From assembly GCA_030539395.1 (NCBI GenBank), contig JAUNSC010000001.1, forward strand, positions 124,001 through 188,000: 64,000 nt of DNA, read 5' to 3'. Positions 1 to 64,000 of this stretch are shown here, piece after piece; position 1 is the stretch's first letter, and each line of letters starts with the position of its first letter. Source of the stretch: Eubacteriales bacterium. GTDB lineage: Bacteria > Bacillota > Clostridia > Lachnospirales > Lachnospiraceae. Made by a program: the position numbers and the translations under genes. The notes under the pieces are model-generated. The model saw only the letters and a list, made by a program, of their open reading frames with translations, searched no databases and was not told where the DNA came from.

Positions 1-48
1 TGATAATATAGGATATATGTGCGAAAGAGAGAAAGGGGGACGGTGACA

Positions 49-1590
49 TTGGAAAATTATGCTATAGAGATGCTTAATATTACCAAAAAGTTTCCGGGCA
101 TCATAGCAAATGATAATATCACTTTGCAATTGCGAAAAGGTGAAATCCATGCACTGCTTGGAGAGAACGGAGCAGGAAAATCCACGCTTATGAGCGTTCT
201 TTTCGGCCTGTATCAGCCGGAAGAAGGTGAAATCCGCAAAGACGGAAAAAAGGTGGAGATAAAAGATCCGAATGATGCAAATGATCTGGGAATCGGAATG
301 GTTCATCAGCATTTCAAACTGGTAGAGTGCTTCAGTGTTCTTGATAATATTATTCTTGGCGTAGAGACAACAAAGGGCGGATTTCTGCAGAAGGCGGAGG
401 CCAGGAAAAAAGTCGTGGCCCTTTCAGAAAAATATGGTTTGCAGGTAGACCCGGATGCACTGGTTGAAGATATTACGGTCGGTATGCAGCAGAGAACAGA
501 AATTCTGAAGATGCTGTATCGCGATAATGAAATTCTGATTTTTGATGAGCCTACAGCAGTGCTTACACCTCAGGAGATACAGGAACTGATGTCTATTATG
601 AAAAATCTTGCATCAGAGGGTAAGAGTATTCTTTTTATTACTCATAAGCTTGCAGAAATCATGCAGGTTTCAGACAGATGCACTGTGCTTCGTAAAGGCA
701 AGTATGTAGGAACCGTTGAGACAAAAGATACCACACCGGAAAAACTGTCTGCCATGATGGTGGGACGTGATGTTAATTTTGCTGTAGAAAAGGGTAAGGC
801 AACTCCGGGCGAGGTTGTCCTTGACATTCAGGGTATGACGGTGGCATCCAAACGACATAAAAACAATGCAGTCAATAATGTCAGCATGCAGGTGCACCGT
901 GGTGAGATTGTCTGTATTGCAGGTATTGACGGAAATGGACAGACAGAATTTGTGTATGGTCTGTCAGGGCTTGAACCTTTAAAAGCCGGTACGATCAGAT
1001 TAAATGGAGAAGATATTACAAATGCTCCCATTCGGAAACGTTCGGTTATGGGAATGAGCCATATCCCGGAAGACCGTCACAAACATGGATTGGTATTGGA
1101 TTATTCTCTTGAAAATAATATGGTGCTGCAAAGATATTTTGAACCGCAGTTCACCGGAAAAGCAGGTTTCTTAAAAAAGAAAGAAATTCGTGCATATGCG
1201 CAGCGCCTGATTGAACAGTATGATGTGCGCTCGGGACAGGGACCGGTCACAATGGCACGTTCCATGTCCGGCGGTAATCAGCAGAAAGCAATTATTGCCC
1301 GGGAAATTGATAAAAATCCTGAACTCCTGATCGCAGTTCAGCCCACAAGAGGTCTGGATGTCGGAGCGATTGAATATATTCATAAGCAGCTTGTTGCTCA
1401 GAGAAATGCCGGAAAGGGTGTGCTTCTGGTAAGCCTGGAGCTGGATGAGGTTATGAATGTTTCTGACAGGATTCTTGTTATGTACGAGGGCGAGATTGTG
1501 GGAGAGTTTAATCCTGAAGAAGTAACAGTAGAAGAGCTTGGTCTGTATATGGCAGGAGCAAAGAGAAAGGGGGCAGACACAAATGAATAA
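49..1590 (+). CDS. ABC importer ATPase with two fused nucleotide-binding domains (nucleoside/sugar, YufO/RbsA type)
   Basis: Energises a BMP-type nucleoside or sugar importer with the next two genes. The N-terminal NBD has an intact Walker A (GENGAGKST, near residue 38) and DEPTAVL Walker B. The C-terminal NBD has a degenerate Walker A (GIDGNGQTE) but keeps MSGGNQQK, the usual pattern of this family. I start at TTG 49 (513 aa), about 8 nt after the SD AAAGGGGGA; GTG 43 lies too close to that SD and GTG 19 is upstream of it. The stop overlaps the next ATG by 8 nt, so it is translationally coupled. The substrate-binding lipoprotein expected in front lies outside the window. Nucleosides are the likely substrate by family; the sequence does not prove it. 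Confidence 0.9.
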   Translation: MENYAIEMLNITKKFPGIIANDNITLQLRKGEIHALLGENGAGKSTLMSVLFGLYQPEEGEIRKDGKKVEIKDPNDANDLGIGMVHQHFKLVECFSVLDNIILGVETTKGGFLQKAEARKKVVALSEKYGLQVDPDALVEDITVGMQQRTEILKMLYRDNEILIFDEPTAVLTPQEIQELMSIMKNLASEGKSILFITHKLAEIMQVSDRCTVLRKGKYVGTVETKDTTPEKLSAMMVGRDVNFAVEKGKATPGEVVLDIQGMTVASKRHKNNAVNNVSMQVHRGEIVCIAGIDGNGQTEFVYGLSGLEPLKAGTIRLNGEDITNAPIRKRSVMGMSHIPEDRHKHGLVLDYSLENNMVLQRYFEPQFTGKAGFLKKKEIRAYAQRLIEQYDVRSGQGPVTMARSMSGGNQQKAIIAREIDKNPELLIAVQPTRGLDVGAIEYIHKQLVAQRNAGKGVLLVSLELDEVMNVSDRILVMYEGEIVGEFNPEEVTVEELGLYMAGAKRKGADTNE

Positions 1591-2716
1591 GAATGAAAAG
1601 AAGAGCCTCCTTAGAAACGGCGCGTTTCAGTCGCTCATTGCATCACTGGCCTGTATTATTATCGGTCTTTTGTTGGGGTATGTTGTATTGCTGCTTATCA
1701 ATCCGGCAGGAGCGGGGAATGCAATTGTTTCAATTTTAAAAAATTTTATGTATTATCCTACTCAGGTGAAAGCATTGCAGTATTTTGGAAGTACACTTGT
1801 AAAAACAGCACCGCTTCTGATGTGTTCGCTGTCTGTGCTCTTTGCCTATAAGGTTGGCCTTTTCAATATTGGTGCAGCCGGACAGTATGTGGCAGGCGCA
1901 GGTGCATGCTTATACTGTGCTCTGGCATTTAAGCTTCCCTGGTATGTCTGCATTCTTGCGGCAGTACTTGTAGGAGCAGTTCTTGCAGCAATTTCAGGTC
2001 TTCTGAAAGCGTACTGTAATGTAAATGAAGTTATTTCCTGTATCATGCTGAACTGGATATCTCTGTATGTAGTAAATATGATGCTGTCAACGGTAAAAGA
2101 TCCGTCCAGTCCGTATTCTCTGGCATTAAGCTCTACAAATCCGGGGGCAATCATCCCGTCACTTGGGCTGTCCGCATTGTTTGCAAAAAATAAATATGTG
2201 ACGATTGCGCTTCCTCTTTCAGTAATTGTTGCGATCATTGTGTGGATTATTCTTGAAAAGACGAAGCTCGGATATGAGCTGAAGGCTACAGGTATGAATA
2301 AGCAGGCTGCGAAATACTGCGGTATGAGAGAAAAGTATAACATTATTCTTACGATGATAATCTCGGGCGCTCTGGCAGGTATGGGGGCAGCATTCTTCTA
2401 CCTGACAGGAGTTGAACAGTGGGCAGTTACTCAGACAAGTGTACCGGGCATGGGCTTTAATGGAATTGCGGCAGCATTCCTCGGAGGACTGAATCCTGTT
2501 GGAACAATCTTCTCATCCTATTTTATCCAGCATATTACCAGCGGCGGAGCGTATGTGGACAAGTCGATGTATTGTTCGCAGATATCCGATCTGATTTCTG
2601 CACTGATCATTTACCTGTGCGGTTTTGTGTTCTTCTTTAAACTGTGGTTGAACAGGCTGCTTGATAAAAGAGATGAAAAACGGATGATGAAAGAGCGGAA
2701 AGGAGGCGAAGCATAA
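1583..2716 (+). CDS. ABC importer permease (YufP-like, BPD_transp_2)
   Basis: Integral membrane subunit of 377 aa with about nine hydrophobic segments. It carries the family stretch 'YKVGLFNIGAAGQY' (first residues of the core) and a GMNKQAAKYCGM coupling segment, as in YufP/NupP. Start ATG 1583 lies inside the end of the ATPase gene. A longer reading from 1538 would add 15 residues and has no ribosome binding site. The stop shares one base with the next ATG (TAATG), so ATPase and both permeases form one operon. It pairs with the following permease to form the channel. Nucleoside transport is a family-based inference. Confidence 0.9.
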   Translation: MNKNEKKSLLRNGAFQSLIASLACIIIGLLLGYVVLLLINPAGAGNAIVSILKNFMYYPTQVKALQYFGSTLVKTAPLLMCSLSVLFAYKVGLFNIGAAGQYVAGAGACLYCALAFKLPWYVCILAAVLVGAVLAAISGLLKAYCNVNEVISCIMLNWISLYVVNMMLSTVKDPSSPYSLALSSTNPGAIIPSLGLSALFAKNKYVTIALPLSVIVAIIVWIILEKTKLGYELKATGMNKQAAKYCGMREKYNIILTMIISGALAGMGAAFFYLTGVEQWAVTQTSVPGMGFNGIAAAFLGGLNPVGTIFSSYFIQHITSGGAYVDKSMYCSQISDLISALIIYLCGFVFFFKLWLNRLLDKRDEKRMMKERKGGEA

Positions 2717-3657
2717 TGTTACTTCTGATACAATACACATTAATATTTGCTTCTGTTCTTGTGCTGGTTGCTCTTGGGGGATGTTTTTCTGAGCACAGCG
2801 GCGTCATCAATATTGGTCTTGAGGGAATTATGGTCATGGGTGCTCTTGGCGGTGCACTGATGCTGAAGTTTGTTCCGGCGGGGGTTCCGGCGATTGTTAT
2901 GATCCTGCTGGTTATTTTGGCAGCTGTTCTGCTTGGAATGATTTATTCCCTTCTTCTTGCTGTTGCTTCCATTAATTTTAAAGCGGATCAGACGCTGGTC
3001 GGCACTGCATTAAATCTGCTTGGAACAGCTGCGGCAGTTGTTATTGTAAGAGCAATCAATATGGCAGAGAGTAAAGATAACGTATCATCGACCATATCCT
3101 ATATTGAAAGCAAAAAAGCATTTCTGATACGAATCGGTGGCTTTGAGTTTAACTGGTTTATGTTGATCGCATTGATCGCACTGATCGCATCTTATGTGGT
3201 GCTTTATAAGACGAAATTCGGACTCCGCCTTCAGGCATGCGGCGAGCATCCTCAGGCAGCCGATTCTGTGGGCATCAACGTTTACAAAATGCGTTATGCC
3301 GGTGTGCTGATTTCCGGTATGCTTGGCGGTCTGGGCGGTATTGTGTATATTACTGCAGGTGTAAGTGAGTGGAAATTTGAAAACGGCGTAGCCGGTTTTG
3401 GATTCCTGGCTCTGGCTGTTATGATCTTTGGACAGTGGAAACCTTTAAATATTGGTGCAGCAGCAGTGCTGTTCGGTCTGTTCCGTGCTCTTTCGAATGT
3501 ATATACGGGATTTCCGGCGCTGGTTGCATTAAAGCTTCCGAGTACAGTTTATAATATGCTTCCATACATTATCTCTCTTATTGTTCTGGCATTCACATCC
3601 AGGAAGTCCAGAGCGCCGAAAGCGGAAGGTATACCGTATGATAAAGGACAGAGATAG
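2716..3657 (+). CDS. ABC importer permease (YufQ-like, BPD_transp_2)
   Basis: Second membrane subunit, 313 aa, of the importer begun upstream. It has the family hallmark 'SGVINIGLEGIMVMGA' near the N-terminus and 'ACGEHPQAADSVGINV' as the ATPase-coupling loop, and about eight membrane segments. SD AGGAGG lies just before the ATG, which overlaps the previous stop by one base. It is the last gene of the operon: a strong terminator hairpin follows within 45 bp. Confidence 0.9.
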   Translation: MLLLIQYTLIFASVLVLVALGGCFSEHSGVINIGLEGIMVMGALGGALMLKFVPAGVPAIVMILLVILAAVLLGMIYSLLLAVASINFKADQTLVGTALNLLGTAAAVVIVRAINMAESKDNVSSTISYIESKKAFLIRIGGFEFNWFMLIALIALIASYVVLYKTKFGLRLQACGEHPQAADSVGINVYKMRYAGVLISGMLGGLGGIVYITAGVSEWKFENGVAGFGFLALAVMIFGQWKPLNIGAAAVLFGLFRALSNVYTGFPALVALKLPSTVYNMLPYIISLIVLAFTSRKSRAPKAEGIPYDKGQR

Positions 3658-3698
3658 CATATTGATTTTCATGTAATGAGTCGAATAAAATGATATTT

Positions 3699-3740
3699 AA
3701 AAGGAGACAATAACGCCAAACGGCGTATGTCTCCTTTTTT
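3699..3740 (+). terminator. Intrinsic terminator of the nucleoside-type ABC operon
   Basis: AAAGGAGACA...ACGCC pairs with GGCGT...TGTCTCCTTT around an AAAC loop with a small bulge, followed directly by a T run. It separates the ABC operon from spoVAD. Confidence 0.85.
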
Positions 3741-3801
3741 GTGTAACAGAAATTACCGGTTCCACAAAAACAGGCGGTCTGCGCGGAAAGGGTGAATAGA
3801 A

Positions 3802-4812
3802 ATGGAACAAAAAACAGGAAAGCAGAGTATACAATTTGCACAGGCACCGTATATCATCAGCGCAGCGTCCGTAGCAGGAAAAAAAGAAGGGGAGGGACCT
3901 TTGGGAAAATTGTTCGATCTTGTCTGTAATGATGACCGGTTCGGAGAAGATAACTGGGAAAAAGCAGAAAGTACCATGCAGAATGAAGCTTTGAGCGCTG
4001 CAATTGCAAAGGCAAAAATTCAGAAAAGCAATGTCCGTTATCTTTTTGGGGGAGATCTTCTTGGGCAATTGATCGCCACATCATTCGGACTTGAAAACTT
4101 TGATATACCGCTTTTTGGCTTGTACGGGGCCTGTTCTACCTGTGGTGAGTCCCTTTCTCTTGCGGCTATGACAGTATCCGCAGGGTATGCCGACTATGCA
4201 GCGGCAGTGACTTCCAGTCATTTTGGAAGTGCAGAAAAACAGTTCCGTTTTCCACTGGCATATGGAAATCAGAAACCGTTGTCGGCAACATGGACCGTAA
4301 CCGGAAGCGGCGCCTTTATTGTGTCCAACAAAAGAGGGAATGCGCGGATTACAGGGATCACTACAGGAAAAGTTGTAGATTTTGGAGTAAAGGATTCCAT
4401 GAATATGGGAGCCTGTATGGCTCCGGCTGCATGTGATACGATATACCAGAACCTGATGGATTTTTGCAGAAGCCCGGAAGACTACGATCAGATCATAACA
4501 GGAGATCTGGGATATGTGGGGCAGGAGATATTGATAGAATTGATGAAAGACAGAGGATTTGATATTTCAAAACAGCATATGGACTGTGGAATTGAAATAT
4601 TTGACAGAGATGTACAGGATACTCATTCCGGAGGAAGCGGCTGCGGATGTTCGGCAGTGACGCTGGCGGCAAAAATACTTCCGAATATAGAAAAAGGAGC
4701 ATGGAAAAGGATTCTGTTTGTTCCTACCGGAGCGCTGCTTTCCACGGTGAGCTTTAACGAAGGTCAGAGTGTGCCGGGGATTGCCCATGGTGTTGTAATA
4801 GAACATTGCTGA
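3802..4812 (+). CDS. spoVAD: Stage V sporulation protein AD
   Basis: SpoVAD belongs to the SpoVA channel of the spore inner membrane, which moves Ca2+-dipicolinate into the forespore and out at germination; it is the subunit that binds dipicolinate. The 336 aa product has the thiolase-like fold with 'LFGLYGACSTCGESL' and 'ATWTVTGSGAF', and the C-terminal 'DTHSGGSGCGCSA', all as in Bacillus SpoVAD. Length matches the family. spoVAE follows after 114 bp. spoVAC, usually in front, is absent here: the upstream neighbour is an unrelated ABC permease behind a terminator. Expression is expected under SigG in the forespore (family knowledge); I did not identify the promoter. Confidence 0.93.
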   Translation: MEQKTGKQSIQFAQAPYIISAASVAGKKEGEGPLGKLFDLVCNDDRFGEDNWEKAESTMQNEALSAAIAKAKIQKSNVRYLFGGDLLGQLIATSFGLENFDIPLFGLYGACSTCGESLSLAAMTVSAGYADYAAAVTSSHFGSAEKQFRFPLAYGNQKPLSATWTVTGSGAFIVSNKRGNARITGITTGKVVDFGVKDSMNMGACMAPAACDTIYQNLMDFCRSPEDYDQIITGDLGYVGQEILIELMKDRGFDISKQHMDCGIEIFDRDVQDTHSGGSGCGCSAVTLAAKILPNIEKGAWKRILFVPTGALLSTVSFNEGQSVPGIAHGVVIEHC

Positions 4813-4840
4813 TTTTGATAATAGTTTTTGAAATGATGCA

Positions 4841-4895
4841 GGATTTTGGGAGTGCGCAGCACGAAACGATCCATAAGGCATCTTTTGACCCCAAT
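4841..4895 (+). repeat. Conserved intergenic structured element, copy 1
   Basis: This segment is about 85 % identical by eye to 20791-20845. Shared features are a GTGC-GNA-GCAC mini-hairpin inside a GGATT/GATCC-type stem, then TAAGGCATCTTTTG and a run of C. Similarity continues to a CATATAAAA stretch shortly before the next ribosome binding site. It sits between spoVAD and spoVAE. I do not recognise it as a named RNA family. Confidence 0.6.
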
Positions 4896-4926
4896 ATCAC
4901 CATATAAAAATAATGGAGGACTTTTT

Positions 4927-5283
4927 ATGGATTATATAAATGCATTTTGGGTAGGCGGCCTGATCTGTGCCCTTGTACAGATACTTCTGGAAAAAACAAA
5001 ACTTATGCCGGGAAGAATCATGGTGATTCTGGTGGTATCCGGAGCGGTTCTTGGAGCGCTTGGAATATATAAACCCTTTCAGGAATTTGCGAAAGCAGGA
5101 GCAGCAGTCCCCCTTTTGGGATTTGGAAATGTGCTGTGGGAAGGGATGAAAGAGGCGATTGACAAGGATGGCTTCATAGGCCTTTTCAGAGGAGGCTTCA
5201 CGGCCAGCGCAGCCGGAATTTCAGCAGCTCTGATTTTTTCATATATTGCAAGTCTCGTCTGCCAGCCAAAGATGAAAAAGTAA
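4927..5283 (+). CDS. spoVAE: Stage V sporulation protein AE
   Basis: Small integral membrane subunit (118 aa, about four hydrophobic segments) of the SpoVA dipicolinate channel. The sequence has 'FWVGGLICALVQIL' at the N-terminus and 'GFGNVLWEGMKEAI' and 'GGFTASAAGISAAL' further on, which are SpoVAE signatures. I start at ATG 4927 behind GGAGGA; an upstream start at 4846 would read through the conserved intergenic element and lacks an SD. It forms a pair with spoVAD. Confidence 0.9.
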   Translation: MDYINAFWVGGLICALVQILLEKTKLMPGRIMVILVVSGAVLGALGIYKPFQEFAKAGAAVPLLGFGNVLWEGMKEAIDKDGFIGLFRGGFTASAAGISAALIFSYIASLVCQPKMKK

Positions 5284-5362
5284 AGCATGTTCAAGCGGAA
5301 TTTATTCGCAGATTTTAATCAATATGGTCTGGAATCGCAACCTCAGATTTTATATTTTATTA

Positions 5363-5950
5363 TTACCACTCCTTAATATTTGCTTCATGCCTGTTTTTCA
5401 TTATCTGTGACTGGTATGCAAGGACAGGGATTAAGCAAATCAAGGCAAGCGCACAAAAAATGACAGAGCGATTTACAACGGCAAATACCGCAAACATAAG
5501 CAGTATTAAAAACCACGGATTACGCAAATTAACGTAATAGCTTTCTTTGTCCTCGTGAGAAGTGTAAAGTTCCAATGGCTTTCCGTCATTTTCTTTTTCT
5601 ACAATCAAAAGTTCCCGATTAAATGTGGTTGCATTTGCTGCAACGCGCCCGCCTTTTTCAGCCCACGGCCGCCAGCGCACCTTGCCAACAGAGTAATTAA
5701 GATTAATATTTTTATAAAACACTTTGTAGCCCATATCTTCCAAAAAATCGTGATAATTTTCTGCATTATTTTTTGATTTTTGCCCAATAAACTCCACGCA
5801 ATATTTTACTTGATCAGGTTTACATTCCTCAAACTCATATAATAATTTTTCTGTTCTTATAAGGCGATAGCCTTTTTCAGACATTTTGTTCAGCCAATTT
5901 GCTTGTGCAGTCAGCAGACCGCCAAAAAAACGATAATATTTTTTACTCAT
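5363..5950 (-). CDS. DUF2812 membrane protein
   Basis: Protein of 195 aa. The soluble N-terminal part (1-140) carries the DUF2812 pattern: 'YRFFGGLLTAQANWLNKMSEKGYRL' like opening split across the first 30 residues, then 'WRPWAEKGG'. Two hydrophobic segments follow near the C-terminus (about 145-165 and 167-182). The gene overlaps the end of the PadR gene by 4 nt (ATGA), the standard arrangement for this family. DUF2812 proteins are thought to be membrane partners of PadR regulators, but no biochemical role is established. It converges on spoVAE. Confidence 0.85.
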   Translation of the reverse strand: MSKKYYRFFGGLLTAQANWLNKMSEKGYRLIRTEKLLYEFEECKPDQVKYCVEFIGQKSKNNAENYHDFLEDMGYKVFYKNINLNYSVGKVRWRPWAEKGGRVAANATTFNRELLIVEKENDGKPLELYTSHEDKESYYVNLRNPWFLILLMFAVFAVVNRSVIFCALALICLIPVLAYQSQIMKNRHEANIKEW

Positions 5951-6270
5951 ACTGTACCTCCAACAATTCCAGTTGCAGTGTTTACAAGTTCATTGAGTCT
6001 TACAAGCTCTTTTTCTGCTATCTTTTTTCCTTGTGCGGTAATGAGATATTCTTTCTTTCTGCCTTCGCTATCTCTACAAGGCTCAATCCAACCCTTTTCC
6101 TGCAAAGAGCTCAATGCACCATATAAAGTGCCAGCGCCCAGCGAAAGCCGCCCGCCTGTTTTTTCTTCAATAAACTGCATGACAGCATATCCATGTTTAG
6201 GTGTATAAAGAGAAAGCAAAATATAGAATGTCACTTCTGTAAGCGCACCGCCTTTCACATTGTCCCGCAT
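5947..6270 (-). CDS. PadR-family transcriptional repressor
   Basis: 107 aa winged-helix protein: 'LTEVTFYILLSLYTPKHGYAVMQ', the recognition region 'LGAGTLYGALSSLQEKGWI' and the wing 'GRKKEYLITAQGK' are typical PadR. I start at ATG 6270, preceded by AGGGGA at good spacing. The longer reading from 6330 would begin inside its own promoter -35 box. First gene of a two-gene operon with the DUF2812 membrane protein. It probably represses its own promoter through the imperfect palindrome at 6285-6320. Confidence 0.9.
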   Translation of the reverse strand: MRDNVKGGALTEVTFYILLSLYTPKHGYAVMQFIEEKTGGRLSLGAGTLYGALSSLQEKGWIEPCRDSEGRKKEYLITAQGKKIAEKELVRLNELVNTATGIVGGTV

Positions 6271-6284
6271 GGTTTCCCCTACTG

Positions 6285-6330
6285 TTACGTTTACTGTAAT
6301 AAATATATCACTAACCGTAATAGCTGTCAA
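6285..6330 (-). promoter_or_regulatory. padR-DUF2812 promoter with overlapping palindromic operator
   Basis: On the minus strand, -35 TTGACA (6325-6330) and -10 TATATT (6302-6307) are separated by exactly 17 bp. An imperfect palindrome TTACGnTTAnTG...CAnTAAnCGTAA (6285-6320) covers the -10 and the start site, a natural place for PadR autorepression. The rest of the gap up to 6571 (before the GH31 gene) shows no clear structure to me. Confidence 0.75.
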
Positions 6331-6571
6331 CAGCGTTCAAGGAAATGTTACAAGTAGGTGTATGAAAAAATCTAATGTTGCTTTTTCAAGAGGATTGCCA
6401 ATGTGCACCAATGAGCCGGCTTAAAATATCAGTTGGAATATAATCAGATTTTTGATAGAATAAGAATCGTGTAAGAAATATATGGGCAGTTTCCGGTAAT
6501 ATCTGTATTGCTGAAAGGAATAACGATGTAATAAATTACTGTGATATGCTCTGGAAAGAAGGCGTTATAAA

Positions 6572-8896
6572 ATGAAATTTACAGAGGGCTATTGGCTTCG
6601 CAGCGAACGTGCAAATGGTCTGTTTGCTGCACAGGCATATTATGTGGACAAAATTCCGGGTGGTATGCGTATTGTTGCGCCAACCGGGCTCATCACAGGC
6701 AGAGGAGATACCTTAAATATGCCCACGATCACAATTGAATTTTCTGCGCGGGGAGATAGGACTATATCTGTCAGCGCATGGCATTTTGAAGGATATGATA
6801 CGCATCTTCCTCAGTTTGAAAAGACAGAATCGATTGTGGATGCGAAGGTAACAGTGACGGAAGATGAGGCTGTGATGGATACAGGTGTATTGAAAGTCAG
6901 AGTAAAAAGAAAACCTTTCAGTTATACATTTGAAGCAGATGGAAAGGTGCTGTCTTCCTGCAATCTGAGAAACCTGGGCCTTATGAGATGGGAAAGACAG
7001 GACAGTACCATGTTTTGTGCGAAGAATTATCTCACAGAATCTTATGAACCCTATATGCTGAATGAACTTTCTCTGTCTGTGGGAGAGTGTGTATATGGAT
7101 TTGGAGAGCGCTTTACTGCTTTTGTGAAGAATGGGCAGACTGTTGAAACATGGAATGAAGATGGCGGAACGGCATCTCAGATAGCATATAAGAGTATTCC
7201 TTTTTATATGACAAATAAAGGTTACGGTGTTTTTGTGGACAGCTCCGATAATGTTTCTTTTGAAGTGGCAAGTGAAAAGGTGGAATATGTCGGATTTTCG
7301 GTTCCGGGAGAAAAGCTTGCATACTATTTCTTTTATGGCCCGTCACCTAAGGAAATCCTGAAGCAGTATACGGCTCTTACAGGACGTCCGGCTTTGCCTC
7401 CGGCATGGTCTTTTGGCCTGTGGCTTTCTACTTCTTTTACAACAGACTACGATGAAAAAACTACAAGCTCTTTTATCGATGGCATGCTAGAGCGGGATAT
7501 TCCTCTCAGTGTATTCCATTTTGACTGTTTCTGGATGAAAGCATTCCATTGGTGTGACTTTGAGTGGGATAAGGATTGTTTCCCAGATATTAAGGGAACG
7601 ATCAGGCGCTATCATGAAAAAGGACTAAAAATCTGCTGCTGGATTAATCCGTATATTGCCCAGGGAAATGAATTCTTCCGTGAGGGGAGAGAGAAGGGGT
7701 ATCTGCTGAAGCGCGCTGATGGAAGGGGTGTGTGGCAGACAGATAACTGGCAGGCCGGAATGGGACTGGTGGATTTCACAAATCCGGAAGCTGTTAAATG
7801 GTATACGGATAAGCTTCGCGTGGTTCTGGATTGTGGAGTGGATTGCTTTAAGACAGATTTTGGCGAGCGTATTCCTGTGGAGGTATCTTATTATGATGGC
7901 AGCAATCCTCAGGCTATGCACAATTATTATACATATCTGTATAACAAGGCTGTGTTTGATCTGTTGAAAGAGGTAAAAGGAGAGAAAGAGGCGGTTCTCT
8001 TTGCAAGAAGCGCAACGGCTGGCGGCCAGAAGTTTCCGGTGCATTGGGGCGGTGACTGTTTTGCCAATTATCCGTCTATGGCAGAAACTCTGCGCGGTGG
8101 TCTTTCTTTTGCAATGAGCGGATTTTCTTTCTGGAGCCATGATATTTCCGGATTTGAAAGTACAGCCACACCGGATCTTTATAAGAGATGGGCAGCGTTT
8201 GGACTTCTTTCCACACACAGCCGTCTGCATGGATCCGGAAGCTATCGTGTGCCGTGGCTTTTTGATGAAGAGGCAGATGAAGTTGTGGCATTCTTTACAA
8301 AACTGAAATGTACACTGATGCCATATATCTATGATAAATCAATTGAAGCCCATGAAGAAGGAACACCGGTAATGCGCCCGATGGTATTTGAATTTACCGG
8401 TGATCCGGCTTGCAGTTATTTAGATACCCAGTATATGCTGGGAGATGCATTGATGGCAGCGCCGGTTTTCTGCGAAGAGGGTATTTCAGATTTTTATCTT
8501 CCAAAGGGAGTCTGGACTCATCTTCTCAGCGGGGAAGTAAAAGAAGGCGGATGTTGGTATAAGGAGAAATATGATTACTTCTCCCTGCCGCTGTTTGTAA
8601 AAGAAAATACACTTCTGGCAATGGGAAGAGAAGATCACAGGCCGGATTATGATTATGAAAAACTTCTGAAACTTCGCCTGTATCAGCCGATCCGGGGAAT
8701 GGAAGCCGTATGCAGAATTCCAAAGACAGACGGAAGTATTGCAAATATAATCAGAACAAAACGCACAGGAAAAGAAATTTGTTTTATGTTTGAAAAAGCA
8801 GTGAAAGAAATTCCTGTTGAAGTATATACAGGGAATCGGAAGTATTCATTTATTTTGCCGGAAGGTGTTACAGAAGCAAAAGTAACACTGGAATAA
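6572..8896 (+). CDS. yicI: Alpha-xylosidase, glycoside hydrolase family 31 (YicI-like)
   Basis: Releases alpha-xylosyl residues from the non-reducing end of isoprimeverose or xyloglucan-type oligosaccharides in the cytoplasm (no signal peptide). The 774 aa length matches YicI. The GH31 barrel shows 'HFDCFWMKAFHW' (the Cys-Phe pair of alpha-xylosidases, residues 319-320), catalytic nucleophile Asp429 in KTDFGE and acid/base Asp495 in HWGGD, then 'SFWSHDISGF'. Start ATG 6572 lies behind AAGAAGG. It seems to be a single-gene unit with a terminator right behind it. An alpha-glucosidase activity cannot be excluded, but the FDCFWM motif favours xylosidase. Confidence 0.9.
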   Translation: MKFTEGYWLRSERANGLFAAQAYYVDKIPGGMRIVAPTGLITGRGDTLNMPTITIEFSARGDRTISVSAWHFEGYDTHLPQFEKTESIVDAKVTVTEDEAVMDTGVLKVRVKRKPFSYTFEADGKVLSSCNLRNLGLMRWERQDSTMFCAKNYLTESYEPYMLNELSLSVGECVYGFGERFTAFVKNGQTVETWNEDGGTASQIAYKSIPFYMTNKGYGVFVDSSDNVSFEVASEKVEYVGFSVPGEKLAYYFFYGPSPKEILKQYTALTGRPALPPAWSFGLWLSTSFTTDYDEKTTSSFIDGMLERDIPLSVFHFDCFWMKAFHWCDFEWDKDCFPDIKGTIRRYHEKGLKICCWINPYIAQGNEFFREGREKGYLLKRADGRGVWQTDNWQAGMGLVDFTNPEAVKWYTDKLRVVLDCGVDCFKTDFGERIPVEVSYYDGSNPQAMHNYYTYLYNKAVFDLLKEVKGEKEAVLFARSATAGGQKFPVHWGGDCFANYPSMAETLRGGLSFAMSGFSFWSHDISGFESTATPDLYKRWAAFGLLSTHSRLHGSGSYRVPWLFDEEADEVVAFFTKLKCTLMPYIYDKSIEAHEEGTPVMRPMVFEFTGDPACSYLDTQYMLGDALMAAPVFCEEGISDFYLPKGVWTHLLSGEVKEGGCWYKEKYDYFSLPLFVKENTLLAMGREDHRPDYDYEKLLKLRLYQPIRGMEAVCRIPKTDGSIANIIRTKRTGKEICFMFEKAVKEIPVEVYTGNRKYSFILPEGVTEAKVTLE

Positions 8897-8908
8897 AAAG
8901 GTGATTCA

Positions 8909-8938
8909 GCAAAAGCAGGCACGGCAGCCTGCTTTTGC
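8909..8938. terminator. Bidirectional terminator between GH31 and the FAD oxidoreductase
   Basis: Perfect 12-bp stem GCAAAAGCAGGC / GCCTGCTTTTGC with a 6-nt loop, followed by ATAATTTT. It lies between two convergent genes. Confidence 0.85.
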
Positions 8939-8963
8939 ATAATTTTATCTAATATCCGTCTGA

Positions 8964-10337
8964 TCAGGAAAGGGTGCCCGTTATATGCCTTGCCACGTAA
9001 ATGCCGCTGGCAGATGCATGGGAAAGGGAATGAGTGACGCCGCTTCCGTCTCCGATCACATAAAGTCCCGGGTATTTTGTTTCCAGATTTTCATTAATTG
9101 CAACTTCCATATTATAGAATTTAACTTCTACACCGTAAAGAAGGGTATCATCGTTGGCAGTGCCGGGAGCAATTTTATCCAGAGCGTAGATCATTTCAAT
9201 AATACCGTCCAGAATCCGTTTCGGAAGTACCAGACTTAAATCTCCGGGAGTAGCAGCGAGAGTCGGCGTTACCATGCCTTCTTCGATTCTCTTTGCATTA
9301 CTGCGGCGTCCGCGCACCAGATCGCCGAAACGCTGGACAATAACGCCGCCTCCAAGCATATTGGAAAGGCGGGCAATACTTTCACCGTATCCATTGCTGT
9401 CTTTGAACGGCTCAGAAAAATGCTTGGCAACCAGAAGGGCAAAGTTTGTGTTCTCGGTACGTTTTTCCGTACCCTCGTAGCTGTGGCCGTTTACGGTCAC
9501 GATACCGTTTGTATTTTCATTTACGACTATTCCGTAAGGATTCATACAGAAAGTGCGGACATTGTCCTCAAATTTTTCTGTGCGGTAGACAATTTTGCTC
9601 TCATAAAGCTCATCTGTCAGATGTGAAAAGATGACGGCCGGAAGCTCTACACGGACTCCGATATCTACACGGTTTGATTTGGTAGGAATATCAAGTTCGC
9701 TGCAGACGCGCTCCATCCATTTGCTTCCGCTTCGTCCCACAGAGATGATACATTTTTCACAATCACAGGTTTCTTCCCCTGCATAGATGCGGTAACCGTT
9801 TTCCAGAATATCCAGTCTGTCTACAGGTGTATGGAAATAGAAGTCTACCTTATCCTTTAATTCAGCATATAGATTTTCCAGCACAATATAATTGATATCT
9901 GTACCAAGATGCCGTACAGATGCGTCCAGAAGTTTCAATTTATTCTGGATACAGAGCTTTTTAATTCCTGTTCCGGCAGTAGAATACATATGGGTATCCT
10001 GTCCGCCGTGGGAAGTGTTGATTTCATCAACATATTTCATCAGATCCATGGCTTCTTTTCGCCCGATAAATTCGTAAAGTGTTCCGCCAAAATCGTTGGT
10101 AATATTATATTTTCCATCGGAAAAAGCTCCTGCGCCGCCAAAACCGCTCATAATGGCACATGTCTTACATTTGATGCAGCTTTTTACTTTTACCCCGTCT
10201 ATGGGGCATTTGCGTTTTTCCAGGGAATATCCCGCTTCGAAAACACCAATTTTTAGTGAAGGGCTTTTTTTGACAAGTTCATAAGCAGAAAAAATACCTC
10301 CGGGGCCTGCGCCCACAATAATTACATCATATTTCAT
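8964..10337 (-). CDS. FAD-dependent oxidoreductase (COG2509-type dehydrogenase)
   Basis: 457 aa flavoprotein. The N-terminus is a Rossmann dinucleotide fold, 'YDVIIVGAGPGGIFSAYEL', followed by a Cys-rich stretch 'CPIDGVKVKSCIKCKTC' (about 45-62) and 'GFGGAGAFSDGKYN'. The C-terminus has 'GLYVIGDGSGVTHSLSHA', the second FAD-contacting motif. The Cys cluster resembles that of the wider family, in which it may hold a metal or a redox disulphide. Substrate unknown. I start at ATG 10337, 8 nt behind GGAGG, rather than at the TTG two codons earlier. Monocistronic, transcribed divergently from udk. Confidence 0.85.
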   Translation of the reverse strand: MKYDVIIVGAGPGGIFSAYELVKKSPSLKIGVFEAGYSLEKRKCPIDGVKVKSCIKCKTCAIMSGFGGAGAFSDGKYNITNDFGGTLYEFIGRKEAMDLMKYVDEINTSHGGQDTHMYSTAGTGIKKLCIQNKLKLLDASVRHLGTDINYIVLENLYAELKDKVDFYFHTPVDRLDILENGYRIYAGEETCDCEKCIISVGRSGSKWMERVCSELDIPTKSNRVDIGVRVELPAVIFSHLTDELYESKIVYRTEKFEDNVRTFCMNPYGIVVNENTNGIVTVNGHSYEGTEKRTENTNFALLVAKHFSEPFKDSNGYGESIARLSNMLGGGVIVQRFGDLVRGRRSNAKRIEEGMVTPTLAATPGDLSLVLPKRILDGIIEMIYALDKIAPGTANDDTLLYGVEVKFYNMEVAINENLETKYPGLYVIGDGSGVTHSLSHASASGIYVARHITGTLS

Positions 10338-10357
10338 AAGCAAAACCTCCTGAAAAT

Positions 10358-10386
10358 ATTATAATCTCTGTATATTGCATGGTCAA
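10358..10386 (-). promoter_or_regulatory. Promoter of the FAD oxidoreductase
   Basis: Minus strand TTGACC (10381-10386), 17-bp spacer, TATAAT (10358-10363). The expected start site falls at or next to the GGAGG ribosome binding site, so the 5' leader is very short. Confidence 0.75.
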
Positions 10387-10415
10387 GGATTTTGAGGAAA
10401 AACGGTAATCAGCAA

Positions 10416-10444
10416 TTGACGCTTTTTGTCGAAAAAGGTATACT
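10416..10444 (+). promoter_or_regulatory. Promoter of udk
   Basis: TTGACG (10416-10421), 17-bp spacer, TATACT (10439-10444), about 40 bp before the start codon. Confidence 0.75.
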
Positions 10445-10482
10445 AATGTCACAGGTTAAAAATGCTTCTGGGGAGGAATGAG

Positions 10483-11094
10483 ATGGAAAGTATTGTAATC
10501 GGAGTTGCCGGGGGAACCGGATCAGGAAAATCGACCTTTACAAATCGCCTGAAAGATGCATTTGGCGACGCGGTGGCCGTTTTATATCATGATAATTATT
10601 ATCGGAGACACGATGAAATTCCTTTTGAAGAGCGAAAAGAGATGAACTATGACCATCCGGATGCACTTGAGACAGACCTGCTGGTCTACCATTTGAAAAA
10701 ACTGAAAAAGGGAGAAGCAGTCGACTGTCCTGTATATGATTACAGCCTTCATAACCGGTCGGATAAGCATATTCATGTGGAACCTAAGAAGATCATTCTG
10801 GTAGAGGGAATTCTTCTTCTGGCAGATCCCAGAGTCCGTGAGCTTCTGGACATTAAGATATTTGTGGAGGCAGATGCGGATGAGCGCATCCTGCGCCGTA
10901 TTGTGCGGGATGTGAAAGAAAGAGGCCGTGATCTGGATAATATTGTACAGCAGTATCTGACCACAGTAAAACCAATGCACTATTTGTATGTGGAGCCCAC
11001 AAAAGCGACAGCGGATATTATTATCAACAGCGGGATGAATAATGTGGCCTTTGATATGGTTAGATCCAAGATACAGCTTTTACTTGAAAAGTAA
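10483..11094 (+). CDS. udk: Uridine kinase
   Basis: Phosphorylates uridine and cytidine to UMP and CMP in pyrimidine salvage; cytoplasmic. 203 aa, with P-loop GGTGSGKST (residues 10-18), 'LYHDNYYRRHDEIPFEER' and 'DHPDAL' substrate-binding segments, 'DCPVYDYSLHNR' and lid region 'RIVRDVKERGRD', all diagnostic of Udk. I start at ATG 10483 behind GGGGAGG; a start at 10462 would precede the SD. Monocistronic between its own promoter and a strong terminator. It could process uridine taken up by the YufOPQ-like system at the window start (inference). Confidence 0.92.
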   Translation: MESIVIGVAGGTGSGKSTFTNRLKDAFGDAVAVLYHDNYYRRHDEIPFEERKEMNYDHPDALETDLLVYHLKKLKKGEAVDCPVYDYSLHNRSDKHIHVEPKKIILVEGILLLADPRVRELLDIKIFVEADADERILRRIVRDVKERGRDLDNIVQQYLTTVKPMHYLYVEPTKATADIIINSGMNNVAFDMVRSKIQLLLEK

Positions 11095-11110
11095 AGCGGG
11101 AAATAAACGA

Positions 11111-11158
11111 AATCCTGCCCGGGATGTTTTCCTTACGGAAATCCCGGGCAGGATTTTT
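11111..11158. terminator. Intrinsic terminator after udk (also faces lacZ)
   Basis: Perfect 15-bp stem AATCCTGCCCGGGAT / ATCCCGGGCAGGATT followed by TTTTTG. It lies between convergent udk and lacZ, with a T-rich tail on the other strand too. Confidence 0.9.
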
Positions 11159-11204
11159 TGCCTGTTTCGAAGGCGCAAATGTAGTTTTGCTGTTCGGTGC
11201 CTGT

Positions 11205-14200
11205 TCAGATTCCTCTGAAGCGGAAAGTAAATGTCATCTTTTTTGATACATCCAGCAGGTATTCGGGATGAACACGGGCACCCCAGCTGTCATCTCCGCC
11301 AACACCTATCTGCTGCATTGCGGCACGGATAACTGTATAGTGTACGGGTGGCAGTTCATGAGGATGACGGGCATTCTCCATTTCGTGAGGTGTCCAGGGA
11401 AGAGCTGAAAAACAGATTTTATCTCCTTCAAAACGAAGGCCCCGTCCCCGGCGGTCGGTTACTTCTGCCCATCGTACTCCGGTTTTATTGCCGCATTCCT
11501 GGGGCACCATATAGCGGGCCACATTGTCTGCAATATTATTCTCATAGATACTGAGTTTTGCACCGCGGCATCGGTCTGCATAGGTTTCGTCGGGCCCTGG
11601 GCCATACCATTTTACGCGGTTATAGTCTGCATCAATTTTAAACAGCATACCAAATTCAGGCATATCGCCAAGCTCGGAAACCGGGTCATAGGTAAGCACT
11701 GTTTCAATCGTTCCGTCTCCATATACTGTGTATGTCACCTGACAGGAGCTGACCGGTCTGGTGGGAAGATGGTATGTGTATGTGATGGCGGCGGATAAAT
11801 CTGTTACCTTAAGATCAGGCATGGACCAGGTGTTTTTTTCAATATCTTTATGGGTGGCATACATACTCGCCAGTTTCCATTGTCCATAACGGGCCATCAT
11901 ATAATTGCCTTCATCATTATCAACAGGGGCACGCCAGAAGTTGGGCTTCACAGCAGCGGAGAGCATTTCGACACCGCCACGGCGGTAGGAGACCAGACCG
12001 CCGGAAGGGCCGGAAAACAGTACGTCGAAATTATCACCGCTGACACCAATATTATTGTAACCTTTAATAACGGTAATGGGTTTACCGCAGGAATAATTCT
12101 TTGCGTTTTCAGCGGATGGACCGACGGTAAACACAGTCTGTCCAAATGCAATTTCGTGTCCGGCTTTTGCCCAGAGACAATCATCTTTTAAATGGAAAGA
12201 TACTGTGACAGTATATTCTCCCTCTGTATCGGCCGGGCAGGGCGGAAGAGTATATTCTTTTTCACAGAGGGGAGGCACATCTGTCTGAAGGGAAGTGCTG
12301 CCAAGTAATCTTCCGTCGAGAGCATATGTGACATTGCAGTCAAATGTATCTGTATTTACAAAAAGATTCTTGTTTTTAATCAAGACTGTATCTCTCGAAA
12401 CTTCTGCTGAAATATTCTGATAATTGAATTTTATATCCTGCATTTTGGGAGAGGGAGCATGGTCACCGCCGTATACAATCCCATTTCCGCTGAAATTGTA
12501 ATCGGAGGGACGTTCGCCAAAATCTCCTCCATATGCCTGAAATTCTTCACCATAACGGTTCTTTTTATAAATAGACTGATCGGCAAAGTCCCAGATAAAA
12601 CCACCCTGGTACAATTCTTCTGTATCAGTCAGATCTGTGTATTTGTGCATAGCGCCGCAGGAGTTTCCCATTGCGTGAGTGTATTCACAGCAGATAAAAG
12701 GTTTGTCGCGGTGCTTTTGCAGAAATTCCCGGATGGATGCAGCGGAAGGATACATCTGGCTTTCCATGTCGCTGGTATCATTATAACGGCGGTCATGGAA
12801 AATACCTTCATAGTGGACAAGACGGGCAGGATCCAGTTCGCGGAACCGGTCACTCATTTTTTTGATGTCAAGGCCGCCGAAAGATTCGTTGCCGCAGGAC
12901 CAGATTAAGATCGCCGGATGATTTTTATCGCGCTGATAACAGGAATTGACACGATCGAGCATCATAGCTTCCCAGTCAGGATTGTCGCAGGGAATAATTT
13001 TATCAAATTCCAGAACCCCCCGCAGACAGGCATCCCATAAACCGTGAGACTCCAGGTTGTTTTCATCGATCATATAAAGGCCGTATTTGTCACACAGACG
13101 ATAGATGCGGGAATCGTTTGGATAATGGCAGGTACGGATCGCATTGATATTATGCTGCTTCATGGTAATGATATCCTGAAGGAGTTCGTCTTCCTGAGGA
13201 ACACGGCCTGTCTTTGAACTGAACTCGTGGCGGTTGACTCCTTTGAACACGATTCGCCTGCCGTTCAGGCACATAATATTGTTTATCATCTCAAACCGGC
13301 GAAAACCGACATATTCACAGATTACCTCACAGAGAGTTCCTTTTTTATCATATACATGCAAAAGAAGTTCATAAAGGCTGGGCTGTTCTGCACTCCAAAG
13401 CTTGAAATTTTCTACCGGCAGAGACAGGTGACCGCTTCCGTCTGCAAAAGAAAAATCTGCTTCTGCAAATATCGGAAGTTCTTTTTCCGGAAAGAGATGT
13501 GCCGTATCGCAGGAAGCCTGCGATTCAAGCGGAAGCTCTTTAAGTGTCACATGAATGTTTCCCTGTCCGGATGTGATGACATCAATACATAAATCTGCTT
13601 TTTTATAAGTGTCATCCAGCAGTGTCTGGATTTTTAAATCATAAATGTCGTTTTCGGGTCTGGTAAAAAGCCAGACATCCCGGAAAATTCCGGAGAAGCG
13701 GTAAAAATCCTGATCTTCCGCCCAACTGCCGGAAGTCCATTTGAAAACCTGAACGGCAAGTTTATTTTCGCCATCCTGGACAAAGGGGGTGAGATCAAAT
13801 TCACTTGGGGTAAAGCTGTCTTCGCTGTATCCCACATAATGACCGTTAAGCCACAGGGCCATGCCGCTTTCTACTCCCTGAAAAGAGATATACAGAGGTC
13901 TGTTTTTCATCTGTTCCGGAACAGAAAAATATTTTACATAACTGGCTGTTGGATTAAATTTTGTGGGAATTTCACCAGGAAGGATATCTTCGCGGCCATC
14001 CCATGGATACTGCGTGTTAACATAAGCGGGGATATCATATCCTTCCATCTGAATATGGGCCGGAACTTTTATGTCAGCCCAGTTGTGGCAGTCAGTTTCA
14101 GGATTTTGAAAATCTTTTACGCATTCCTGGAGATTTCTTCCATATGAAAATTTCCAAAGGCCATTTAAAGAAAACTGAAAAGAAGCAGAGCCCTTTTTCA

Positions 14201-14297
14201 GGTCTTCATCATTTTGATATGCAATATGGTCTGAGTGTGCGGGGAGCACATTTTCTTTAAAAAATAAGGGATCTTTTATTCTTGAGTAATCAAACAT
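11205..14297 (-). CDS. lacZ: Beta-galactosidase, glycoside hydrolase family 2
   Basis: Hydrolyses lactose and other beta-galactosides in the cytoplasm. The 1030 aa length is that of a full LacZ. Domains in order: sugar-binding jelly roll ('YVNTQYPWDG', 'GVESGMALWLNGHYVGYSEDS'), immunoglobulin-like domain, TIM barrel with 'GVNRHEF', 'CHYPND', the acid/base Glu in WSCGNESFGG and the nucleophile Glu in CCEYTHAMGNS, then the small beta-gal domains ('GPGPDETYADR', 'PQECGNKTGVRW'). No signal peptide. It stands alone; no lac regulator or permease is adjacent. The start ATG is preceded by GGAGG. Confidence 0.95.
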   Translation of the reverse strand: MFDYSRIKDPLFFKENVLPAHSDHIAYQNDEDLKKGSASFQFSLNGLWKFSYGRNLQECVKDFQNPETDCHNWADIKVPAHIQMEGYDIPAYVNTQYPWDGREDILPGEIPTKFNPTASYVKYFSVPEQMKNRPLYISFQGVESGMALWLNGHYVGYSEDSFTPSEFDLTPFVQDGENKLAVQVFKWTSGSWAEDQDFYRFSGIFRDVWLFTRPENDIYDLKIQTLLDDTYKKADLCIDVITSGQGNIHVTLKELPLESQASCDTAHLFPEKELPIFAEADFSFADGSGHLSLPVENFKLWSAEQPSLYELLLHVYDKKGTLCEVICEYVGFRRFEMINNIMCLNGRRIVFKGVNRHEFSSKTGRVPQEDELLQDIITMKQHNINAIRTCHYPNDSRIYRLCDKYGLYMIDENNLESHGLWDACLRGVLEFDKIIPCDNPDWEAMMLDRVNSCYQRDKNHPAILIWSCGNESFGGLDIKKMSDRFRELDPARLVHYEGIFHDRRYNDTSDMESQMYPSAASIREFLQKHRDKPFICCEYTHAMGNSCGAMHKYTDLTDTEELYQGGFIWDFADQSIYKKNRYGEEFQAYGGDFGERPSDYNFSGNGIVYGGDHAPSPKMQDIKFNYQNISAEVSRDTVLIKNKNLFVNTDTFDCNVTYALDGRLLGSTSLQTDVPPLCEKEYTLPPCPADTEGEYTVTVSFHLKDDCLWAKAGHEIAFGQTVFTVGPSAENAKNYSCGKPITVIKGYNNIGVSGDNFDVLFSGPSGGLVSYRRGGVEMLSAAVKPNFWRAPVDNDEGNYMMARYGQWKLASMYATHKDIEKNTWSMPDLKVTDLSAAITYTYHLPTRPVSSCQVTYTVYGDGTIETVLTYDPVSELGDMPEFGMLFKIDADYNRVKWYGPGPDETYADRCRGAKLSIYENNIADNVARYMVPQECGNKTGVRWAEVTDRRGRGLRFEGDKICFSALPWTPHEMENARHPHELPPVHYTVIRAAMQQIGVGGDDSWGARVHPEYLLDVSKKMTFTFRFRGI

Positions 14298-14335
14298 AAT
14301 TATCCTCCATAGTTTTTAGATATATCAGCAAGCCT

Positions 14336-14365
14336 ATTATATAAAAAATCTGTGCAAAAAAGCAA
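14336..14365 (-). promoter_or_regulatory. Promoter of lacZ
   Basis: Minus strand TTGCTT (14360-14365), 18-bp spacer, TATAAT (14336-14341), some 40 bp before the start codon. I see no clear catabolite-repression site. Confidence 0.6.
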
Positions 14366-14454
14366 TACAGAAATACATAAGAGCGGTTTTTCTGTAAGGA
14401 ATGCAAAAAAATACAAAAAATTGAATATTATATCTTTTTTTACAGAGATGATTG

Positions 14455-14463
14455 TGCTATAAT
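14455..14463 (+). promoter_or_regulatory. Extended -10 promoter of the amino acid ABC operon
   Basis: TGC-TATAAT, an extended -10 with no good -35 at the normal distance, 75 bp before the permease gene. Confidence 0.55.
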
Positions 14464-14538
14464 GCTTAGCATGAATAAAAAGACAAATTAAATTTATTTC
14501 ATGAATGCCATTTTGGCAGGGGGAAAGGATGGAGAAAG

Positions 14539-15237
14539 ATGGCCTGGTTCAATAACTGGTTAACAGATTTCTGCGATACATTCTCTAAATGCTTTATAAA
14601 AGATGACCGCTACATGCTTCTTGTAGATGGCATCGGAGTCACCATAAAAGTTTCTCTCTTTGCGGTGGTGCTCGGAGTCCTCATCGGTCTTTTGATTGCT
14701 CTTTGCAATCTTTCTAAAAATAAAGTACTTAGACTGATCGGCGGAATATATACGGATGTGATCCGCGGAACACCGTCAGTTACGCAGTTGATGATTATTT
14801 ATTTTGTTATTTTTGCAAAAGTACACTGGTACAAATGGATTATTGCGGCGATTGCATTTGGTATAAATTCCGGTGCATATGTATCTGAGATTATCAGAGC
14901 GGGAATCCTGTCTATTGACAGGGGGCAGACAGAAGCCGGAAGGTCACTTGGTCTCAGCGGATACCAGACAATGGTACATATTGTCATTCCTCAGGCTGTA
15001 AAGAATATTTTCCCGGCACTTTGTAATGAGTTTATCGTTCTTATTAAAGAGACAGCTATTGTTGGTTATGTAGGGCTTGTAGATATTCAGAAGGCCGGAG
15101 ATTACATTAAGAGTAATACATTTGAAGCGTTTATGCCGCTTATCGGAACAGCGATTATCTATTATGTATTGATTAAGATTCTGACATTGGCTCTGGGGCG
15201 CGTGGAGAGTAAGCTGAGAGAGTCTGAAGTCAGATAG
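14539..15237 (+). CDS. Polar amino acid ABC transporter permease (GlnP/HisM type)
   Basis: 232 aa membrane protein with about five hydrophobic segments. It shows the permease signature '[14 protein letters not shown]' and the EAA loop '[22 protein letters not shown]' (given here in part) that contacts the ATPase. It forms the channel of a polar amino acid importer with the following ATPase and binding protein. Start ATG 14539 sits behind GGGGGAAAGGATGGAG. First gene of a permease-ATPase-receptor operon. Specificity (glutamine, cystine, arginine and so on) cannot be read from the sequence. Confidence 0.92.
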
Positions 15238-15253
15238 GAAGGAGAGCGGACTT

Positions 15254-15976
15254 GTGATTAAAGTTAAAAATTTGTATAAAAAGTTCGACGATCTGGAAGT
15301 ACTAAATGGAATTGATGAACATATTTCCAAAGGTGAAGTAGTTGTGGTCATCGGACCATCAGGTTCCGGTAAAAGTACCTTTCTGCGATGTCTGAACCTT
15401 CTGGAAGAGGTGACGAAGGGTGATATTTATGTAGACGATGAACTGATCACCGCACCCGGAGTAAACGTAAATAAGGTAAGACAGAAAATGGGAATGGTGT
15501 TTCAGCACTTTAATCTGTTTCCCCATCTCACAATTATGGAAAATATTACCCTTGCTCCTACTCTTCTGAAAAAGATGACAAAAGAAGAGGCTGTAAAAAA
15601 GGGACAGGAACTTCTGGAAAGAGTAGGCCTGGCAGAGAAGGCAGACGCTTATCCGGCACAGCTTTCAGGCGGACAGAAACAGCGTGTGGCGATTGCCCGT
15701 GCACTTGCCATGAATCCGGAGATCATGCTGTTTGATGAACCGACCTCTGCCCTTGATCCTGAGATGGTAGGAGAAGTGCTTGAGGTTATGAAGGATCTGG
15801 CAAAATCAGGAATGACTATGGTGATCGTTACACATGAGATGGGATTTGCAAGAGAAGTCGCATCCAGAGTCCTTTTTATGGATCAGGGAGTTGTAATGGA
15901 AAGCGGAAGACCGGAAGAGATCTTCTCGAATCCGCAGAATGAAAGAACGAAGCTTTTCCTGAGTAAGGTACTTTAA
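15254..15976 (+). CDS. Polar amino acid ABC transporter ATPase (GlnQ type)
   Basis: Full single-NBD ATPase of 240 aa: Walker [11 protein letters not shown]-loop '[15 protein letters not shown]', signature [15 protein letters not shown], Walker B '[14 protein letters not shown]', switch His in 'VTHEMGFA'. The closest family is GlnQ/HisP. The start codon is GTG 15254, about 9 nt after AAGGAGAG. Sixteen bp follow the permease stop, so the two are co-transcribed. Confidence 0.93.
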
Positions 15977-16043
15977 TGATGTATGCTGAGTTTCTTTATA
16001 AAGAAATTTAACATAAAATTAATTTAAAATGGAGGAAGATATT

Positions 16044-16796
16044 ATGAAAAGAATGACAAAGGCAGCAGCACTTGTAATGGCAGCAGCTATGATGGCAGCA
16101 GTTCCGGTATCCGCAGAGGATACGCTTACATTTGGAACAAACCCGGAATTCCCGCCCTTCGAGTATGTAACATCAAATGGTGTGATCGATACATATGACG
16201 GTATCGATATGGCTATCGCAAAAGCAATTGCAGAAGACAATGGTATGACAGCAGCAGTAGAAAACATGGAGTTTGATTCTCTTCTGGTTGCACTGCAGAA
16301 CGGACAGGTTGACGCAGTTATCGCAGGTATGACTGTGACAGATGAAAGAAAGGAAGCAGTTGATTTCTCTACACCGTACTACACAGCTACACAGGTTATG
16401 ATCGTAAAAGAAGATTCTGATATCGAAAAAGCAGAAGATATGGCTGACAAGAAAATCTGCGTTATCCAGGGATATACAGGTCAGGTATGTGTTGATGAAA
16501 TGGGTTACGAGTATGAATCCTTTAAAAAGGGTACAGAAGCAGTTATGGAACTCGTAAATGACAAATGTGACGTTGTAGTAATTGATTCTGCAACAGCACA
16601 GCAGTATGTAAGTGACAATGAAGGCCTGAAGATCGTGGAAGATGCTGATGCATTCGGAGCAGAAGAATACGCAATTGCAGTTCAGAAAGGAAACACAGAA
16701 CTGCTTGATAAGATCAATGCCTCTGTCGAAAAAATGCTGGAAGACGGAACAATTTCTGAGCTGGCAGCACAGTATGCAGAAGTAGAGGCAGAGTAA
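16044..16796 (+). CDS. Amino acid ABC transporter substrate-binding protein
   Basis: 250 aa SBP_bac_3 receptor. Residues 1-24 are a signal peptide (Lys-Arg start, Ala-rich core, cleavage after VSA). The mature part opens 'LTFGTNPEFPPFEY', with 'DVVVIDSATAQQYV' and 'EYAIAVQKGN' in the second lobe. There is no lipobox Cys, unusual for a Gram-positive receptor, so it may be released or held by its partners. Start ATG 16044 lies behind GGAGGA; the frame extends 5 codons further without an SD. Third gene of the operon, 67 bp after the ATPase. A weak GC-rich inverted repeat (GACGGG/CCCGTC) follows near 16838. Confidence 0.9.
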   Translation: MKRMTKAAALVMAAAMMAAVPVSAEDTLTFGTNPEFPPFEYVTSNGVIDTYDGIDMAIAKAIAEDNGMTAAVENMEFDSLLVALQNGQVDAVIAGMTVTDERKEAVDFSTPYYTATQVMIVKEDSDIEKAEDMADKKICVIQGYTGQVCVDEMGYEYESFKKGTEAVMELVNDKCDVVVIDSATAQQYVSDNEGLKIVEDADAFGAEEYAIAVQKGNTELLDKINASVEKMLEDGTISELAAQYAEVEAE

Positions 16797-16906
16797 TCTG
16801 AGATAACGTATTTGAAAACAGAACGGTTTCATGTGACGGGACTCCATTTTGGGCCCCGTCATTTCTGCGTGAAAGCAATGAACAATATTTAAAGGAGTAT
16901 ACAGTT

Positions 16907-18391
16907 ATGCCAGTATTTGACTTTAAGGGTTCAACAGATAATAAGAATCAGGCGGAATGCACGTACACGACATTTCGTTCTGACGAACCGGAGGCGACAC
17001 CGGAAAAGCCGATCCTGATTCTGGATAACAGCATAAAAGAATGGAAACATCATTCCTGCGGAGTATTTACAAACCCGATCAAGCGTACAACGTTTGAATT
17101 TCACGAGGAAGGCGGAACAGTCAGTGCAGATATTCTTCAGATAGATGCACGTTTTGTCAGCCTGCTGAAATGGCTTGGGGAGAATCATATCAATGTGAGG
17201 CTGTCCGGAAAAAACAGGGAAGATGGCTATGCTGTTTACAAAATTCGGGAGATTGCATTTGGCGGCGGAACGAAGCTTTCTGCAGAGGATGGCTTCCTGC
17301 AGTTTATGATAGACAGACTGCTGTCAAGCTGTGCACCGGAAGAAGAAAATGAGGATGAAGAAAAGGACGAATCCGGAGACGATATGAAGCTGACAAGCAT
17401 ACAGAGTATCACGGATTTTATGGCCTGTGCAGGAAGAACCCTGCCTGACAATATCAGGCTTTGGGCCAGAAGAAATCTTGCGGTTGCCCGTTCCCATGAG
17501 GTATCTCCTGAGGAGAGAAGACATGCCCAGCGTGCCCTTTCCATTATGATGAATATTCAGTGGAAGAATGATTATTTTGAAGCGATTGATCCAAATGAGG
17601 CACGGCGTATCCTGGATGAGGAGCTTTATGGAATGGAGCGTGTGAAGCAGAGGATTATTGAAACGATTATTCAGATAAACCGTACTCATACGCTTCCTGC
17701 TTACGGTCTTTTGCTGGTGGGACCTGCCGGAACAGGAAAATCTCAGATTGCATATGCAGTTGCCCGTATTTTGAAATTGCCCTGGACAACCCTTGATATG
17801 AGTTCCATCAATGATCCGGAACAGTTGACAGGAAGTTCCCGTATTTATGCAAACGCAAAGCCGGGAATTATTATGGAAGCATTTGCTATGGCGGGAGAAT
17901 CCAATCTTGTCTTTATCATAAATGAGCTTGATAAAGCCGCATCCGGAAAGGGCAACGGAAATCCGGCAGATGTACTGTTGACGCTCCTTGACAATCTTGG
18001 ATTTACAGATAATTATATGGAATGCATGGTTCCGACAGTGGGTGTATATCCTATTGCAACTGCAAATGATAAGTCACAGATCAGTGCTCCTCTTATGTCG
18101 CGTTTTGCGGTAATTGATATTCCGGACTATTCACCGGAAGAAAAAAAGGTCATATTTTCACAATTTGCTTTTCCCAAAGTGCTAAAAAGGATTGGGCTTC
18201 GGGACAATGAATGTATTGTAACGGAAGATGGCCTTGATGCGGTTGTCAGGCAGTTTGCAGACACTACCGGTATCAGAGATCTGGAACAGGCGGCTGAGCA
18301 TATTGCGGCAAATGCCCTTTATCAGATAGAAGTAGATCAGGTATCCCAGGTAATCTTTGATGCAGATATGGTACAGAATCTGTTTTCATAA
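16907..18391 (+). CDS. Lon-like AAA+ ATPase without a protease domain
   Basis: 494 aa. Residues 1-140 form an unrecognised N-terminal domain, 142-160 a very acidic linker, and 235-494 a AAA+ module closest to that of Lon ('ILDEELYGMERVKQRI' before Walker A). Walker A is GPAGTGKS (272-279). Walker B reads VFIINE: the catalytic Glu340 is kept but the usual Asp is Asn339. Sensor 1 is in 'IATANDK', the arginine finger in 'LMSRF', and 'GIRDLEQ' resembles Lon sensor 2. The protein ends right after the AAA+ lid, so the Ser-Lys protease is missing. It is probably a remodelling ATPase; its client is unknown. It is 110 bp from the amino acid receptor and 26 bp from the GH36 gene. Confidence 0.8.
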   Translation: MPVFDFKGSTDNKNQAECTYTTFRSDEPEATPEKPILILDNSIKEWKHHSCGVFTNPIKRTTFEFHEEGGTVSADILQIDARFVSLLKWLGENHINVRLSGKNREDGYAVYKIREIAFGGGTKLSAEDGFLQFMIDRLLSSCAPEEENEDEEKDESGDDMKLTSIQSITDFMACAGRTLPDNIRLWARRNLAVARSHEVSPEERRHAQRALSIMMNIQWKNDYFEAIDPNEARRILDEELYGMERVKQRIIETIIQINRTHTLPAYGLLLVGPAGTGKSQIAYAVARILKLPWTTLDMSSINDPEQLTGSSRIYANAKPGIIMEAFAMAGESNLVFIINELDKAASGKGNGNPADVLLTLLDNLGFTDNYMECMVPTVGVYPIATANDKSQISAPLMSRFAVIDIPDYSPEEKKVIFSQFAFPKVLKRIGLRDNECIVTEDGLDAVVRQFADTTGIRDLEQAAEHIAANALYQIEVDQVSQVIFDADMVQNLFS

Positions 18392-18417
18392 GAAATTATA
18401 ATTATGGAGGGTGAAAA

Positions 18418-20649
18418 ATGGGGATTAATTTCAACAAAAACACAGGAGAATTCCATTTGTATAATGACAACATCAGTTATCTGATGAAAATTATGCGAAA
18501 CGGTCAGATGGGACAGCTTTATTTTGGAAAAAGGGTGCCTCAGAAGGATAATTATGATTATCTTACTGAGAACAGGTACCGTCCGGTAAGTGCCTATGTA
18601 TATGACAATGAATATTCGTTTTCACTGGAGCATTTAAAACAGGAGTATCCGTCATACGGAACAACAGATTTCCGCATGCCTGCGCTGGAAATACTTCAGC
18701 AAAATGGCAGCAGAATTACAGACTTCAAATATGTTTCCCACAAACAATATAAAGGAAAACCTGCACTGAAAGGATTGCCTGCAACTTATACGGAATCTGA
18801 TGATGAGGCAGACACACTGGAGATCCTTTTAAGAGATGAACTTCTTCAGGCAGAGATGACATTAATTTATACAGTTTTCGGCAAAGAAAATGCCATTGCA
18901 AGAAGTGTGTGTTTTGAAAATAAAGGCAAAGAAAAATATCAGATCACGAGAGCAATGAGCCTTTCTCTTGATCTGCCGGATGATGAATATGAGTGGGTAC
19001 AGTTTTCAGGTGCATGGGGAAGGGAGCGCTATGTAAAGACAAGACGCCTGCAGCAGGGAGTACAGTCTGTCAGCAGTACGAGAGGTGCTTCCAGCCATCA
19101 TCAGAATCCATTTGTGATACTTAAGCGTCCGACAGCAGACGAATTCCAGGGAGAGGTAATGGGATTTTCCCTTGTTTACAGTGGTAATTTTCTGGCACAG
19201 GCAGAGGTGGATACCTATAATGTCACACGAATGATGATTGGAATCAATCCATTTGGATTTTCATGGTGCTTAAGTCCGGGAGAGGAATTCCAGACTCCGG
19301 AGGCCGTTATGGTATATTCTGCAGAAGGTATGAATGGAATGAGCCAGACTTTCCACAGACTGTATCGTACCAGGCTTGCAAGAGGATACTGGAGGGATAA
19401 AGAAAGACCGGTACTTTTAAATAACTGGGAAGCAACCTATTTTGATTTTACTGAAGAAAAACTGCTTGAGATTGCAAAGAATGCAAAAGCGGACGGCGTA
19501 GAATTGTTTGTTCTTGATGACGGCTGGTTCAGCACCCGCTGCGGAGAGACCAGTGGTCTCGGTGACTGGTGGCCGAATATGGAACGCCTGCCGGGAGGGA
19601 TAAAAGGACTTTCCGAAAAAGTTGAGGCCATGGGATTGAAATTTGGTCTCTGGTTTGAGCTGGAGATGGTAAACAGGGACAGTGAACTGTACCGTGCGCA
19701 TCCGGACTGGATTCTCCATACTCCGAACAGACATGCTTCTCATGGCAGAAAGCAATATGTTCTGGATTTTTCCAGAAAAGAAGTGGTGGATTACATTTAT
19801 GAGATGGTGGCAAAAATCCTGAGAGAATCAAAGATTTCGTATATCAAATGGGATATGAACCGCAACATTACAGAATGTTTTTCTGCAGGGTATCCGGCAG
19901 AGCAGCAGGGTGAAATTTTCCATCGCTATATATTGGGATTATATGATCTGTATGACAGGCTGAATACTGAGTTCCCTGAAATTCTTTTTGAGTCATGTGC
20001 AAGCGGTGGCGGAAGATTTGACCCGGGTCTTTTATACTATGCTCCCCAGTGCTGGACAAGCGATGATACAGATGCATCAGAACGCCAGAAGATTCAGTAT
20101 GGTACATCCTATGCATACCCTGTCAGCTCTATGGGCGCCCATGTTTCTATCACGCCAAATCACCAGCTTAACAGGAGTACACCGCTGAAAACACGCGGTG
20201 ATGTAGCTTGTTTCGGAGCATTTGGTTATGAACTTGATCTGGCAAAGCTGACGGCAGAAGAACGTGAAGTTGTAAGAGAACAGATCCGTTTTGTAAAAAA
20301 ATACAGGAAGCTTATTCATACAGGAACTTTTTACAGACTTCTCAGTCCTTTTGAAGGAAACTTCACTTCATGGATGGTGGTTTCTGAAGATAAAAAGCAG
20401 GCAATTGTGGCATATTTTAAGACACTCAATGACGTAAACCGTGAATACCGGAAGCTCAGACTGAAGGGACTGGATGAGAATCTGTTATATCATATTATTG
20501 AGGAAGAAACAGATACAGGCAGCTTTTATGGGAGCGAGCTGATGAATATCGGTATGGTTACAACAGATGCATCAGCAGGAGAAGCGCCTATAGGTGAAAA
20601 AGCATGCTGCGATTTCTGGTCGAGGATTATCGTTTTGAAATCAGAATAA
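18418..20649 (+). CDS. Alpha-galactosidase, glycoside hydrolase family 36
   Basis: Removes alpha-1,6-galactose from raffinose, stachyose or melibiose; cytoplasmic, 743 aa, the usual length of the tetrameric GH36 enzymes. An N-terminal beta-sandwich (1-330) precedes the barrel. Visible catalytic features are 'FVLDDGWF', nucleophile Asp479 in YIKWDMNRN, 'ESCASGGGRFD' and the acid/base region TSDDTDASE (about 548-552). SD GGAGGGTG lies 7 nt before the ATG. It may be co-transcribed with the AAA+ ATPase (26 bp gap). With GH31 and lacZ nearby it points to plant oligosaccharide and lactose use. Confidence 0.95.
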   Translation: MGINFNKNTGEFHLYNDNISYLMKIMRNGQMGQLYFGKRVPQKDNYDYLTENRYRPVSAYVYDNEYSFSLEHLKQEYPSYGTTDFRMPALEILQQNGSRITDFKYVSHKQYKGKPALKGLPATYTESDDEADTLEILLRDELLQAEMTLIYTVFGKENAIARSVCFENKGKEKYQITRAMSLSLDLPDDEYEWVQFSGAWGRERYVKTRRLQQGVQSVSSTRGASSHHQNPFVILKRPTADEFQGEVMGFSLVYSGNFLAQAEVDTYNVTRMMIGINPFGFSWCLSPGEEFQTPEAVMVYSAEGMNGMSQTFHRLYRTRLARGYWRDKERPVLLNNWEATYFDFTEEKLLEIAKNAKADGVELFVLDDGWFSTRCGETSGLGDWWPNMERLPGGIKGLSEKVEAMGLKFGLWFELEMVNRDSELYRAHPDWILHTPNRHASHGRKQYVLDFSRKEVVDYIYEMVAKILRESKISYIKWDMNRNITECFSAGYPAEQQGEIFHRYILGLYDLYDRLNTEFPEILFESCASGGGRFDPGLLYYAPQCWTSDDTDASERQKIQYGTSYAYPVSSMGAHVSITPNHQLNRSTPLKTRGDVACFGAFGYELDLAKLTAEEREVVREQIRFVKKYRKLIHTGTFYRLLSPFEGNFTSWMVVSEDKKQAIVAYFKTLNDVNREYRKLRLKGLDENLLYHIIEEETDTGSFYGSELMNIGMVTTDASAGEAPIGEKACCDFWSRIIVLKSE

Positions 20650-20659
20650 TGGAAAAGTC

Positions 20660-20689
20660 TTGACATAAATCAAACACTTATGATATAGT
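20660..20689 (+). promoter_or_regulatory. Promoter downstream of the GH36 gene
   Basis: TTGACA (20660-20665), 18-bp spacer, TATAGT (20684-20689). The predicted transcript starts only a few bases before the hairpin at 20702, so it may be mostly terminated or give a short RNA before reaching the DUF2325 gene. Confidence 0.55.
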
Positions 20690-20701
20690 AGATACAAAGT
20701 T

Positions 20702-20732
20702 AGCGGGCACTAATTGACTTGGCCCGCTTTAC
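20702..20732 (+). terminator. Hairpin, probable terminator or attenuator
   Basis: AGCGGGC / GCCCGCT stem of 7 bp with a 13-nt loop, followed by TTACTTT. It can end GH36 transcripts and would also lie at the very 5' end of RNA from the promoter at 20660. Confidence 0.6.
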
Positions 20733-20790
20733 TTTAGAATGGCGGTTAGTCCAATCTAACCACAAACATATTCTAATACACATGATGACA

Positions 20791-20845
20791 GGATTGTGGG
20801 AGTGCGAAGCACGAAACAATCCGTAAGGCATCTTTTGCCCCCAAC
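20791..20845 (+). repeat. Conserved intergenic structured element, copy 2
   Basis: Near-copy of 4841-4895. Here the outer stem is perfect, GGATTGT (20791-20797) with ACAATCC (20816-20822), enclosing GTGC-GAA-GCAC (20802-20812). A second mini-hairpin GGCA/TGCC follows. Similarity to copy 1 runs on to the ribosome binding site of the next gene. Confidence 0.6.
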
Positions 20846-20876
20846 ATTATACATATAAAAGGAAGGAAGACAGATT

Positions 20877-21155
20877 ATGAGTGTTGTGATTATAGGCGGA
20901 CATGAACGGATGGAGACGCAGTATAAGGATATCTGCAAAAAATATAAGTGCAAAGCAAAAGTATTTACAAAGATGAAGGCAAACTTAAAAGAACTGATAG
21001 GATGTCCGGATTTAATTATCCTTTTTACGGCAACAGCATCTCATAAGATGGTACATTGTGCTGTGGCAGAATCAAGCCGCAACAATATTGCGATTGAGCG
21101 GTCCCATACAAGCAGTGCCACTGCGCTGAAAGGAATCCTTGAGCAGTATGTATAA
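20877..21155 (+). CDS. DUF2325 domain protein
   Basis: 92 aa cytoplasmic protein that is essentially one DUF2325 domain: 'VVIIGGHERMETQY' at the N-terminus, then Cys-containing segments (Cys31, Cys35, Cys50, Cys68) and 'IAIERSHTSSATALKGIL' at the end. The family has a Rossmann-like look and unknown function. SD AAGGAAGGAAG precedes ATG 20877. Monocistronic; a strong terminator follows. Confidence 0.8.
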   Translation: MSVVIIGGHERMETQYKDICKKYKCKAKVFTKMKANLKELIGCPDLIILFTATASHKMVHCAVAESSRNNIAIERSHTSSATALKGILEQYV

Positions 21156-21189
21156 GTATGAAAAATGATTCGAAAGAGATTGTGAAAGA

Positions 21190-21228
21190 AATCGTAACCG
21201 TAGAGACGAAAGGTTACGATTTTTTTTG
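21190..21228 (+). terminator. Intrinsic terminator after the DUF2325 gene
   Basis: Perfect 10-bp stem AATCGTAACC / GGTTACGATT, 12-nt loop, followed by a long T run. Confidence 0.9.
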
Positions 21229-21246
21229 TTTTTTTTCATGAGAGTA

Positions 21247-21286
21247 TTGACAATACTGTTTCAACTGTATATACTGAATATATACA
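21247..21286 (+). promoter_or_regulatory. Promoter and palindromic operator of GntR/ABC module 1
   Basis: TTGACA (21247-21252), 17-bp spacer, TATACT (21270-21275). A perfect 8-bp inverted repeat TGTATATA-N5-TATATACA (21266-21286) covers the -10 and start site, the expected place for autorepression by the GntR protein downstream. Confidence 0.75.
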
Positions 21287-21357
21287 ACATAACGGAAATA
21301 ACAGTTGGCGCCGGAAAGATATTGTTTAGAAGTGCAATTGCAGAAAAGGGGAACAAA

Positions 21358-21732
21358 TTGAATATTTTTATTGATAACAAAAGCGGTACACCTATTTATA
21401 ACCAGATTTATAACCAGATTAAATCGCAGATCATAAGCGGAACGCTGATGGAAGATATGGCTTTGCCTTCCATAAGAAATCTGGCGAAGGATCTGCGGAT
21501 CAGCGTTATTACTACCAAGCGGGCATATGACGAGCTGGAAAGAGAGGGATTTATCTATACGCTTCCGGCTAAAGGATGCTTTGTAGCACCCAGAAATGTG
21601 GAACTGCTCAGGGAGGAAAATCTGAAGAAAATTGAAAATCTCATGCAGGAGATCCTGCATCTGTCTGCATCCTGCAGTCTGAGCAGAGAAGAACTTATGG
21701 AAATGTTTCGTGTCATGACAGATGAGCAATAG
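21358..21732 (+). CDS. GntR-family regulator (YtrA subfamily)
   Basis: 124 aa. The N-terminal winged helix has 'IYNQIYNQIKSQIISGTL', 'LPSIRNLAKDLRIS' and 'AYDELEREGFIYTLPAKGCFV', followed by a short helical C-terminal tail. The small size and ABC genes behind it are typical of YtrA regulators, which repress exporter operons. I start at TTG 21358 behind AAAGGGGA; the longer reading from 21226 would begin before the promoter. First gene of a three-gene operon. Confidence 0.88.
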   Translation: MNIFIDNKSGTPIYNQIYNQIKSQIISGTLMEDMALPSIRNLAKDLRISVITTKRAYDELEREGFIYTLPAKGCFVAPRNVELLREENLKKIENLMQEILHLSASCSLSREELMEMFRVMTDEQ

Positions 21733-21755
21733 TATATAATATTTCGGAGGAAAAG

Positions 21756-22601
21756 ATGATGAATGCATTGGAGATCAGGAATCTGACAAAAAAATATCCG
21801 GGATTTACGCTGGATCATATCAATCTTGTTTTGCCATACGGCTGTATCATGGGTCTCATTGGAGAAAACGGTGCGGGAAAGACAACAACAATAAAGTTGA
21901 TTTTAGATGCAGTCAGAAGAGACGAAGGAACCATTACCATTCTTGGAAAAGATAACAGGGATAATCTGAAACTTTTAAAAGAGGATATTGGTGTTGTGAT
22001 GGATGAGATGGGGATTTCAGAATGTCTTAACGCAAAACAGACGGGTAATATTATGAAAGCAACATTTAAAAACTGGGATTGCAGGGTTTACAGTGAATTA
22101 CTGCAGAAATTGTCTGTTCCCACGGAAAAAAAGTTTAAAGAATTTTCAAAGGGAATGAAAATGAAATTAAGCATTGCGATCGCTTTGTCACATCATGCAA
22201 AATTGCTGATTTTGGATGAAGCTGCCAGTGGGCTTGATCCGGTGGTCCGCGATGAGGTTCTTGATATTTTGAGTGAGTTTACAAGAGAGGAAGATCATGC
22301 AATTTTATTTTCCTCCCACATTGTAAGTGATCTGGAAAAGCTGTGTGATTATATCGCATTTCTGCATAAAGGAAAGCTGATGTTATGTGAAGAAAAAGAT
22401 TTGTTGATGGAAAAATACGGTATGATCCATTGCAGCAAAGAAAAATTTTCAGAACTGGACTATTCTGCCATATTGGGGAAAAAAGTATCACCATATGGGA
22501 TAGAGGCTATGGTTCTCCGTGACAGAGTGCCTTCAGATATGGACATCAGTCCGGTTGATATTGAACAATTATTTGTATTTATGGTAAAGGAGGAAAAATA
22601 A
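21756..22601 (+). CDS. ABC exporter ATPase (YtrB/BcrA type)
   Basis: 281 aa. Walker A GENGAGKTTT, 'FSKGMKMKLSIAIALSHH' as signature region, Walker B 'LLILDEAASGLDPV', switch 'FSSHIVSDLEKL', then a C-terminal extension typical of exporter ATPases. Pairs with the ABC-2 permease that follows with a 1-nt gap. Start ATG 21756; a second ATG at 21759 is as well placed behind GGAGG. The substrate is unknown; YtrA-regulated ABC systems often respond to cell wall antibiotics (family knowledge). Confidence 0.9.
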   Translation: MMNALEIRNLTKKYPGFTLDHINLVLPYGCIMGLIGENGAGKTTTIKLILDAVRRDEGTITILGKDNRDNLKLLKEDIGVVMDEMGISECLNAKQTGNIMKATFKNWDCRVYSELLQKLSVPTEKKFKEFSKGMKMKLSIAIALSHHAKLLILDEAASGLDPVVRDEVLDILSEFTREEDHAILFSSHIVSDLEKLCDYIAFLHKGKLMLCEEKDLLMEKYGMIHCSKEKFSELDYSAILGKKVSPYGIEAMVLRDRVPSDMDISPVDIEQLFVFMVKEEK

Positions 22602-22602
22602 A

Positions 22603-23241
22603 ATGAAAGGTCTTTTGTTAAAAGATATTTATATGGCATCAAAGTATTGCAGGGCATTTTTGTTTATTATAATTATTTTCATCGGGACATCATTTGTTGA
22701 GTCTGATAATACATTTTTTATGGTATATACAGTGCTGATGGTAAGCTTGATTCCAATGACACTTTTAAGTTATGATGAAAGAGAAAAATGGGATAAATCC
22801 TGCATCATGCTTCCTTACAGCCGTGCTCAGATCGTTTCCGGAAAATATCTTTTTGGAATTCTGGCCACGTTGAGTGTGGTAATTCTTGACAGTGCTGCGT
22901 TGGCGGTATCAATGTTTGGGAATGGGACCTTTGCACCGGAGCGGTTTTTGACAACCGTGTCTATGCTGGTGATTATCGGATTGATCGCTCCGTCATTTGT
23001 AATGCCCTTTGCTTTTAAATTTGGAACGGAAAAGGGAAGAATCGCATATTACATTGTAATTATTTTCGTATTTGCTTTTGGCGGGATTGCAGGTATGCAA
23101 ATGTCTGCCGGTACAAGAAATCATTTACTTACAAGGATTTTTTCAAATTCCGGAATATGTGGATTTGCGATTGGGGCGATGCTCGTTTTTGGTGTTTCCT
23201 GGTGGCTGTCAATTCGTTTGTATGAGAGGCGGGAAATATAA
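22603..23241 (+). CDS. ABC-2 type exporter permease
   Basis: 212 aa with about six hydrophobic segments (first at 19-32, last at 185-204). The stretch 'LISYDEREKWDKSCIMLPYSR'-like region (about residues 57-75) is the conserved loop of the ABC-2 permease 5 family: polar residues E, K, W, D and YSR are visible. Functions with the upstream ATPase. It is probably the last regulated gene of module 1, although two more genes follow with almost no gap. Confidence 0.82.
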   Translation: MKGLLLKDIYMASKYCRAFLFIIIIFIGTSFVESDNTFFMVYTVLMVSLIPMTLLSYDEREKWDKSCIMLPYSRAQIVSGKYLFGILATLSVVILDSAALAVSMFGNGTFAPERFLTTVSMLVIIGLIAPSFVMPFAFKFGTEKGRIAYYIVIIFVFAFGGIAGMQMSAGTRNHLLTRIFSNSGICGFAIGAMLVFGVSWWLSIRLYERREI

Positions 23242-23254
23242 TATGGAGGAAAAA

Positions 23255-23512
23255 ATGATTGAAAAAATGCTGCCTTTTCAGTTTGTCAAAAAGTCTCCCT
23301 TTTATGGAAGCTGGAAAGGGATGAATTACCGGATTATTGCAAAAGAGGGAAAACTGGAAACATGTGTATTTCCGGGACCCTATATATTTGATAAAACCCC
23401 GGAGGAGAAAAAAACATACGCCATATTTGATTTTTCGGAAGAAGGATATGATGCGGCAATAGATTTCCTGAACAAAGAATTTAGAACTGGAGAATGGAGG
23501 AAGAAGGCATGA
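23255..23512 (+). CDS. Small uncharacterised protein paired with a DUF2974 hydrolase
   Basis: 85 aa, soluble, basic at both ends. Visible conserved-looking elements are 'YGSWKGMNYRI', a 'FPGPYIFDKTPEE' core and 'FSEEGYDAAIDFLN'. I cannot assign a family function. The start is uncertain: ATG 23255 has GGAGGA 4 nt away; ATG 23243 in frame is weaker. The stop overlaps the next ATG (ATGA), so it is coupled to the DUF2974 gene, and only a few bases separate it from the ABC permease, so all may share one mRNA. Confidence 0.7.
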   Translation: MIEKMLPFQFVKKSPFYGSWKGMNYRIIAKEGKLETCVFPGPYIFDKTPEEKKTYAIFDFSEEGYDAAIDFLNKEFRTGEWRKKA

Positions 23513-24627
23513 ATTTTATTGATTATATTCAGTGGAGGGGAGATCTTTCACTGGTACAATCCCCTTTTAATGAGGTAGATAATCTGATCTTATCATATCT
23601 TTCCTATGTCAATCTTGACGGGATTGCCCCGGGACCGGGAGAGGGACAGATGACAGTGAAAGAGATATCCGACTGTTTTTTCTCAATATATATGGAAGAA
23701 GATTTAAAACGTGATAAATCTTTTATCAGGATGACTCCGTATATGATGAAAGATATGGCGGATTCCAGACGTTTTGGCGGGGCGGTTATTCAGAATTATG
23801 TGAATAAAATAGAGGAAGATGCAGTTCTTCAGTTCTGCGCTCTGGAAATTCTTCTTGAGGATGGAACGTCATATATAAGTTTTCGCGGAACGGATGATAC
23901 CATAGTTGGCTGGAAAGAGGATTTTCAGCTTTGCAATGGCGTGGTTCCGGCAGAGAAGGAAGCAGCTGCCTATTTAAATCTTGTGGGCGGACAGTCGAAG
24001 CGTCCTTTGAGGGTTGGCGGACATTCAAAAGGGGGAAATCTCGCTATTTATGCATCGGTAGACTGTGATGAGACGGTTCAGGAGAAGATTTTAGAAATAT
24101 TTAATAATGATGGCCCGGGTTTTGCGAAAGAAGTTCTGGATACTCCGGCTCTTGCCAGAATGTGTTCTAAAATGAAACGGATCATCCCGGAATCATCTGT
24201 GATTGGCATGCTGCTGGAGCATGTGACGGAGCCGGTTATTATTAAAAGTTCCCAGAAGGGTATCCTGCAGCATGACGGATTTTCGTGGGAGGTATTGGGG
24301 AGATCTTTTGTGCGGTGTGAGGAGCGCAGTAATATGTCCAGAGTATTTGACAAAACCCTGCGCGGCTGGATAGATGGGATGGAACCTTGTCAGAGGGATG
24401 ATTTTATCAATGCGCTTTTCTCTGTTCTGGAGGCACCGGGGGTAATGACCCTGACAGAACTGCAGGATGGCGGAGTGAAAAACATCAGAGCGATGCTCAG
24501 GCAAATGGAAAGTCTGACACCGGAATCCAGAAAGATTGTGGAAGAACTTTTAAAGGGTTTTATAAGCAATTGGACAGAATACTTTACAAATAGAGATTTG
24601 ATGGACGTACCATGGCATAGATCTTAA
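23509..24627 (+). CDS. DUF2974 (Mbeg1-like) alpha/beta hydrolase
   Basis: 372 aa, cytoplasmic (no signal or membrane segment). Residues 120-135 hold 'YISFRGTDDTIVGWKEDF', the oxyanion-side motif of lipase-like enzymes, and the nucleophile elbow is GHSKGGN (Ser in GHSKG). This is the classical Mbeg1-like pattern, with substrate unknown but lipids or acyl esters likely. It is translationally coupled to the small protein before it. The hairpin at 24610-24641 overlaps its stop codon. Confidence 0.85.
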   Translation: MNFIDYIQWRGDLSLVQSPFNEVDNLILSYLSYVNLDGIAPGPGEGQMTVKEISDCFFSIYMEEDLKRDKSFIRMTPYMMKDMADSRRFGGAVIQNYVNKIEEDAVLQFCALEILLEDGTSYISFRGTDDTIVGWKEDFQLCNGVVPAEKEAAAYLNLVGGQSKRPLRVGGHSKGGNLAIYASVDCDETVQEKILEIFNNDGPGFAKEVLDTPALARMCSKMKRIIPESSVIGMLLEHVTEPVIIKSSQKGILQHDGFSWEVLGRSFVRCEERSNMSRVFDKTLRGWIDGMEPCQRDDFINALFSVLEAPGVMTLTELQDGGVKNIRAMLRQMESLTPESRKIVEELLKGFISNWTEYFTNRDLMDVPWHRS

Positions 24628-24645
24628 AAATCATGCCATGGAGCT
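24610..24645 (+). terminator. Hairpin overlapping the DUF2974 stop codon
   Basis: Perfect 9-bp stem CCATGGCAT / ATGCCATGG with a 14-nt loop, then AGCTTTTCTCTT. A moderate terminator directly before the next promoter. Confidence 0.6.
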
Positions 24646-24651
24646 TTTCTC

Positions 24652-24704
24652 TTGACATATGTGCAGGGTTGGTGTATTATTAGTGTACTAGTACAAATAA
24701 TACA
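24652..24704 (+). promoter_or_regulatory. Promoter and operator of GntR/ABC module 2
   Basis: TTGACA (24652-24657), 17-bp spacer, TATTAT (24675-24680). A long inverted repeat TGTATTATT (24673-24681) / AATAATACA (24696-24704) encloses the palindrome TGTACTAGTACA. It covers the -10 and start site, as expected for a YtrA-type repressor. It differs from the operator of module 1. Confidence 0.78.
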
Positions 24705-24737
24705 CATAATACAGTATAAAATGAGAAAGGAGAAGGA

Positions 24738-25145
24738 ATGATCTATATTGATTATAAAGACCGAAGGCCTATTTATGAACAGATTGTGGAACGGTTTCAA
24801 ATGCTGATTGTAAAGGGTGTGCTGGAAGCAGACAGTCAGATGCCTTCAGTACGTGAACTTGCCACAACGCTGGCTGTTAATCCCAATACTGTGCAGAAAG
24901 CCTATGCCATATTAGAACAGAATGGTTTCATTTATCCGGTGAAGGGCCGCGGCAATTTTGTTACAGGGGGAGAACGGCTGATAAAGGAAAAGCAGGAGAC
25001 CCATTTAAAAGAATTTCGGAAAATCGTCTGGCAGGCGGAGGAACTTGGAATAGCTCAGGAGAAATTGCAGGAGAATATCCGTCAGATTTATGCGGAAGCA
25101 GCAGGGAAAAAGGGCACAAACAATGAGCAGGAGGGGATGGCATGA
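24738..25145 (+). CDS. GntR-family regulator (YtrA subfamily), module 2
   Basis: 135 aa: 'YKDRRPIYEQIVERF' opening, helix-turn-helix 'MPSVRELATTLAVNPNTV', wing 'NGFIYPVKGRGNFV', short coiled C-terminus. SD GAAAGGAGAAGG precedes the ATG. The gene ends inside the start of the next ATPase gene (ATGA-type overlap, 4 nt), so the regulator and the exporter are made together and probably autoregulated through the operator at 24673-24704. Confidence 0.9.
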   Translation: MIYIDYKDRRPIYEQIVERFQMLIVKGVLEADSQMPSVRELATTLAVNPNTVQKAYAILEQNGFIYPVKGRGNFVTGGERLIKEKQETHLKEFRKIVWQAEELGIAQEKLQENIRQIYAEAAGKKGTNNEQEGMA

Positions 25146-26044
25146 TAGAAATAAATGATGTAACGAAATGTTTTAACGATATGAAAGCCCTGGACCATGT
25201 AACAGCACAGATAAAAGAAGGAAGTGTTTATGGTGTTGTGGGTACTAATGGTGCAGGGAAATCTACATTGCTCCGGCTGCTTGCCGGAATTTTGAAACCA
25301 GAGGAAGGCCAGGTCAAAGTAGATAATATGGAAATCTTCGAAAATGTGCGGGCAAAAGAACGTATCTGTTATATTGCAGATACTCCGTACTATTTTGCAA
25401 ATGCAAGGGTAATAGATATGATGAACTATTATAAGATCGTCTATCCGGATTTCGAAGAAAAAAGATTTGTAGAATTGTGCGGGAAATTCAATCTGGATAT
25501 GAATCGCAAGCTGGCAGCATTTTCGAAAGGCATGAAAAAACAGGTGTCTGTGCTTTTGGGAATTTGTGCCGGTACAAAGTATCTGCTCTGTGATGAGACA
25601 TTTGACGGACTGGACCCGGTAATAAGGCAGGCGGTAAAAAGCATCTTTATTGATGAAGTGATGAAGCGGGATTTTACACCTGTCATTGCTTCTCATAATC
25701 TGCGTGAGCTGGAAGATATCTGTGACCATGTGGGCCTGCTTCATAAGGGAGGTATCCTCTTTTCCAGAGATATGGAAGATATGAAAGCAGATATTCATAA
25801 AGTGCAGTACGTAATCGGAAATGAGCAGCAGGAACAGCGTATGCTGGGAGAACTGGATGTAATGTCCAGAGAGACAAGAGGAACATTATCCTGTATTACA
25901 GTAAGGGGCAGCAAAGAGGAACTGATTATGGCAATCGAGGCAAGAAAACCGTTATTTTATGAAATCCTTCCTCTTTCCCTGGAAGAAATATTTATCAGTG
26001 AGACGGAGGTGATCGGATATGACATCAAAGACATTATCAGTTAA
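25142..26044 (+). CDS. ABC exporter ATPase, module 2
   Basis: 300 aa. Walker A GTNGAGKST, 'AFSKGMKKQVSVLLGICAGT' signature region, Walker B 'YLLCDETFDGLDPV' (Cys-Asp-Glu instead of the common Leu-Asp-Glu, both acidic residues kept), switch 'ASHNLRELEDI', and a C-terminal domain of about 90 aa. It overlaps the permease gene by 26 nt. Same general class as the module 1 ATPase but only distantly similar. Confidence 0.9.
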   Translation: MIEINDVTKCFNDMKALDHVTAQIKEGSVYGVVGTNGAGKSTLLRLLAGILKPEEGQVKVDNMEIFENVRAKERICYIADTPYYFANARVIDMMNYYKIVYPDFEEKRFVELCGKFNLDMNRKLAAFSKGMKKQVSVLLGICAGTKYLLCDETFDGLDPVIRQAVKSIFIDEVMKRDFTPVIASHNLRELEDICDHVGLLHKGGILFSRDMEDMKADIHKVQYVIGNEQQEQRMLGELDVMSRETRGTLSCITVRGSKEELIMAIEARKPLFYEILPLSLEEIFISETEVIGYDIKDIIS

Positions 26045-27860
26045 ATTATTGAAGGAATCCATTAAGCGCAATATGGCTTTTGGCGCGCTTTTGACTTTGA
26101 TTTTTTTCTGCTATTTTCCTGTGGGCGGAATGCTGTATCTGAGGTCTTTAGATCCGGATTTCACGTTGGTGAAACTGGAGGAACTGTATACTTACGGCGG
26201 GAATAATCCGGTTTTGTTTATGATTACATTTGCATCCGCAGCGCTGATGGGAATCCTGCAGTTTTCTTATTTGCATTCCCGGGAGAAAGTTGATTTTTAC
26301 CATAGCTTTCCTGTGCGGAGGGAAAAGATATTCGGTATCCAGTATCTGGCAGGTGTGATCATCTGGTTTATCCCATATGCGGTAAATAATGTTTTCTATC
26401 TGGTTTTATGCCTGGGCAAAGGGGCTGGCGGAATAGGAGTGAAAACGGCAGAATCTGTGGCGGCTCATCTGGTATGTTTCATGCTTGTCTATGGATGTAT
26501 GATTTTGGCTATGATGCTTACGGGAAAAATATTCGTGGCAATTGCAGGAATGATGGTGATAAGTGTTTATATTCCGGGAATCCGGCTGCTGGCAGACGGA
26601 CTGATGTCTATTCATTTTGCTACCTATTCTGGGATGATGGAATTTTTTCAGGGTGGAACAGTAATGAAATTATCACCGGTATCGGTTTATTATCTGATTG
26701 TCAGAGATATGATGCAAACGGAAGGATATGTTTTTCCGAAAGAACTTCTTCTGGCTGTCCTTCTTACAGCGTTGTTGATTGCGGTGATTTGTTTCTGCAT
26801 ATATAAAAGAAGAAATTCTGAATCAGCAGGCAATTCCATGGCATTTATGATGGCGGCCAGGGTGATCAAGTTCCTTATCATGGTGCCATGTGTCCTTTTA
26901 TGTTATGTTTTCTTCTGGGGTATGTCAGATGGCAGCACTTTATGGGGAGTTTTCGGATTGGTCTTTGGATTGATTATTTTCAGCGGTCTGATCGAATTCA
27001 TTTACACACTGGATATCAGGGAAATCTTCCGGGATAAAGGACAAATACTTTTCACGGCAGTAATCTGTCTGGCAGTCATGGCGGAATTCTGGTTTGATCT
27101 GACCGGATTTGATAAATGGATACCTGCTGAAAAAGAAGTAGCATCTGCAGAAATCAGTATGGGCGGTATGCCGGTAAATACTTATCAGTTGATCTACAGC
27201 GAATATGGAACGGGAGAAAGTGCCCAATATGTATGTGAATATCTGAGAGAAAAGGAAAACATTGAAATTGGTGAGGATCAGATCGGGCTGGTCATTGATT
27301 TAGTTAAAAACACCGGGGAAATGGCCGGATTTGAAGAGACAGCAGATAAAGACGGAGGTATATACCAATCCGGTCAAAACTATCAATACTATATTGATAA
27401 GGAAAATGACATTTACAGGCTGGGCCTGGAGGTTACCTGGAATCTGAAAAACGGAAAAACAGAAATACGCAGTTACAGTCTGTCCAAACGGATGTGGAAA
27501 GAGTATTTCGGGAAAATATGGGAACTTCCCGGGGTGAAAGAAGCTTATTGCCCGGTTTTGAATGTAAATACGGAAGATATTCTTGCCGTCATAAAGGATA
27601 AGAATGACTTTAATTACAGTGTTGAAGAGGCATATGGCAGTGAAGGGGAAGAAGAGAAGTTCTCCGGTGATACAGGAGAATTAATGGAAACCCTGGAAGA
27701 AGAAATACGGAATCAGGAAATTGAAGAGCCGTACAAGGAATATGAAAATACACTGACGGTCATCTACCGGGATACGGATGGGGTGATTTATGGAGAAATC
27801 ATTAACCTGACAGATGATTTTCCAAAAACAGAAGCGCTTCTTAGCAAAAACGTTTCCTGA
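26019..27860 (+). CDS. Large ABC exporter permease, module 2
   Basis: 613 aa. About ten hydrophobic segments occupy residues 20-360, including 'SYLHSREKVDFYHSFPVRREK', the loop typical of YtrC/YtrD-like permeases, followed by a long soluble acidic tail (about 370-613). The tail contains motifs such as 'TYQLIYSEYGTGESAQYV' and ends with 'YKEYENTLTVIYRDTDG', and may be extracytoplasmic. Start ATG 26019 lies inside the ATPase gene. Substrate unknown. It ends the operon. Confidence 0.8.
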   Translation: MTSKTLSVKLLKESIKRNMAFGALLTLIFFCYFPVGGMLYLRSLDPDFTLVKLEELYTYGGNNPVLFMITFASAALMGILQFSYLHSREKVDFYHSFPVRREKIFGIQYLAGVIIWFIPYAVNNVFYLVLCLGKGAGGIGVKTAESVAAHLVCFMLVYGCMILAMMLTGKIFVAIAGMMVISVYIPGIRLLADGLMSIHFATYSGMMEFFQGGTVMKLSPVSVYYLIVRDMMQTEGYVFPKELLLAVLLTALLIAVICFCIYKRRNSESAGNSMAFMMAARVIKFLIMVPCVLLCYVFFWGMSDGSTLWGVFGLVFGLIIFSGLIEFIYTLDIREIFRDKGQILFTAVICLAVMAEFWFDLTGFDKWIPAEKEVASAEISMGGMPVNTYQLIYSEYGTGESAQYVCEYLREKENIEIGEDQIGLVIDLVKNTGEMAGFEETADKDGGIYQSGQNYQYYIDKENDIYRLGLEVTWNLKNGKTEIRSYSLSKRMWKEYFGKIWELPGVKEAYCPVLNVNTEDILAVIKDKNDFNYSVEEAYGSEGEEEKFSGDTGELMETLEEEIRNQEIEEPYKEYENTLTVIYRDTDGVIYGEIINLTDDFPKTEALLSKNVS

Positions 27861-27898
27861 CAAAAGCAGGATGAAGATCGATTAACATATTGAGCTGC

Positions 27899-27935
27899 AG
27901 ATTGCCGCAGGCGGAATTTCCGCCTGCGGCAATCT
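27899..27935. terminator. Long hairpin between convergent genes
   Basis: Perfect 16-bp stem AGATTGCCGCAGGCGG / CCGCCTGCGGCAATCT with a 5-nt loop. There is no T run on either side, but the position between convergent genes fits a bidirectional terminator. Confidence 0.65.
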
Positions 27936-27955
27936 GTTCTGCAACAGGAAATTTC

Positions 27956-30577
27956 TTAGATTACCTGTTGATGTTTCATAAGACCTGCAGCTTTTGACAT
28001 TTCCATTACAACAACAGGAACAAAAATCAGCAAAAGACCTGTGAGATACAGTTTGACAGGCAGATAGACCAGACCGAACAGAACAGACAGCGGTGTAAAT
28101 AAAACGAAGAGAACCATGACAATGGAGACAAGCGCAGCACGGTTCAGGCTTTTGTTTGTGAATATGCCGATTTTAAAAAGCGAGTGCTCTGACCGCATAT
28201 TGTAAGCCTGTATGATCTGAGAGAAAGCCAGCACCATAAATGCCATGGTCTGACCGCCTTCTGTCCGTCCGGTGACTTTTTGACCCAGTGAAAAGGCAAG
28301 CAGTGCCAGGGCACCAAACATAAATCCCTGCAAAATAATGCGTAATCCTGATCCGTGGGCAAAAAGTCCCTCGTTTTTAGGTTTAGGCTTCTGCCGCATA
28401 ATATCTTTTTCAACCGGTTCCATGCCAAGGGCAATGGCAGGAAGACTGTCGGTAACAAGGTTGATCCAGAGCAGCTGTATACTGAGAAAAGGTGATTTAT
28501 GCCACAGGAGCATGGCGGTAAATACAGTGACAACCTCACCGATATTGGTGCCAAGCAAAAAACCTGTCACTTTTTTGATATTGGCATAAATTCCCCGGCC
28601 TTCCATCACTGCATCTACGATAGTTGCAAAATTATCATCCATAAGAGTCATATCGGCAGCACCCTTTGCCACATCCGTACCGGTGATGCCCATTGCACAG
28701 CCAATATCTGCGGCTTTTAAAGCGGGAGCATCGTTTACGCCATCTCCGGTCATGGAAACCACCTGCCCTTTATGCTGCCATGCTTTCACAATACGGATTT
28801 TATTTTCAGGTGAAACGCGGGCATAAACGGAAATATTTTCCACACGGCTGTCCAGATCTGTATCTGTCATTGTATCCAACTGGGATCCGGTGACTGCTTC
28901 ATCCCCATCCTGGAGAATTCCAAGTTCTCTGGCAATGGCGGAGGCAGTGACGATATGGTCGCCGGTGATCATCACAGGCTTTATTCCGGCCTGACGGCAG
29001 ATTGAAACGGCGGCCCTGGCCTCCGGGCGAGGGGGATCGATCATTCCGACCAGCCCCATGAAGGTCAGACCGTTTTCAAGTTCCTCAGCGGAAAATTCTC
29101 CGGGAACATTATTGATTTTTTTATATGCAATAGCCAGAACACGGAGGGCCTGGGTGCTCATGGCATCGTTCATCTGACGGGCGGTATCCAGATCACCGTT
29201 TATGCAGCGGGAGACCATTACGTCAAAAGCACCCTTTACGATTACGAAAATTTCGCCGTCAATATGATTAACGACAGTCATGAGTTTTCGGTCAGAATCA
29301 AAAGGAAGCTCAGCCAGACGGGGATAAAGTCGGTTTAAAGCTTCTTTGGAAATACCGTTTTTTTGGGCGGCAAGTACAATGGCGGTCTCAGTGGGATCAC
29401 CGATATGCTGCTCTTTTCCGTTCTGGAAGATGACACTTGCGTCACAGCAGAGTGTACCGAATTTAAGAAGTTTCAGGATGTTTTCGGAATTTTGGCTGCT
29501 GATATCTTCTAAAGTATTTGTTCCGTCCAGATATGTTTTTACCAGCGTCATGCGGTTTTGTGTCAGAGTACCGGTTTTATCGGAGCATATGATAGATGCA
29601 CTTCCCAAAGTCTCAACGGCAGGCAGACGGCGGATAATGGCTTTTTTATTGACCATCCGCTGTACGCCGATAGAGAGGATGATGGTTACGATTGCCGGGA
29701 GGCCTTCTGGAATAGCAGAAACAGCAAGAGAGACTGCGGTAATGAAAATTTCCATGGCGGGAATGCCATTTGAGATACCCACTGCAAAGATAACGGTGCA
29801 GGCAGCCAGTGCCAGAATACCCAGGTATTTGCCAAGCCGGGCCAGTTTTAGCTGCAGAGGAGTCGGCGCGTTGGATTCATTGTCAAGAAGATCTGCAATT
29901 TTTCCTATTTCCGTATCCATACCAGTAGCAGTAACTGCAGCAGTGGCAGTGCCATAAGTAATGGTGCAGCCGGAAAATACCATGTTGCAGCGGTCACCCA
30001 GAGGAGCATTTTCATCTATAATTGTATCAGAATCCTTTTCAGCGGGGACGGATTCACCTGTCAGGGCAGATTCTTCGCTTTTCAGACTGGTGCTGTGCAG
30101 AAGCCGCGCATCTGCCGGAACAAAATCGCCTGCTTCCAGATGAATGATATCGCCGGGGACAAGTCCGGCAGCATCGATTATCTGTTCTTTGCCATCCCGA
30201 ATAACTCTGGCGCGGGGAGCAGAAAGATTTTTCAGGGAGGTCAGCGCTTTTTCCGCTTTGCTTTCCTGTATTACGCCCATAATAGCGTTTATAATAACAA
30301 TAAGAAGGATCAGGACGGGTTCAAAAAACTCTTTTGGTTTTCCTTCTATACAGGCAATCATAAAGGAGACGACAGCAGCGGCAATCAGAATCAGGATCAT
30401 GACATCTTTGAACTGATCCAGAAACTGCTGGACGATGTTTTTCTTTTTGGGTTCTTTTAATATATTGGCACCGTATTGTTCCTGTTTTTCAGATACTTGT
30501 TTCTCAGAAAGTCCGTTTGCCATATCGGAAGAAAGTTCTTTGAGAACCTCCCGGACATCAGCGTGATGAAAAATCAA
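27956..30577 (-). CDS. Calcium-type P-type ATPase (P2A)
   Basis: Pumps Ca2+ (perhaps Mn2+) out of the cytoplasm at the cost of ATP. 873 aa. The actuator motif is TGES (173-176), the phosphorylated residue Asp333 in CSDKTGT, and the hinge 'MTGDGVNDAPALKAADIG'. Ion-site residues match SERCA: 'AIPEGLPA' in M4, NIGEVV in M5 and 'INLVTDSLPA' in M6, so both Ca2+ sites look intact. Ten membrane segments are expected. The start codon is TTG 30577 with GGAGG 8 nt upstream. Transcribed alone, divergently from coaBC. Confidence 0.92.
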   Translation of the reverse strand: MIFHHADVREVLKELSSDMANGLSEKQVSEKQEQYGANILKEPKKKNIVQQFLDQFKDVMILILIAAAVVSFMIACIEGKPKEFFEPVLILLIVIINAIMGVIQESKAEKALTSLKNLSAPRARVIRDGKEQIIDAAGLVPGDIIHLEAGDFVPADARLLHSTSLKSEESALTGESVPAEKDSDTIIDENAPLGDRCNMVFSGCTITYGTATAAVTATGMDTEIGKIADLLDNESNAPTPLQLKLARLGKYLGILALAACTVIFAVGISNGIPAMEIFITAVSLAVSAIPEGLPAIVTIILSIGVQRMVNKKAIIRRLPAVETLGSASIICSDKTGTLTQNRMTLVKTYLDGTNTLEDISSQNSENILKLLKFGTLCCDASVIFQNGKEQHIGDPTETAIVLAAQKNGISKEALNRLYPRLAELPFDSDRKLMTVVNHIDGEIFVIVKGAFDVMVSRCINGDLDTARQMNDAMSTQALRVLAIAYKKINNVPGEFSAEELENGLTFMGLVGMIDPPRPEARAAVSICRQAGIKPVMITGDHIVTASAIARELGILQDGDEAVTGSQLDTMTDTDLDSRVENISVYARVSPENKIRIVKAWQHKGQVVSMTGDGVNDAPALKAADIGCAMGITGTDVAKGAADMTLMDDNFATIVDAVMEGRGIYANIKKVTGFLLGTNIGEVVTVFTAMLLWHKSPFLSIQLLWINLVTDSLPAIALGMEPVEKDIMRQKPKPKNEGLFAHGSGLRIILQGFMFGALALLAFSLGQKVTGRTEGGQTMAFMVLAFSQIIQAYNMRSEHSLFKIGIFTNKSLNRAALVSIVMVLFVLFTPLSVLFGLVYLPVKLYLTGLLLIFVPVVVMEMSKAAGLMKHQQVI

Positions 30578-30681
30578 AAGATATACCTCCGTTTCATTTT
30601 TTATATTATTATTGTATATGTCGGGGCAAATTATTTTAATCAGCTGAGGTTTAAATAATGGGGAAAAGACGAAAAAAGAAG

Positions 30682-30711
30682 TTGCATTGTGTATACAAAA
30701 GGTTTTATAAT
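30682..30711 (+). promoter_or_regulatory. Promoter of the CoA operon
   Basis: TTGCAT (30682-30687), 18-bp spacer, TATAAT (30706-30711), 56 bp before coaBC. Confidence 0.6.
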
Positions 30712-30766
30712 ATTTCTGGCACTTTGACGGGTGCCGGAAGAGGCTTTATGATCAGGAGGATGAAAA

Positions 30767-31966
30767 ATGCTGAGAGGAAAAACCGTACTTTTGGGAGTGA
30801 GCGGAAGTATCGCTGCATATAAAATCGCGTGTCTTGCCAGTGCGCTTAAAAAGCTTCATGCGGATGTCCATGTATTGATGACGAAGAATGCATGTAATTT
30901 CATCACTCCGATTACTTTTGAGAGTTTGACCGGCAATAAATGCCTGGTTGACACTTTTGACAGGAATTTTCAGTTCCAGGTGGAGCACGTATCCATAGCA
31001 CAGAAAGCGGATATTCTTATGGTAGCGCCGGCTTCGGCAAATGTGATCGGCAAGCTGGCCCATGGCATTGCAGATGATATGCTGACCACCACGGCTCTTG
31101 CCTGCAGATGCAAAAAGATAATTGCACCGGTGATGAATACAAATATGTATGAAAATCAGGTGGTGCAGGATAATATCACTGTTCTGGAGAAATATGGCTG
31201 GGAGGTCATTGCTCCGGTTACGGGGTATCTTGCCTGCGGCGCAACAGGCACGGGGAAAATGCCGGAGCCTGAAACACTTTTAGAATATATTAAAAAAGAA
31301 CTTGCATATCCTGAAGATTTAACTGGTAAAAGGGTGCTGGTAACGGCCGGGCCTACACAGGAAGCAGTTGACCCGGTACGTTTTATTACAAATCATTCTT
31401 CCGGGAAAATGGGATATGCTATTGCAAAAGTTGCAATGCAGCGGGGGGCGCAGGTGACATTAGTATCCGGGAAAACGGCACTTGCAAAACCGATGTTTAT
31501 AGAAACTGTTTCTGTTGTAACGGCTAAGGAAATGTTTGATGCGGTGACCGTACTGGCACCGACACAGGATATTATCATCAAAGCGGCAGCAGTGGCAGAT
31601 TACCGTCCGGCAGCAGTCAGTACAGAGAAAGTAAAAAAATCTGATGATGCTCTTTCTATTGCGCTGGAACGCACGGACGATATATTGAAATACTTAGGAG
31701 AGCATAAGAGAAAGGATCAGTTCCTTTGCGGATTTTCCATGGAGACGGAAAATATGCTCGGTAATTCCAGGGAAAAACTGGCGAAAAAGCATCTGGACAT
31801 GATCGTGGCCAACAATTTAAAAACAGAGGGCGCAGGATTTGAAACAGATACGAACGTCGTTACCCTGATTACACAGAATGAGGAAGTTTCACTCCCGTTA
31901 CTCAGTAAGGAGGAAACAGCCGCACGCATTCTGGATAAAATTATTGCCCTGACGGGCAAAGCGTAA
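30767..31966 (+). CDS. coaBC: Bifunctional phosphopantothenoylcysteine decarboxylase / phosphopantothenate-cysteine ligase
   Basis: Catalyses two consecutive steps of CoA synthesis: ligation of Cys to 4'-phosphopantothenate (CoaB, C-terminal) and FMN-dependent decarboxylation (CoaC, N-terminal). 399 aa. CoaC part: 'GVSGSIAAYK', the catalytic His in 'VEHVSIA', 'PVMNTNMY' and 'LACGATGTGKM' with the active Cys. CoaB part begins at about residue 185 with 'GKRVLVTAGPTQEAVDPVRF' and has 'KAAAVADYRP'. Followed by an ECF S component and coaX, giving a complete pantothenate-use cluster. Confidence 0.95.
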   Translation: MLRGKTVLLGVSGSIAAYKIACLASALKKLHADVHVLMTKNACNFITPITFESLTGNKCLVDTFDRNFQFQVEHVSIAQKADILMVAPASANVIGKLAHGIADDMLTTTALACRCKKIIAPVMNTNMYENQVVQDNITVLEKYGWEVIAPVTGYLACGATGTGKMPEPETLLEYIKKELAYPEDLTGKRVLVTAGPTQEAVDPVRFITNHSSGKMGYAIAKVAMQRGAQVTLVSGKTALAKPMFIETVSVVTAKEMFDAVTVLAPTQDIIIKAAAVADYRPAAVSTEKVKKSDDALSIALERTDDILKYLGEHKRKDQFLCGFSMETENMLGNSREKLAKKHLDMIVANNLKTEGAGFETDTNVVTLITQNEEVSLPLLSKEETAARILDKIIALTGKA

Positions 31967-32050
31967 CCCGTTAACAGGATAAGCGGCAGAGCCGCAGATT
32001 CCATCACCGTATTGTATCCCGTATGGGAATAATAACAAGGAGGAAACAAC

Positions 32051-32680
32051 ATGAACAGAAAATTAACAACATCGCAGCTCACAATTTTAGGTCTGATGAC
32101 CGCGCTTCTTTTACTGATGGCGTATACACCTCTGGGTTATCTGAATATCGGCCCGCTGGCGATTACCTTTAATGTTATACCGGTTGCTGTCAGTGCTATT
32201 GCTCTGGGACCGGTGGGCGGTGCCATAGCCGGAGGCGTTTTTGGTCTGACAAGCTTTTTACAGTGTATCGGTATCGGCGGAACCAGCGCCATGGGCGTTG
32301 TTCTGTTTGAAATTAATCCGATTCTGGCATTTATCCAGCGTTTTGTTCCGCGTGTACTTGACGGATTGCTGATCGGATACATTTTCAATGCGGTGCGCAG
32401 GCATCAGAGTATTTATATTGCCTGTGCGGTCACTGGTTTTTGCTCTGCATTTCTGAACACGCTATTTTTCATGCTGGCGCTGGTGGTACTGTACGGAAAT
32501 ACAGAATATGTTCAGGGCCTGATGGGAGGAAAGAACGTTATTGTATTTATCTGCACCTTTGTGGGGATAAATGCGGTATGCGAGATGCTTTCATCTACGA
32601 TTCTGACAGGTGCGGTGGGAGCTGCATTATATAAAGCCAGATTTTTACCCGCGCTTAAACAAAAATCACAGGCGGCGTAA
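32051..32680 (+). CDS. panT: ECF transporter S component, probably for pantothenate
   Basis: 209 aa, six hydrophobic segments, short cytoplasmic N-terminus with the 'GLMTALLLLMAYTPLGYLNI' entry helix typical of ECF substrate-binding components. Works with a shared energising module (EcfA/A'/T) encoded elsewhere. The substrate is inferred from position between coaBC and coaX, the arrangement known for PanT; the sequence alone cannot distinguish it from other vitamin S components. SD AAGGAGGAAAC precedes the ATG. Confidence 0.8.
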   Translation: MNRKLTTSQLTILGLMTALLLLMAYTPLGYLNIGPLAITFNVIPVAVSAIALGPVGGAIAGGVFGLTSFLQCIGIGGTSAMGVVLFEINPILAFIQRFVPRVLDGLLIGYIFNAVRRHQSIYIACAVTGFCSAFLNTLFFMLALVVLYGNTEYVQGLMGGKNVIVFICTFVGINAVCEMLSSTILTGAVGAALYKARFLPALKQKSQAA

Positions 32681-32728
32681 GACAGATATTCTGACACAGG
32701 AGTATCGGAACCGGTTCGGAGGAAGAGT

Positions 32729-33499
32729 ATGATTCTGGCAATTGATATAGGAAATACAAATATTGTTATCGGCGGGATCGATGAAACAAAGACATATTTT
32801 ATAGAGCGTGTAACCACGGTACGCACGGGTACGGAACTGGAATATGCAATTGATATTAAAAATGTACTGGATATTTATGGTATCCGTCCGCAGGAAATCG
32901 AGGGAGGTATTGTATGCTCTGTTGTGCCTCAGATTACAAATATTCTGCGTACTGCAGCAGAAAAAATCCTGCGAAAAGAAGTAGAAGTTATGGTGGTAAA
33001 ACCTGGCATGGAAACGGGACTGAATATCCAGATGGATTTTCCGAAGCAGTTGGGAAGCGACCTGATTGCGGATTCAGTTGCCGGGATCACACATTATCCG
33101 GTACCCCAGATCATTTTTGATCTGGGGACCGCTACAACTGTCTGTGTGGTTGATGAAAAAAAGAACTACATTGGCGGGATGATTTATCCTGGGCTCCGGG
33201 TATCACTGGATGCTCTGACAGCTCATGCGTCCCAGCTTCAGGGAGTGGGGCTGGACAGTCCGGAACATGTTATTGGAAAAAACACCATTGATTGCATGAA
33301 AAGCGGTATTTTAAACAGTAATGCTGCAGCAATTGACGGTATCATCGGGCGTATTGAGAGGGAACTGGGGCAGAAGACCACCGTCCTGGCTACAGGCGGT
33401 CTTGCAGAGAAAGTAGTTCCCCTTTGTGAACGGGAAATTATTCTGGATAAAGATCTTCTGCTCAAAGGAATGCTTGAGATTTACAAAAAGAATATTTAA
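32729..33499 (+). CDS. coaX: Type III pantothenate kinase
   Basis: Phosphorylates pantothenate, the first step of CoA synthesis, and is not inhibited by CoA as type I enzymes are. 256 aa. It has the ASKHA-fold phosphate motif 'LAIDIGNTNIVIG', 'GSDLIADSVAG', 'FDLGTATTVCVVD' and 'GGMIYPGLRVSLDAL', all CoaX hallmarks. SD CGGAGGAAGAG before the ATG. Third gene of the CoA cluster; the MATE gene follows after 12 bp and may be on the same mRNA. Confidence 0.95.
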   Translation: MILAIDIGNTNIVIGGIDETKTYFIERVTTVRTGTELEYAIDIKNVLDIYGIRPQEIEGGIVCSVVPQITNILRTAAEKILRKEVEVMVVKPGMETGLNIQMDFPKQLGSDLIADSVAGITHYPVPQIIFDLGTATTVCVVDEKKNYIGGMIYPGLRVSLDALTAHASQLQGVGLDSPEHVIGKNTIDCMKSGILNSNAAAIDGIIGRIERELGQKTTVLATGGLAEKVVPLCEREIILDKDLLLKGMLEIYKKNI

Positions 33500-33511
33500 G
33501 AGTAAAGAATA

Positions 33512-34882
33512 ATGAAGAAAACAGGACATACGAATCAGATAAATATGCTAAGCGGCACACTGATAGATAAAATTTTGATTTTTGCCATGCCTTTGGCAGC
33601 AAGCAGTATTTTACAGCAGTTATTTAATTCGGCGGATGTGGCGGTAGTCGGAAGATTTGCAGGAAGCCAGGCGCTTGCGGCAGTAGGCGGCAACAGCTCG
33701 GTAATTAATCTTTTGATCAATCTGTTTGTCGGTATATCAGTGGGAGCGAATGTTGTAATTGCAAATTATATTGGGCAGGGAAAGGATAATGAGGCCAATG
33801 AAATTGTACACACGGTAATGGCCACATCTGTTTTAAGCGGGATATTTCTTCTGGCGCTGGGACTTTTGGTGGCCAGACCGATTTTGCAGTTGATGAACAC
33901 GCCTCATGATGTGATAGAGCTTGCAGTATTATATTTGAGAATTTATTTTCTGGGTATGCCGTTTATTATGGTGTACAATTTTGGGGCAGCTGTTTTGAGA
34001 AGTGTCGGAGATACCAGAAGACCCCTGTATTGTTTGATTATCTCAGGAATTATCAATGTATGTCTGAATCTCTTTTTTGTTGTTGGCTGTGGGATGAGCG
34101 TTGAAGGTGTCGGCATCGCCACGGTAATGTCGAACAGTGTGAGTGCGGGAATGGTATTGTATTTCCTTCTGCATGAAGAAGGTACGATACGGCTTGACAT
34201 AAGAAAAATCAGTCTGAATATAACATATCTGCTTCAGATTGTCAGAATAGGAGTGCCGGCGGGAATACAGAGTATGGTATTTTCTTTGTCAAATGTATGT
34301 ATTCAAACGGCTATTAACAGTTTTGGCTCCAGTGCGGCTGCCGGTTCGGCGGCAGCTGTTAATTTTGAATTTTTTACATACTATGTGACGAGCGCTTTTG
34401 CTCAGGCCACTGTTACATTTGTCAGTCAGAATTATGGGGCGGGAAAGTTTGACCGTTGTAAGAAAGTGTTCAGACTCAGCATGGGAATGGGAATTGTCAT
34501 GACGGGTATCATGACAACGACATTTGTTCTGGCGAGGGAATATGCCGTACGTTTTTATACGGTTGATCCGGCAGCCATTGATTATGCGCTGAAACGTATC
34601 TGTCTGGTGGAAAGCCTGGCTTTTTTGCCGGTTACTTATGAGGTGGCGGGAGCAGCTCTGCGGGGTATGGGATATTCCATGCTGCCGGCAATACTGACTA
34701 TCATTGGATCATGCGGATTTCGGATTATGTGGATATACACAGTTTTCGATAAAGTGGGCAGTTTTGAAATTTTAATGAAAGTATATCCTGTAACATGGGT
34801 TTTGACAGGAACAATGGTCATAACCAGTTATCTTACAGTCAGAAAAAAGCAGGAGCGAAAGTATTTTGAAAATAAAATTTAA
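33512..34882 (+). CDS. MATE family multidrug/cation antiporter
   Basis: 456 aa, twelve expected membrane helices. Typical MATE features are 'IFAMPLAASSILQQLFNSADVAVVGRF' like first helices (read in two parts), 'GVGIATVMSN' and 'GVPAGIQSMVFSLSN'. Exports drugs or metabolites with Na+ or H+. The ribosome binding site is weak (AAAG), which suggests coupling to coaX 12 bp upstream. Substrate unknown; no functional tie to CoA synthesis is evident. Confidence 0.9.
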   Translation: MKKTGHTNQINMLSGTLIDKILIFAMPLAASSILQQLFNSADVAVVGRFAGSQALAAVGGNSSVINLLINLFVGISVGANVVIANYIGQGKDNEANEIVHTVMATSVLSGIFLLALGLLVARPILQLMNTPHDVIELAVLYLRIYFLGMPFIMVYNFGAAVLRSVGDTRRPLYCLIISGIINVCLNLFFVVGCGMSVEGVGIATVMSNSVSAGMVLYFLLHEEGTIRLDIRKISLNITYLLQIVRIGVPAGIQSMVFSLSNVCIQTAINSFGSSAAAGSAAAVNFEFFTYYVTSAFAQATVTFVSQNYGAGKFDRCKKVFRLSMGMGIVMTGIMTTTFVLAREYAVRFYTVDPAAIDYALKRICLVESLAFLPVTYEVAGAALRGMGYSMLPAILTIIGSCGFRIMWIYTVFDKVGSFEILMKVYPVTWVLTGTMVITSYLTVRKKQERKYFENKI

Positions 34883-34891
34883 TTTTTGAAC

Positions 34892-34920
34892 TTGTATGGC
34901 GGAAGAATGTATGCTATAAT
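34892..34920 (+). promoter_or_regulatory. Promoter of the DUF3798 transport operon
   Basis: TTGTAT (34892-34897), 17-bp spacer, extended -10 TGC-TATAAT (34915-34920), 57 bp before the receptor gene. Confidence 0.7.
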
Positions 34921-34977
34921 CGTACAGTATCGTTGTACATTTCATGTATAAAATGAGAGAAAAAGGAGGAAAAAAAC

Positions 34978-36117
34978 ATGAAGAAATTAGGTTTTCTGTT
35001 ATTGACTCTGGCAATGTGCCTGACATTCAACATGGGCGTATTTGCAGAAGAAGGAAACTGGAAGGTAGCAATCCTTACAGGTACAACTTCTCAGGGTGAA
35101 GAAGAATTCCGTGCAGCAGAACGTGCTGTAGCAACATACGGCGAAGAACATATCGTTACAGACACATATCCGGATAACTTTATGGATGAAACCGAGACAA
35201 CTATTTCAAAACTGGTGTCTTTTGCATCTGATCCGGACATTAAAGCAATTGTTATGTGCCAGGCAGTTCCGGGGGCAAAGGCTGCGTTTGACAAGATCCG
35301 TACTGAGCTTGGACGTGACGACATGCTGCTGATCGCAGGTGTTCCGCAGGAAGACCCGGCTGTTATCTCTGAGGCAGCTGACCTGGTATTCTATACCAAC
35401 GAGGCAAAACAGGGTGATACCATCATGGAGACATGTGCAGAATGGGGTATCGAAGTATTTGTACATTATTCATTCCCGCGTCATCTGGCAATGGAAACCA
35501 TCGCAGCACGTAAAGCTCTTCTTGAGGAAAACGCTGCAGCACTTGGTATTGAGTATGTAGAAGCAACTGCTCCGGACCCGACAGGTGATTCAGGTGTATC
35601 CGGTGCTCAGCAGTTTATTCTGGAAGATGTACCGGCTAAGATGGAAGAGTATGCAGGAAAGAAAGTTGCATTCTTCACAACGAACTGCTCTATGCAGGAG
35701 CCGCTGCAGGCAGCAATTCTGGATCAGCCGGATGCTTATTATCCGCAGCCGTGCTGCCCGAGCCCGTACCATGCATTCCCGGCTTCTCTGGGTCTGGAAA
35801 TCGCAGTCGGCGGTGACGACACAGTAGCACTTCAGGCAATCGCTGAGAAGCTTTCTGAGCATGATGCAGTTGGACGTTACTCTACATGGCCGTCACCGGT
35901 TAACATGACCATTATCGATGTTGCTGTTGAGTACGCTAAAGGATACATTGAGGGTACAATCACAGACAGCAACGACCATGATCAGGTTGTAGCAATGTTT
36001 GAAGAAAAATGCCCGGGAGCAATCGTAGAGAACTATGTAAATGCTGATGGAACAACTATCGACAATTACTATACTGTTCTGCTTACTCCGGTAGATTTTA
36101 ATGATTACCTTGGATAA
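34978..36117 (+). CDS. DUF3798 extracytoplasmic receptor of an ABC transporter
   Basis: 379 aa. A signal peptide (1-23, cleavage near VFA) precedes a DUF3798 domain, a periplasmic-binding-like two-lobe fold: 'WKVAILTGTTSQGEEEF' at the start of lobe 1, then 'FFTTNCSMQEPLQAA' and 'YPQPCCPSPYHAFPASLGL' in lobe 2. There is no lipobox Cys. The three genes behind it encode a double-NBD ATPase and two permeases, so it is almost certainly the binding protein of that importer. The ligand is unknown to me. Codon choice looks highly biased (many GCA, CTG, GGT), which fits strong expression. Confidence 0.85.
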   Translation: MKKLGFLLLTLAMCLTFNMGVFAEEGNWKVAILTGTTSQGEEEFRAAERAVATYGEEHIVTDTYPDNFMDETETTISKLVSFASDPDIKAIVMCQAVPGAKAAFDKIRTELGRDDMLLIAGVPQEDPAVISEAADLVFYTNEAKQGDTIMETCAEWGIEVFVHYSFPRHLAMETIAARKALLEENAAALGIEYVEATAPDPTGDSGVSGAQQFILEDVPAKMEEYAGKKVAFFTTNCSMQEPLQAAILDQPDAYYPQPCCPSPYHAFPASLGLEIAVGGDDTVALQAIAEKLSEHDAVGRYSTWPSPVNMTIIDVAVEYAKGYIEGTITDSNDHDQVVAMFEEKCPGAIVENYVNADGTTIDNYYTVLLTPVDFNDYLG

Positions 36118-36156
36118 TCCGCAGGAAAGTTACGAATTATAAACAAGTGAAAAGCC

Positions 36157-36189
36157 GGCCCGCTTCATATGGTTGAGGCGGGTCGTTTT
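36157..36189 (+). terminator. Hairpin between receptor and ATPase genes (attenuator)
   Basis: GGCCCGCTTC / GAGGCGGGTC pair through ten positions with two G-U pairs and an 8-nt loop, followed by GTTTT. Partial termination here would give more receptor than transporter, a common arrangement in ABC importers. Confidence 0.6.
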
Positions 36190-36214
36190 CAGAGTTAATG
36201 AAGGAGGAAAGAAA

Positions 36215-37831
36215 TTGGCTGCAGAATACATTCTGGAGATGAAAGATATCACCAAAAAGTATGGTGAAAATACTGTTCTATCCAATGTATCGCTGAAAAT
36301 TCGTCCGGGCGAAATACATGCGTTGCTGGGAGAAAACGGTGCAGGAAAAAGTACGTTAATGAATGTTCTTTTTGGTATGCCTGTGATTCATGCAACCGGC
36401 GGTTTTTCCGGTGAAGTTTTGATTGACGGAGAAAAGACGGTGATTGCCTCTCCGCATGATGCGATGCTGAAGGGGATCGGTATGGTCCATCAGGAGTTTA
36501 TGCTCCTGCCGGGATTTACCATTACCGAGAATATTAAACTGAATCGTGAGATTACCAAACCGAATATTATGTCCCGTATCTTTGGTTCCAAGATGGAATC
36601 CCTGGATATGAAGCAGATGGCAGAAGATGCACGTCAGGCTCTGGACAGCGTAGGTATGAGTATCAGCGAGTATACGATGGTTCACGGACTGCCGGTAGGC
36701 TACATGCAGTTTGTGGAAATTGCGCGTGAGATTGATAAAAAGGGCGTAAAGCTTCTGGTTTTCGATGAGCCTACAGCGGTTCTTACGGAAAGCGAAGCGG
36801 CTCAGCTGCTGAAAGTTATGAAAGAGATTGCGGCAAAGGGAATTGCTATTATCTTTATTACACACCGTCTGGATGAAGTTATTGCTGCAGCAAATAACGT
36901 TACCATCCTTCGTGACGGACAGTTTGTTACTTCCTGTCCTACGGCAGAGACAAATGCTGTACGGCTGGCAGAAATGATGATCGGACGTTCCGGAGAAGCC
37001 GGTGAATTTTCTCTTGTAACAGCCGAACCAAGAGAATTTGCAGAAGATACACCTGTTGCGCTGAAAGTCAGTCATCTGGCCGTGGATATGCCGGGTGAGA
37101 TAGCCAGGGATGTTTCTTTTGAAGTACATGAAGGTGAAATTTTTGGTATCGGCGGTCTGGCCGGACAGGGAAAAATCGGTGTGCCCAATGGTATCATGGG
37201 CGTTTATGAAGCCAGCGGTGACGTTGAATTTATGGGTCAGAAGGTAAAACTGAACGACGCCAGAGCAGCGCTTGCCAGCGGCATGGTTATGGTTTCCGAG
37301 GACAGGAGAGGAGTAGGTCTTCTGCTTCACGAGTCTATTGAAGATAACATCGTGTTTAATGCCATGCAGATCAACGGTGATTATATAAAGAAATTTTTAG
37401 GCGCTACACAGAAAGATACCAGAGCGATTCGCAAACATGCGGAGGATATGATCAAAGAACTGGATATTCGATGCTTTTCTCCGCTGCAGCATACGGGAAC
37501 ACTTTCCGGCGGAAACCAGCAGAAGGTCTGCATTGCCCGTGCACTGACGATGCATCCCAAAATGCTGTTTGTATCAGAACCGACACGAGGAATTGATATC
37601 GGAGCCAAGAAGCTGGTACTGGAGACATTGGTTAAATTGAACAGAGAGCTTGGAATGACTGTAGTGATGGTATCTTCCGAGCTTATGGAACTTCGTTCTA
37701 TCTGTGATAATATCGCAATTGTATCTGAAGGAAAAGTAGTGGATGTACTTCCGGTAAATGCTTCTGATGCAGATTTTGGTCTTGCCATGTCGGGTATTAA
37801 GCCGGAAAGAGGAGGTGAAGCGCATGAGTAA
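36215..37831 (+). CDS. ABC transporter ATPase with two fused NBDs, DUF3798 system
   Basis: 538 aa, RbsA/YufO architecture. First NBD: Walker A GENGAGKST, 'VGYMQFVEIAREIDKKG' as a weak signature region, 'LLVFDEPTAVLTESE' Walker B. Second NBD: degenerate Walker A 'GIGGLAGQGKIG', intact signature LSGGNQQKVCIARAL and 'FVSEPTRGIDIGAK'. Start TTG 36215, with AAGGAGG 7 nt upstream; a start at 36173 would fall in the attenuator hairpin. The stop overlaps the next ATG by 8 nt. Confidence 0.9.
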   Translation: MAAEYILEMKDITKKYGENTVLSNVSLKIRPGEIHALLGENGAGKSTLMNVLFGMPVIHATGGFSGEVLIDGEKTVIASPHDAMLKGIGMVHQEFMLLPGFTITENIKLNREITKPNIMSRIFGSKMESLDMKQMAEDARQALDSVGMSISEYTMVHGLPVGYMQFVEIAREIDKKGVKLLVFDEPTAVLTESEAAQLLKVMKEIAAKGIAIIFITHRLDEVIAAANNVTILRDGQFVTSCPTAETNAVRLAEMMIGRSGEAGEFSLVTAEPREFAEDTPVALKVSHLAVDMPGEIARDVSFEVHEGEIFGIGGLAGQGKIGVPNGIMGVYEASGDVEFMGQKVKLNDARAALASGMVMVSEDRRGVGLLLHESIEDNIVFNAMQINGDYIKKFLGATQKDTRAIRKHAEDMIKELDIRCFSPLQHTGTLSGGNQQKVCIARALTMHPKMLFVSEPTRGIDIGAKKLVLETLVKLNRELGMTVVMVSSELMELRSICDNIAIVSEGKVVDVLPVNASDADFGLAMSGIKPERGGEAHE

Positions 37832-39746
37832 GTTGAATGTGAAAAAATCTCAGAAGATCGCGTGCGTTTTGCTTGTGATAGCAGCGGTTATCTGCGGATG
37901 CGTGGGAATGTATGGTATGTCTTCACGCTCTTCCGAAAAGGGAAGCAGAATTTTGAGCAATATGCGTCTTCAGGCAATTCTGGACACTGCCGGAACCGGA
38001 GCAATTGACGCTTATGTGGCAGCAGCGAAAACTGAGGCTACCGCAAAGGTCCGCGAAGAAGGCGGCGGTATGACAGAAATCCGTGAGGCAACAGCCAAAG
38101 CGGAAGAAGAAGCAAGAACCCTTGCAGAGAAAGAGGGTATCGGTTCTGTTGATCTGACGGAAATCGACACACTGCCCCTTGAAGATTCACTGGATGTTCT
38201 GGCTGCTGCGCAGAAAGCATATTTTGATGAAGAAGCTGCTGCTCAGGCGCGTTATATTGAGGAACATGCGGATGAAGTTGTCGTTGAGAGTACAGAAGAG
38301 CTGGCTACAGAAGCTGCGGATGCTTCTGCTGAGGGCGGCGATATGGCTGCAGAAGGCGGAGACGATATGGGTTCTGACATGGAAATGGCAGAGGAAACAG
38401 TCGATCTTTCCGGTTTTGAAGCAACGGAAGAGATGTTGGCTCTCCAGGAAGAAGTGGACAAAGCTTATGACGGTCTTTGCGTGGAAATCAAAAAAGTATT
38501 TCCGGCTTTGACAGATGATATCATGACTGCGCTGAAATCGACCATCACAAGTACGGTAGCGCAGTCCGGTGATACTTTCGAGACACAGTATGACCGTGCT
38601 CTTTCCTTAAGCGGCATGAATCCCGGACTTACTGGTACGATCATGCGTCAGGGAAAAACCCTTGCAACGACCGCAGTTGGATTGATTATTCTTGCACTGG
38701 CAGTCCTGTTGTATGCTCCGCTGGTAAAGAAACTGGGCATTCCGCGCCTCGTGATCGGACTGTTTTATATTGTACTCTGTCTGATGGCATTTGTTTATAA
38801 TCTGTCTCTCCCGGGACAGATCAGTAATACACTGGTTCGTCTGGGTATGAATGGTGTGCTTGTACTGGCCATGCTTCCGGGCATCCAGTGCGGTATCAGT
38901 CTGAACCTTGGTCTGCCGATCGGTATTATCGGCGGTATCCTCGGCGGTCTTCTCTGTATTGAATTTGGTTTCAGCGGATGGTTCGGATTTTTATTTGCCA
39001 TTGTGGTTGGTCTTGCAATTTCAGCAGTTACAGGATGCCTGTACGGCATGCTCCTGAACCGTCTGAAAGGAAGTGAAATGAGTGTTACCACCTACGTTGG
39101 TTTTTCAATCGTTTCCCTGATGTGTATTGCATGGCTGGTTCTTCCTTTTAAGAGCAAGATTATGAAATGGCCTCTGGGAAATGGTCTTCGTACCACCATT
39201 GGTCTGCAGACTTCCTATCGTCATTTGCTGAACGATTTCCTTTCCTTTAAGATATTTGGAATTACCATTCCTACCGGACTGCTGCTGTTCTTTGCGCTCT
39301 GCTGTCTGATTGTATGGCTGTTTATGCGTTCCAGAACGGGTATTGCAATGTCGGCGGCCGGTGCCAATCCGCGTTTTGCAGCAGCTACCGGAATCAACGT
39401 AGATAAAATGCGTATTGTGGGAACCATGATCTCTACAATGCTTGGTGCAGTTGGCATTATCGTTTATGCACAGAGCTTTGGTTTTATACAGTTGTATCAG
39501 GCTCCGCGTCAGATGGGCTTTTTGGCAGCTTCTGCAATTTTGCTTGGCGGCGCAACCACATCCCGTGCGAGAATCAGTCATGTAGTGATTGGTACCTTTT
39601 TGTTCCAGGGTGTACTGACTCTTGGTATGCCGGTGGCAAATGCAGTGGTTCCGCAGAGTACGATTTCTGAGGTATTCCGAATCATTATTTCCCAGGGTAT
39701 CATTTTGTATGCTCTGACCAAGTCAGGAGGTGACAGCCGTGGATAA
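37824..39746 (+). CDS. ABC transporter permease with large acidic extracytoplasmic insertion, DUF3798 system
   Basis: 640 aa, about twice the usual permease. One membrane helix (13-33) is followed by some 250 residues rich in Ala, Glu and Asp with an acidic low-complexity stretch around 170-210 ('GGDDMGSDMEMAEE'), and then a normal BPD_transp_2 permease from about 285 with eight or so helices ('GIQCGISLNLGLPIG', 'GANPRFAAATGIN' coupling loop). The insertion is predicted outside the membrane and may dock the DUF3798 receptor. ATG 37824 lies within the end of the ATPase gene behind GGAGG. Confidence 0.85.
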   Translation: MSKLNVKKSQKIACVLLVIAAVICGCVGMYGMSSRSSEKGSRILSNMRLQAILDTAGTGAIDAYVAAAKTEATAKVREEGGGMTEIREATAKAEEEARTLAEKEGIGSVDLTEIDTLPLEDSLDVLAAAQKAYFDEEAAAQARYIEEHADEVVVESTEELATEAADASAEGGDMAAEGGDDMGSDMEMAEETVDLSGFEATEEMLALQEEVDKAYDGLCVEIKKVFPALTDDIMTALKSTITSTVAQSGDTFETQYDRALSLSGMNPGLTGTIMRQGKTLATTAVGLIILALAVLLYAPLVKKLGIPRLVIGLFYIVLCLMAFVYNLSLPGQISNTLVRLGMNGVLVLAMLPGIQCGISLNLGLPIGIIGGILGGLLCIEFGFSGWFGFLFAIVVGLAISAVTGCLYGMLLNRLKGSEMSVTTYVGFSIVSLMCIAWLVLPFKSKIMKWPLGNGLRTTIGLQTSYRHLLNDFLSFKIFGITIPTGLLLFFALCCLIVWLFMRSRTGIAMSAAGANPRFAAATGINVDKMRIVGTMISTMLGAVGIIVYAQSFGFIQLYQAPRQMGFLAASAILLGGATTSRARISHVVIGTFLFQGVLTLGMPVANAVVPQSTISEVFRIIISQGIILYALTKSGGDSRG

Positions 39747-40974
39747 GAATAAACTGCGCGAGCTTGCGCGAAATAATATTGTTACAATTATGTTCATTAT
39801 CCTCTGTGTTGTATGTATGACATTTTCAGGATATTCCGGTTCCTATGTTTTGTATGAGCTGTTTGGACGTCTTTCACGAAATATGTTTATTGTACTTTCG
39901 CTGATTATACCGATTGTAGCAGGTATGGGTATCAACTTTGCGATTACCACAGGTGCCCAGGCGGCTCAGATTTCCTGTCTTCTTGTTCTGGAATGGGGAA
40001 TTTCGGGAATTGCAGGATTTGCTCTGGCTGCGCTTATGACCATTCCGCTGTCCACTTTGTTTGGCTGGCTGATCGGAAAACTGTATAATAAGATGAAAGG
40101 GCAGGAGATGATCGGCGGTCTGGTTATCGGTTATTTTGCAAACGGCCTCTATCAGTTGTTGTTCCTGTTTATTTTTGATAATATCATTCCAATTAAGAAC
40201 CCGAACCTGACGATCAAAGGTTCCACCGGTATTGCAAACACCATGGACCTTTCCAGAGAGGGGGGCATTGCACAGGCGCTGGATAAGCTCTGGAGACTTC
40301 CATTCCATCAGGCCGTGCTGGTATTTGCGGCAGTGATTGCAGTGATTCTCGTGGTTGGCTATATGAAGAGTCATAAAAAGAACGGAAAAAAACTGGGAAT
40401 CCAGATTGCTGCACTGGCTGTAGTAGCGGTAATTGCTCAGCTTGGACCGGTAAAAGCTCTGTTTTCTATGGTAAACATCCCAATGGTGACATTCGGGCTG
40501 GTAGCACTTTTGTGTCTCTTTAATGTTGTTATCATGCGTACAAAGCTGGGACAGCAATTCCGTGCTGTCGGACAGAACGGTACTGTAGCAAATGCTTCCG
40601 GTATCAATGTTAACCATGTGCGTATCATCGCAATCATATTCTCCACTGTTCTGGCAGGCTGGGGACAGCTGATCTTTGTACAGAACATGGGTGCATTCCA
40701 GACATACGGCGCTCATGGACAGGTTGGTCTTTATGCAGGCGCAGCTATTCTGGTAGGCGGTGCTTCCGTAGTCCGCGCAACAAATGCTCAGGCGCTGATT
40801 GGATGTGTACTGTTCCATTTGATGTTCATTCTTGCACCTGCAGCCGGAAAGAATTTGTTTGGTGATGCGGCAATCGGAGAATATTTCCGTGTATTCCTCT
40901 GCTATGGCGTTATTGCTGTTGCTCTGGTTATGCATGCATGGAGTGAGAATGTAAGAAAGAAGAAAGAAAAGTAA
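39739..40974 (+). CDS. ABC transporter permease, DUF3798 system
   Basis: 411 aa, BPD_transp_2 permease with roughly ten helices. It has 'GMGINFAITTGAQAAQIS' near the N-terminus and the coupling loop 'AVGQNGTVANASGINV'. I start at GTG 39739, 8 nt behind AGGAGG; the GTG at 39730 overlaps that SD. It overlaps the previous gene by 8 nt. Last gene of the DUF3798 operon, which therefore has receptor, ATPase and two different permeases. Confidence 0.9.
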   Translation: MDKNKLRELARNNIVTIMFIILCVVCMTFSGYSGSYVLYELFGRLSRNMFIVLSLIIPIVAGMGINFAITTGAQAAQISCLLVLEWGISGIAGFALAALMTIPLSTLFGWLIGKLYNKMKGQEMIGGLVIGYFANGLYQLLFLFIFDNIIPIKNPNLTIKGSTGIANTMDLSREGGIAQALDKLWRLPFHQAVLVFAAVIAVILVVGYMKSHKKNGKKLGIQIAALAVVAVIAQLGPVKALFSMVNIPMVTFGLVALLCLFNVVIMRTKLGQQFRAVGQNGTVANASGINVNHVRIIAIIFSTVLAGWGQLIFVQNMGAFQTYGAHGQVGLYAGAAILVGGASVVRATNAQALIGCVLFHLMFILAPAAGKNLFGDAAIGEYFRVFLCYGVIAVALVMHAWSENVRKKKEK

Positions 40975-41026
40975 TTTCAGGATGTTTCTAAGGGGATACT
41001 GATATTCTCACACTTTATTGAAGCGT

Positions 41027-41062
41027 TGGCTCCTGTACAGAAATGTGCAGGAGCCATCTTTA
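41027..41062 (+). terminator. Hairpin after the DUF3798 operon
   Basis: TGGCTCCTG / CAGGAGCCA 9-bp stem (extended by two further pairs) with a 12-nt loop, then TCTTTAT. Probable terminator. Confidence 0.7.
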
Positions 41063-41138
41063 TGTGCGTGGAAAGACATGTACTGCTTTTGAATCTATGC
41101 TTTTTTTATAAAGAATAGTGAAAAAAATATAAAGTCCA

Positions 41139-41166
41139 TTGACTTTTAAACGAGAAATTTTATAAT
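41139..41166 (+). promoter_or_regulatory. Promoter of ftsH
   Basis: TTGACT (41139-41144), 16-bp spacer, TATAAT (41161-41166), about 78 bp before the start codon. Confidence 0.7.
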
Positions 41167-41243
41167 GTTTGAAAACGAACAGTTTAAATCATACTATTAT
41201 TGAAAAAATATAGTAATGAAAGAATAAAGCGGAGGGAAAGAAA

Positions 41244-43055
41244 ATGCATGAAATAAAAAATCCGAAGAAACCATTGGTTTTCTATTATGGAATAGCCCTG
41301 CTTGCCATTTTTCTGGTAAATGTGCTGGCCATGCCATACATTGCCAGAAGACAGATCAAAGAGGTGGATTACGGGACCTTTATGACAATGACAGAGAATA
41401 AAGAGATCGGTCAGGTTCAGGTGCAGGATAATCAGATTATGTTTACGGATAAAGACGGAAAGGCAGTCTATAAGACGGGACTCATGAATGATCCGGATCT
41501 GGTTCAGAGGCTGCATGATTCAGGTGCGAAATTTACAAGTGAAATTGTGGAGGAAATGTCTCCTGTTATGAGCTTTTTCGTTTCCTGGATTTTACCGATG
41601 CTGATTTTTATTGGAATCGGGCAGTTTATGTCAAAACAGATGATCAAAAAAGCCGGCGGTAAAAATTCTATGATGTTCGGCATGGGAAAGAGTAACGCCA
41701 AGGTTTATGTAAAATCTGCAGAAGGTATTAAATTTGATGATGTGGCCGGGGAAGATGAAGCAAAAGAGAATCTGGCAGAAATTGTAGACTATCTCCATGA
41801 TCCGAATAAATATAAAGAGATCGGTGCCTCTATGCCAAAAGGAATTTTGCTTGTAGGCCCTCCGGGAACCGGTAAGACAATGTTGGCAAAAGCAGTAGCC
41901 GGAGAAGCAAATGTTCCGTTTTTCTCAATGTCCGGTTCTGAGTTTGTGGAAATGTTCGTTGGTATGGGCGCTTCAAAAGTGCGTGATTTATTTAAACAGG
42001 CAAAAGAAAAAGCACCGTGTATCGTTTTTATTGATGAAATTGATGCCATCGGTAAGAAACGTGATGGACAGCTGGGCGGCAATGATGAACGGGAACAGAC
42101 ATTGAACCAGCTTCTGACAGAGATGGATGGTTTTGAGGGTAATACGGGCGTTATTATTCTGGCAGCTACAAACCGTCCGGAATCACTTGATCCGGCACTG
42201 ACAAGACCGGGCAGATTCGACCGCCGTGTGCCGGTAGAACTTCCGGATTTGAAAGGGCGGGAAGCTATCCTGAAAGTTCATGCAAAAAAAATTAAAGTTT
42301 CTGATGATGTAGATTTCAATAAAGTGGCACGTATGGCTTCCGGCGCCTCCGGTGCAGAACTTGCAAATATTATAAATGAAGCTGCACTTCGGGCGGTAAG
42401 AGATAAAAGAAAATTTGCGACACAGGCAGATCTGGAAGAAAGTATAGAGGTGGTCATCGCCGGATATCAGAAAAAGAATGCAATTTTAACAAATAAGGAA
42501 AAACTGGTGGTTTCTTATCATGAAATCGGGCATGCACTGGTGGCTGCAAAGCAGACAAATTCAGCACCGGTCCAGAAAATTACAATTATTCCAAGAACAT
42601 CTGGTGCTCTTGGATATACGATGCAGGTGGAAGAAGGCAATCATTATCTGATGACGAAAGAGGAAATCGAAAATAAAATCGCAACGTATACAGGCGGCCG
42701 TGCTGCAGAAGAAATTATATTTGGCTCTGTCACAACCGGAGCATCCAATGATATTGAACAGGCAACGAAATTGGCTCGGGCAATGATCACACGATACGGT
42801 ATGAGTGATGATTTTGATATGATGGCGTTAGAGACTGTGAATAATCAGTATCTTGGCGGAGATGCCTCTCTTGTATGTTCGGCAGAGACACAGACTGAAA
42901 TAGACCGTCAGGTGAAAGAATTAATAAAGAGACAGCATGAAAAGGCCGCAAAAATACTTCTGGATAATCGTACAAAGCTGGATGAACTGGCGAAATTCCT
43001 TTATGAAAAAGAGACGATCACCGGAGAAGAGTTTATGCAGATATTAAATGCCTGA
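41244..43055 (+). CDS. ftsH: ATP-dependent zinc metalloprotease FtsH
   Basis: Membrane-anchored hexameric AAA+ protease that degrades misfolded or regulatory membrane and cytoplasmic proteins. 603 aa. Two membrane helices (about 12-30 and 109-127) flank a short external domain. Walker A is GPPGTGKT (205-212), Walker B '[12 protein letters not shown]' (259-270), the second region of homology ends 'RPGRFDRRV', and the zinc site is HEIGH (426-430). GAGGGAAAG ribosome binding site. The CYTH gene follows after 45 bp. The neighbourhood differs from the tilS-hpt-ftsH order, so this may be a second FtsH of the genome (inference). Confidence 0.95.
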
Positions 43056-43100
43056 AGAGGTACGGTGTGAAATGTATTAAAGCGAAGGAGTTTGTAAAAA

Positions 43101-43622
43101 ATGGAAATTGAACGCAAATGGATGGTGAATGGCTGGCCCCGGGGATTGAAGCTGTTGGAGACATATCGAATGGATCAGGGATATATCAGCGTGCGTCCGA
43201 CGGTGAGAATCCGAAGAGAGGCTCTTGAAGGCGGAAGGACTGCCCTGGTATTGTGCTTTAAGGGAGCACCAGGGAAAGGTGGATTAAGCCGAAGCGAGAT
43301 TGAGACGGAGATCAATGAGAAATTGTTTAGACAGTTGGAAGAATTAATAGGATTACCGATGATTCGAAAAATCAGGAGAACATATTTAACTCCGGATGGA
43401 TACCATTTGGAGGTTAATTCGGTGGATGAAGGGCTTCCATCCGCTTTCTGGTATGCAGAGATTGAATATAAGACAGAAGATGAAGCCCGCAGCTGGCAGG
43501 CGAAAAGTGTCGGTCTTGGTGAATATCTGAATGATGAATGTACAGGAAAACCTGGATCAAGTATGGGAGAGTATTGGATTAGTACAAGACTGAAGGGCGA
43601 AGAAGAAGGCTTTGTTGATTAA
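43101..43622 (+). CDS. CYTH domain protein (triphosphate tunnel metalloenzyme family)
   Basis: 173 aa. The N-terminal EIERK signature (residues 2-6) and the alternating basic and acidic strands ('VRIRREA', 'LCFKGAPG', 'EIETEIN', 'IRKIRRTYL', 'YAEIEYKTEDEA') define the CYTH/TTM fold, whose members hydrolyse inorganic triphosphate or thiamine triphosphate, or act on nucleotides. The catalytic Glu and Lys/Arg residues that can be seen are present. Probably co-transcribed with ftsH. The precise substrate cannot be assigned. Confidence 0.85.
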   Translation: MEIERKWMVNGWPRGLKLLETYRMDQGYISVRPTVRIRREALEGGRTALVLCFKGAPGKGGLSRSEIETEINEKLFRQLEELIGLPMIRKIRRTYLTPDGYHLEVNSVDEGLPSAFWYAEIEYKTEDEARSWQAKSVGLGEYLNDECTGKPGSSMGEYWISTRLKGEEEGFVD

Positions 43623-43640
43623 TATTTTTGTAAGGAATGA

Positions 43641-43678
43641 AAAACTCACTTATTGCACAATGTAATAAGTGAGTTTTT
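43641..43678 (+). terminator. Intrinsic terminator after the CYTH gene
   Basis: Perfect 14-bp stem AAAACTCACTTATT / AATAAGTGAGTTTT, 9-nt loop, followed by further T. Confidence 0.9.
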
Positions 43679-43708
43679 TGTGAACCAGGAAATTTCTATT
43701 CCTAAAAA

Positions 43709-43779
43709 GCTTTTTGTGAAGTTTAAGATGCTTTTTGTGAAAAAAGTATAATTAGGATGGGAATAAAATGTATTATAAT
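43709..43779 (+). promoter_or_regulatory. LytTR-type promoter of the regulator-kinase operon
   Basis: Direct repeats GCTTTTTGTGAA at 43709-43720 and 43730-43741, 21 bp start to start, fit LytTR sites (about two helical turns). The -10 TATAAT (43774-43779, in GTATTATAAT) begins 38 bp after the second TGTGAA and has no proper -35, as expected for an activated promoter. An alternative -10 TATAAT sits at 43747-43752. Same layout as at 45940-46004. Confidence 0.7.
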
Positions 43780-43884
43780 CTGTATAGTAGAAAACAAAAA
43801 AGAGAAGTTTTGTCAGAATAAGACATTTAATCAGATGGTTAGATGTCTTGTTTTGGCGGTCATAATTCTCATGAAAGGTATGAC

Positions 43885-44622
43885 ATGATGAAGATTGCGG
43901 TATGTGATGACAGAAAAGAAAACCTGGAGGAACTGTGCAGCTATATAGCAGAATATTTTACAGAAAGGGAAGATAATGAATATCAGCTGTATAGCTGCCT
44001 TTCAGGGAAAGAACTTTTGAATGTAATAGAAAAGAAACAATTTGATATTTATTTTCTGGATGTCCTTATGCCGGAAATCGGCGGCATGGAAATCGGACGG
44101 ATGATACGGGAAAAAAATCAAGAAGCGATTATCGTATATATTTCTGTTTCAAAGGAATTTGCTTTTGAAGCATTTGGAGTGAGAGCTTTCCAGTATCTGC
44201 AAAAACCGGTAAAAAAAGAAGAACTGTATGATGTTTTTGATCAGATTATGTGTTTTGTGAAAAGAAAACAGGACAGAAGGGTCGGTATTCGTACCAGGGA
44301 AGGTCTGGTAAATGTAAAAATAGATGAAATTATGTATGTGGAAAATATGTCAAGGTGTGCTGTTTATATGATTAAGGATAAAGAACCGGTAGTCAGTGTC
44401 TGCAATAGAGGCTCTTTCGAGAAAAGTGTAAGTTTTCTGAACAGCCATTTTGATTTTGTGCAGCCTCATAAATCTTATTTTGTGAATATGCATTACATTC
44501 ATACATTTAGCTCAAAGAGTCTGATTATGGAGGATGGGACGCAGATTGCTATCAGCAGAAAGAGGTATGAGCATACGAAGAAGAGATACCTTGAATTTTT
44601 AAATAATGGAGAAAAATCATGA
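43885..44622 (+). CDS. LytTR-family response regulator
   Basis: 245 aa. Receiver domain 1-120 with acidic pocket 'VCDDRKEN', phospho-acceptor Asp59 in 'YFLDVLMPEIGG' and Lys in 'YLQKPVKKEEL'. LytTR DNA-binding domain from about 140 to 240: 'IRTREGLVNVKIDEIMYVE', 'FVQPHKSYFVNMHYI' and 'ISRKRYEHTKKRY'. Same class as AgrA, VirR and ComE. The start is ATG 43885 (or 43888) after AAAGG. It overlaps the kinase gene by 4 nt. It probably activates its own promoter and that of the binding-protein operon. Confidence 0.9.
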   Translation: MMKIAVCDDRKENLEELCSYIAEYFTEREDNEYQLYSCLSGKELLNVIEKKQFDIYFLDVLMPEIGGMEIGRMIREKNQEAIIVYISVSKEFAFEAFGVRAFQYLQKPVKKEELYDVFDQIMCFVKRKQDRRVGIRTREGLVNVKIDEIMYVENMSRCAVYMIKDKEPVVSVCNRGSFEKSVSFLNSHFDFVQPHKSYFVNMHYIHTFSSKSLIMEDGTQIAISRKRYEHTKKRYLEFLNNGEKS

Positions 44623-45911
44623 TTAGTATGATGATGTTCTGGCAGTATCGCATCTCGATACTGTTTCTTCTTTTGTTTCTTGTTATTTTTTTGCCGTTGA
44701 GATATAGTAAATGGGTTACTTTTCTGTGTCTGACAGGCTGCTTTGTAATTACGGGTGTTATGGACTATTTATATCTGATCGTGGGAAAAAAACATGAGAT
44801 TTCAGTGTTTTTCACATTGGGGGAAATTATTGTAGTGCAGACGGCTCCTTTTCTGATTGCAAAGTATCGTGACTTTCGTGCCATGTTTGTAGGATTTACT
44901 GCGGCGGGCTACGTGCTGGCTGGGAATATTGTCGGTTCTATTTTGTATATTGCGGGAGTGGATTTTTTGATAGATCTGGCCTGTGAAAGCATAATTCATC
45001 TTCTGATTCTTGGGATACTCATATGGAAAATCAGGGAGAGCTTTTTGATCAGCATGGAAAATACAGAGGTCCAGTGGGGAAAACTCTGCCTGATACCGGC
45101 TTTGTTTTATACGGCAACTTATGCAATTTCAACGTGGCCGGCCAATATTTATAAACAGCCGGAGAACTTATTAGGTGTCTGCTGTATTATGGCTCTTATG
45201 GTAAGCTCCTATATTATGATCATCGGAATGTTCAGCAAACAGAAGCAGGATGAAGAGATGAAACGGAGTATGGAGTACCTGGAAAATTATGCGGAGCAGC
45301 TTAAGCGGGAAGCAGATGTGCTCAGGGAAAAGGAAACGGAGACTGCAGTGATACGGCATGATTTAAGACATTACAGTATTTTAATCAATTCGTATCTTGA
45401 AGATGGGAGAACGGAAGAAATCCGGGAACTTTTAAGAGTATTGAATGAACACGGGGAAGATAGCAAATCTGTCCGTTACTGTGAAAATCTGGCAGTAAAC
45501 GGTATTGTCACTCATTGTGCAAAGCAGGCGAATCAAAATAGCATACGCTTTGATGTTGATATAGAGATACCGCAGAAGATGCGGGTGAATGAGTTCGAGT
45601 TTGCCACGGTGGTATCCAATCTGCTGGAAAATGCTGTTCAGGCAGCAGCTCTGGTAGAAAATAAGCAGGAGAGGTTTGTTAAAATTACGGCTCACGGGAT
45701 AAAAGACAAACTTATTCTGGAGGTTATTAACGGTTGCTCAGGTAAACCGGAAATATCAAAGTCTACAGGGCTTCCGGTGTCACAGGGCGGCAGACGGCAT
45801 GGATATGGGATGAAGAGTGTACGGGCGTTTGCCAATAAAAATGATGCGGTATTTAGTTTTACTGCGGATGAGAAAAACTTTTCGGTGAAAATGTTATTGA
45901 AAATTATTTGA
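44619..45911 (+). CDS. Membrane sensor histidine kinase (AgrC/GHKL type)
   Basis: 430 aa. Six or so membrane helices (about 10-215) without a sizeable external domain, then a coiled coil (220-245), phospho-acceptor His in 'VIRHDLRHYSILINSY', and a GHKL ATPase domain with N-box 'VVSNLLENAVQAA' and G-box 'HGYGMKSVRAF'. This is the topology of peptide-sensing AgrC-like kinases that pair with LytTR regulators. No agrB/agrD-like peptide gene is visible nearby, so the signal may be a lipid, the membrane state or a peptide encoded elsewhere. Co-transcribed with the regulator. Confidence 0.88.
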   Translation: MISMMMFWQYRISILFLLLFLVIFLPLRYSKWVTFLCLTGCFVITGVMDYLYLIVGKKHEISVFFTLGEIIVVQTAPFLIAKYRDFRAMFVGFTAAGYVLAGNIVGSILYIAGVDFLIDLACESIIHLLILGILIWKIRESFLISMENTEVQWGKLCLIPALFYTATYAISTWPANIYKQPENLLGVCCIMALMVSSYIMIIGMFSKQKQDEEMKRSMEYLENYAEQLKREADVLREKETETAVIRHDLRHYSILINSYLEDGRTEEIRELLRVLNEHGEDSKSVRYCENLAVNGIVTHCAKQANQNSIRFDVDIEIPQKMRVNEFEFATVVSNLLENAVQAAALVENKQERFVKITAHGIKDKLILEVINGCSGKPEISKSTGLPVSQGGRRHGYGMKSVRAFANKNDAVFSFTADEKNFSVKMLLKII

Positions 45912-45932
45912 TTTTAATAGTTGGATTTCTTC

Positions 45933-45962
45933 AGACGGCTGTGAAATACAGACCGTCTTTTG
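45933..45962 (+). terminator. Terminator after the kinase gene
   Basis: AGACGG-CTGT / ACAG-a-CCGTCT stem with a GAAAT loop and one bulge, followed by TTTTG. It overlaps the first LytTR-like repeat of the next promoter. Confidence 0.7.
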
Positions 45963-46004
45963 TGAAGAACGAGAGACGGAAAAAGTACCATATCGTATTA
46001 TAAT
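45940..46004 (+). promoter_or_regulatory. LytTR-type promoter of the binding protein-MscS operon
   Basis: TGTGAA at 45940-45945 and 45961-45966 (21 bp apart) and -10 TATAAT at 45999-46004 inside GTATTATAAT, 38 bp after the second repeat, with no good -35. Both distances equal those at 43709-43779. A leader of about 150 nt follows, with a small ACATAA/TTATGT hairpin near 46110 whose role is unclear. Confidence 0.68.
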
Positions 46005-46163
46005 AAACAGGTGAAATATCAGTAGATTGTAATGACAGAGCGGGGGGAGGGTATTACATTTTAGATGTCGCAGACAAAGAAAGTGTGACGATTAACGGCA
46101 GTTTTATACATAAGTTTATGTGTAATCTATTTGGAAAGAGATACAAAAGGAAAGGAATAAAGT

Positions 46164-46934
46164 ATGCAAAGATTTAAGAAAACAGGTGTGTTAGTGCTGG
46201 CATTGTTTTTTGTGCTGGCTGCAATGCCGGGAAAGGCTGCGGCATCCGGAAAAACATTGAGGGTAGGTGTGCGTGAAGATATCATGCATATGGGATATTT
46301 GAATTCCAATACCGGCAAATATTATGGACTGGAAATTGATCTGGCAGATAAGCTGGCAGAAATACTTGGTTATACTGCTGTAGAATACACCAGCGTAAAT
46401 CCTGAGAACCGTAAGGATATGCTTTTGACCGGTGAGGTAGACTGCCTGATTGCGGCATATTCAGTGGAGGCAACACGCCTGGAGAATTTTGATTTTTCTC
46501 CGGCTTACTATACGGATTACAGCTGTGTTATGGTGGAGAAATCTTCTCTGATTCATGAATTGAGTGACCTGGTAGGAAAAAAGACCGGAGTGCTGGAAGG
46601 CGCGAATACGGCGCCTAAACTGTATCAGAAAATGCTTGATATGGAATTGCTCACAGAAGAGGATTCCAAAGGAAGCTCCCTGATAAAGCTGGCTTCTTAT
46701 GAGGAGATGTCTGTTGCTCTTGAGGAGGGGACTGTAGACGCTGTGTGTATGGATGGATGTATTGCCAGGGCTTATATGGAAGATGACAGGGAAATTTTGG
46801 AGGAGACGGTCGGGCAGGAAGAATATGCGGTAGCTACTCTTAAGGATTCAGAACTCAGCCAGCCTGTGGCAGAGGCGATTCAGCGGATGCTGGATGATGG
46901 AACGATAGAAGGATTGATTGAAAAGTGGAACTAG
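46164..46934 (+). CDS. Solute-binding protein (SBP_bac_3) next to an MscS-type channel
   Basis: 256 aa. Signal peptide 1-30 (Lys/Arg start, Leu/Val core, cleavage near AAA-SG); no lipobox Cys. The mature protein has the SBP_bac_3 fold: 'LRVGVREDIMHMGYLN', 'YYGLEIDLADKLAEILGY', 'LLTGEVDCLIAAYS', 'FSPAYYTDYSCVMV' and 'GTVDAVCMDGCIARAY'. No ABC permease of the importer class accompanies it. Instead the gene for the sensor-MscS protein begins 11 bp later, which suggests that it works as a sensory receptor. First gene of the operon. Confidence 0.88.
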   Translation: MQRFKKTGVLVLALFFVLAAMPGKAAASGKTLRVGVREDIMHMGYLNSNTGKYYGLEIDLADKLAEILGYTAVEYTSVNPENRKDMLLTGEVDCLIAAYSVEATRLENFDFSPAYYTDYSCVMVEKSSLIHELSDLVGKKTGVLEGANTAPKLYQKMLDMELLTEEDSKGSSLIKLASYEEMSVALEEGTVDAVCMDGCIARAYMEDDREILEETVGQEEYAVATLKDSELSQPVAEAIQRMLDDGTIEGLIEKWN

Positions 46935-46945
46935 GGGGAGAAAAA

Positions 46946-49894
46946 ATGGCGAAGAAATTGAGAGGAAAAACAATTGCTGCATTTTTGATGATAGTTATTT
47001 GTGTCCTTCTGTTCGGGTTGTTTCTGATAAAAATGCAGACAAAGCTTTCTGTCAGCAATCAGCAGGATAATACAATGGGTAAACTGGATGAGATGCAGGC
47101 AGTTATTGATAATGCAGATGCCATGGCAGAGCAGAACAGGATCAGTTATGATGAGGTGTATCAGTCAAAAGCAGCCAGTGTGGCATATATGGCTAATAAT
47201 GACCAGAGTTTCAAGTGTTCGGATGCACATCTAAAGGAACTGGCCGATATGATGAATGTCAGCAATATCCTGATTATTGATAAAGAAGGCAGGCAGATTG
47301 CCAGAGCGGATAAATCATCTGCCGATTTTACTTATCACCGCTATAATCAGCTTCGCACAGTGTTTGACACAGGAGAGCCTTCCGAAGCTTTCGAGGTAAC
47401 AATAGATGATACTGTGCGCAGATATTACGCTGCTATGATTGATGACGAGCAGGAAGTGGTAATTGAACAAGACCCCGAGGAACTTCATTCTCTTCAGGAG
47501 GATACTTCTTCCTGGAAGAGCATATTGAGCAAAATCAGCGTTGGTCTGAAAGGATTTACTTTTGCCGTATCGAATCAGGATTATACATTTTTATATTATC
47601 CTGATGAGGAAATGATTGGAAGAGATTCACTGGATGCAGGACTTAAGGCAGAGGATCTTGCTGATTACAATTTTGCATGGATGAGTATAAACGGAGAAAA
47701 ATTTTTCTGTGGGGTAAAAAATATTCCGAATGATGATGCTTTTGTAATTTGTGCAGTTCCTCAGGAAGAGATAAATTCTGCAAGAGATGTTACAGTAGCA
47801 ATTGTCCTGTTCATATTTTTTGCAGTAATTACGATTGTAGCAGTTTACTCCATACTGATTCTGAAAGAACAGTGTCAGGAAGAAGCTGTGCAGGTAAAGG
47901 TTACAGATAAACTTTATTACAATAAGACAGTCGGAAGAAAAATTCTTACATTTTCAGGAGTGGGACTTATTTTGATTATTGTTGTCTCCTTCTATATGCA
48001 GACGTTATTTTCTCTCTCAATGCGGTCTATGAGCAACAACCGTCAGGTACAGGAGACAGGGGAGACTCTGAAAAAAAATGATAGTGACATTGAATTGATT
48101 ACGGCACAGTATAATCGTCGTTACTTGAATAAATGTCAGGTTGCAGCTAAAATTCTCAGCGAAAACCATCAGCTTTGGAACAAAGAAGATCTGGCTGAAC
48201 TGAGCAGAGCAATCGGAGCAGAATTTCTTCTGATTTTTGATAAAACCGGAAGAGAAATCGTATCGGATTCTACATATACCAATTTTCAGATCAGCATAAA
48301 TCCGGAAGATCAGTCTTATGAATTCGGAAGTCTGCTGCAGGGCCGGGAATATTATATTCAGGAGGCACAGCCTGATCAGGTATCCGGAACATACCGTCAG
48401 TATATAGGTGTGCTTTTGCAGGATGAAGAGGGAGAGGCCGATGGATTTGTGCAGATGTGTGTCGTTCCGGAAAAACTTGAGGAGGCATTGCAGACTACAA
48501 CACTTCCGTCCGTTTTAAGCGGTGTTAAAGCCAGTGCAGGCGGTTTTGCGTTTGCCATAGATAAAGAAACCGGAAACTTTTCCTGGTTTCCTGATGAGAG
48601 AGTAGACGGAAAGAATGCGCTGGAGTATGGAATGAAGGAAAAACAGCTTCGGGATGGCTATTGTGATTATATTACAATTAACAGCCAGAAATATTTTGCC
48701 TCCAGCCTTGAGACTGAAACGAATTATATTTATGTGGCGGTTCCTCAGAGAAAACTGATGGCTACAAGGCTTCCTGTAGCTTTGGCCAGCGGAGCGGCCA
48801 GCCTGGCTTGTCTGATTCTTGTATTTTTACTTCTGGCTTTCGGCAGAAAAAGTAATGTGCAGATAGAGCCGCAAAAACAGAAAGAGCAGGCTTCCGGTCC
48901 GATGGTAGATGTAATAATGCCTGACGGCTCAACAAAGAAATCTGAAGCTGCTGCCAACCGCTGGTCTGACATGGGAATACAATGGCATGAAAAAACGCCG
49001 GAGCAAAAATTAATAACTATTCTGGAAGCGCTTATGTCGGTTCTGGCACTGGCAATCTGTGTTGCGATTTTATTTAAGGACCGAATTTTTCAGGAAGATT
49101 CTATTTTCCTGCATATTATACAGGGAAACTGGGAACACAGTCTCAATGTCTTCGCATTAACAGGATGCATTATGATCATATGCGTGTGCGGTGTGGCTGT
49201 GATGATCGTGAGGGAGATTTTGCGGCTGCTTGCAAGGGCTATGAATGCCAAGGGAGCTACGATCTGTCATCTTTTACGCAATTTTGTAAAATATATTTCT
49301 GTAATTGCCATGTTATATTATTGCTTTGCACTTTTTGGTGTAGATACACAGACCCTGCTGGCTTCTGCCGGTATTTTGTCTCTGGTCATCGGACTTGGGG
49401 CCAAGGAATTGGTTTCGGATATTTTAGCCGGATTATTTATTATATTTGAAGGGGAGTTTCAGGTAGGCGATATCGTAACCGTGGGAGACTGGCGCGGAAT
49501 CGTACAGGAGATTGGCGTACGTACCACAAAGATTCTCAGTGAAGGTAATAACGTTAAGATTATCAGCAATAGTGCTGTCAGCGGTGTTATTAATATGACC
49601 AAGAATAATTCCCAGTGCTGCTGTGATCTGGGCATCGTAAATGACAGGACATTAGATGAGATTGAAAGTATTTTGACATCAGAACTGCCGCAGTTGAAAT
49701 ATAAGCTCCCGGCTGTTTTAGCAGGCCCTGTCTATAAGGGGGTTTATTCTCTGAGCGGCAGCACGATAAATATCAGACTGGTGACTGAATGCAATGAGGC
49801 TGATAAGGCTCAGCTGGGCAGAGATCTGAATCGTGAGATAAAGATGATTTGCGACAGACATGGCATTACATTAAATTCAATAACTCACTCCTGA
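46946..49894 (+). CDS. MscS-family mechanosensitive channel with two tandem extracytoplasmic sensor modules
   Basis: 982 aa. Order: helix 1 (10-30), external Cache-like module 1 (31-280), helix 2 (283-305), helix 3 (333-355), external module 2 (356-615), helix 4 (about 616-640), linker, two more helices, then an MscS core ('TLLASAGILSLVIGLGAKEL' pore helix, 'GDIVTVGDWRGIVQEIGVRTTKI' beta domain, C-terminal domain to 982). The modules are a duplication: 'GFTFAVSNQDYTFLYYPDEE' and 'GFAFAIDKETGNFSWFPDER' occupy equal places, as do 'ILIIDKEGRQIARAD' and 'LLIFDKTGREIVSDS'. ATG 46946 follows GGGGGAG. It may open in response to ligand or receptor as well as tension (inference). Confidence 0.85.
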   Translation: MAKKLRGKTIAAFLMIVICVLLFGLFLIKMQTKLSVSNQQDNTMGKLDEMQAVIDNADAMAEQNRISYDEVYQSKAASVAYMANNDQSFKCSDAHLKELADMMNVSNILIIDKEGRQIARADKSSADFTYHRYNQLRTVFDTGEPSEAFEVTIDDTVRRYYAAMIDDEQEVVIEQDPEELHSLQEDTSSWKSILSKISVGLKGFTFAVSNQDYTFLYYPDEEMIGRDSLDAGLKAEDLADYNFAWMSINGEKFFCGVKNIPNDDAFVICAVPQEEINSARDVTVAIVLFIFFAVITIVAVYSILILKEQCQEEAVQVKVTDKLYYNKTVGRKILTFSGVGLILIIVVSFYMQTLFSLSMRSMSNNRQVQETGETLKKNDSDIELITAQYNRRYLNKCQVAAKILSENHQLWNKEDLAELSRAIGAEFLLIFDKTGREIVSDSTYTNFQISINPEDQSYEFGSLLQGREYYIQEAQPDQVSGTYRQYIGVLLQDEEGEADGFVQMCVVPEKLEEALQTTTLPSVLSGVKASAGGFAFAIDKETGNFSWFPDERVDGKNALEYGMKEKQLRDGYCDYITINSQKYFASSLETETNYIYVAVPQRKLMATRLPVALASGAASLACLILVFLLLAFGRKSNVQIEPQKQKEQASGPMVDVIMPDGSTKKSEAAANRWSDMGIQWHEKTPEQKLITILEALMSVLALAICVAILFKDRIFQEDSIFLHIIQGNWEHSLNVFALTGCIMIICVCGVAVMIVREILRLLARAMNAKGATICHLLRNFVKYISVIAMLYYCFALFGVDTQTLLASAGILSLVIGLGAKELVSDILAGLFIIFEGEFQVGDIVTVGDWRGIVQEIGVRTTKILSEGNNVKIISNSAVSGVINMTKNNSQCCCDLGIVNDRTLDEIESILTSELPQLKYKLPAVLAGPVYKGVYSLSGSTINIRLVTECNEADKAQLGRDLNREIKMICDRHGITLNSITHS

Positions 49895-49960
49895 CAGGAA
49901 TTTCGTGACTATCTGCAGGGAATTCGTTGAAAATAATAATCCTGAAAGGAGGGGGTTCGT

Positions 49961-51139
49961 ATGGAAGAAAGAGAGGACATTGAAAAGGCTAATATAGAAT
50001 GGCGTTATCTGGATTTGAAACATCAAAGCGAGGAAATATATATCAGCCGTTTTGAAGAGTCAAAGAGTGGGGAAGAGGCGGCAGTCAATCCCGGGGAAAT
50101 GCCGGTTCATTATGCCACTATCCGCTGCAGGGACGGAAAATGGGAGATAGAGGATACCAGCACAAAGTTTGGTGTCAAAATCAACGGGATAAAGATGAAT
50201 GAGAATACTCTGCTGCAGGAAAATGATGAAATCTGCATTGGAGATACACTATTCTATTTTACCGGCATGCAATTAAAATACAGTCACAGACAGTATACAG
50301 AAAATCGACTGTCTATTCATATTGAAGAGCGCAGCGTGTGGACACTTTTTAAGAAGAAGACACTTCTTGAAGATATTGATTTGACTATTTATCCTGGCGA
50401 AATGGTGCTTCTGTTGGGAGGGTCCGGTGCAGGAAAAACGACTTTTATTAATGCGGTTACCGGATATGAAAAAGCAAAAGCTACGATTCTTGAAGGGGAT
50501 CGTGATATTTACCGAAACTATAATCAGCTAAAATACAACATCGGAATGGTTCCGCAGCAGGATTTGCTGCGCATGGATGATACGGTACAGATGACATTGA
50601 TGAATGCGGCAGAAATGAGGATGCCGGTACACTTTTCTGCACAGGAGCGGGAAGCGCGTGTTAAGGAGCTTCTGGAGATGTTTGGCCTGGATGCCGAGGC
50701 AGATGAGCTGGTGGGTAAACTTTCCGGAGGACAGAGAAAGCGTCTGTCCATATGCGTAGAATTTGTGGCGGCTCCGGATTTGTTTATCCTGGATGAACCG
50801 GATTCCGGTCTGGATGGGGTAATGGCGCGGGAATTGATGGAATATCTGAGAAAGATTGCTGATGACAGAAAAATCGTCATGGTGATTACCCACACACCGG
50901 ACAGAGTAATTGATCTTTTTGATAAGGTGATTGTACTGGCTAAAGGAACAGAGGACCATGTAGGACATCTGGTTTATTATGGTTCTGTTGAAGAGGCAGG
51001 GGAGTTTTTTGGTATAGATTCTATGGAGGAAATTTTAAGCCTGATTAACAGTAAGGATGAAGGGGGAGAAGGCCTTGCTGACGAGTATCTTGAGAAATAT
51101 CAGAAACTTGTCGGGGAAAAGGAGGAAGTATGCAAATAA
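49961..51139 (+). CDS. FHA-domain ABC transporter ATPase (ABCG-like)
   Basis: 392 aa. Residues 25-100 look like an FHA phosphothreonine-binding domain: 'YISRFE', 'VHYATIRCRDGKWEIEDTST', 'GVKINGIKM' (the Asn-Gly pair) and 'IGDTLFYF'. The canonical N-terminal Gly-Arg is not obvious, so binding may be altered. From 130 follows an ABC ATPase: Walker A GGSGAGKT (153-160), signature LSGGQRKR (254-261), Walker B 'LFILDEPDSGLDG'. AGGAGGGGG lies just before the ATG. It overlaps the permease gene by 10 nt. FHA-ABC proteins are usually linked to Ser/Thr kinases; none is in the window. Confidence 0.85.
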   Translation: MEEREDIEKANIEWRYLDLKHQSEEIYISRFEESKSGEEAAVNPGEMPVHYATIRCRDGKWEIEDTSTKFGVKINGIKMNENTLLQENDEICIGDTLFYFTGMQLKYSHRQYTENRLSIHIEERSVWTLFKKKTLLEDIDLTIYPGEMVLLLGGSGAGKTTFINAVTGYEKAKATILEGDRDIYRNYNQLKYNIGMVPQQDLLRMDDTVQMTLMNAAEMRMPVHFSAQEREARVKELLEMFGLDAEADELVGKLSGGQRKRLSICVEFVAAPDLFILDEPDSGLDGVMARELMEYLRKIADDRKIVMVITHTPDRVIDLFDKVIVLAKGTEDHVGHLVYYGSVEEAGEFFGIDSMEEILSLINSKDEGGEGLADEYLEKYQKLVGEKEEVCK

Positions 51140-52071
51140 AGCTCTGGTTCTCAGATGGACAGCGGCGCACAGGACGCTTGGGACAGACTAAAATTTACCT
51201 TGGTAAACTGTTTCGGATATTTATCCATGAGAGAGACTGGAAGGTGCTGCCCATGTCAGCATTAATTGCTTTCATGGTAGCGTATGTAGTGGGGAAAAAT
51301 ATGTTTATAAATATGGAGGGAACAAAAATTGGTTCTCTGGCATTTGTCTGCTGCTGTATCTGGAATGGGTTTTTTAATTCCATTCAGGTAGTCTGCCGTG
51401 AACGTCCTATTATTAAAAGAGAGCATCGTGCAGGTTTGCATATTTCCTCATACATAGCCGCACATATCATTTATCAGGCTTTTCTTTGCATTCTGCAGGT
51501 AATAATTACTTTGACAGTCTACTGGTTTGCAGGAATGAATTTTCCGTCGGAGGGACTGGTAACCGGAAGTTTTGTGCCGGACATGGCAATTACACTGTTC
51601 CTGATTACGTTTGCTTCGGATATGATGGCATTGATGGTATCCTGTATTGTACGCACCACTACTTCAGCTATGACGGTAATGCCGTTTTTGCTCATTGTTC
51701 AGCTGGTATTTGCCGGAGTGGCTTTTCCGCTGCACGGCATTCCGGAGAAACTTTCCAGCGCTACTATCAGTAAGTGGGGAATCTATGCGGTATGTACTGA
51801 ATCCAATTATAACGGACTCCCATCTACTATTGTGATTAAGGAACTGCAAATGTTTCGGAGTATTCCGGAAGTAGCAGAGCTTTATAATGCGCTTAGTAAA
51901 GAGAATAAAGAAAATCTTGAAAAATATACTGCACAGTATCTGAATGTAGATCATTATGACTACCAGGTAAATAATATTTTGAAAGAGTGGGGGATATTGC
52001 TGGCCTTTGCAGTGCTGTATGCACTAATTGGAATGGTCAGTCTGGAATTTGTAGATTATGATAAGCGATAA
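51130..52071 (+). CDS. ABC-2 type (ABCG-like) permease
   Basis: 313 aa. A cytoplasmic N-terminus of about 40 residues with 'FRIFIHERDWKVLPMSALIA' is followed by six hydrophobic segments; 'VVCRERPIIKREHRAGLHISSYI' carries the conserved ER...RE pattern of ABCG permeases. A soluble loop (about 225-285, 'VAELYNALSKENKENLEKY') lies before the last helix. Forms an exporter with the FHA ATPase. Start ATG 51130 behind GGAGGAAG. Last gene of the cluster, followed by a strong terminator. Confidence 0.83.
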   Translation: MQIKLWFSDGQRRTGRLGQTKIYLGKLFRIFIHERDWKVLPMSALIAFMVAYVVGKNMFINMEGTKIGSLAFVCCCIWNGFFNSIQVVCRERPIIKREHRAGLHISSYIAAHIIYQAFLCILQVIITLTVYWFAGMNFPSEGLVTGSFVPDMAITLFLITFASDMMALMVSCIVRTTTSAMTVMPFLLIVQLVFAGVAFPLHGIPEKLSSATISKWGIYAVCTESNYNGLPSTIVIKELQMFRSIPEVAELYNALSKENKENLEKYTAQYLNVDHYDYQVNNILKEWGILLAFAVLYALIGMVSLEFVDYDKR

Positions 52072-52074
52072 GAA

Positions 52075-52113
52075 AAACATGGTTGATGAATTTGTTCATC
52101 AGCCATGTTTTTT
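52075..52113. terminator. Terminator closing the LytTR cluster
   Basis: 16-bp stem AAACATGG-T-TGATGAA / TTCATCA-G-CCATGTTT with one G-U pair and a 4-nt loop, flanked by A and T runs, so it can serve both strands (convergent AGCS gene). Confidence 0.9.
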
Positions 52114-52118
52114 AAGTC

Positions 52119-53546
52119 TTATTTATCTTTTTTTCCGTTATCTATTTCTTTTAAAGAATTTGTAACTGCTTTTGTCAGTGCAAACAGTGCAATGGCGTTG
52201 GGGATAACCATCAGATAGTTAAATGCATCTGTCAATTCCCATACAAGATCGTTGGACATCAGTGTTCCAAGGAAGATAAAGATAAGGGCAATTATGGTAT
52301 AGAGTTTTGTGCTGATTTTTGTATTTTTCTCACCAAAAAGATAGACCACATTGATTTTACCAAACATGTTCCATCCAAGAATTGTGGAAAAAGCGAAGAA
52401 AAACAGGCAGACAGCCACAAACATGGCTCCCGGGTTTGTACCAAATACTGTGCCGAATGCTGTCTGGGCAAGATTAGCTTTGGTAATCGTTGTACTTGCA
52501 GCAGCGGCACCGCACTCAAAGAGTGGGCCGTCTGATGTATAAAGCGTAGAGATAATTACTAAGGCATTCAGGGTAAGTACTACAAAAGTATCAATAAACA
52601 CACCGGCCATGGCAACAATACCCTGATCATGAGGATGAGCCACATTTGCCTGTGCATGTGCATGAGGGGTTGAACCCATACCGGCTTCATTGGAGAAGAG
52701 TCCGCGTTTTGCGCCCTGGCTGATGGCAGCTTTTAATGCGGCACCGAACGCACCGCCGATGACAGCCTGCGGCTGAAATGCATATTTAAAAATCATTCCC
52801 AAAGTTGCAGGAATATATGCAGCACGTGATATAAGTATGATTAAGCCGCCCAGCAAAAAAACAGCTGCCATGACCGGAACAAGTTTTTCACATACGGATG
52901 CAAGACGCTGTACACCGCCAAGAAAAATAAATCCGCAGATGATAACCAAAACGATTCCTGCAGCCCATGAGGGAATTCCAAAGGCTGTTTCGATAGTGGA
53001 GCCGATTGAATTGGATTGGACCATACATCCCATAAATCCAAGGGCAAGAATAATTGCTACAGCAAAGAAGCAGGAAAGAAATTTACCAAAGCTGCCTTTA
53101 AATGCGGTTGTAATGTAATAAACAGGACCGCCATAGATATTTCCATTTTTATCGATGATGCGTGTTTTCTGTGCCAGAACTGCTTCAGCGTAAATTGTAG
53201 CCATACCTAAAAAGGCAATTACCCACATCCAGAAAATAGCTCCGGGACCGCCGGTAAGAATGGCTCCGGATGCACCGATAATATTGCCGGTACCTACCTG
53301 GGCAGCAATGGCTGTTGCAAGTGCCTGAAAAGAACTCATACCTTTTTCCTGCTTACCGCCTTTTAATGACAGATTGCCGAATACTTTTTTCATACCGGCA
53401 CCAAAGTAGCGGATCTGGACGAAACGGGTTTTGAAAGTATACCAGAGTCCCACCGCAATCAGCAGAAAAACCAGAATGTAACTGGATAAATAGTTGTTGA
53501 TTGTCACCACAACGGGATAGAGTGACAATTCGATTGATTGTAACAT
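52119..53546 (-). CDS. Na+/glycine(alanine) symporter, AGCS family
   Basis: 475 aa, about eleven membrane helices. AGCS signatures are 'GNIIGASGAILTGGPGAIFWMW', given here in part, 'YAEAVLAQKTR', 'GAKRGLFSNEAGMGSTPHA' and 'NMFGKINVVYLFGEKN'. Imports glycine or alanine with Na+. The tandem glycine riboswitch in its leader says that glycine is the physiological signal and probably the substrate. I start at ATG 53546 behind GGAGGAG; the reading frame is open for 47 more codons upstream, but these fall in the riboswitch leader and terminator. Confidence 0.93.
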   Translation of the reverse strand: MLQSIELSLYPVVVTINNYLSSYILVFLLIAVGLWYTFKTRFVQIRYFGAGMKKVFGNLSLKGGKQEKGMSSFQALATAIAAQVGTGNIIGASGAILTGGPGAIFWMWVIAFLGMATIYAEAVLAQKTRIIDKNGNIYGGPVYYITTAFKGSFGKFLSCFFAVAIILALGFMGCMVQSNSIGSTIETAFGIPSWAAGIVLVIICGFIFLGGVQRLASVCEKLVPVMAAVFLLGGLIILISRAAYIPATLGMIFKYAFQPQAVIGGAFGAALKAAISQGAKRGLFSNEAGMGSTPHAHAQANVAHPHDQGIVAMAGVFIDTFVVLTLNALVIISTLYTSDGPLFECGAAAASTTITKANLAQTAFGTVFGTNPGAMFVAVCLFFFAFSTILGWNMFGKINVVYLFGEKNTKISTKLYTIIALIFIFLGTLMSNDLVWELTDAFNYLMVIPNAIALFALTKAVTNSLKEIDNGKKDK

Positions 53547-53624
53547 TTTTCTCCTCCGTATCTGTTCAAATATCCTTGCACGGCATTTAACCAGCCTTTT
53601 CCTTCCTGCTAAATGCCATATGCA

Positions 53625-53658
53625 TAAAAAACGGAACAGATGAAAAATCACTGTTCCG
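53625..53658 (-). terminator. Leader terminator between riboswitch and symporter gene
   Basis: On the minus strand CGGAACAG / CTGTTCCG (8 bp, 11-nt loop) is followed by TTTTTT. It lies between the glycine aptamers and the start codon and is the likely expression platform. A second hairpin, GGCATTTA / TAAATGCC (53582-53619), follows before the ribosome binding site. Confidence 0.8.
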
Positions 53659-53699
53659 GAGAAGACAATATCAAGAAACACAAACAAGTTTGTCTGTGT

Positions 53700-53868
53700 T
53701 TCTTTACTCTGTCCTTTTACCTGAGAGATTCAGCATAATTTTGCCTTGCACCTTCGGTACTCATTGTTGAGATTCTCCAGAGCCACATCCATTCTTAGTC
53801 TTTATCCGAAACGGACGCCTGAGAGTTTTACTCCTTCGGCAGGCCTGTGCCATTTCCTAAGAATTTCA
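53700..53868 (-). promoter_or_regulatory. Tandem glycine riboswitch
   Basis: Read on the minus strand. Aptamer 1 is closed by ATTCTTAG / CTAAGAAT (53857-53864 with 53791-53798) and contains 'GCCGAAGGAG' and 'AACTCTCAGGC'. Aptamer 2 is closed by CTCTG / CAGAG (53778-53782 with 53705-53709) and contains 'GGAGAATCTC', 'ACCGAAGGTGCAA', 'TCTCTCAGG' and 'AAAAGGACAGAG'. These match the glycine riboswitch consensus (Rfam gcvT element). It controls the AGCS symporter gene through the terminator at 53625-53658. Confidence 0.93.
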
Positions 53869-53894
53869 TCTGCCGTTATTTAATTAACTACATC

Positions 53895-53923
53895 AGGTTA
53901 TCATTGAAAGATATGTTTGTCAA
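53895..53923 (-). promoter_or_regulatory. Promoter of the riboswitch-symporter unit
   Basis: Minus strand TTGACA (53918-53923), 17-bp spacer, TAACCT (53895-53900). The start site would lie about 20 nt before the first aptamer stem. Confidence 0.55.
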
Positions 53924-53948
53924 ATGATATTATATAGTGTTTTAATGA

Positions 53949-55367
53949 TCAAAGATGCAAAATGTGAATCAGCAAAATCCAGGCAAGTCCATAATATGAG
54001 ACTACCGCGACTAAATCATTTATAGTTGTAATCAGGGGGCCGGAGGCTACCGCGGGATCAATTTTTATTTTCTTTAACAGAATCGGAATGACTGTTCCTG
54101 CAATACTGGAAAGTACCATGGACACTAAAAGAGCGATTCCGGTACAGGCTGAAATTGAAAATGCCGCTATCGCTGACTGTCCTTTGAACAGAATCAGATA
54201 AACACCAATAAAGACAAAGGACAAAACACCTAAAATTAAACCATTTAGCAGACCGACACGGGCTTCTTTGGAAATCAGAATCAATTTTTGTTTTCCGCTG
54301 AGATGTTCATCCATCAGGACACGGATTGTAACAGCGAGAGACTGGGTTCCTACATTACCTGCCATATCCAGTACCAGGGACTGGAAGCATACGATCAAAG
54401 TTAAATGAGCTGCGACCGGTTCAAACAGACCGACAACACTGGAAACGATCATGCCAAGTCCAAGCAGAATTATCAGCCATGGAAGACGCTTGGCAACACT
54501 TTTTTTCAAAGGTTCCTGTATGTCTTCTTCTGAGGATAAACCGGCCAGTTTTGCATAGTCTTCGCCCAGTATATCATTGACCAGCTGTACAATGTCCTGC
54601 GCTGTCAGCACACCTGTAAGCCGATTATTCTCATCCAGAACCGGAATAGAGTCTTCGGAATAGTCGCGGATGCGTTCAATACAATCTTCAATCAGTTCGC
54701 TGGCGTAAACATACGGATAAGAGGTCATTATAATAGATTCTAAAGAAGAGGATTCTCTTGCAATTATTAAATCTTTCAAATCAATGGCACCGAGCAGGGT
54801 ATTGTCATCATCCAAAACATAAATGGTAGAAATATTGTCATTATCTGCTGCCTGTTCCACAAGTTCTTTCATTGCCTGCCGTATACTGATTCCCGAGTGA
54901 ATGGAAATATAATTTGTGGTCATTCTGCTTCCGATTTCATCTTTGTCAAAAGAGCTGGAAAGCGCTATTTCTTTTTTTAAATCATCTTCCAGCAGGTCAA
55001 GGAGTATATTGCGCTGGTTCTTATCCAGTTGATGGAGATATTCAACTGCCGTTGTTACCTCAAAGCAGGAGAGGATAGCAGCACGCCTGCGGATACTCAT
55101 TTCATTAATATAGGTATTACGCTGTTCTGAATACTCCAGTACATCAGCCAGTGTCTGCGTATCCAGAATGCTGTACAGCTTGTGCCGTTCATCTTTTTTT
55201 AAAAGATCGATCGCTGCAGCAATGTCATTTTCATGATATTCCCTGATTTTTTCTTTTAATAGTTTGGGTGCCAGCGTGCTTCGGATGATGGAAATAATTT
55301 CATATTCATAGTCCGGATGCTGCGTTGATGTGGTAATGCTATTTGTGATGATCTTTCTGGTGTTCAT
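53949..55367 (-). CDS. mgtE: Magnesium transporter MgtE
   Basis: Mg2+-gated channel that takes up magnesium. 472 aa: N-terminal superhelical MgtE_N domain (about 25-150), two CBS domains (about 155-275, 'STIYVLDDDNTLLGAIDLKDL' and 'DSIPVLDENNRLTGVLTAQDI'), a plug helix, and five membrane helices with 'LVLDMAGNVGTQSL' and 'GPLITTINDLVAVVSYYG' carrying the pore Asp and Asn. ATG 55367 follows GGAGG. It sits behind a leader of about 300 nt with no recognisable M-box; see the leader entries at 55364-55749. Confidence 0.94.
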   Translation of the reverse strand: MNTRKIITNSITTSTQHPDYEYEIISIIRSTLAPKLLKEKIREYHENDIAAAIDLLKKDERHKLYSILDTQTLADVLEYSEQRNTYINEMSIRRRAAILSCFEVTTAVEYLHQLDKNQRNILLDLLEDDLKKEIALSSSFDKDEIGSRMTTNYISIHSGISIRQAMKELVEQAADNDNISTIYVLDDDNTLLGAIDLKDLIIARESSSLESIIMTSYPYVYASELIEDCIERIRDYSEDSIPVLDENNRLTGVLTAQDIVQLVNDILGEDYAKLAGLSSEEDIQEPLKKSVAKRLPWLIILLGLGMIVSSVVGLFEPVAAHLTLIVCFQSLVLDMAGNVGTQSLAVTIRVLMDEHLSGKQKLILISKEARVGLLNGLILGVLSFVFIGVYLILFKGQSAIAAFSISACTGIALLVSMVLSSIAGTVIPILLKKIKIDPAVASGPLITTINDLVAVVSYYGLAWILLIHILHL

Positions 55368-55453
55368 TGTCTACATCCTCCTTTACTCATTTTAATCAGA
55401 TAGATTTCATTAAGCAAAGACGGGATAGAGATTGCCAGCAGGAAAAAAGGCAT
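55364..55453 (-). CDS. Possible small hydrophobic ORF overlapping the mgtE start
   Basis: 29 codons from ATG 55453. The product starts MPFFLLAISIPSLL and ends KGGCRQ, so it has one hydrophobic stretch. Its TGA overlaps the mgtE ATG (ATGA). No good SD is seen before ATG 55453. It may be a coupled leader peptide, a remnant, or chance. Confidence 0.25.
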   Translation of the reverse strand: MPFFLLAISIPSLLNEIYLIKMSKGGCRQ

Positions 55454-55546
55454 AAAAATACCATTGTCACCTGCAAAGCTGCTCTACGCTCGTTTTTTGC
55501 CGATGTAGTGCAGGCTCAGAAATAGACAATGGCAGACATTTTTATA
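55454..55546 (-). repeat. Long imperfect inverted repeat in the mgtE leader
   Basis: Nested stems around one centre: ATAAAAAT / ATTTTTAT (outermost), CCATTGTC (55461-55468) / GACAATGG (55525-55532), CCTGCA (55470-55475) / TGCAGG (55509-55514), CTAC (55484-55487) / GTAG (55505-55508). The RNA would fold into an 80-90 nt hairpin. It could be the regulatory part of the mgtE leader or a small inverted-repeat element. Confidence 0.6.
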
Positions 55547-55555
55547 TAGTAAAAT

Positions 55556-55648
55556 TCAGTCAGAAAACAGACGACACATGGTCGCAGGAATTCTGATCAA
55601 AACAATGGCTGCCTTGTCTCTACTTCGTCCACTACTACTGCCGTCCAT
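55556..55648 (-). CDS. Possible 30-codon leader ORF before mgtE
   Basis: Starts at ATG 55648 with a good SD (GAGGTGAG, about 7 nt away) just behind a near-consensus promoter and ends at TGA 55556. The peptide begins MDGSSSGRSRDKAAIVLI: Ser- and Arg-rich head, hydrophobic middle, ending CRLFSD. I know no family. Promoter and SD argue that it is translated; it may act as a leader peptide for mgtE. Confidence 0.4.
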   Translation of the reverse strand: MDGSSSGRSRDKAAIVLIRIPATMCRLFSD

Positions 55649-55681
55649 AATCTCACCTCACTTATACTCAGATTAAAATTT

Positions 55682-55710
55682 ATTATATCATTTGTCTGTG
55701 GTAATTTCAA
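55682..55710 (-). promoter_or_regulatory. Promoter of the mgtE leader
   Basis: Minus strand TTGAAA (55705-55710), 17-bp spacer, TATAAT (55682-55687). It places the start of the mgtE mRNA near 55675, giving a leader of about 300 nt. Confidence 0.78.
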
Positions 55711-55810
55711 TACGCAGGCTCTGTTTCCAGATATAAACAATGCCAGACAGTCAGATTTACTTTTAGTATAACAGACTACGAAAATCAAAATATAAAGCGG
55801 AGAGATTATA

Positions 55811-55819
55811 TGTTATAAT
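55811..55819 (+). promoter_or_regulatory. Extended -10 promoter of the NUDIX gene
   Basis: TGT-TATAAT, 38 bp before the start codon; no clear -35. Confidence 0.5.
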
Positions 55820-55857
55820 CAGTGTAATAAATCCGGATTAATCAGGGGGCGGGACAA

Positions 55858-56478
55858 ATGGACAAGAATGAAAAATGGTTACAGTGGGCAGTTGAATTAC
55901 AAAGTATAGCACAGGCAGGGCTGTTTTATGGAAAAGATGTATTTGATAAGGAACGGTATGAACAGATCAGAGATATTGCAGCTGAAATGATATCATACAA
56001 ATCGGAGATTTCAATTGATAAGGTTAAAGGCTTGTTTTGCAATGAAGCAGGATATCAAACACCTAAACTTGATACTCGTGCAGCAATATTCCAGGATGAT
56101 AAAATTCTGCTTGTAAAAGAAAAGAACGGAACATGGTCATTGCCGGGAGGCTGGGTTGATGTGAACATTTCCGTCAAAGAAAATACTGTTAAAGAGGTAA
56201 AGGAAGAAGCGGGCCTGGATGTTACCGCAGATTTAGTAATCGCAGTACAGGACAGAGAAAAACATAACCTGCCAATATATGCATATAAGGTATGCAAAAT
56301 ATTTGTATTGTGTACTGTAGTTGGAGGAAAGTTTGAATCTAATATAGAGACTGTGGAAAGCAGGTATTTTGGAATTGATGAACTGCCTGTTCTTGCAGCA
56401 GAAAAAAATAATGAGGAACAGATAAAAATGTGTTTTGATGCACATCATGCAGATTATTGGAAAACGTTATTTGACTGA
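55858..56478 (+). CDS. NUDIX hydrolase with N-terminal NUDIX_N domain
   Basis: 206 aa, cytoplasmic. Residues 1-55 ('KWLQWAVELQSIAQAGLFYGKD') form the small helical NUDIX_N domain that helps dimerise this subgroup. The NUDIX box reads 'GGWVDVNISVKENTVKEVKEEAGL' in overlapping form at about 98-121, with Lys where many enzymes have Arg but with the EExG metal-binding Glu residues kept. Related proteins cleave nucleoside diphosphate derivatives such as ADP-ribose or CDP-choline. SD GGGGGCGGG before the ATG. Stands alone; converges with the MerR gene. Confidence 0.88.
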   Translation: MDKNEKWLQWAVELQSIAQAGLFYGKDVFDKERYEQIRDIAAEMISYKSEISIDKVKGLFCNEAGYQTPKLDTRAAIFQDDKILLVKEKNGTWSLPGGWVDVNISVKENTVKEVKEEAGLDVTADLVIAVQDREKHNLPIYAYKVCKIFVLCTVVGGKFESNIETVESRYFGIDELPVLAAEKNNEEQIKMCFDAHHADYWKTLFD

Positions 56479-56504
56479 TTATTTGTATTGATTTGGCGCC
56501 CATT

Positions 56505-56990
56505 TTATAGTGAGGCTGCTTTATAGCGTTGTTCCATATCGTCAGTCAGCCGCCGGATACGTTCTTTGATTTTCTGAATATCAGGCGGCATGTTTTCCAA
56601 CGGCATATTATCATGGACAGCAGTGGTTCCTGCTTCCAAAGCCGTCTCATAAAGCCAGGTTTTGTATTTCAGTACGTCAGGTGCATCCTGTAATTCGGTT
56701 ATCTGTTCTTCTACGTCAGCTTTTTGATCTGTAATAATTTTTAATCTTTGTGCGATTGTAGCATCTCCTTTATCACAGAGTAATGTGAACTCCCGGATTT
56801 GTTTAATGGACATTCCCACCCGTTTCAGGGACGCAATAATAAATAGCCGTTCAAAATCGGATTCTTTAAAAATACGGTTTCCATTTTGATCACGTTCGAC
56901 AAAATTCAGCAATCCTTCTTTACCATAGAAACGAATTGTATGCGGCGAAAGATTCAGTCGCCTGGCTACCTCGCAGATTGTATAGTACAT
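56505..56990 (-). CDS. MerR-family transcriptional regulator
   Basis: 161 aa. N-terminal HTH 'YTICEVARRLNLSPHTIRFYGKEGLL', wing 'RDQNGNRIFKESDFERL', then 'GMSIKQIREFTLLC' and a long dimerisation helix to about 110, plus a C-terminal tail ending YKAASL. This is the TipA/AdhR-like subgroup, without a metal-binding Cys set. ATG 56990 has AGGAG 8 nt away; the ATG two codons upstream (56996) is too close. Promoter spacing of 18 bp over a palindrome implies autoregulation. No typical aldehyde or oxidoreductase target is adjacent. Confidence 0.9.
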   Translation of the reverse strand: MYYTICEVARRLNLSPHTIRFYGKEGLLNFVERDQNGNRIFKESDFERLFIIASLKRVGMSIKQIREFTLLCDKGDATIAQRLKIITDQKADVEEQITELQDAPDVLKYKTWLYETALEAGTTAVHDNMPLENMPPDIQKIKERIRRLTDDMEQRYKAASL

Positions 56991-57048
56991 ACGCATTTCT
57001 CCTGTTCCCCAATTGCGGTCAAATAAGAGATCAGATAAGAGATCGTGA

Positions 57049-57083
57049 CTGAGAGTATACTCTAAGGTTTATGATATTGTCAA
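57049..57083 (-). promoter_or_regulatory. MerR-type promoter/operator
   Basis: Minus strand TTGACA (57078-57083), 18-bp spacer, TATACT (57054-57059), with the near-perfect palindrome CTGAGAGTATACTCTAAGG (57049-57067) over the spacer end and -10. This closely matches operators of the AdhR/NmlR group of MerR proteins. Confidence 0.78.
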
Positions 57084-57105
57084 TATGTAAAAAGGAGAGA
57101 AACAG

Positions 57106-57669
57106 ATGAAAAAAATATTGTGTTCTATTTTAACTTTGCTGTTTCTGTTTTCCCTTGTGGGGTGCTCACAGGAAAAGGCAGCTGAAACAGATATGCCGCT
57201 CACCGATATTGTGGCGGCTGTTACGGAAAGCCAGTCAGAACTTCCGGCATTGAAACAAATTACTTCAAAAGATCAAAATTTTGATATATGGATATCGGAT
57301 TACTATTCTCTGCAGAAAGAAAATGTGGAGGATGGGGTGATTTGTTATGCCGACGGTGTGGAAGCAAGTGAAATTGCCGTGCTGGCTCTGTCAGATGAAG
57401 AAGATTGCAGGGCCGCTGAAAAAGCGTTGACTGAGTATATTCAGGATCGGGCTGGTGCCTTTGAAGGATATGCACCACAGCAGGCTGCAATGGTAAAAGA
57501 CGGAATTATAGTGGAAAATGGCAGATATATGGCGTTTCTGATTTGTCCGGAACCGTCAGCAGCAAAAAGTGCGTTTTTAGGCTGCTTCGAAAAAAATCCG
57601 AATCTTATGATGCCGAGGCTGTTTTGCAGGCATGGAAATCAGGAGATGATTCAGATTTGTCAGAGTTAA
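57106..57669 (+). CDS. DUF4358-type lipoprotein, frameshifted at its C-terminus
   Basis: 187 aa as read. Signal peptide with lipobox LVGC (Cys20), then a DUF4358-like domain ('YYSLQKENVEDGVICYADGVEASEIAVLAL', seen as continuous homology to about residue 150). After 'CFEKNP' near 57595 a one-base deletion shifts the frame: the next frame continues naturally with 'SYDAEAVLQAWKSGDDSD' and 'RRILGAAKEVIESEIDETM' up to about 57743, where sequence of an unrelated gene begins. The last 25 residues of the ORF are therefore out-of-frame. Probably a decaying gene that still makes a lipoprotein. AAAGGAGAG ribosome binding site. Confidence 0.7.
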   Translation: MKKILCSILTLLFLFSLVGCSQEKAAETDMPLTDIVAAVTESQSELPALKQITSKDQNFDIWISDYYSLQKENVEDGVICYADGVEASEIAVLALSDEEDCRAAEKALTEYIQDRAGAFEGYAPQQAAMVKDGIIVENGRYMAFLICPEPSAAKSAFLGCFEKNPNLMMPRLFCRHGNQEMIQICQS

Positions 57670-57743
57670 ACCGCAGGATTCTGGGGGCGGCAAAAGAGGT
57701 GATTGAATCAGAAATTGACGAGACCATGAGCGACTATGAATAC

Positions 57744-58784
57744 TGTGTGGACGTGGTGTCAGTGGTTTTACAAATCCTTCTGAAAGCGAGCATGATGTTT
57801 TCTCTATTGGTCATACATCCACGGCAATCAGCCTTGCATGCGGACTTGCAAAAGGGCGTGACGTAAAGGGCGGGACAAATAATGTTATTGCAGTGGTTGG
57901 TGATGGCGCACTAAGCGGCGGTGAAGCTTTTGAGGGATTGAATAATGCGGCTGTACTTGGAAGTAATATCATTATTGTAGTGAATGATAATGAGATAAGT
58001 ATTGTTGAAAATCATGGTGGATATTTTGACAAAAGTGGAAGATACCGGTCACCCGGTTGTAATTCATATGTGTACGGTAAAAGGAAAAGGATACCGATTT
58101 GCAGAATCGGACAGAGAAAACTGGCACTATATGGGACCTTTTGATATTGGTACGGGAAAACTGCGTTATGAAACACTGTCTGCTCCGACTTATGAAGCGT
58201 TGACTGCTGCATATTTGTCAGGCCAGATGGAAAAAGATTCAAGCATTACAATAATTACTGCCGGAACACCAAAGGTGCTGGGATTTGATGAAAAACTTCG
58301 GAGACAGTTTCCGCAGCAATTTGTAGATGTAGGGATCGCGGAGGGGCATGCAGTGTCTATGCCAATATTATTTATCTGGCCCCGACCTGCAGTGAAGAAT
58401 ATTGTCATATGCTGGAATGGGACATAAAGAGTTGGGTATAAGTGTGAGAAAAAACTGGAAACAGACCATAAAATCTATGCTACTCTTATTAATCCACGTT
58501 ATGTTTCTGATGTGGATGAAACCATACTGAATGCATTGCCTGAATGGGGCCACCGTCTGGTTGTCACACTGGAAGATGGTGTGATTGACGGCGGCTTTGG
58601 CGGAAAAATTGCGCGATTTTACGGAAATTCGTATATGAAAGTATTAAACTTTGGGGCAGGAAAGGAGTTCGTTGATCATGAAACGGTGGAAGAACAATAT
58701 TACAGATATCATTTAACGGCGGAGCAGATCGTTTCGGATATATTGAGGAAAATTATGATTTTAACAGGTACTTTTGTGTGTTAA
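57744..58784 (+). pseudogene. dxs: Remnant of a 1-deoxy-D-xylulose-5-phosphate synthase-like gene
   Basis: Fragments of one thiamine-diphosphate enzyme in order but in different frames: 'GFTNPSESEHDVFSIGHTST' and 'VVGDGALSGGEAFEGLNNAA' from 57764; 'DTGHPVVIHMCTVKGKGYRF' in the frame of 58002; 'QFPQQFVDVGIAEGHAV'; 'YLAPTCSEEYCHMLEWDIK' near 58375; 'KIYATLINPRYVSDVDETI' and 'LVVTLEDGVIDGGFGGKIA' to the end. The N-terminal third and at least two internal blocks are missing and several frameshifts are present. It resembles the short, accessory DXS-like proteins rather than full-length Dxs. Not functional. Confidence 0.85.
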
Positions 58785-58833
58785 AAATTTAACTAAATTA
58801 TCAGAAAAGTCTGAAAATAGTCAGAAAGTTTTG

Positions 58834-58862
58834 TTGTAAATCTCATGGTCATAGTGTATAAT
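58834..58862 (+). promoter_or_regulatory. Promoter of the formate dehydrogenase operon
   Basis: TTGTAA (58834-58839), 17-bp spacer, TATAAT (58857-58862). Three TC(A/T)GAAA repeats at roughly 10-bp steps (58800-58829) lie directly before the -35 and could be a regulator site. Confidence 0.65.
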
Positions 58863-58932
58863 AAAGTCAATATGAGTAGAGAGTTATGCCAAACTTATAT
58901 GTGGGTTGCAAAAAACAAAGGAGGTAGGTTAT

Positions 58933-59415
58933 ATGCTTGATCAGTCGTATTATGCAAAAGCAGATGAGATCATTTTGCGCTACGGGCGGAAGGCCGGTTC
59001 GCTGATTCCCATTATGCAGGATATTCAGGAGGAATATCGGTATTTGCCGGGTGAGCTTTTGTCGTATGTTGCGGATCAGATCGGTGTGACGGAGGCTAAG
59101 GCTTACAGCGTGGCAACATTTTATGAGAACTTTTCTTTTGATGCAAAAGGAAAGTATGTCATCAAAGTCTGTGACGGAACGGCATGCCATGTGCGTAAAT
59201 CCGTCCCGGTGCTGGAAGCTCTGCACAAAAAACTTGGGCTTAGCAAGACCAAAAGAACGACGGATGATATGATGTTTACGGTAGAAACAGTTTCCTGTCT
59301 TGGTGCCTGCGGATTGGCGCCAACAATGATGGTGAATGATGAGGTGCATCCGAGAATGACACCGGAAAAAGCGGAAGCACTGATTGACACTTTGAAAGGG
59401 GGCGGACAGGTATGA
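58933..59415 (+). CDS. NuoE-like [2Fe-2S] subunit of an NAD-linked formate dehydrogenase complex
   Basis: 160 aa, thioredoxin-like ferredoxin. The cluster Cys residues are seen in 'CDGTACHVRKS' and 'CLGACGLAP', as in NuoE, HydC and HymA. An N-terminal helical part ('LIPIMQDIQEEYRYLPGE') is typical. It hands electrons to the NuoF-like subunit, whose gene overlaps by 4 nt. ATG 58933 is behind AAAGGAGG; the reading frame begins 9 codons earlier without an SD. First gene of the operon. Confidence 0.92.
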   Translation: MLDQSYYAKADEIILRYGRKAGSLIPIMQDIQEEYRYLPGELLSYVADQIGVTEAKAYSVATFYENFSFDAKGKYVIKVCDGTACHVRKSVPVLEALHKKLGLSKTKRTTDDMMFTVETVSCLGACGLAPTMMVNDEVHPRMTPEKAEALIDTLKGGGQV

Positions 59416-61289
59416 TTCAGAGCAGAGAAGCATTGCAGCAGGTAAGAGATGAGGCGAAAAAAGTCCTGAATTCCTATGATTGCCGAATTCTTGTCTGTTC
59501 CGGAACTGGCTGTATTGCAACTGGTTCTCAGAAAATATATGAAAAATTTATGGAAATTGCAAAGGACGCTCCGGGTGTTACCATTGAGTTTGGTCCGCAT
59601 GACGGGAAAGCTCATGTGGGTGTGAAGAAGACCGGCTGTCAGGGCGTCTGTGAATTGGGTCCTCTTGTCCGTATTCAAAAGGGTGAGGATGTGATTCAGT
59701 ATACAAAGGTTCAGTTGGAAGACTGTCGGGAAATTTTTGAACAGAGTGTCCTTGGAAATGAAGTGATTGAGCGCCTGCTTTATCAGAAGGGCGGCAAGGT
59801 AAGCAAAGGCCCGGATGATATCCCGTTTATTGCAAAACAGACGAGAATCGTGCTGAAGAACTGCGGCAAATTTGATGCAGAATCGCTTCAGGAGTACATA
59901 GCGAGCGGTGGTTTTGAAGCGCTCTGTAAAGCGATGTATGAGATGAGTCCTGATCTTGTAGTGGATGAGGTTGATAAATCCGGCATCCGCGGACGAGGAG
60001 GCGGAGGATTCCCGGCAGGTCAGAAGTGGAAACAGGTAGCACGCCAGGCGGATCCTGTTCATTATGTAGTGTGTAACGGTGATGAGGGCGATCCGGGTGC
60101 ATTCATGGACGGTTCCGTTATGGAAGGCGACCCGTATCGTCTGATTGAAGGTATGATGCTGGCGGCATACGCAGTAAAAGCCCAGCATGGATATATTTAT
60201 GTGCGTGCGGAGTATCCGCAGTCAGTGGCCCGGCTGAAACACGCGATTGCTGTACTGGAAGAGGCGGGACTGCTGGGGGACAACATCATGGGCACTGATT
60301 TCAGTTTCCATATGCACATTAACCGCGGTGCAGGTGCGTTTGTGTGCGGTGAGGGTTCTGCGCTTACGGCGTCTATTGAGGGAAGCCGGGGAATGCCGCG
60401 TGTAAAACCGCCCCGTACAGTTGAACAGGGTCTCTGGGCCAAACCGACTGTTTTGAATAATGTAGAGACTTACGCAAATATACCTGAAATTATTTTGAAC
60501 GGTGCAGACTGGTACCGCAGCATCGGTACGGCAGGATCACCGGGTACAAAGACGTTCTCCCTGACCGGAAGTATCGAGAACACAGGTTTGATCGAGGTAC
60601 CGATGGGCACGACTTTACGGGAGATTATATTTGACATCGGCGGCGGGCTGAAAGAAGGCGCTGCGTTCAAGGCTGTCCAGATTGGCGGACCGTCCGGCGG
60701 CTGCCTGACAGAAGAACATCTTGACGTGCCGCTTGATTTTGACTCAGTTAAGAAATATGGTGCAATCGTAGGCTCCGGCGGACTTGTTGTTATGGATGAG
60801 CATACGTGTATGGTAGAGGTGGCGCGCTTCTTCATGGGCTTCACACAGAGAGAATCCTGCGGAAAATGCGGTCCGTGCCGTATCGGTACAAAACGTATGC
60901 TTGAGATTCTGGAGAAAATTGTGGACGGCAAAGGCGAGATGGAAGATCTCGACAAATTGGAGGAACTGGGCCGCTTCATAAAAGACCGTTCTCTCTGCGG
61001 CCTTGGAAAGAGTGCTCCGCTGCCGGTTCTTTCTACGCTCAAGAACTTCCGGGATGAGTATGTTGAGCATATCGTAGATAAGAAATGTGCGGCACATGTA
61101 TGTAAGTCGATGCAGGTATATGCAATTGATCCGGACAAATGCAGGGGCTGTACGAAGTGTGCAAGGAATTGTCCGGTGAATGCAATCACAGGCAACAAGA
61201 AGGAGGCACATACGATTGATACCTCCAGATGTATTAAGTGTGGAACGTGTCTGGATAACTGTGCATTTGGCGCAGTATACGTGAATTAA
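59412..61289 (+). CDS. NuoF-like NAD(H)- and FMN-binding subunit
   Basis: 625 aa. N-terminal thioredoxin-like [2Fe-2S] domain (Cys29, Cys34, Cys76, Cys80), then the NuoF core: 'GRGGGGFPAG' (194-203, NADH/FMN site), 'NGDEGDPGAFMD', 'GEGSALTASIEG', and a [4Fe-4S] site 'ESCGKCGPCRIGTKRM'. The C-terminal ferredoxin carries two [4Fe-4S] motifs, 'CRGCTKCARNCP' and 'CIKCGTCLDNC'. This layout equals HydB/HndC of electron-bifurcating hydrogenases, here placed before a formate dehydrogenase. Its diaphorase role is to exchange electrons with NAD(H). Confidence 0.94.
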   Translation: MIQSREALQQVRDEAKKVLNSYDCRILVCSGTGCIATGSQKIYEKFMEIAKDAPGVTIEFGPHDGKAHVGVKKTGCQGVCELGPLVRIQKGEDVIQYTKVQLEDCREIFEQSVLGNEVIERLLYQKGGKVSKGPDDIPFIAKQTRIVLKNCGKFDAESLQEYIASGGFEALCKAMYEMSPDLVVDEVDKSGIRGRGGGGFPAGQKWKQVARQADPVHYVVCNGDEGDPGAFMDGSVMEGDPYRLIEGMMLAAYAVKAQHGYIYVRAEYPQSVARLKHAIAVLEEAGLLGDNIMGTDFSFHMHINRGAGAFVCGEGSALTASIEGSRGMPRVKPPRTVEQGLWAKPTVLNNVETYANIPEIILNGADWYRSIGTAGSPGTKTFSLTGSIENTGLIEVPMGTTLREIIFDIGGGLKEGAAFKAVQIGGPSGGCLTEEHLDVPLDFDSVKKYGAIVGSGGLVVMDEHTCMVEVARFFMGFTQRESCGKCGPCRIGTKRMLEILEKIVDGKGEMEDLDKLEELGRFIKDRSLCGLGKSAPLPVLSTLKNFRDEYVEHIVDKKCAAHVCKSMQVYAIDPDKCRGCTKCARNCPVNAITGNKKEAHTIDTSRCIKCGTCLDNCAFGAVYVN

Positions 61290-61301
61290 GGGGGAATAAC
61301 T

Positions 61302-64000
61302 ATGATTCATTTGAAAATAGACGGCATTCCTGTGGAAGTCGAAAAGGGTACGACAATTCTGCAGGCGGCGAAAAAAATTGGTGTTAAAATTCCGACACTG
61401 TGTTATCTGGAAAATGTGCTGCCGGATGGTTCCTGCCGCCTGTGTGTGGTGGAAGTGACAAATAGTGGCAGAACGAAGTTTGATACGGCATGTACACTTC
61501 GCTGCTCAGAGGGCGATGAAGTGCAGACCATGTCTGAAAAGGTGGTTGAATACCGCAGAAAAACACTGGATCTGCTTCTTTCTGATCACCGCATACATTG
61601 TTTTTCCTGTGAGGCAAATGGCGACTGTAAGCTGCAGGATTATTGTTTTGAGTATGGGGTGACGGAGACGAGCTGTCCCGGCGAAATGAAACCCGGTGAG
61701 ATCGATGACACGAATAAGTTCTTTACATATGATCCGAGTCTTTGTATTCTCTGCCACCGCTGCGTAAATACATGTAAAGAGATTGTTGGACGCGGCGCAA
61801 TTGATACAATGGACCGTGGATTCCAGTCTGTGATTGGCGCGCATTACAAAAATAAATGGGCAGAAGGTATCTGCGAATCCTGTGGTAACTGTGTTCAGGC
61901 CTGTCCGACAGGTGCCCTGTCTATGAAGCGCAGGAAAAATTACCGTCCATGGCAGATTGAAAAGAAAGTCCTTACCACCTGTCCTCACTGCGCAACCGGC
62001 TGTCAGTATTATCTGATTGTTAAGGATGGAAAAATTGTTGATACGGAGGCATATGACGGTCCGTCTAACAAAGGGCTGCTCTGCGTGAAGGGCCGCAGCG
62101 GAAGCTTTGATTTCGTGCATTCACCGGAACGTATTAAATATCCTCTGATTAAGAATAAAGAAACTGGCGAATTTGAGCGTGCTACCTGGGATGAGGCGCT
62201 TGATCTTGTGGCTTCCAAATTTATGGAAATCAAGAAACAGTATGGTTCTAATGCATTGGCAGGATTTGCATGTTCCCGTTCTCCGAACGAAGACATTTAT
62301 ATGGTGCAGAAAATGGTTCGCTGCTGTTTTGGTACTAATAATACCGATAACTGTGCGCGTGTCTGTCATTCTGCATCCGTATCAGGACTGGCAATGACAC
62401 TGGGTTCAGGTGCCATGACGAACCCGATTGAAGATATTACGAAGAATGCAGAAGTAATTATGCTGGTGGGTTCTAATCCGGAAGAAGCACATCCGGTTGT
62501 AGGTATGCAGATTCGTCAGGCAATCAAGCGCGGCTGCAAGCTTATTGTTGTTGATCCCCGTGATATCGGTCTTGCGAAAAAGGCTGACATTCATTTGAAG
62601 CTGAAACCGGGTACCAATGTTGCATTTGCAAATGGTATCATGAATGTCATTATTGAAGAAGGACTTCAGGATGAAAAATTTATTGCAGAGCGTACAGAGG
62701 GATATGAAAAATTAAAAGAAATCGTAAAAGAATATACACCGGAGAGAGTGGCGGAAATCTGTCATATTGATGCGGATGATCTGAGGAAAGCAGCTATCAT
62801 GTATGCAAAGGCAGACCGTGCCCCGATTATTTACTGTCTGGGTGTAACAGAACACTCCACAGGAACAGAGGGTGTTATGTCCATGTCCAACATGGCAATG
62901 ATGGTTGGCAAGCTGGGCCGTGAGGGATGCGGTGTAAACCCGCTTCGTGGACAGAATAACGTACAGGGTGCCTGTGATATGGGCGCTCAGCCAAATGTAT
63001 ATCCTGGTTATCAGAAGGTAACGGATCCGGCAGTCAGAGAAAAATTTGAAAAGGCATGGGGCGTAAAACTTGATCCTGAAATCGGAACCCATGCAACGGA
63101 TATCTTCCCCAAGGCTATCTCCGGAGAGGTAAAAGGCCTGTATATTTACGGTGAAGATCCGGTGGTAACGGACCCGGATACTTCTCATATTATTAAAGCA
63201 TTGAAGAACCTTGATTTCTTTGTATTGCAGGAATTATTCATGACAGAGACCGCGCAGTATGCAGATGTAATCCTTCCGGGCGTAAGTTATGCGGAGAAGG
63301 AGGGGACCTTCACCAATACGGAGCGCCGTGTACAAAGAGTGCGCAAAGCAGTGACGCTGGAAGGTGAGATGAGACTGGATACGGATATCATTATTGATCT
63401 GATGAACCGCATGGGATATCCGCAGCCGCACCTGACTTCTGCTCAGATTATGGATGAGATTGCTTCTCTGACACCGAGCTTTGCGGGAATCAGCCATGAG
63501 CGCCTTGACAGCAAGGAAGTAGGCGGAAGAGGGCTGCAGTGGCCATGTATCGCTAAAGATCATCCGGGGACAAAGATTATGCATGTGGGCAAATTTACCC
63601 GGGGTCTTGGCTGGTTCTATCCGGCAGAGTATGTACCGTCAGCAGAGCTTCCCGATGAGGAGTACCCGATCATTCTGATGACAGGACGTATTCTGTACCA
63701 CTATACTACAAGGGCAATGACCGGAAAGACACCGGAACTGATGGAAATCGAGGGCAAATCCTTCATTGAAATGAATATCGTGGATGCCGAGAAGCTTGGT
63801 ATCGCAGACGGTGACAAAGTTAAAGTATCTTCGAGACGCGGTTCTATTGAATCCACAGCACGTGTCGGTACAAAGACTTCACCGGGTGAGACCTGGATGC
63901 CTTTCCACTTCCCGGATGGAAATGCCAACTGGCTGACAAATGCAGCACTTGACAAATATGCGAGAATACCCGAATATAAGGTATGTGCAATTAAAATTGA
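61302..64000 (+). CDS. fdhA: Formate dehydrogenase alpha subunit, Cys form (truncated by window end)
   Basis: 899 codons visible, no stop before the edge. N-terminal NuoG-like part: [2Fe-2S] Cys34/45/48/64, His96-Cys100/103/109 [4Fe-4S], two further [4Fe-4S] sets (Cys148-158 and Cys191-201). Then the FDH catalytic part: [4Fe-4S] Cys227/230/234/261 with Lys263 after it, and 'CARVCHSASVSGL', where Cys355 takes the place of the Mo/W-ligating selenocysteine. Bis-MGD-binding motifs such as 'VGSNPEEAHP' and 'LRGQNNVQGACDMG' follow. Oxidises formate or reduces CO2, the first methyl-branch step in acetogens, with NuoE/F partners. AAGGGGGAA SD before ATG 61302. Confidence 0.93.
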   Translation, partial: MIHLKIDGIPVEVEKGTTILQAAKKIGVKIPTLCYLENVLPDGSCRLCVVEVTNSGRTKFDTACTLRCSEGDEVQTMSEKVVEYRRKTLDLLLSDHRIHCFSCEANGDCKLQDYCFEYGVTETSCPGEMKPGEIDDTNKFFTYDPSLCILCHRCVNTCKEIVGRGAIDTMDRGFQSVIGAHYKNKWAEGICESCGNCVQACPTGALSMKRRKNYRPWQIEKKVLTTCPHCATGCQYYLIVKDGKIVDTEAYDGPSNKGLLCVKGRSGSFDFVHSPERIKYPLIKNKETGEFERATWDEALDLVASKFMEIKKQYGSNALAGFACSRSPNEDIYMVQKMVRCCFGTNNTDNCARVCHSASVSGLAMTLGSGAMTNPIEDITKNAEVIMLVGSNPEEAHPVVGMQIRQAIKRGCKLIVVDPRDIGLAKKADIHLKLKPGTNVAFANGIMNVIIEEGLQDEKFIAERTEGYEKLKEIVKEYTPERVAEICHIDADDLRKAAIMYAKADRAPIIYCLGVTEHSTGTEGVMSMSNMAMMVGKLGREGCGVNPLRGQNNVQGACDMGAQPNVYPGYQKVTDPAVREKFEKAWGVKLDPEIGTHATDIFPKAISGEVKGLYIYGEDPVVTDPDTSHIIKALKNLDFFVLQELFMTETAQYADVILPGVSYAEKEGTFTNTERRVQRVRKAVTLEGEMRLDTDIIIDLMNRMGYPQPHLTSAQIMDEIASLTPSFAGISHERLDSKEVGGRGLQWPCIAKDHPGTKIMHVGKFTRGLGWFYPAEYVPSAELPDEEYPIILMTGRILYHYTTRAMTGKTPELMEIEGKSFIEMNIVDAEKLGIADGDKVKVSSRRGSIESTARVGTKTSPGETWMPFHFPDGNANWLTNAALDKYARIPEYKVCAIKI

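Follow-up and report, generated by a model that had tools for sequence, protein, structure and literature searches.

The stretch of DNA analysed here (the window, 64,000 nucleotides from a Lachnospiraceae bacterium) carries a six-gene cluster, and all six genes were present as first described, the identities assigned in the original prediction being confirmed for the LytTR regulator, the AgrC-like kinase, the SBP_bac_3 solute-binding protein (SBP), the 982 aa MscS protein, the FHA-ABC ATPase and the ABC-2 permease (Table 1). Comparison with homologues indicated that the regulator likely starts at 43885 and not at 43843, and its receiver Asp is conserved in four orthologues. The kinase has an RHDLRH-type box and N and G boxes, as read off the alignment; the make-up of a LytTR two-component system, i.e., a receiver with a LytTR domain and a histidine kinase partner, is present. 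Rfam gave no match at gathering scores within the cluster.

Table 1. Features of the cluster and their positions in the window.
Feature	Position	Strand	Evidence
Operator/promoter 1, ahead of the regulator–kinase unit (half-sites 43715 and 43736, TATAAT 43774)	43715-43779	+	0 mismatches to conserved layout
LytTR response regulator	43843-44622	+	Response_reg E 2e-16, LytTR E 2e-9
AgrC-like GHKL sensor kinase	44619-45911	+	HATPase_c_5 E 4e-14
Terminator-like hairpin after kinase, overlapping first half-site of operator 2	45933-45958	+	-13.6 kcal/mol, z -3.9
Operator/promoter 2, ahead of the receptor–channel unit (half-sites 45940 and 45961, TATAAT 45999)	45940-46004	+	0 mismatches to conserved layout
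SBP_bac_3 receptor, signal peptide	46164-46934	+	E 1e-23; nearest solved structure PEB1a 2v25
Two-module sensor-MscS channel, 982 aa	46946-49894	+	MS_channel_2nd E 4e-14, MS_channel_1st E 2e-6
Extracytoplasmic module 1, residues 29-281	47030-47788	+	Homologous to module 2; limits by hydropathy
Extracytoplasmic module 2, residues 352-610	47999-48775	+	dCache_1 in 5/11 members at E <= 1
MscS pore and vestibule domain	49013-49891	+	65% mean column identity, 11 relatives
ABC ATPase, one degenerate FHA domain	49961-51139	+	ABC_tran E 1e-26, FHA E 7e-5; residue loss
ABC-2 membrane subunit	51130-52071	+	ABC2_membrane E 2e-18
Closing intrinsic terminator	52072-52113	+	Fold -27.4 kcal/mol, z -9.5

The cluster had been described as tightly spaced with a single terminator at its end. 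The closing terminator stood up, but spacing is not tight throughout and the terminator is not the only one, since the kinase and SBP genes are 252 nt apart and a terminator-like hairpin follows the kinase, with a counterpart in locus L033 of genome G300 (-18.5 kcal/mol, z -5.8). Given this gap, the hairpin and a second promoter/operator ahead of the receptor gene, the cluster is composed of two transcription units, one for regulator and kinase and the other for receptor, channel and exporter.

Both units have the same promoter layout, TGTGAA-N15-TGTGAA-N31/32-TATAAT, in which the TGTGAA repeats are direct with a 21-bp period and the second repeat begins 37-38 bp upstream of the -10 box. The results showed that seven of eight strict matches to this operator across 20 genomes fell inside these clusters, and a reversed control gave 0. 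The seven belong to four genomes, those where the LytTR regulator was found (9 of the 16 genomes without a found regulator were covered by a genome-wide kinase search), and in those four genomes strict matches occur only at the clusters. In one relative the same operator lies ahead of an aquaporin-SBP-MscS operon and of an SH3-protein gene; this fixed-spacing element sits ahead of regulator, SBP, aquaporin and SH3 genes. The shared layout is new support for a link of the LytTR pair to the receptor–channel unit, and the pair plausibly controls both units by binding of the regulator to these candidate operators. The earlier proposal that the kinase sets the expression of the cluster is plausible to this extent, but the regulator–kinase pair is found in only 4/9 close loci, in one of which (G301) it is downstream of the channel. 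Since G085, G152 and G201 keep the SBP-MscS pair while the regulator pair and the operator are absent, LytTR regulation lies outside the core.

The LytTR DNA-binding domain is common to LytTR two-component systems of the Agr type and to LytTR regulatory systems (LRS). LRS are defined by a membrane inhibitor without a kinase, whereas the cluster here has a receiver and a kinase. Of the peptide-making genes that mark Agr-type quorum sensing, no AgrB or AgrD gene was found among the scanned ORFs, which were those of at least 80 aa. A further likeness to LRS is that the promoter, including that of the system's own gene, is preceded by direct repeats whose period is 21 bp (PMC6193735); the operator repeat here differs in being TTTTGTGAA-like.

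No importer permease or ATPase gene stands beside the receptor in the cluster. The genome holds four SBP_bac_3 genes, and the other three each adjoin a permease and an ATPase gene (recognised by eye), leaving the receptor as the only one without adjoining importer genes and ruling out that it is part of an adjacent importer. Directly downstream of the SBP gene lies the sensor-MscS gene, an arrangement found in 11 loci with varied surroundings (the GC-rich locus L085 being read by tblastn), and in close relatives with an intact two-module MscS protein the linkage is 7/7 with the window counted. The two-module MscS homologues of G586, G026 and G036 have no SBP_bac_3 gene nearby. The conserved core is a SBP_bac_3 receptor directly ahead of a two-module MscS channel, and the predicted tie between an importer-less receptor and the sensor-MscS protein is upheld by this linkage together with the importer genes seen only at the other three SBPs. 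An alternative is that the SBP works for an amino-acid importer whose genes lie elsewhere, its position ahead of the channel being a convenience of shared expression. In favour of this, the protein is an ordinary member of SBP_bac_3 and lies close to importer SBPs, PEB1a for example, and a lipobox-like Cys, typical of importer SBPs, occurs in 5/9 related SBPs. We consider this alternative quite improbable, because the genome's other SBPs adjoin their own importer genes and because the pair has been maintained in 11 loci with different surroundings.

The receptor would bind acidic amino acids (Asp or Glu), judging from its retention of most of the acidic-amino-acid contacts of mycobacterial GlnH. 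These contacts are taken from published work on GlnH (PMC6069109), and their positions were inferred from spacing and an alignment to PEB1a, not from a GlnH alignment. All nine SBPs compared have the GlnH-type Arg for the ligand side chain and the Arg and Asp for the alpha groups; the Ser/Thr contact is also conserved in 9/9, Tyr replaces Trp in 9/9, and the position of the side-chain Thr of GlnH is Ala in 5/9, the window receptor among them.

The MscS family includes large multi-domain and cyclic-nucleotide-gated (bCNG) kinds, and the channel resembles these in its MscS pore helix, beta-domain and vestibule. Pore-helix and beta-domain profiles matched above the Pfam cut-offs (PF00924, 52.9 bits against 20.2; PF21088, 27.9 against 23.1), and the third MscS domain, PF21082, scored 20.9 bits, just below its cut-off of 21. 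The protein has approximately eight hydrophobic helices. In contrast to these kinds, it carries two large duplicated extracytoplasmic modules and is paired with a separate receptor gene. The two sensor modules reported in the MscS protein were confirmed, and they share homology (hhalign probability 99.9%, E 5e-31). In the window, module 2 matched dCache weakly (17.7 bits, cut-off 45) and module 1 gave no Cache match; over 11 members, dCache_1 was matched by module 2 in five and by module 1 in three. Profile searches against solved structures at E <= 1 returned five sequences for module 2, three of them chemoreceptors (E ~0.07) and two unrelated, and none for module 1. Amino-acid dCache domains have an RxWY core; the WY is absent from both window modules, which by this weak test speaks against direct amino-acid binding by the modules.

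A published precedent for an SBP acting via tandem extracytoplasmic domains is GlnH-GlnX-PknG of Actinobacteria (PMC6069109, PMC9769921). GlnH is an Asp/Glu SBP that signals instead of importing, and, as in the cluster, its SBP_bac_3 gene adjoins that of a membrane protein whose two extracytoplasmic sensor domains are arranged in tandem; direct contact between GlnH and GlnX is itself not demonstrated. GlnX contains four-helix bundles, lacks a channel and targets the kinase PknG, whereas here dCache-like sensors are placed on an MscS pore. No PknG-type or other Ser/Thr protein kinase is encoded among the six cluster genes.

We then consider how much of the cluster belongs with the core. The claim that the six genes form one system did not survive the comparison with relatives: among the genomes examined, the order recurs only in G300/L033, the exporter is absent beside the channel in 4/9 close loci and the regulator pair is as restricted as noted above, and the six genes are ruled out as an obligatory system. 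Relatives' clusters contain extra genes, namely aquaporin (3/9 close loci) and SH3-domain proteins (SH3_3 in 4/9). In G301, G085 and G201 the genome's single MIP aquaporin gene lies next to the SBP-MscS pair; no aquaporin gene was found in 6/12 genomes searched, the window's genome included. Such variable content, together with an FHA-ABC pair that is unlinked in G026, would fit a loose neighbourhood in which only SBP and MscS work as a pair, while the genes for regulator, exporter, aquaporin and SH3 proteins come and go around them with no shared function. This is improbable in our estimation, given the fixed-spacing operator before genes of four kinds, its confinement to the clusters in four genomes, and the adjoining sole aquaporin genes of three genomes.

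The reading we favour, tentatively and at slightly less than an even chance, is a turgor or osmotic-adaptation module, with an MscS channel tuned by an extracellular Asp/Glu receptor. The genes present, the linkage of SBP to MscS, the duplication of the modules, the operator layout common to both units and the loss of FHA residues were established by computation. The SBP would work as a sensor rather than an importer part, binding Asp or Glu outside the cell; it would dock onto the duplicated sensor modules, and docking would shift how much tension is needed to open the channel and release cytoplasmic solutes. We infer this contact and its effect on gating; the outcome would be a safety valve able to taste its surroundings as well. 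The AgrC-like kinase would drive the LytTR regulator, which would activate its own operon and the receptor–channel operon through the repeats 21 bp apart. Counting against this reading are the Ala found at the position of the GlnH side-chain Thr, the genomes in which no aquaporin gene was found, the two-module MscS homologues with no SBP_bac_3 gene nearby, and the relatives that keep the pair but have neither the regulator genes nor the operator. In the current view, it is membrane tension that drives the valves formed by MscS channels. A more specific proposition, which we regard as possible yet doubtful, is a ligand-tuned mechanosensitive channel, where a separate acidic-amino-acid receptor on duplicated modules would set the MscS gating threshold, the valve would read external or self-released glutamate/aspartate, and a dedicated local LytTR switch would co-express it with water-channel and wall-protein genes. 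If true, some bacteria adjust an MscS valve to the chemistry outside the cell, and a local regulon links it to water flux and wall proteins. Literature searches, which covered few subscription papers, yielded no description of an SBP-MscS pair or of an MscS/FHA/aquaporin/LytTR system.

An envelope-stress or antimicrobial-peptide response has also to be weighed, in which the AgrC-like kinase senses a peptide or membrane damage, protection comes from the channel, the SH3 proteins and the ABC exporter, and the main signal is something other than osmotic downshock. The presence of the kinase and LytTR regulator, the SH3_3 proteins and the exporter-type pair in 5/9 close loci are in line with it, but it leaves the receptor–channel tie and the aquaporin neighbours unexplained, and the clusters of G301, G643 and G085 have no FHA-ABC pair beside the channel. 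We hold it to be unlikely.

In the turgor module, the FHA-ABC pair is an optional addition, a putative exporter that would most likely move an envelope component. FHA domains bind phosphothreonine through a Ser and an Asn, and both residues are lost in 5/5 cluster copies; the pair is probably not under phosphothreonine control, and the residue loss rules it out as a phospho-controlled exporter in the cluster. The likeness to the Rv1747-type exporter of mycobacteria (PMC5549992) lies in an FHA domain on an ABC ATPase and an ABC-2 type membrane part; in comparison with that type, the pair here is encoded by two separate genes, with one FHA domain, lost binding residues and no adjoining kinase gene in the window. 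Both unlinked copies in G026 keep Ser and Asn in both FHA domains.

The six genes of the LytTR cluster were present at the positions given in the original prediction, and the family names of all six were borne out by Pfam and by NCBIfam, the latter mostly far below its curated cut-offs. They run in the order LytTR regulator, GHKL kinase, a 252-nt gap, SBP_bac_3 receptor (SBP), MscS protein, FHA-ABC ATPase and ABC-2 subunit, followed by a closing terminator. In an alignment of four orthologues the kinase showed an RHDLRH-type box with N and G boxes, and the regulator kept its receiver Asp. The claim that the closing terminator was the only one did not hold; since the kinase-SBP gap contains a terminator-like hairpin (-13.6 kcal/mol; -18.5 for its counterpart in L033, the locus of genome G300) and a promoter, regulator-kinase and receptor-channel-exporter form two transcription units. 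The hairpin overlaps the first operator half-site in both stretches, and therefore read-through and regulator binding could interfere. G300, whose contig was recognized by match coordinates and identity as the record of Lachnospiraceae bacterium UBA7225, belongs to the same genus as the window's genome.

Positions of the features, in the window unless a stretch (L) of a relative is named
Feature	Stretch	Positions	Strand
Polar amino-acid importer	window	14479-16796	
Operator before regulator-kinase unit	window	43715-43779	
LytTR regulator	window	43843-44622	
Kinase	window	44619-45911	
Post-kinase hairpin	window	45933-45966 (hairpin 45933-45958)	
Post-kinase hairpin	L033	6975-7010	
Operator before receptor-channel unit	window	45940-46004	
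SBP	window	46164-46934	
MscS protein	window	46946-49894	
Early end of channel gene	window	49800-49894	
FHA-ABC ATPase	window	49961-51139	
ABC-2 subunit	window	51130-52071	
Symporter-like gene	window	52119-53687	-
Glycine riboswitch aptamer	window	53699-53790	-
Secreted protein and LytTR regulator	L038 (G085)	12004-16384	-
MscS, FHA-ABC and ABC-2 genes	L088 (G668)	9745-14075	
219-aa ORF	L047	11792-12451	
219-aa ORF	L048	8122-8781	
219-aa ORF	L049	7943-8602	
Unlinked FHA-ABC relative	L076 (G026)	976-5840	
Unlinked FHA-ABC relative	L075 (G026)	3627-5941	

The receptor gene stands directly before the MscS gene, overlapping it or within about 20 nt, at 11 loci (the window, G300, G301, G643, G085, G152, G201, G114, G269, G304 and G661). 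Of the nine loci with at least 42% sensor identity (the close loci), all seven with a full two-module protein have this arrangement, and the two lacking the SBP are G668, where the match to the sensor half begins only at the second module, and G651, where it is split into two pieces in different frames. No SBP_bac_3 match was found in the examined stretches around the distant two-module proteins of G586, G026 and G036, nor at the other sensor-MscS loci examined (the upstream side of G407 ends with its contig). These surroundings comprised 20 + 6 + 4 stretches, a subset of the matches, three of the 6 not being MscS matches. A 219-aa ORF adjoins each of three distant sensor-MscS genes. In G668 the channel with the second module only is followed by FHA-ABC and ABC-2 genes, and, as in the window, there is an FtsH gene (77%) at a distance of about 5 kb.

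The 982-aa MscS protein has about eight hydrophobic helices by hydropathy (residues 10-28, 282-300, 333-351, 611-629, 692-710, 737-755, 781-799 and about 805-833); if its N-terminus is inside, the MscS vestibule would be cytoplasmic too and the two modules, of ~250 residues each, extracytoplasmic. One module is a duplicate of the other (hhalign 99.9%, E 5e-31); their likeness to dCache domains is weak, and the second was also seen by eye in apparent chemoreceptors of family relatives (L055, L056 and L057). Mean column identity was 65% in the channel domain versus 45% in each module. The window and L033 proteins are shorter at the C-terminus than the nine further homologues in the alignment, lacking the segment with (I)PFPQ or an equivalent that those nine carry. 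Sensor-half matches at E 1e-10 or better occurred in 33 of 299 genomes of the family; by their listed ranges, 24 start only about residue 250 and nine span both modules. At 1e-40, 8/392 genomes of an order-level sample matched. Matches were found in four of eight genomes of the window genome's genus, 4/47 of that of G152 and 2/4 of that of G201, each count taking in the centre genome.

A profile of nine SBPs (without those of G643 and G661) was closest to PEB1a (2v25). GlnH is described as holding its ligand by Ser164, Arg169 and Asp250, with Arg147, Trp232 and Thr162 at the ligand side chain (PMC6069109). Their counterparts in the window SBP, assigned by spacing (22 residues Arg-Arg, 18 Trp-Asp) and the PEB1a alignment, are Ser100, Arg105, Asp197, Arg83, Tyr179 and Ala98 (ORF numbering), and across the nine SBPs these positions hold Ser/Thr, Arg, Asp, Arg and Tyr in all nine and Ala in five or Thr in four. 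In place of the side-chain Arg, the genome's three other SBPs, each with a permease and ATPase beside it by eye, carry Leu, Gly and Lys; the third is interrupted by stops within its match and is also without the conserved Arg for the alpha-carboxylate. An acidic ligand is thus likely, though not certain, for the window SBP. A lipobox-like Cys is present in 5/9 SBPs and absent from that of the window. The window also contains the full gene set of a polar amino-acid importer (permease, ATPase and SBP_bac_3), a control for the surroundings of an importer SBP.

Comparison of intergenic regions revealed a fixed layout of TGTGAA, 15 bases, TGTGAA, 31 or 32 bases and TATAAT, whose 21-bp period is that of the LytTR repeats described as 9 bp long and 12 bp apart (PMC6193735). 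The strict pattern matched eight times over 20 genomes, seven times inside clusters (window genome 2, G300 1, G301 3, G643 1) and once elsewhere in the genome of G668; the reversed pattern, used as control, gave no match in the 20 genomes. The regulator pair was found in just the four genomes that have a match in the cluster, and a kinase search of nine of the other 16 gave no close match. Kinase orthologues (59% or more) were found in 3/12 genomes searched, always beside SBP-MscS, and one was also found in G643; in G301 the kinase is placed after the channel gene. G036 and G085 hold weaker kinase matches (25-29%) at other places. In all four genomes a site stands before the regulator; further sites stand before the SBP in the window and, in G301, before the aquaporin-SBP-MscS operon and before an SH3 gene. 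A weaker site with a 33-base gap precedes an SH3 gene of G643. In the SBP promoter of L033, TATAAT and the second half-site, the latter with two changes, are present, the first half not being clear. The window's two sites have no mismatches, the next unrelated sites four. A scan that covered 14 genomes returned 13 matches, six in clusters, including a weaker site (3 mismatches) before the G300 SH3 gene; since only this one of the eight 3-mismatch matches lies in a cluster, it is at chance level by sequence alone, and its case depends on where it lies, about 55 nt upstream of the likely start codon. Scans with relaxed settings of the stretches from G085, G152 and G201 gave no match to the layout. 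Taken together, the predicted operators support control by the LytTR pair that is both direct and local. In G085 (stretch L038) another, unrelated LytTR regulator (28%), about 4 kb away, and, by eye, a 1140-aa leucine-rich-repeat-like secreted protein lie upstream of the SBP-MscS-aquaporin genes.

Aquaporin (MIP) genes were found in six of 12 genomes searched and not in the other six, the window's own among them. G301, G085 and G201 have a single copy, which adjoins SBP-MscS and shares its strand; in G586 and G026 the gene lies on a different contig from the MscS homologue, and G114 carries a 71-aa fragment. SH3_3 proteins are encoded inside the clusters of G300, G301, G643 and G152; neither they nor the aquaporin have a homologue in the 64-kb window. 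The evidence best supports an osmotic module whose receptor would bind an acidic amino acid and tune the MscS channel, with the LytTR pair controlling both locally. Glutamate is a main anion of the cytoplasm that leaves through MscS-type channels. Among precedents for an SBP that acts through tandem extracytoplasmic domains, GlnH-GlnX-PknG, as described in PMC6069109 and PMC9769921, comes closest. No description of an SBP-MscS pair was found in the literature searched; the parts are already known, and their combination and its regulon appear to be new.

The FHA-ABC/ABC-2 pair follows the channel in 5/9 close loci (window, G300, G152, G201 and G668), G643 being judged over about 2 kb downstream only. 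Close FHA-ABC relatives occurred in five of 12 genomes, as one copy beside SBP-MscS in four and as two unlinked copies in G026, each with two intact FHA domains and neighboured by a protein-kinase/LRR protein (L076) or a PP2C phosphatase (L075). All five cluster copies have lost the phosphothreonine-site Ser and Asn. The Arg remains in the window and L033 copies, which have no first FHA; in the other three copies that domain is degenerate. Probably the pair was recruited and lost its link to phospho-control. Of the FHA-ABC proteins the best known is Rv1747, a proposed exporter of a mycobacterial glycolipid (PMC5549992).

Beyond the cluster, a glycine riboswitch aptamer (Rfam RF00504, 63.7 bits) was found just upstream of a minus-strand gene. 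This gene presumably encodes a sodium:alanine/glycine symporter.
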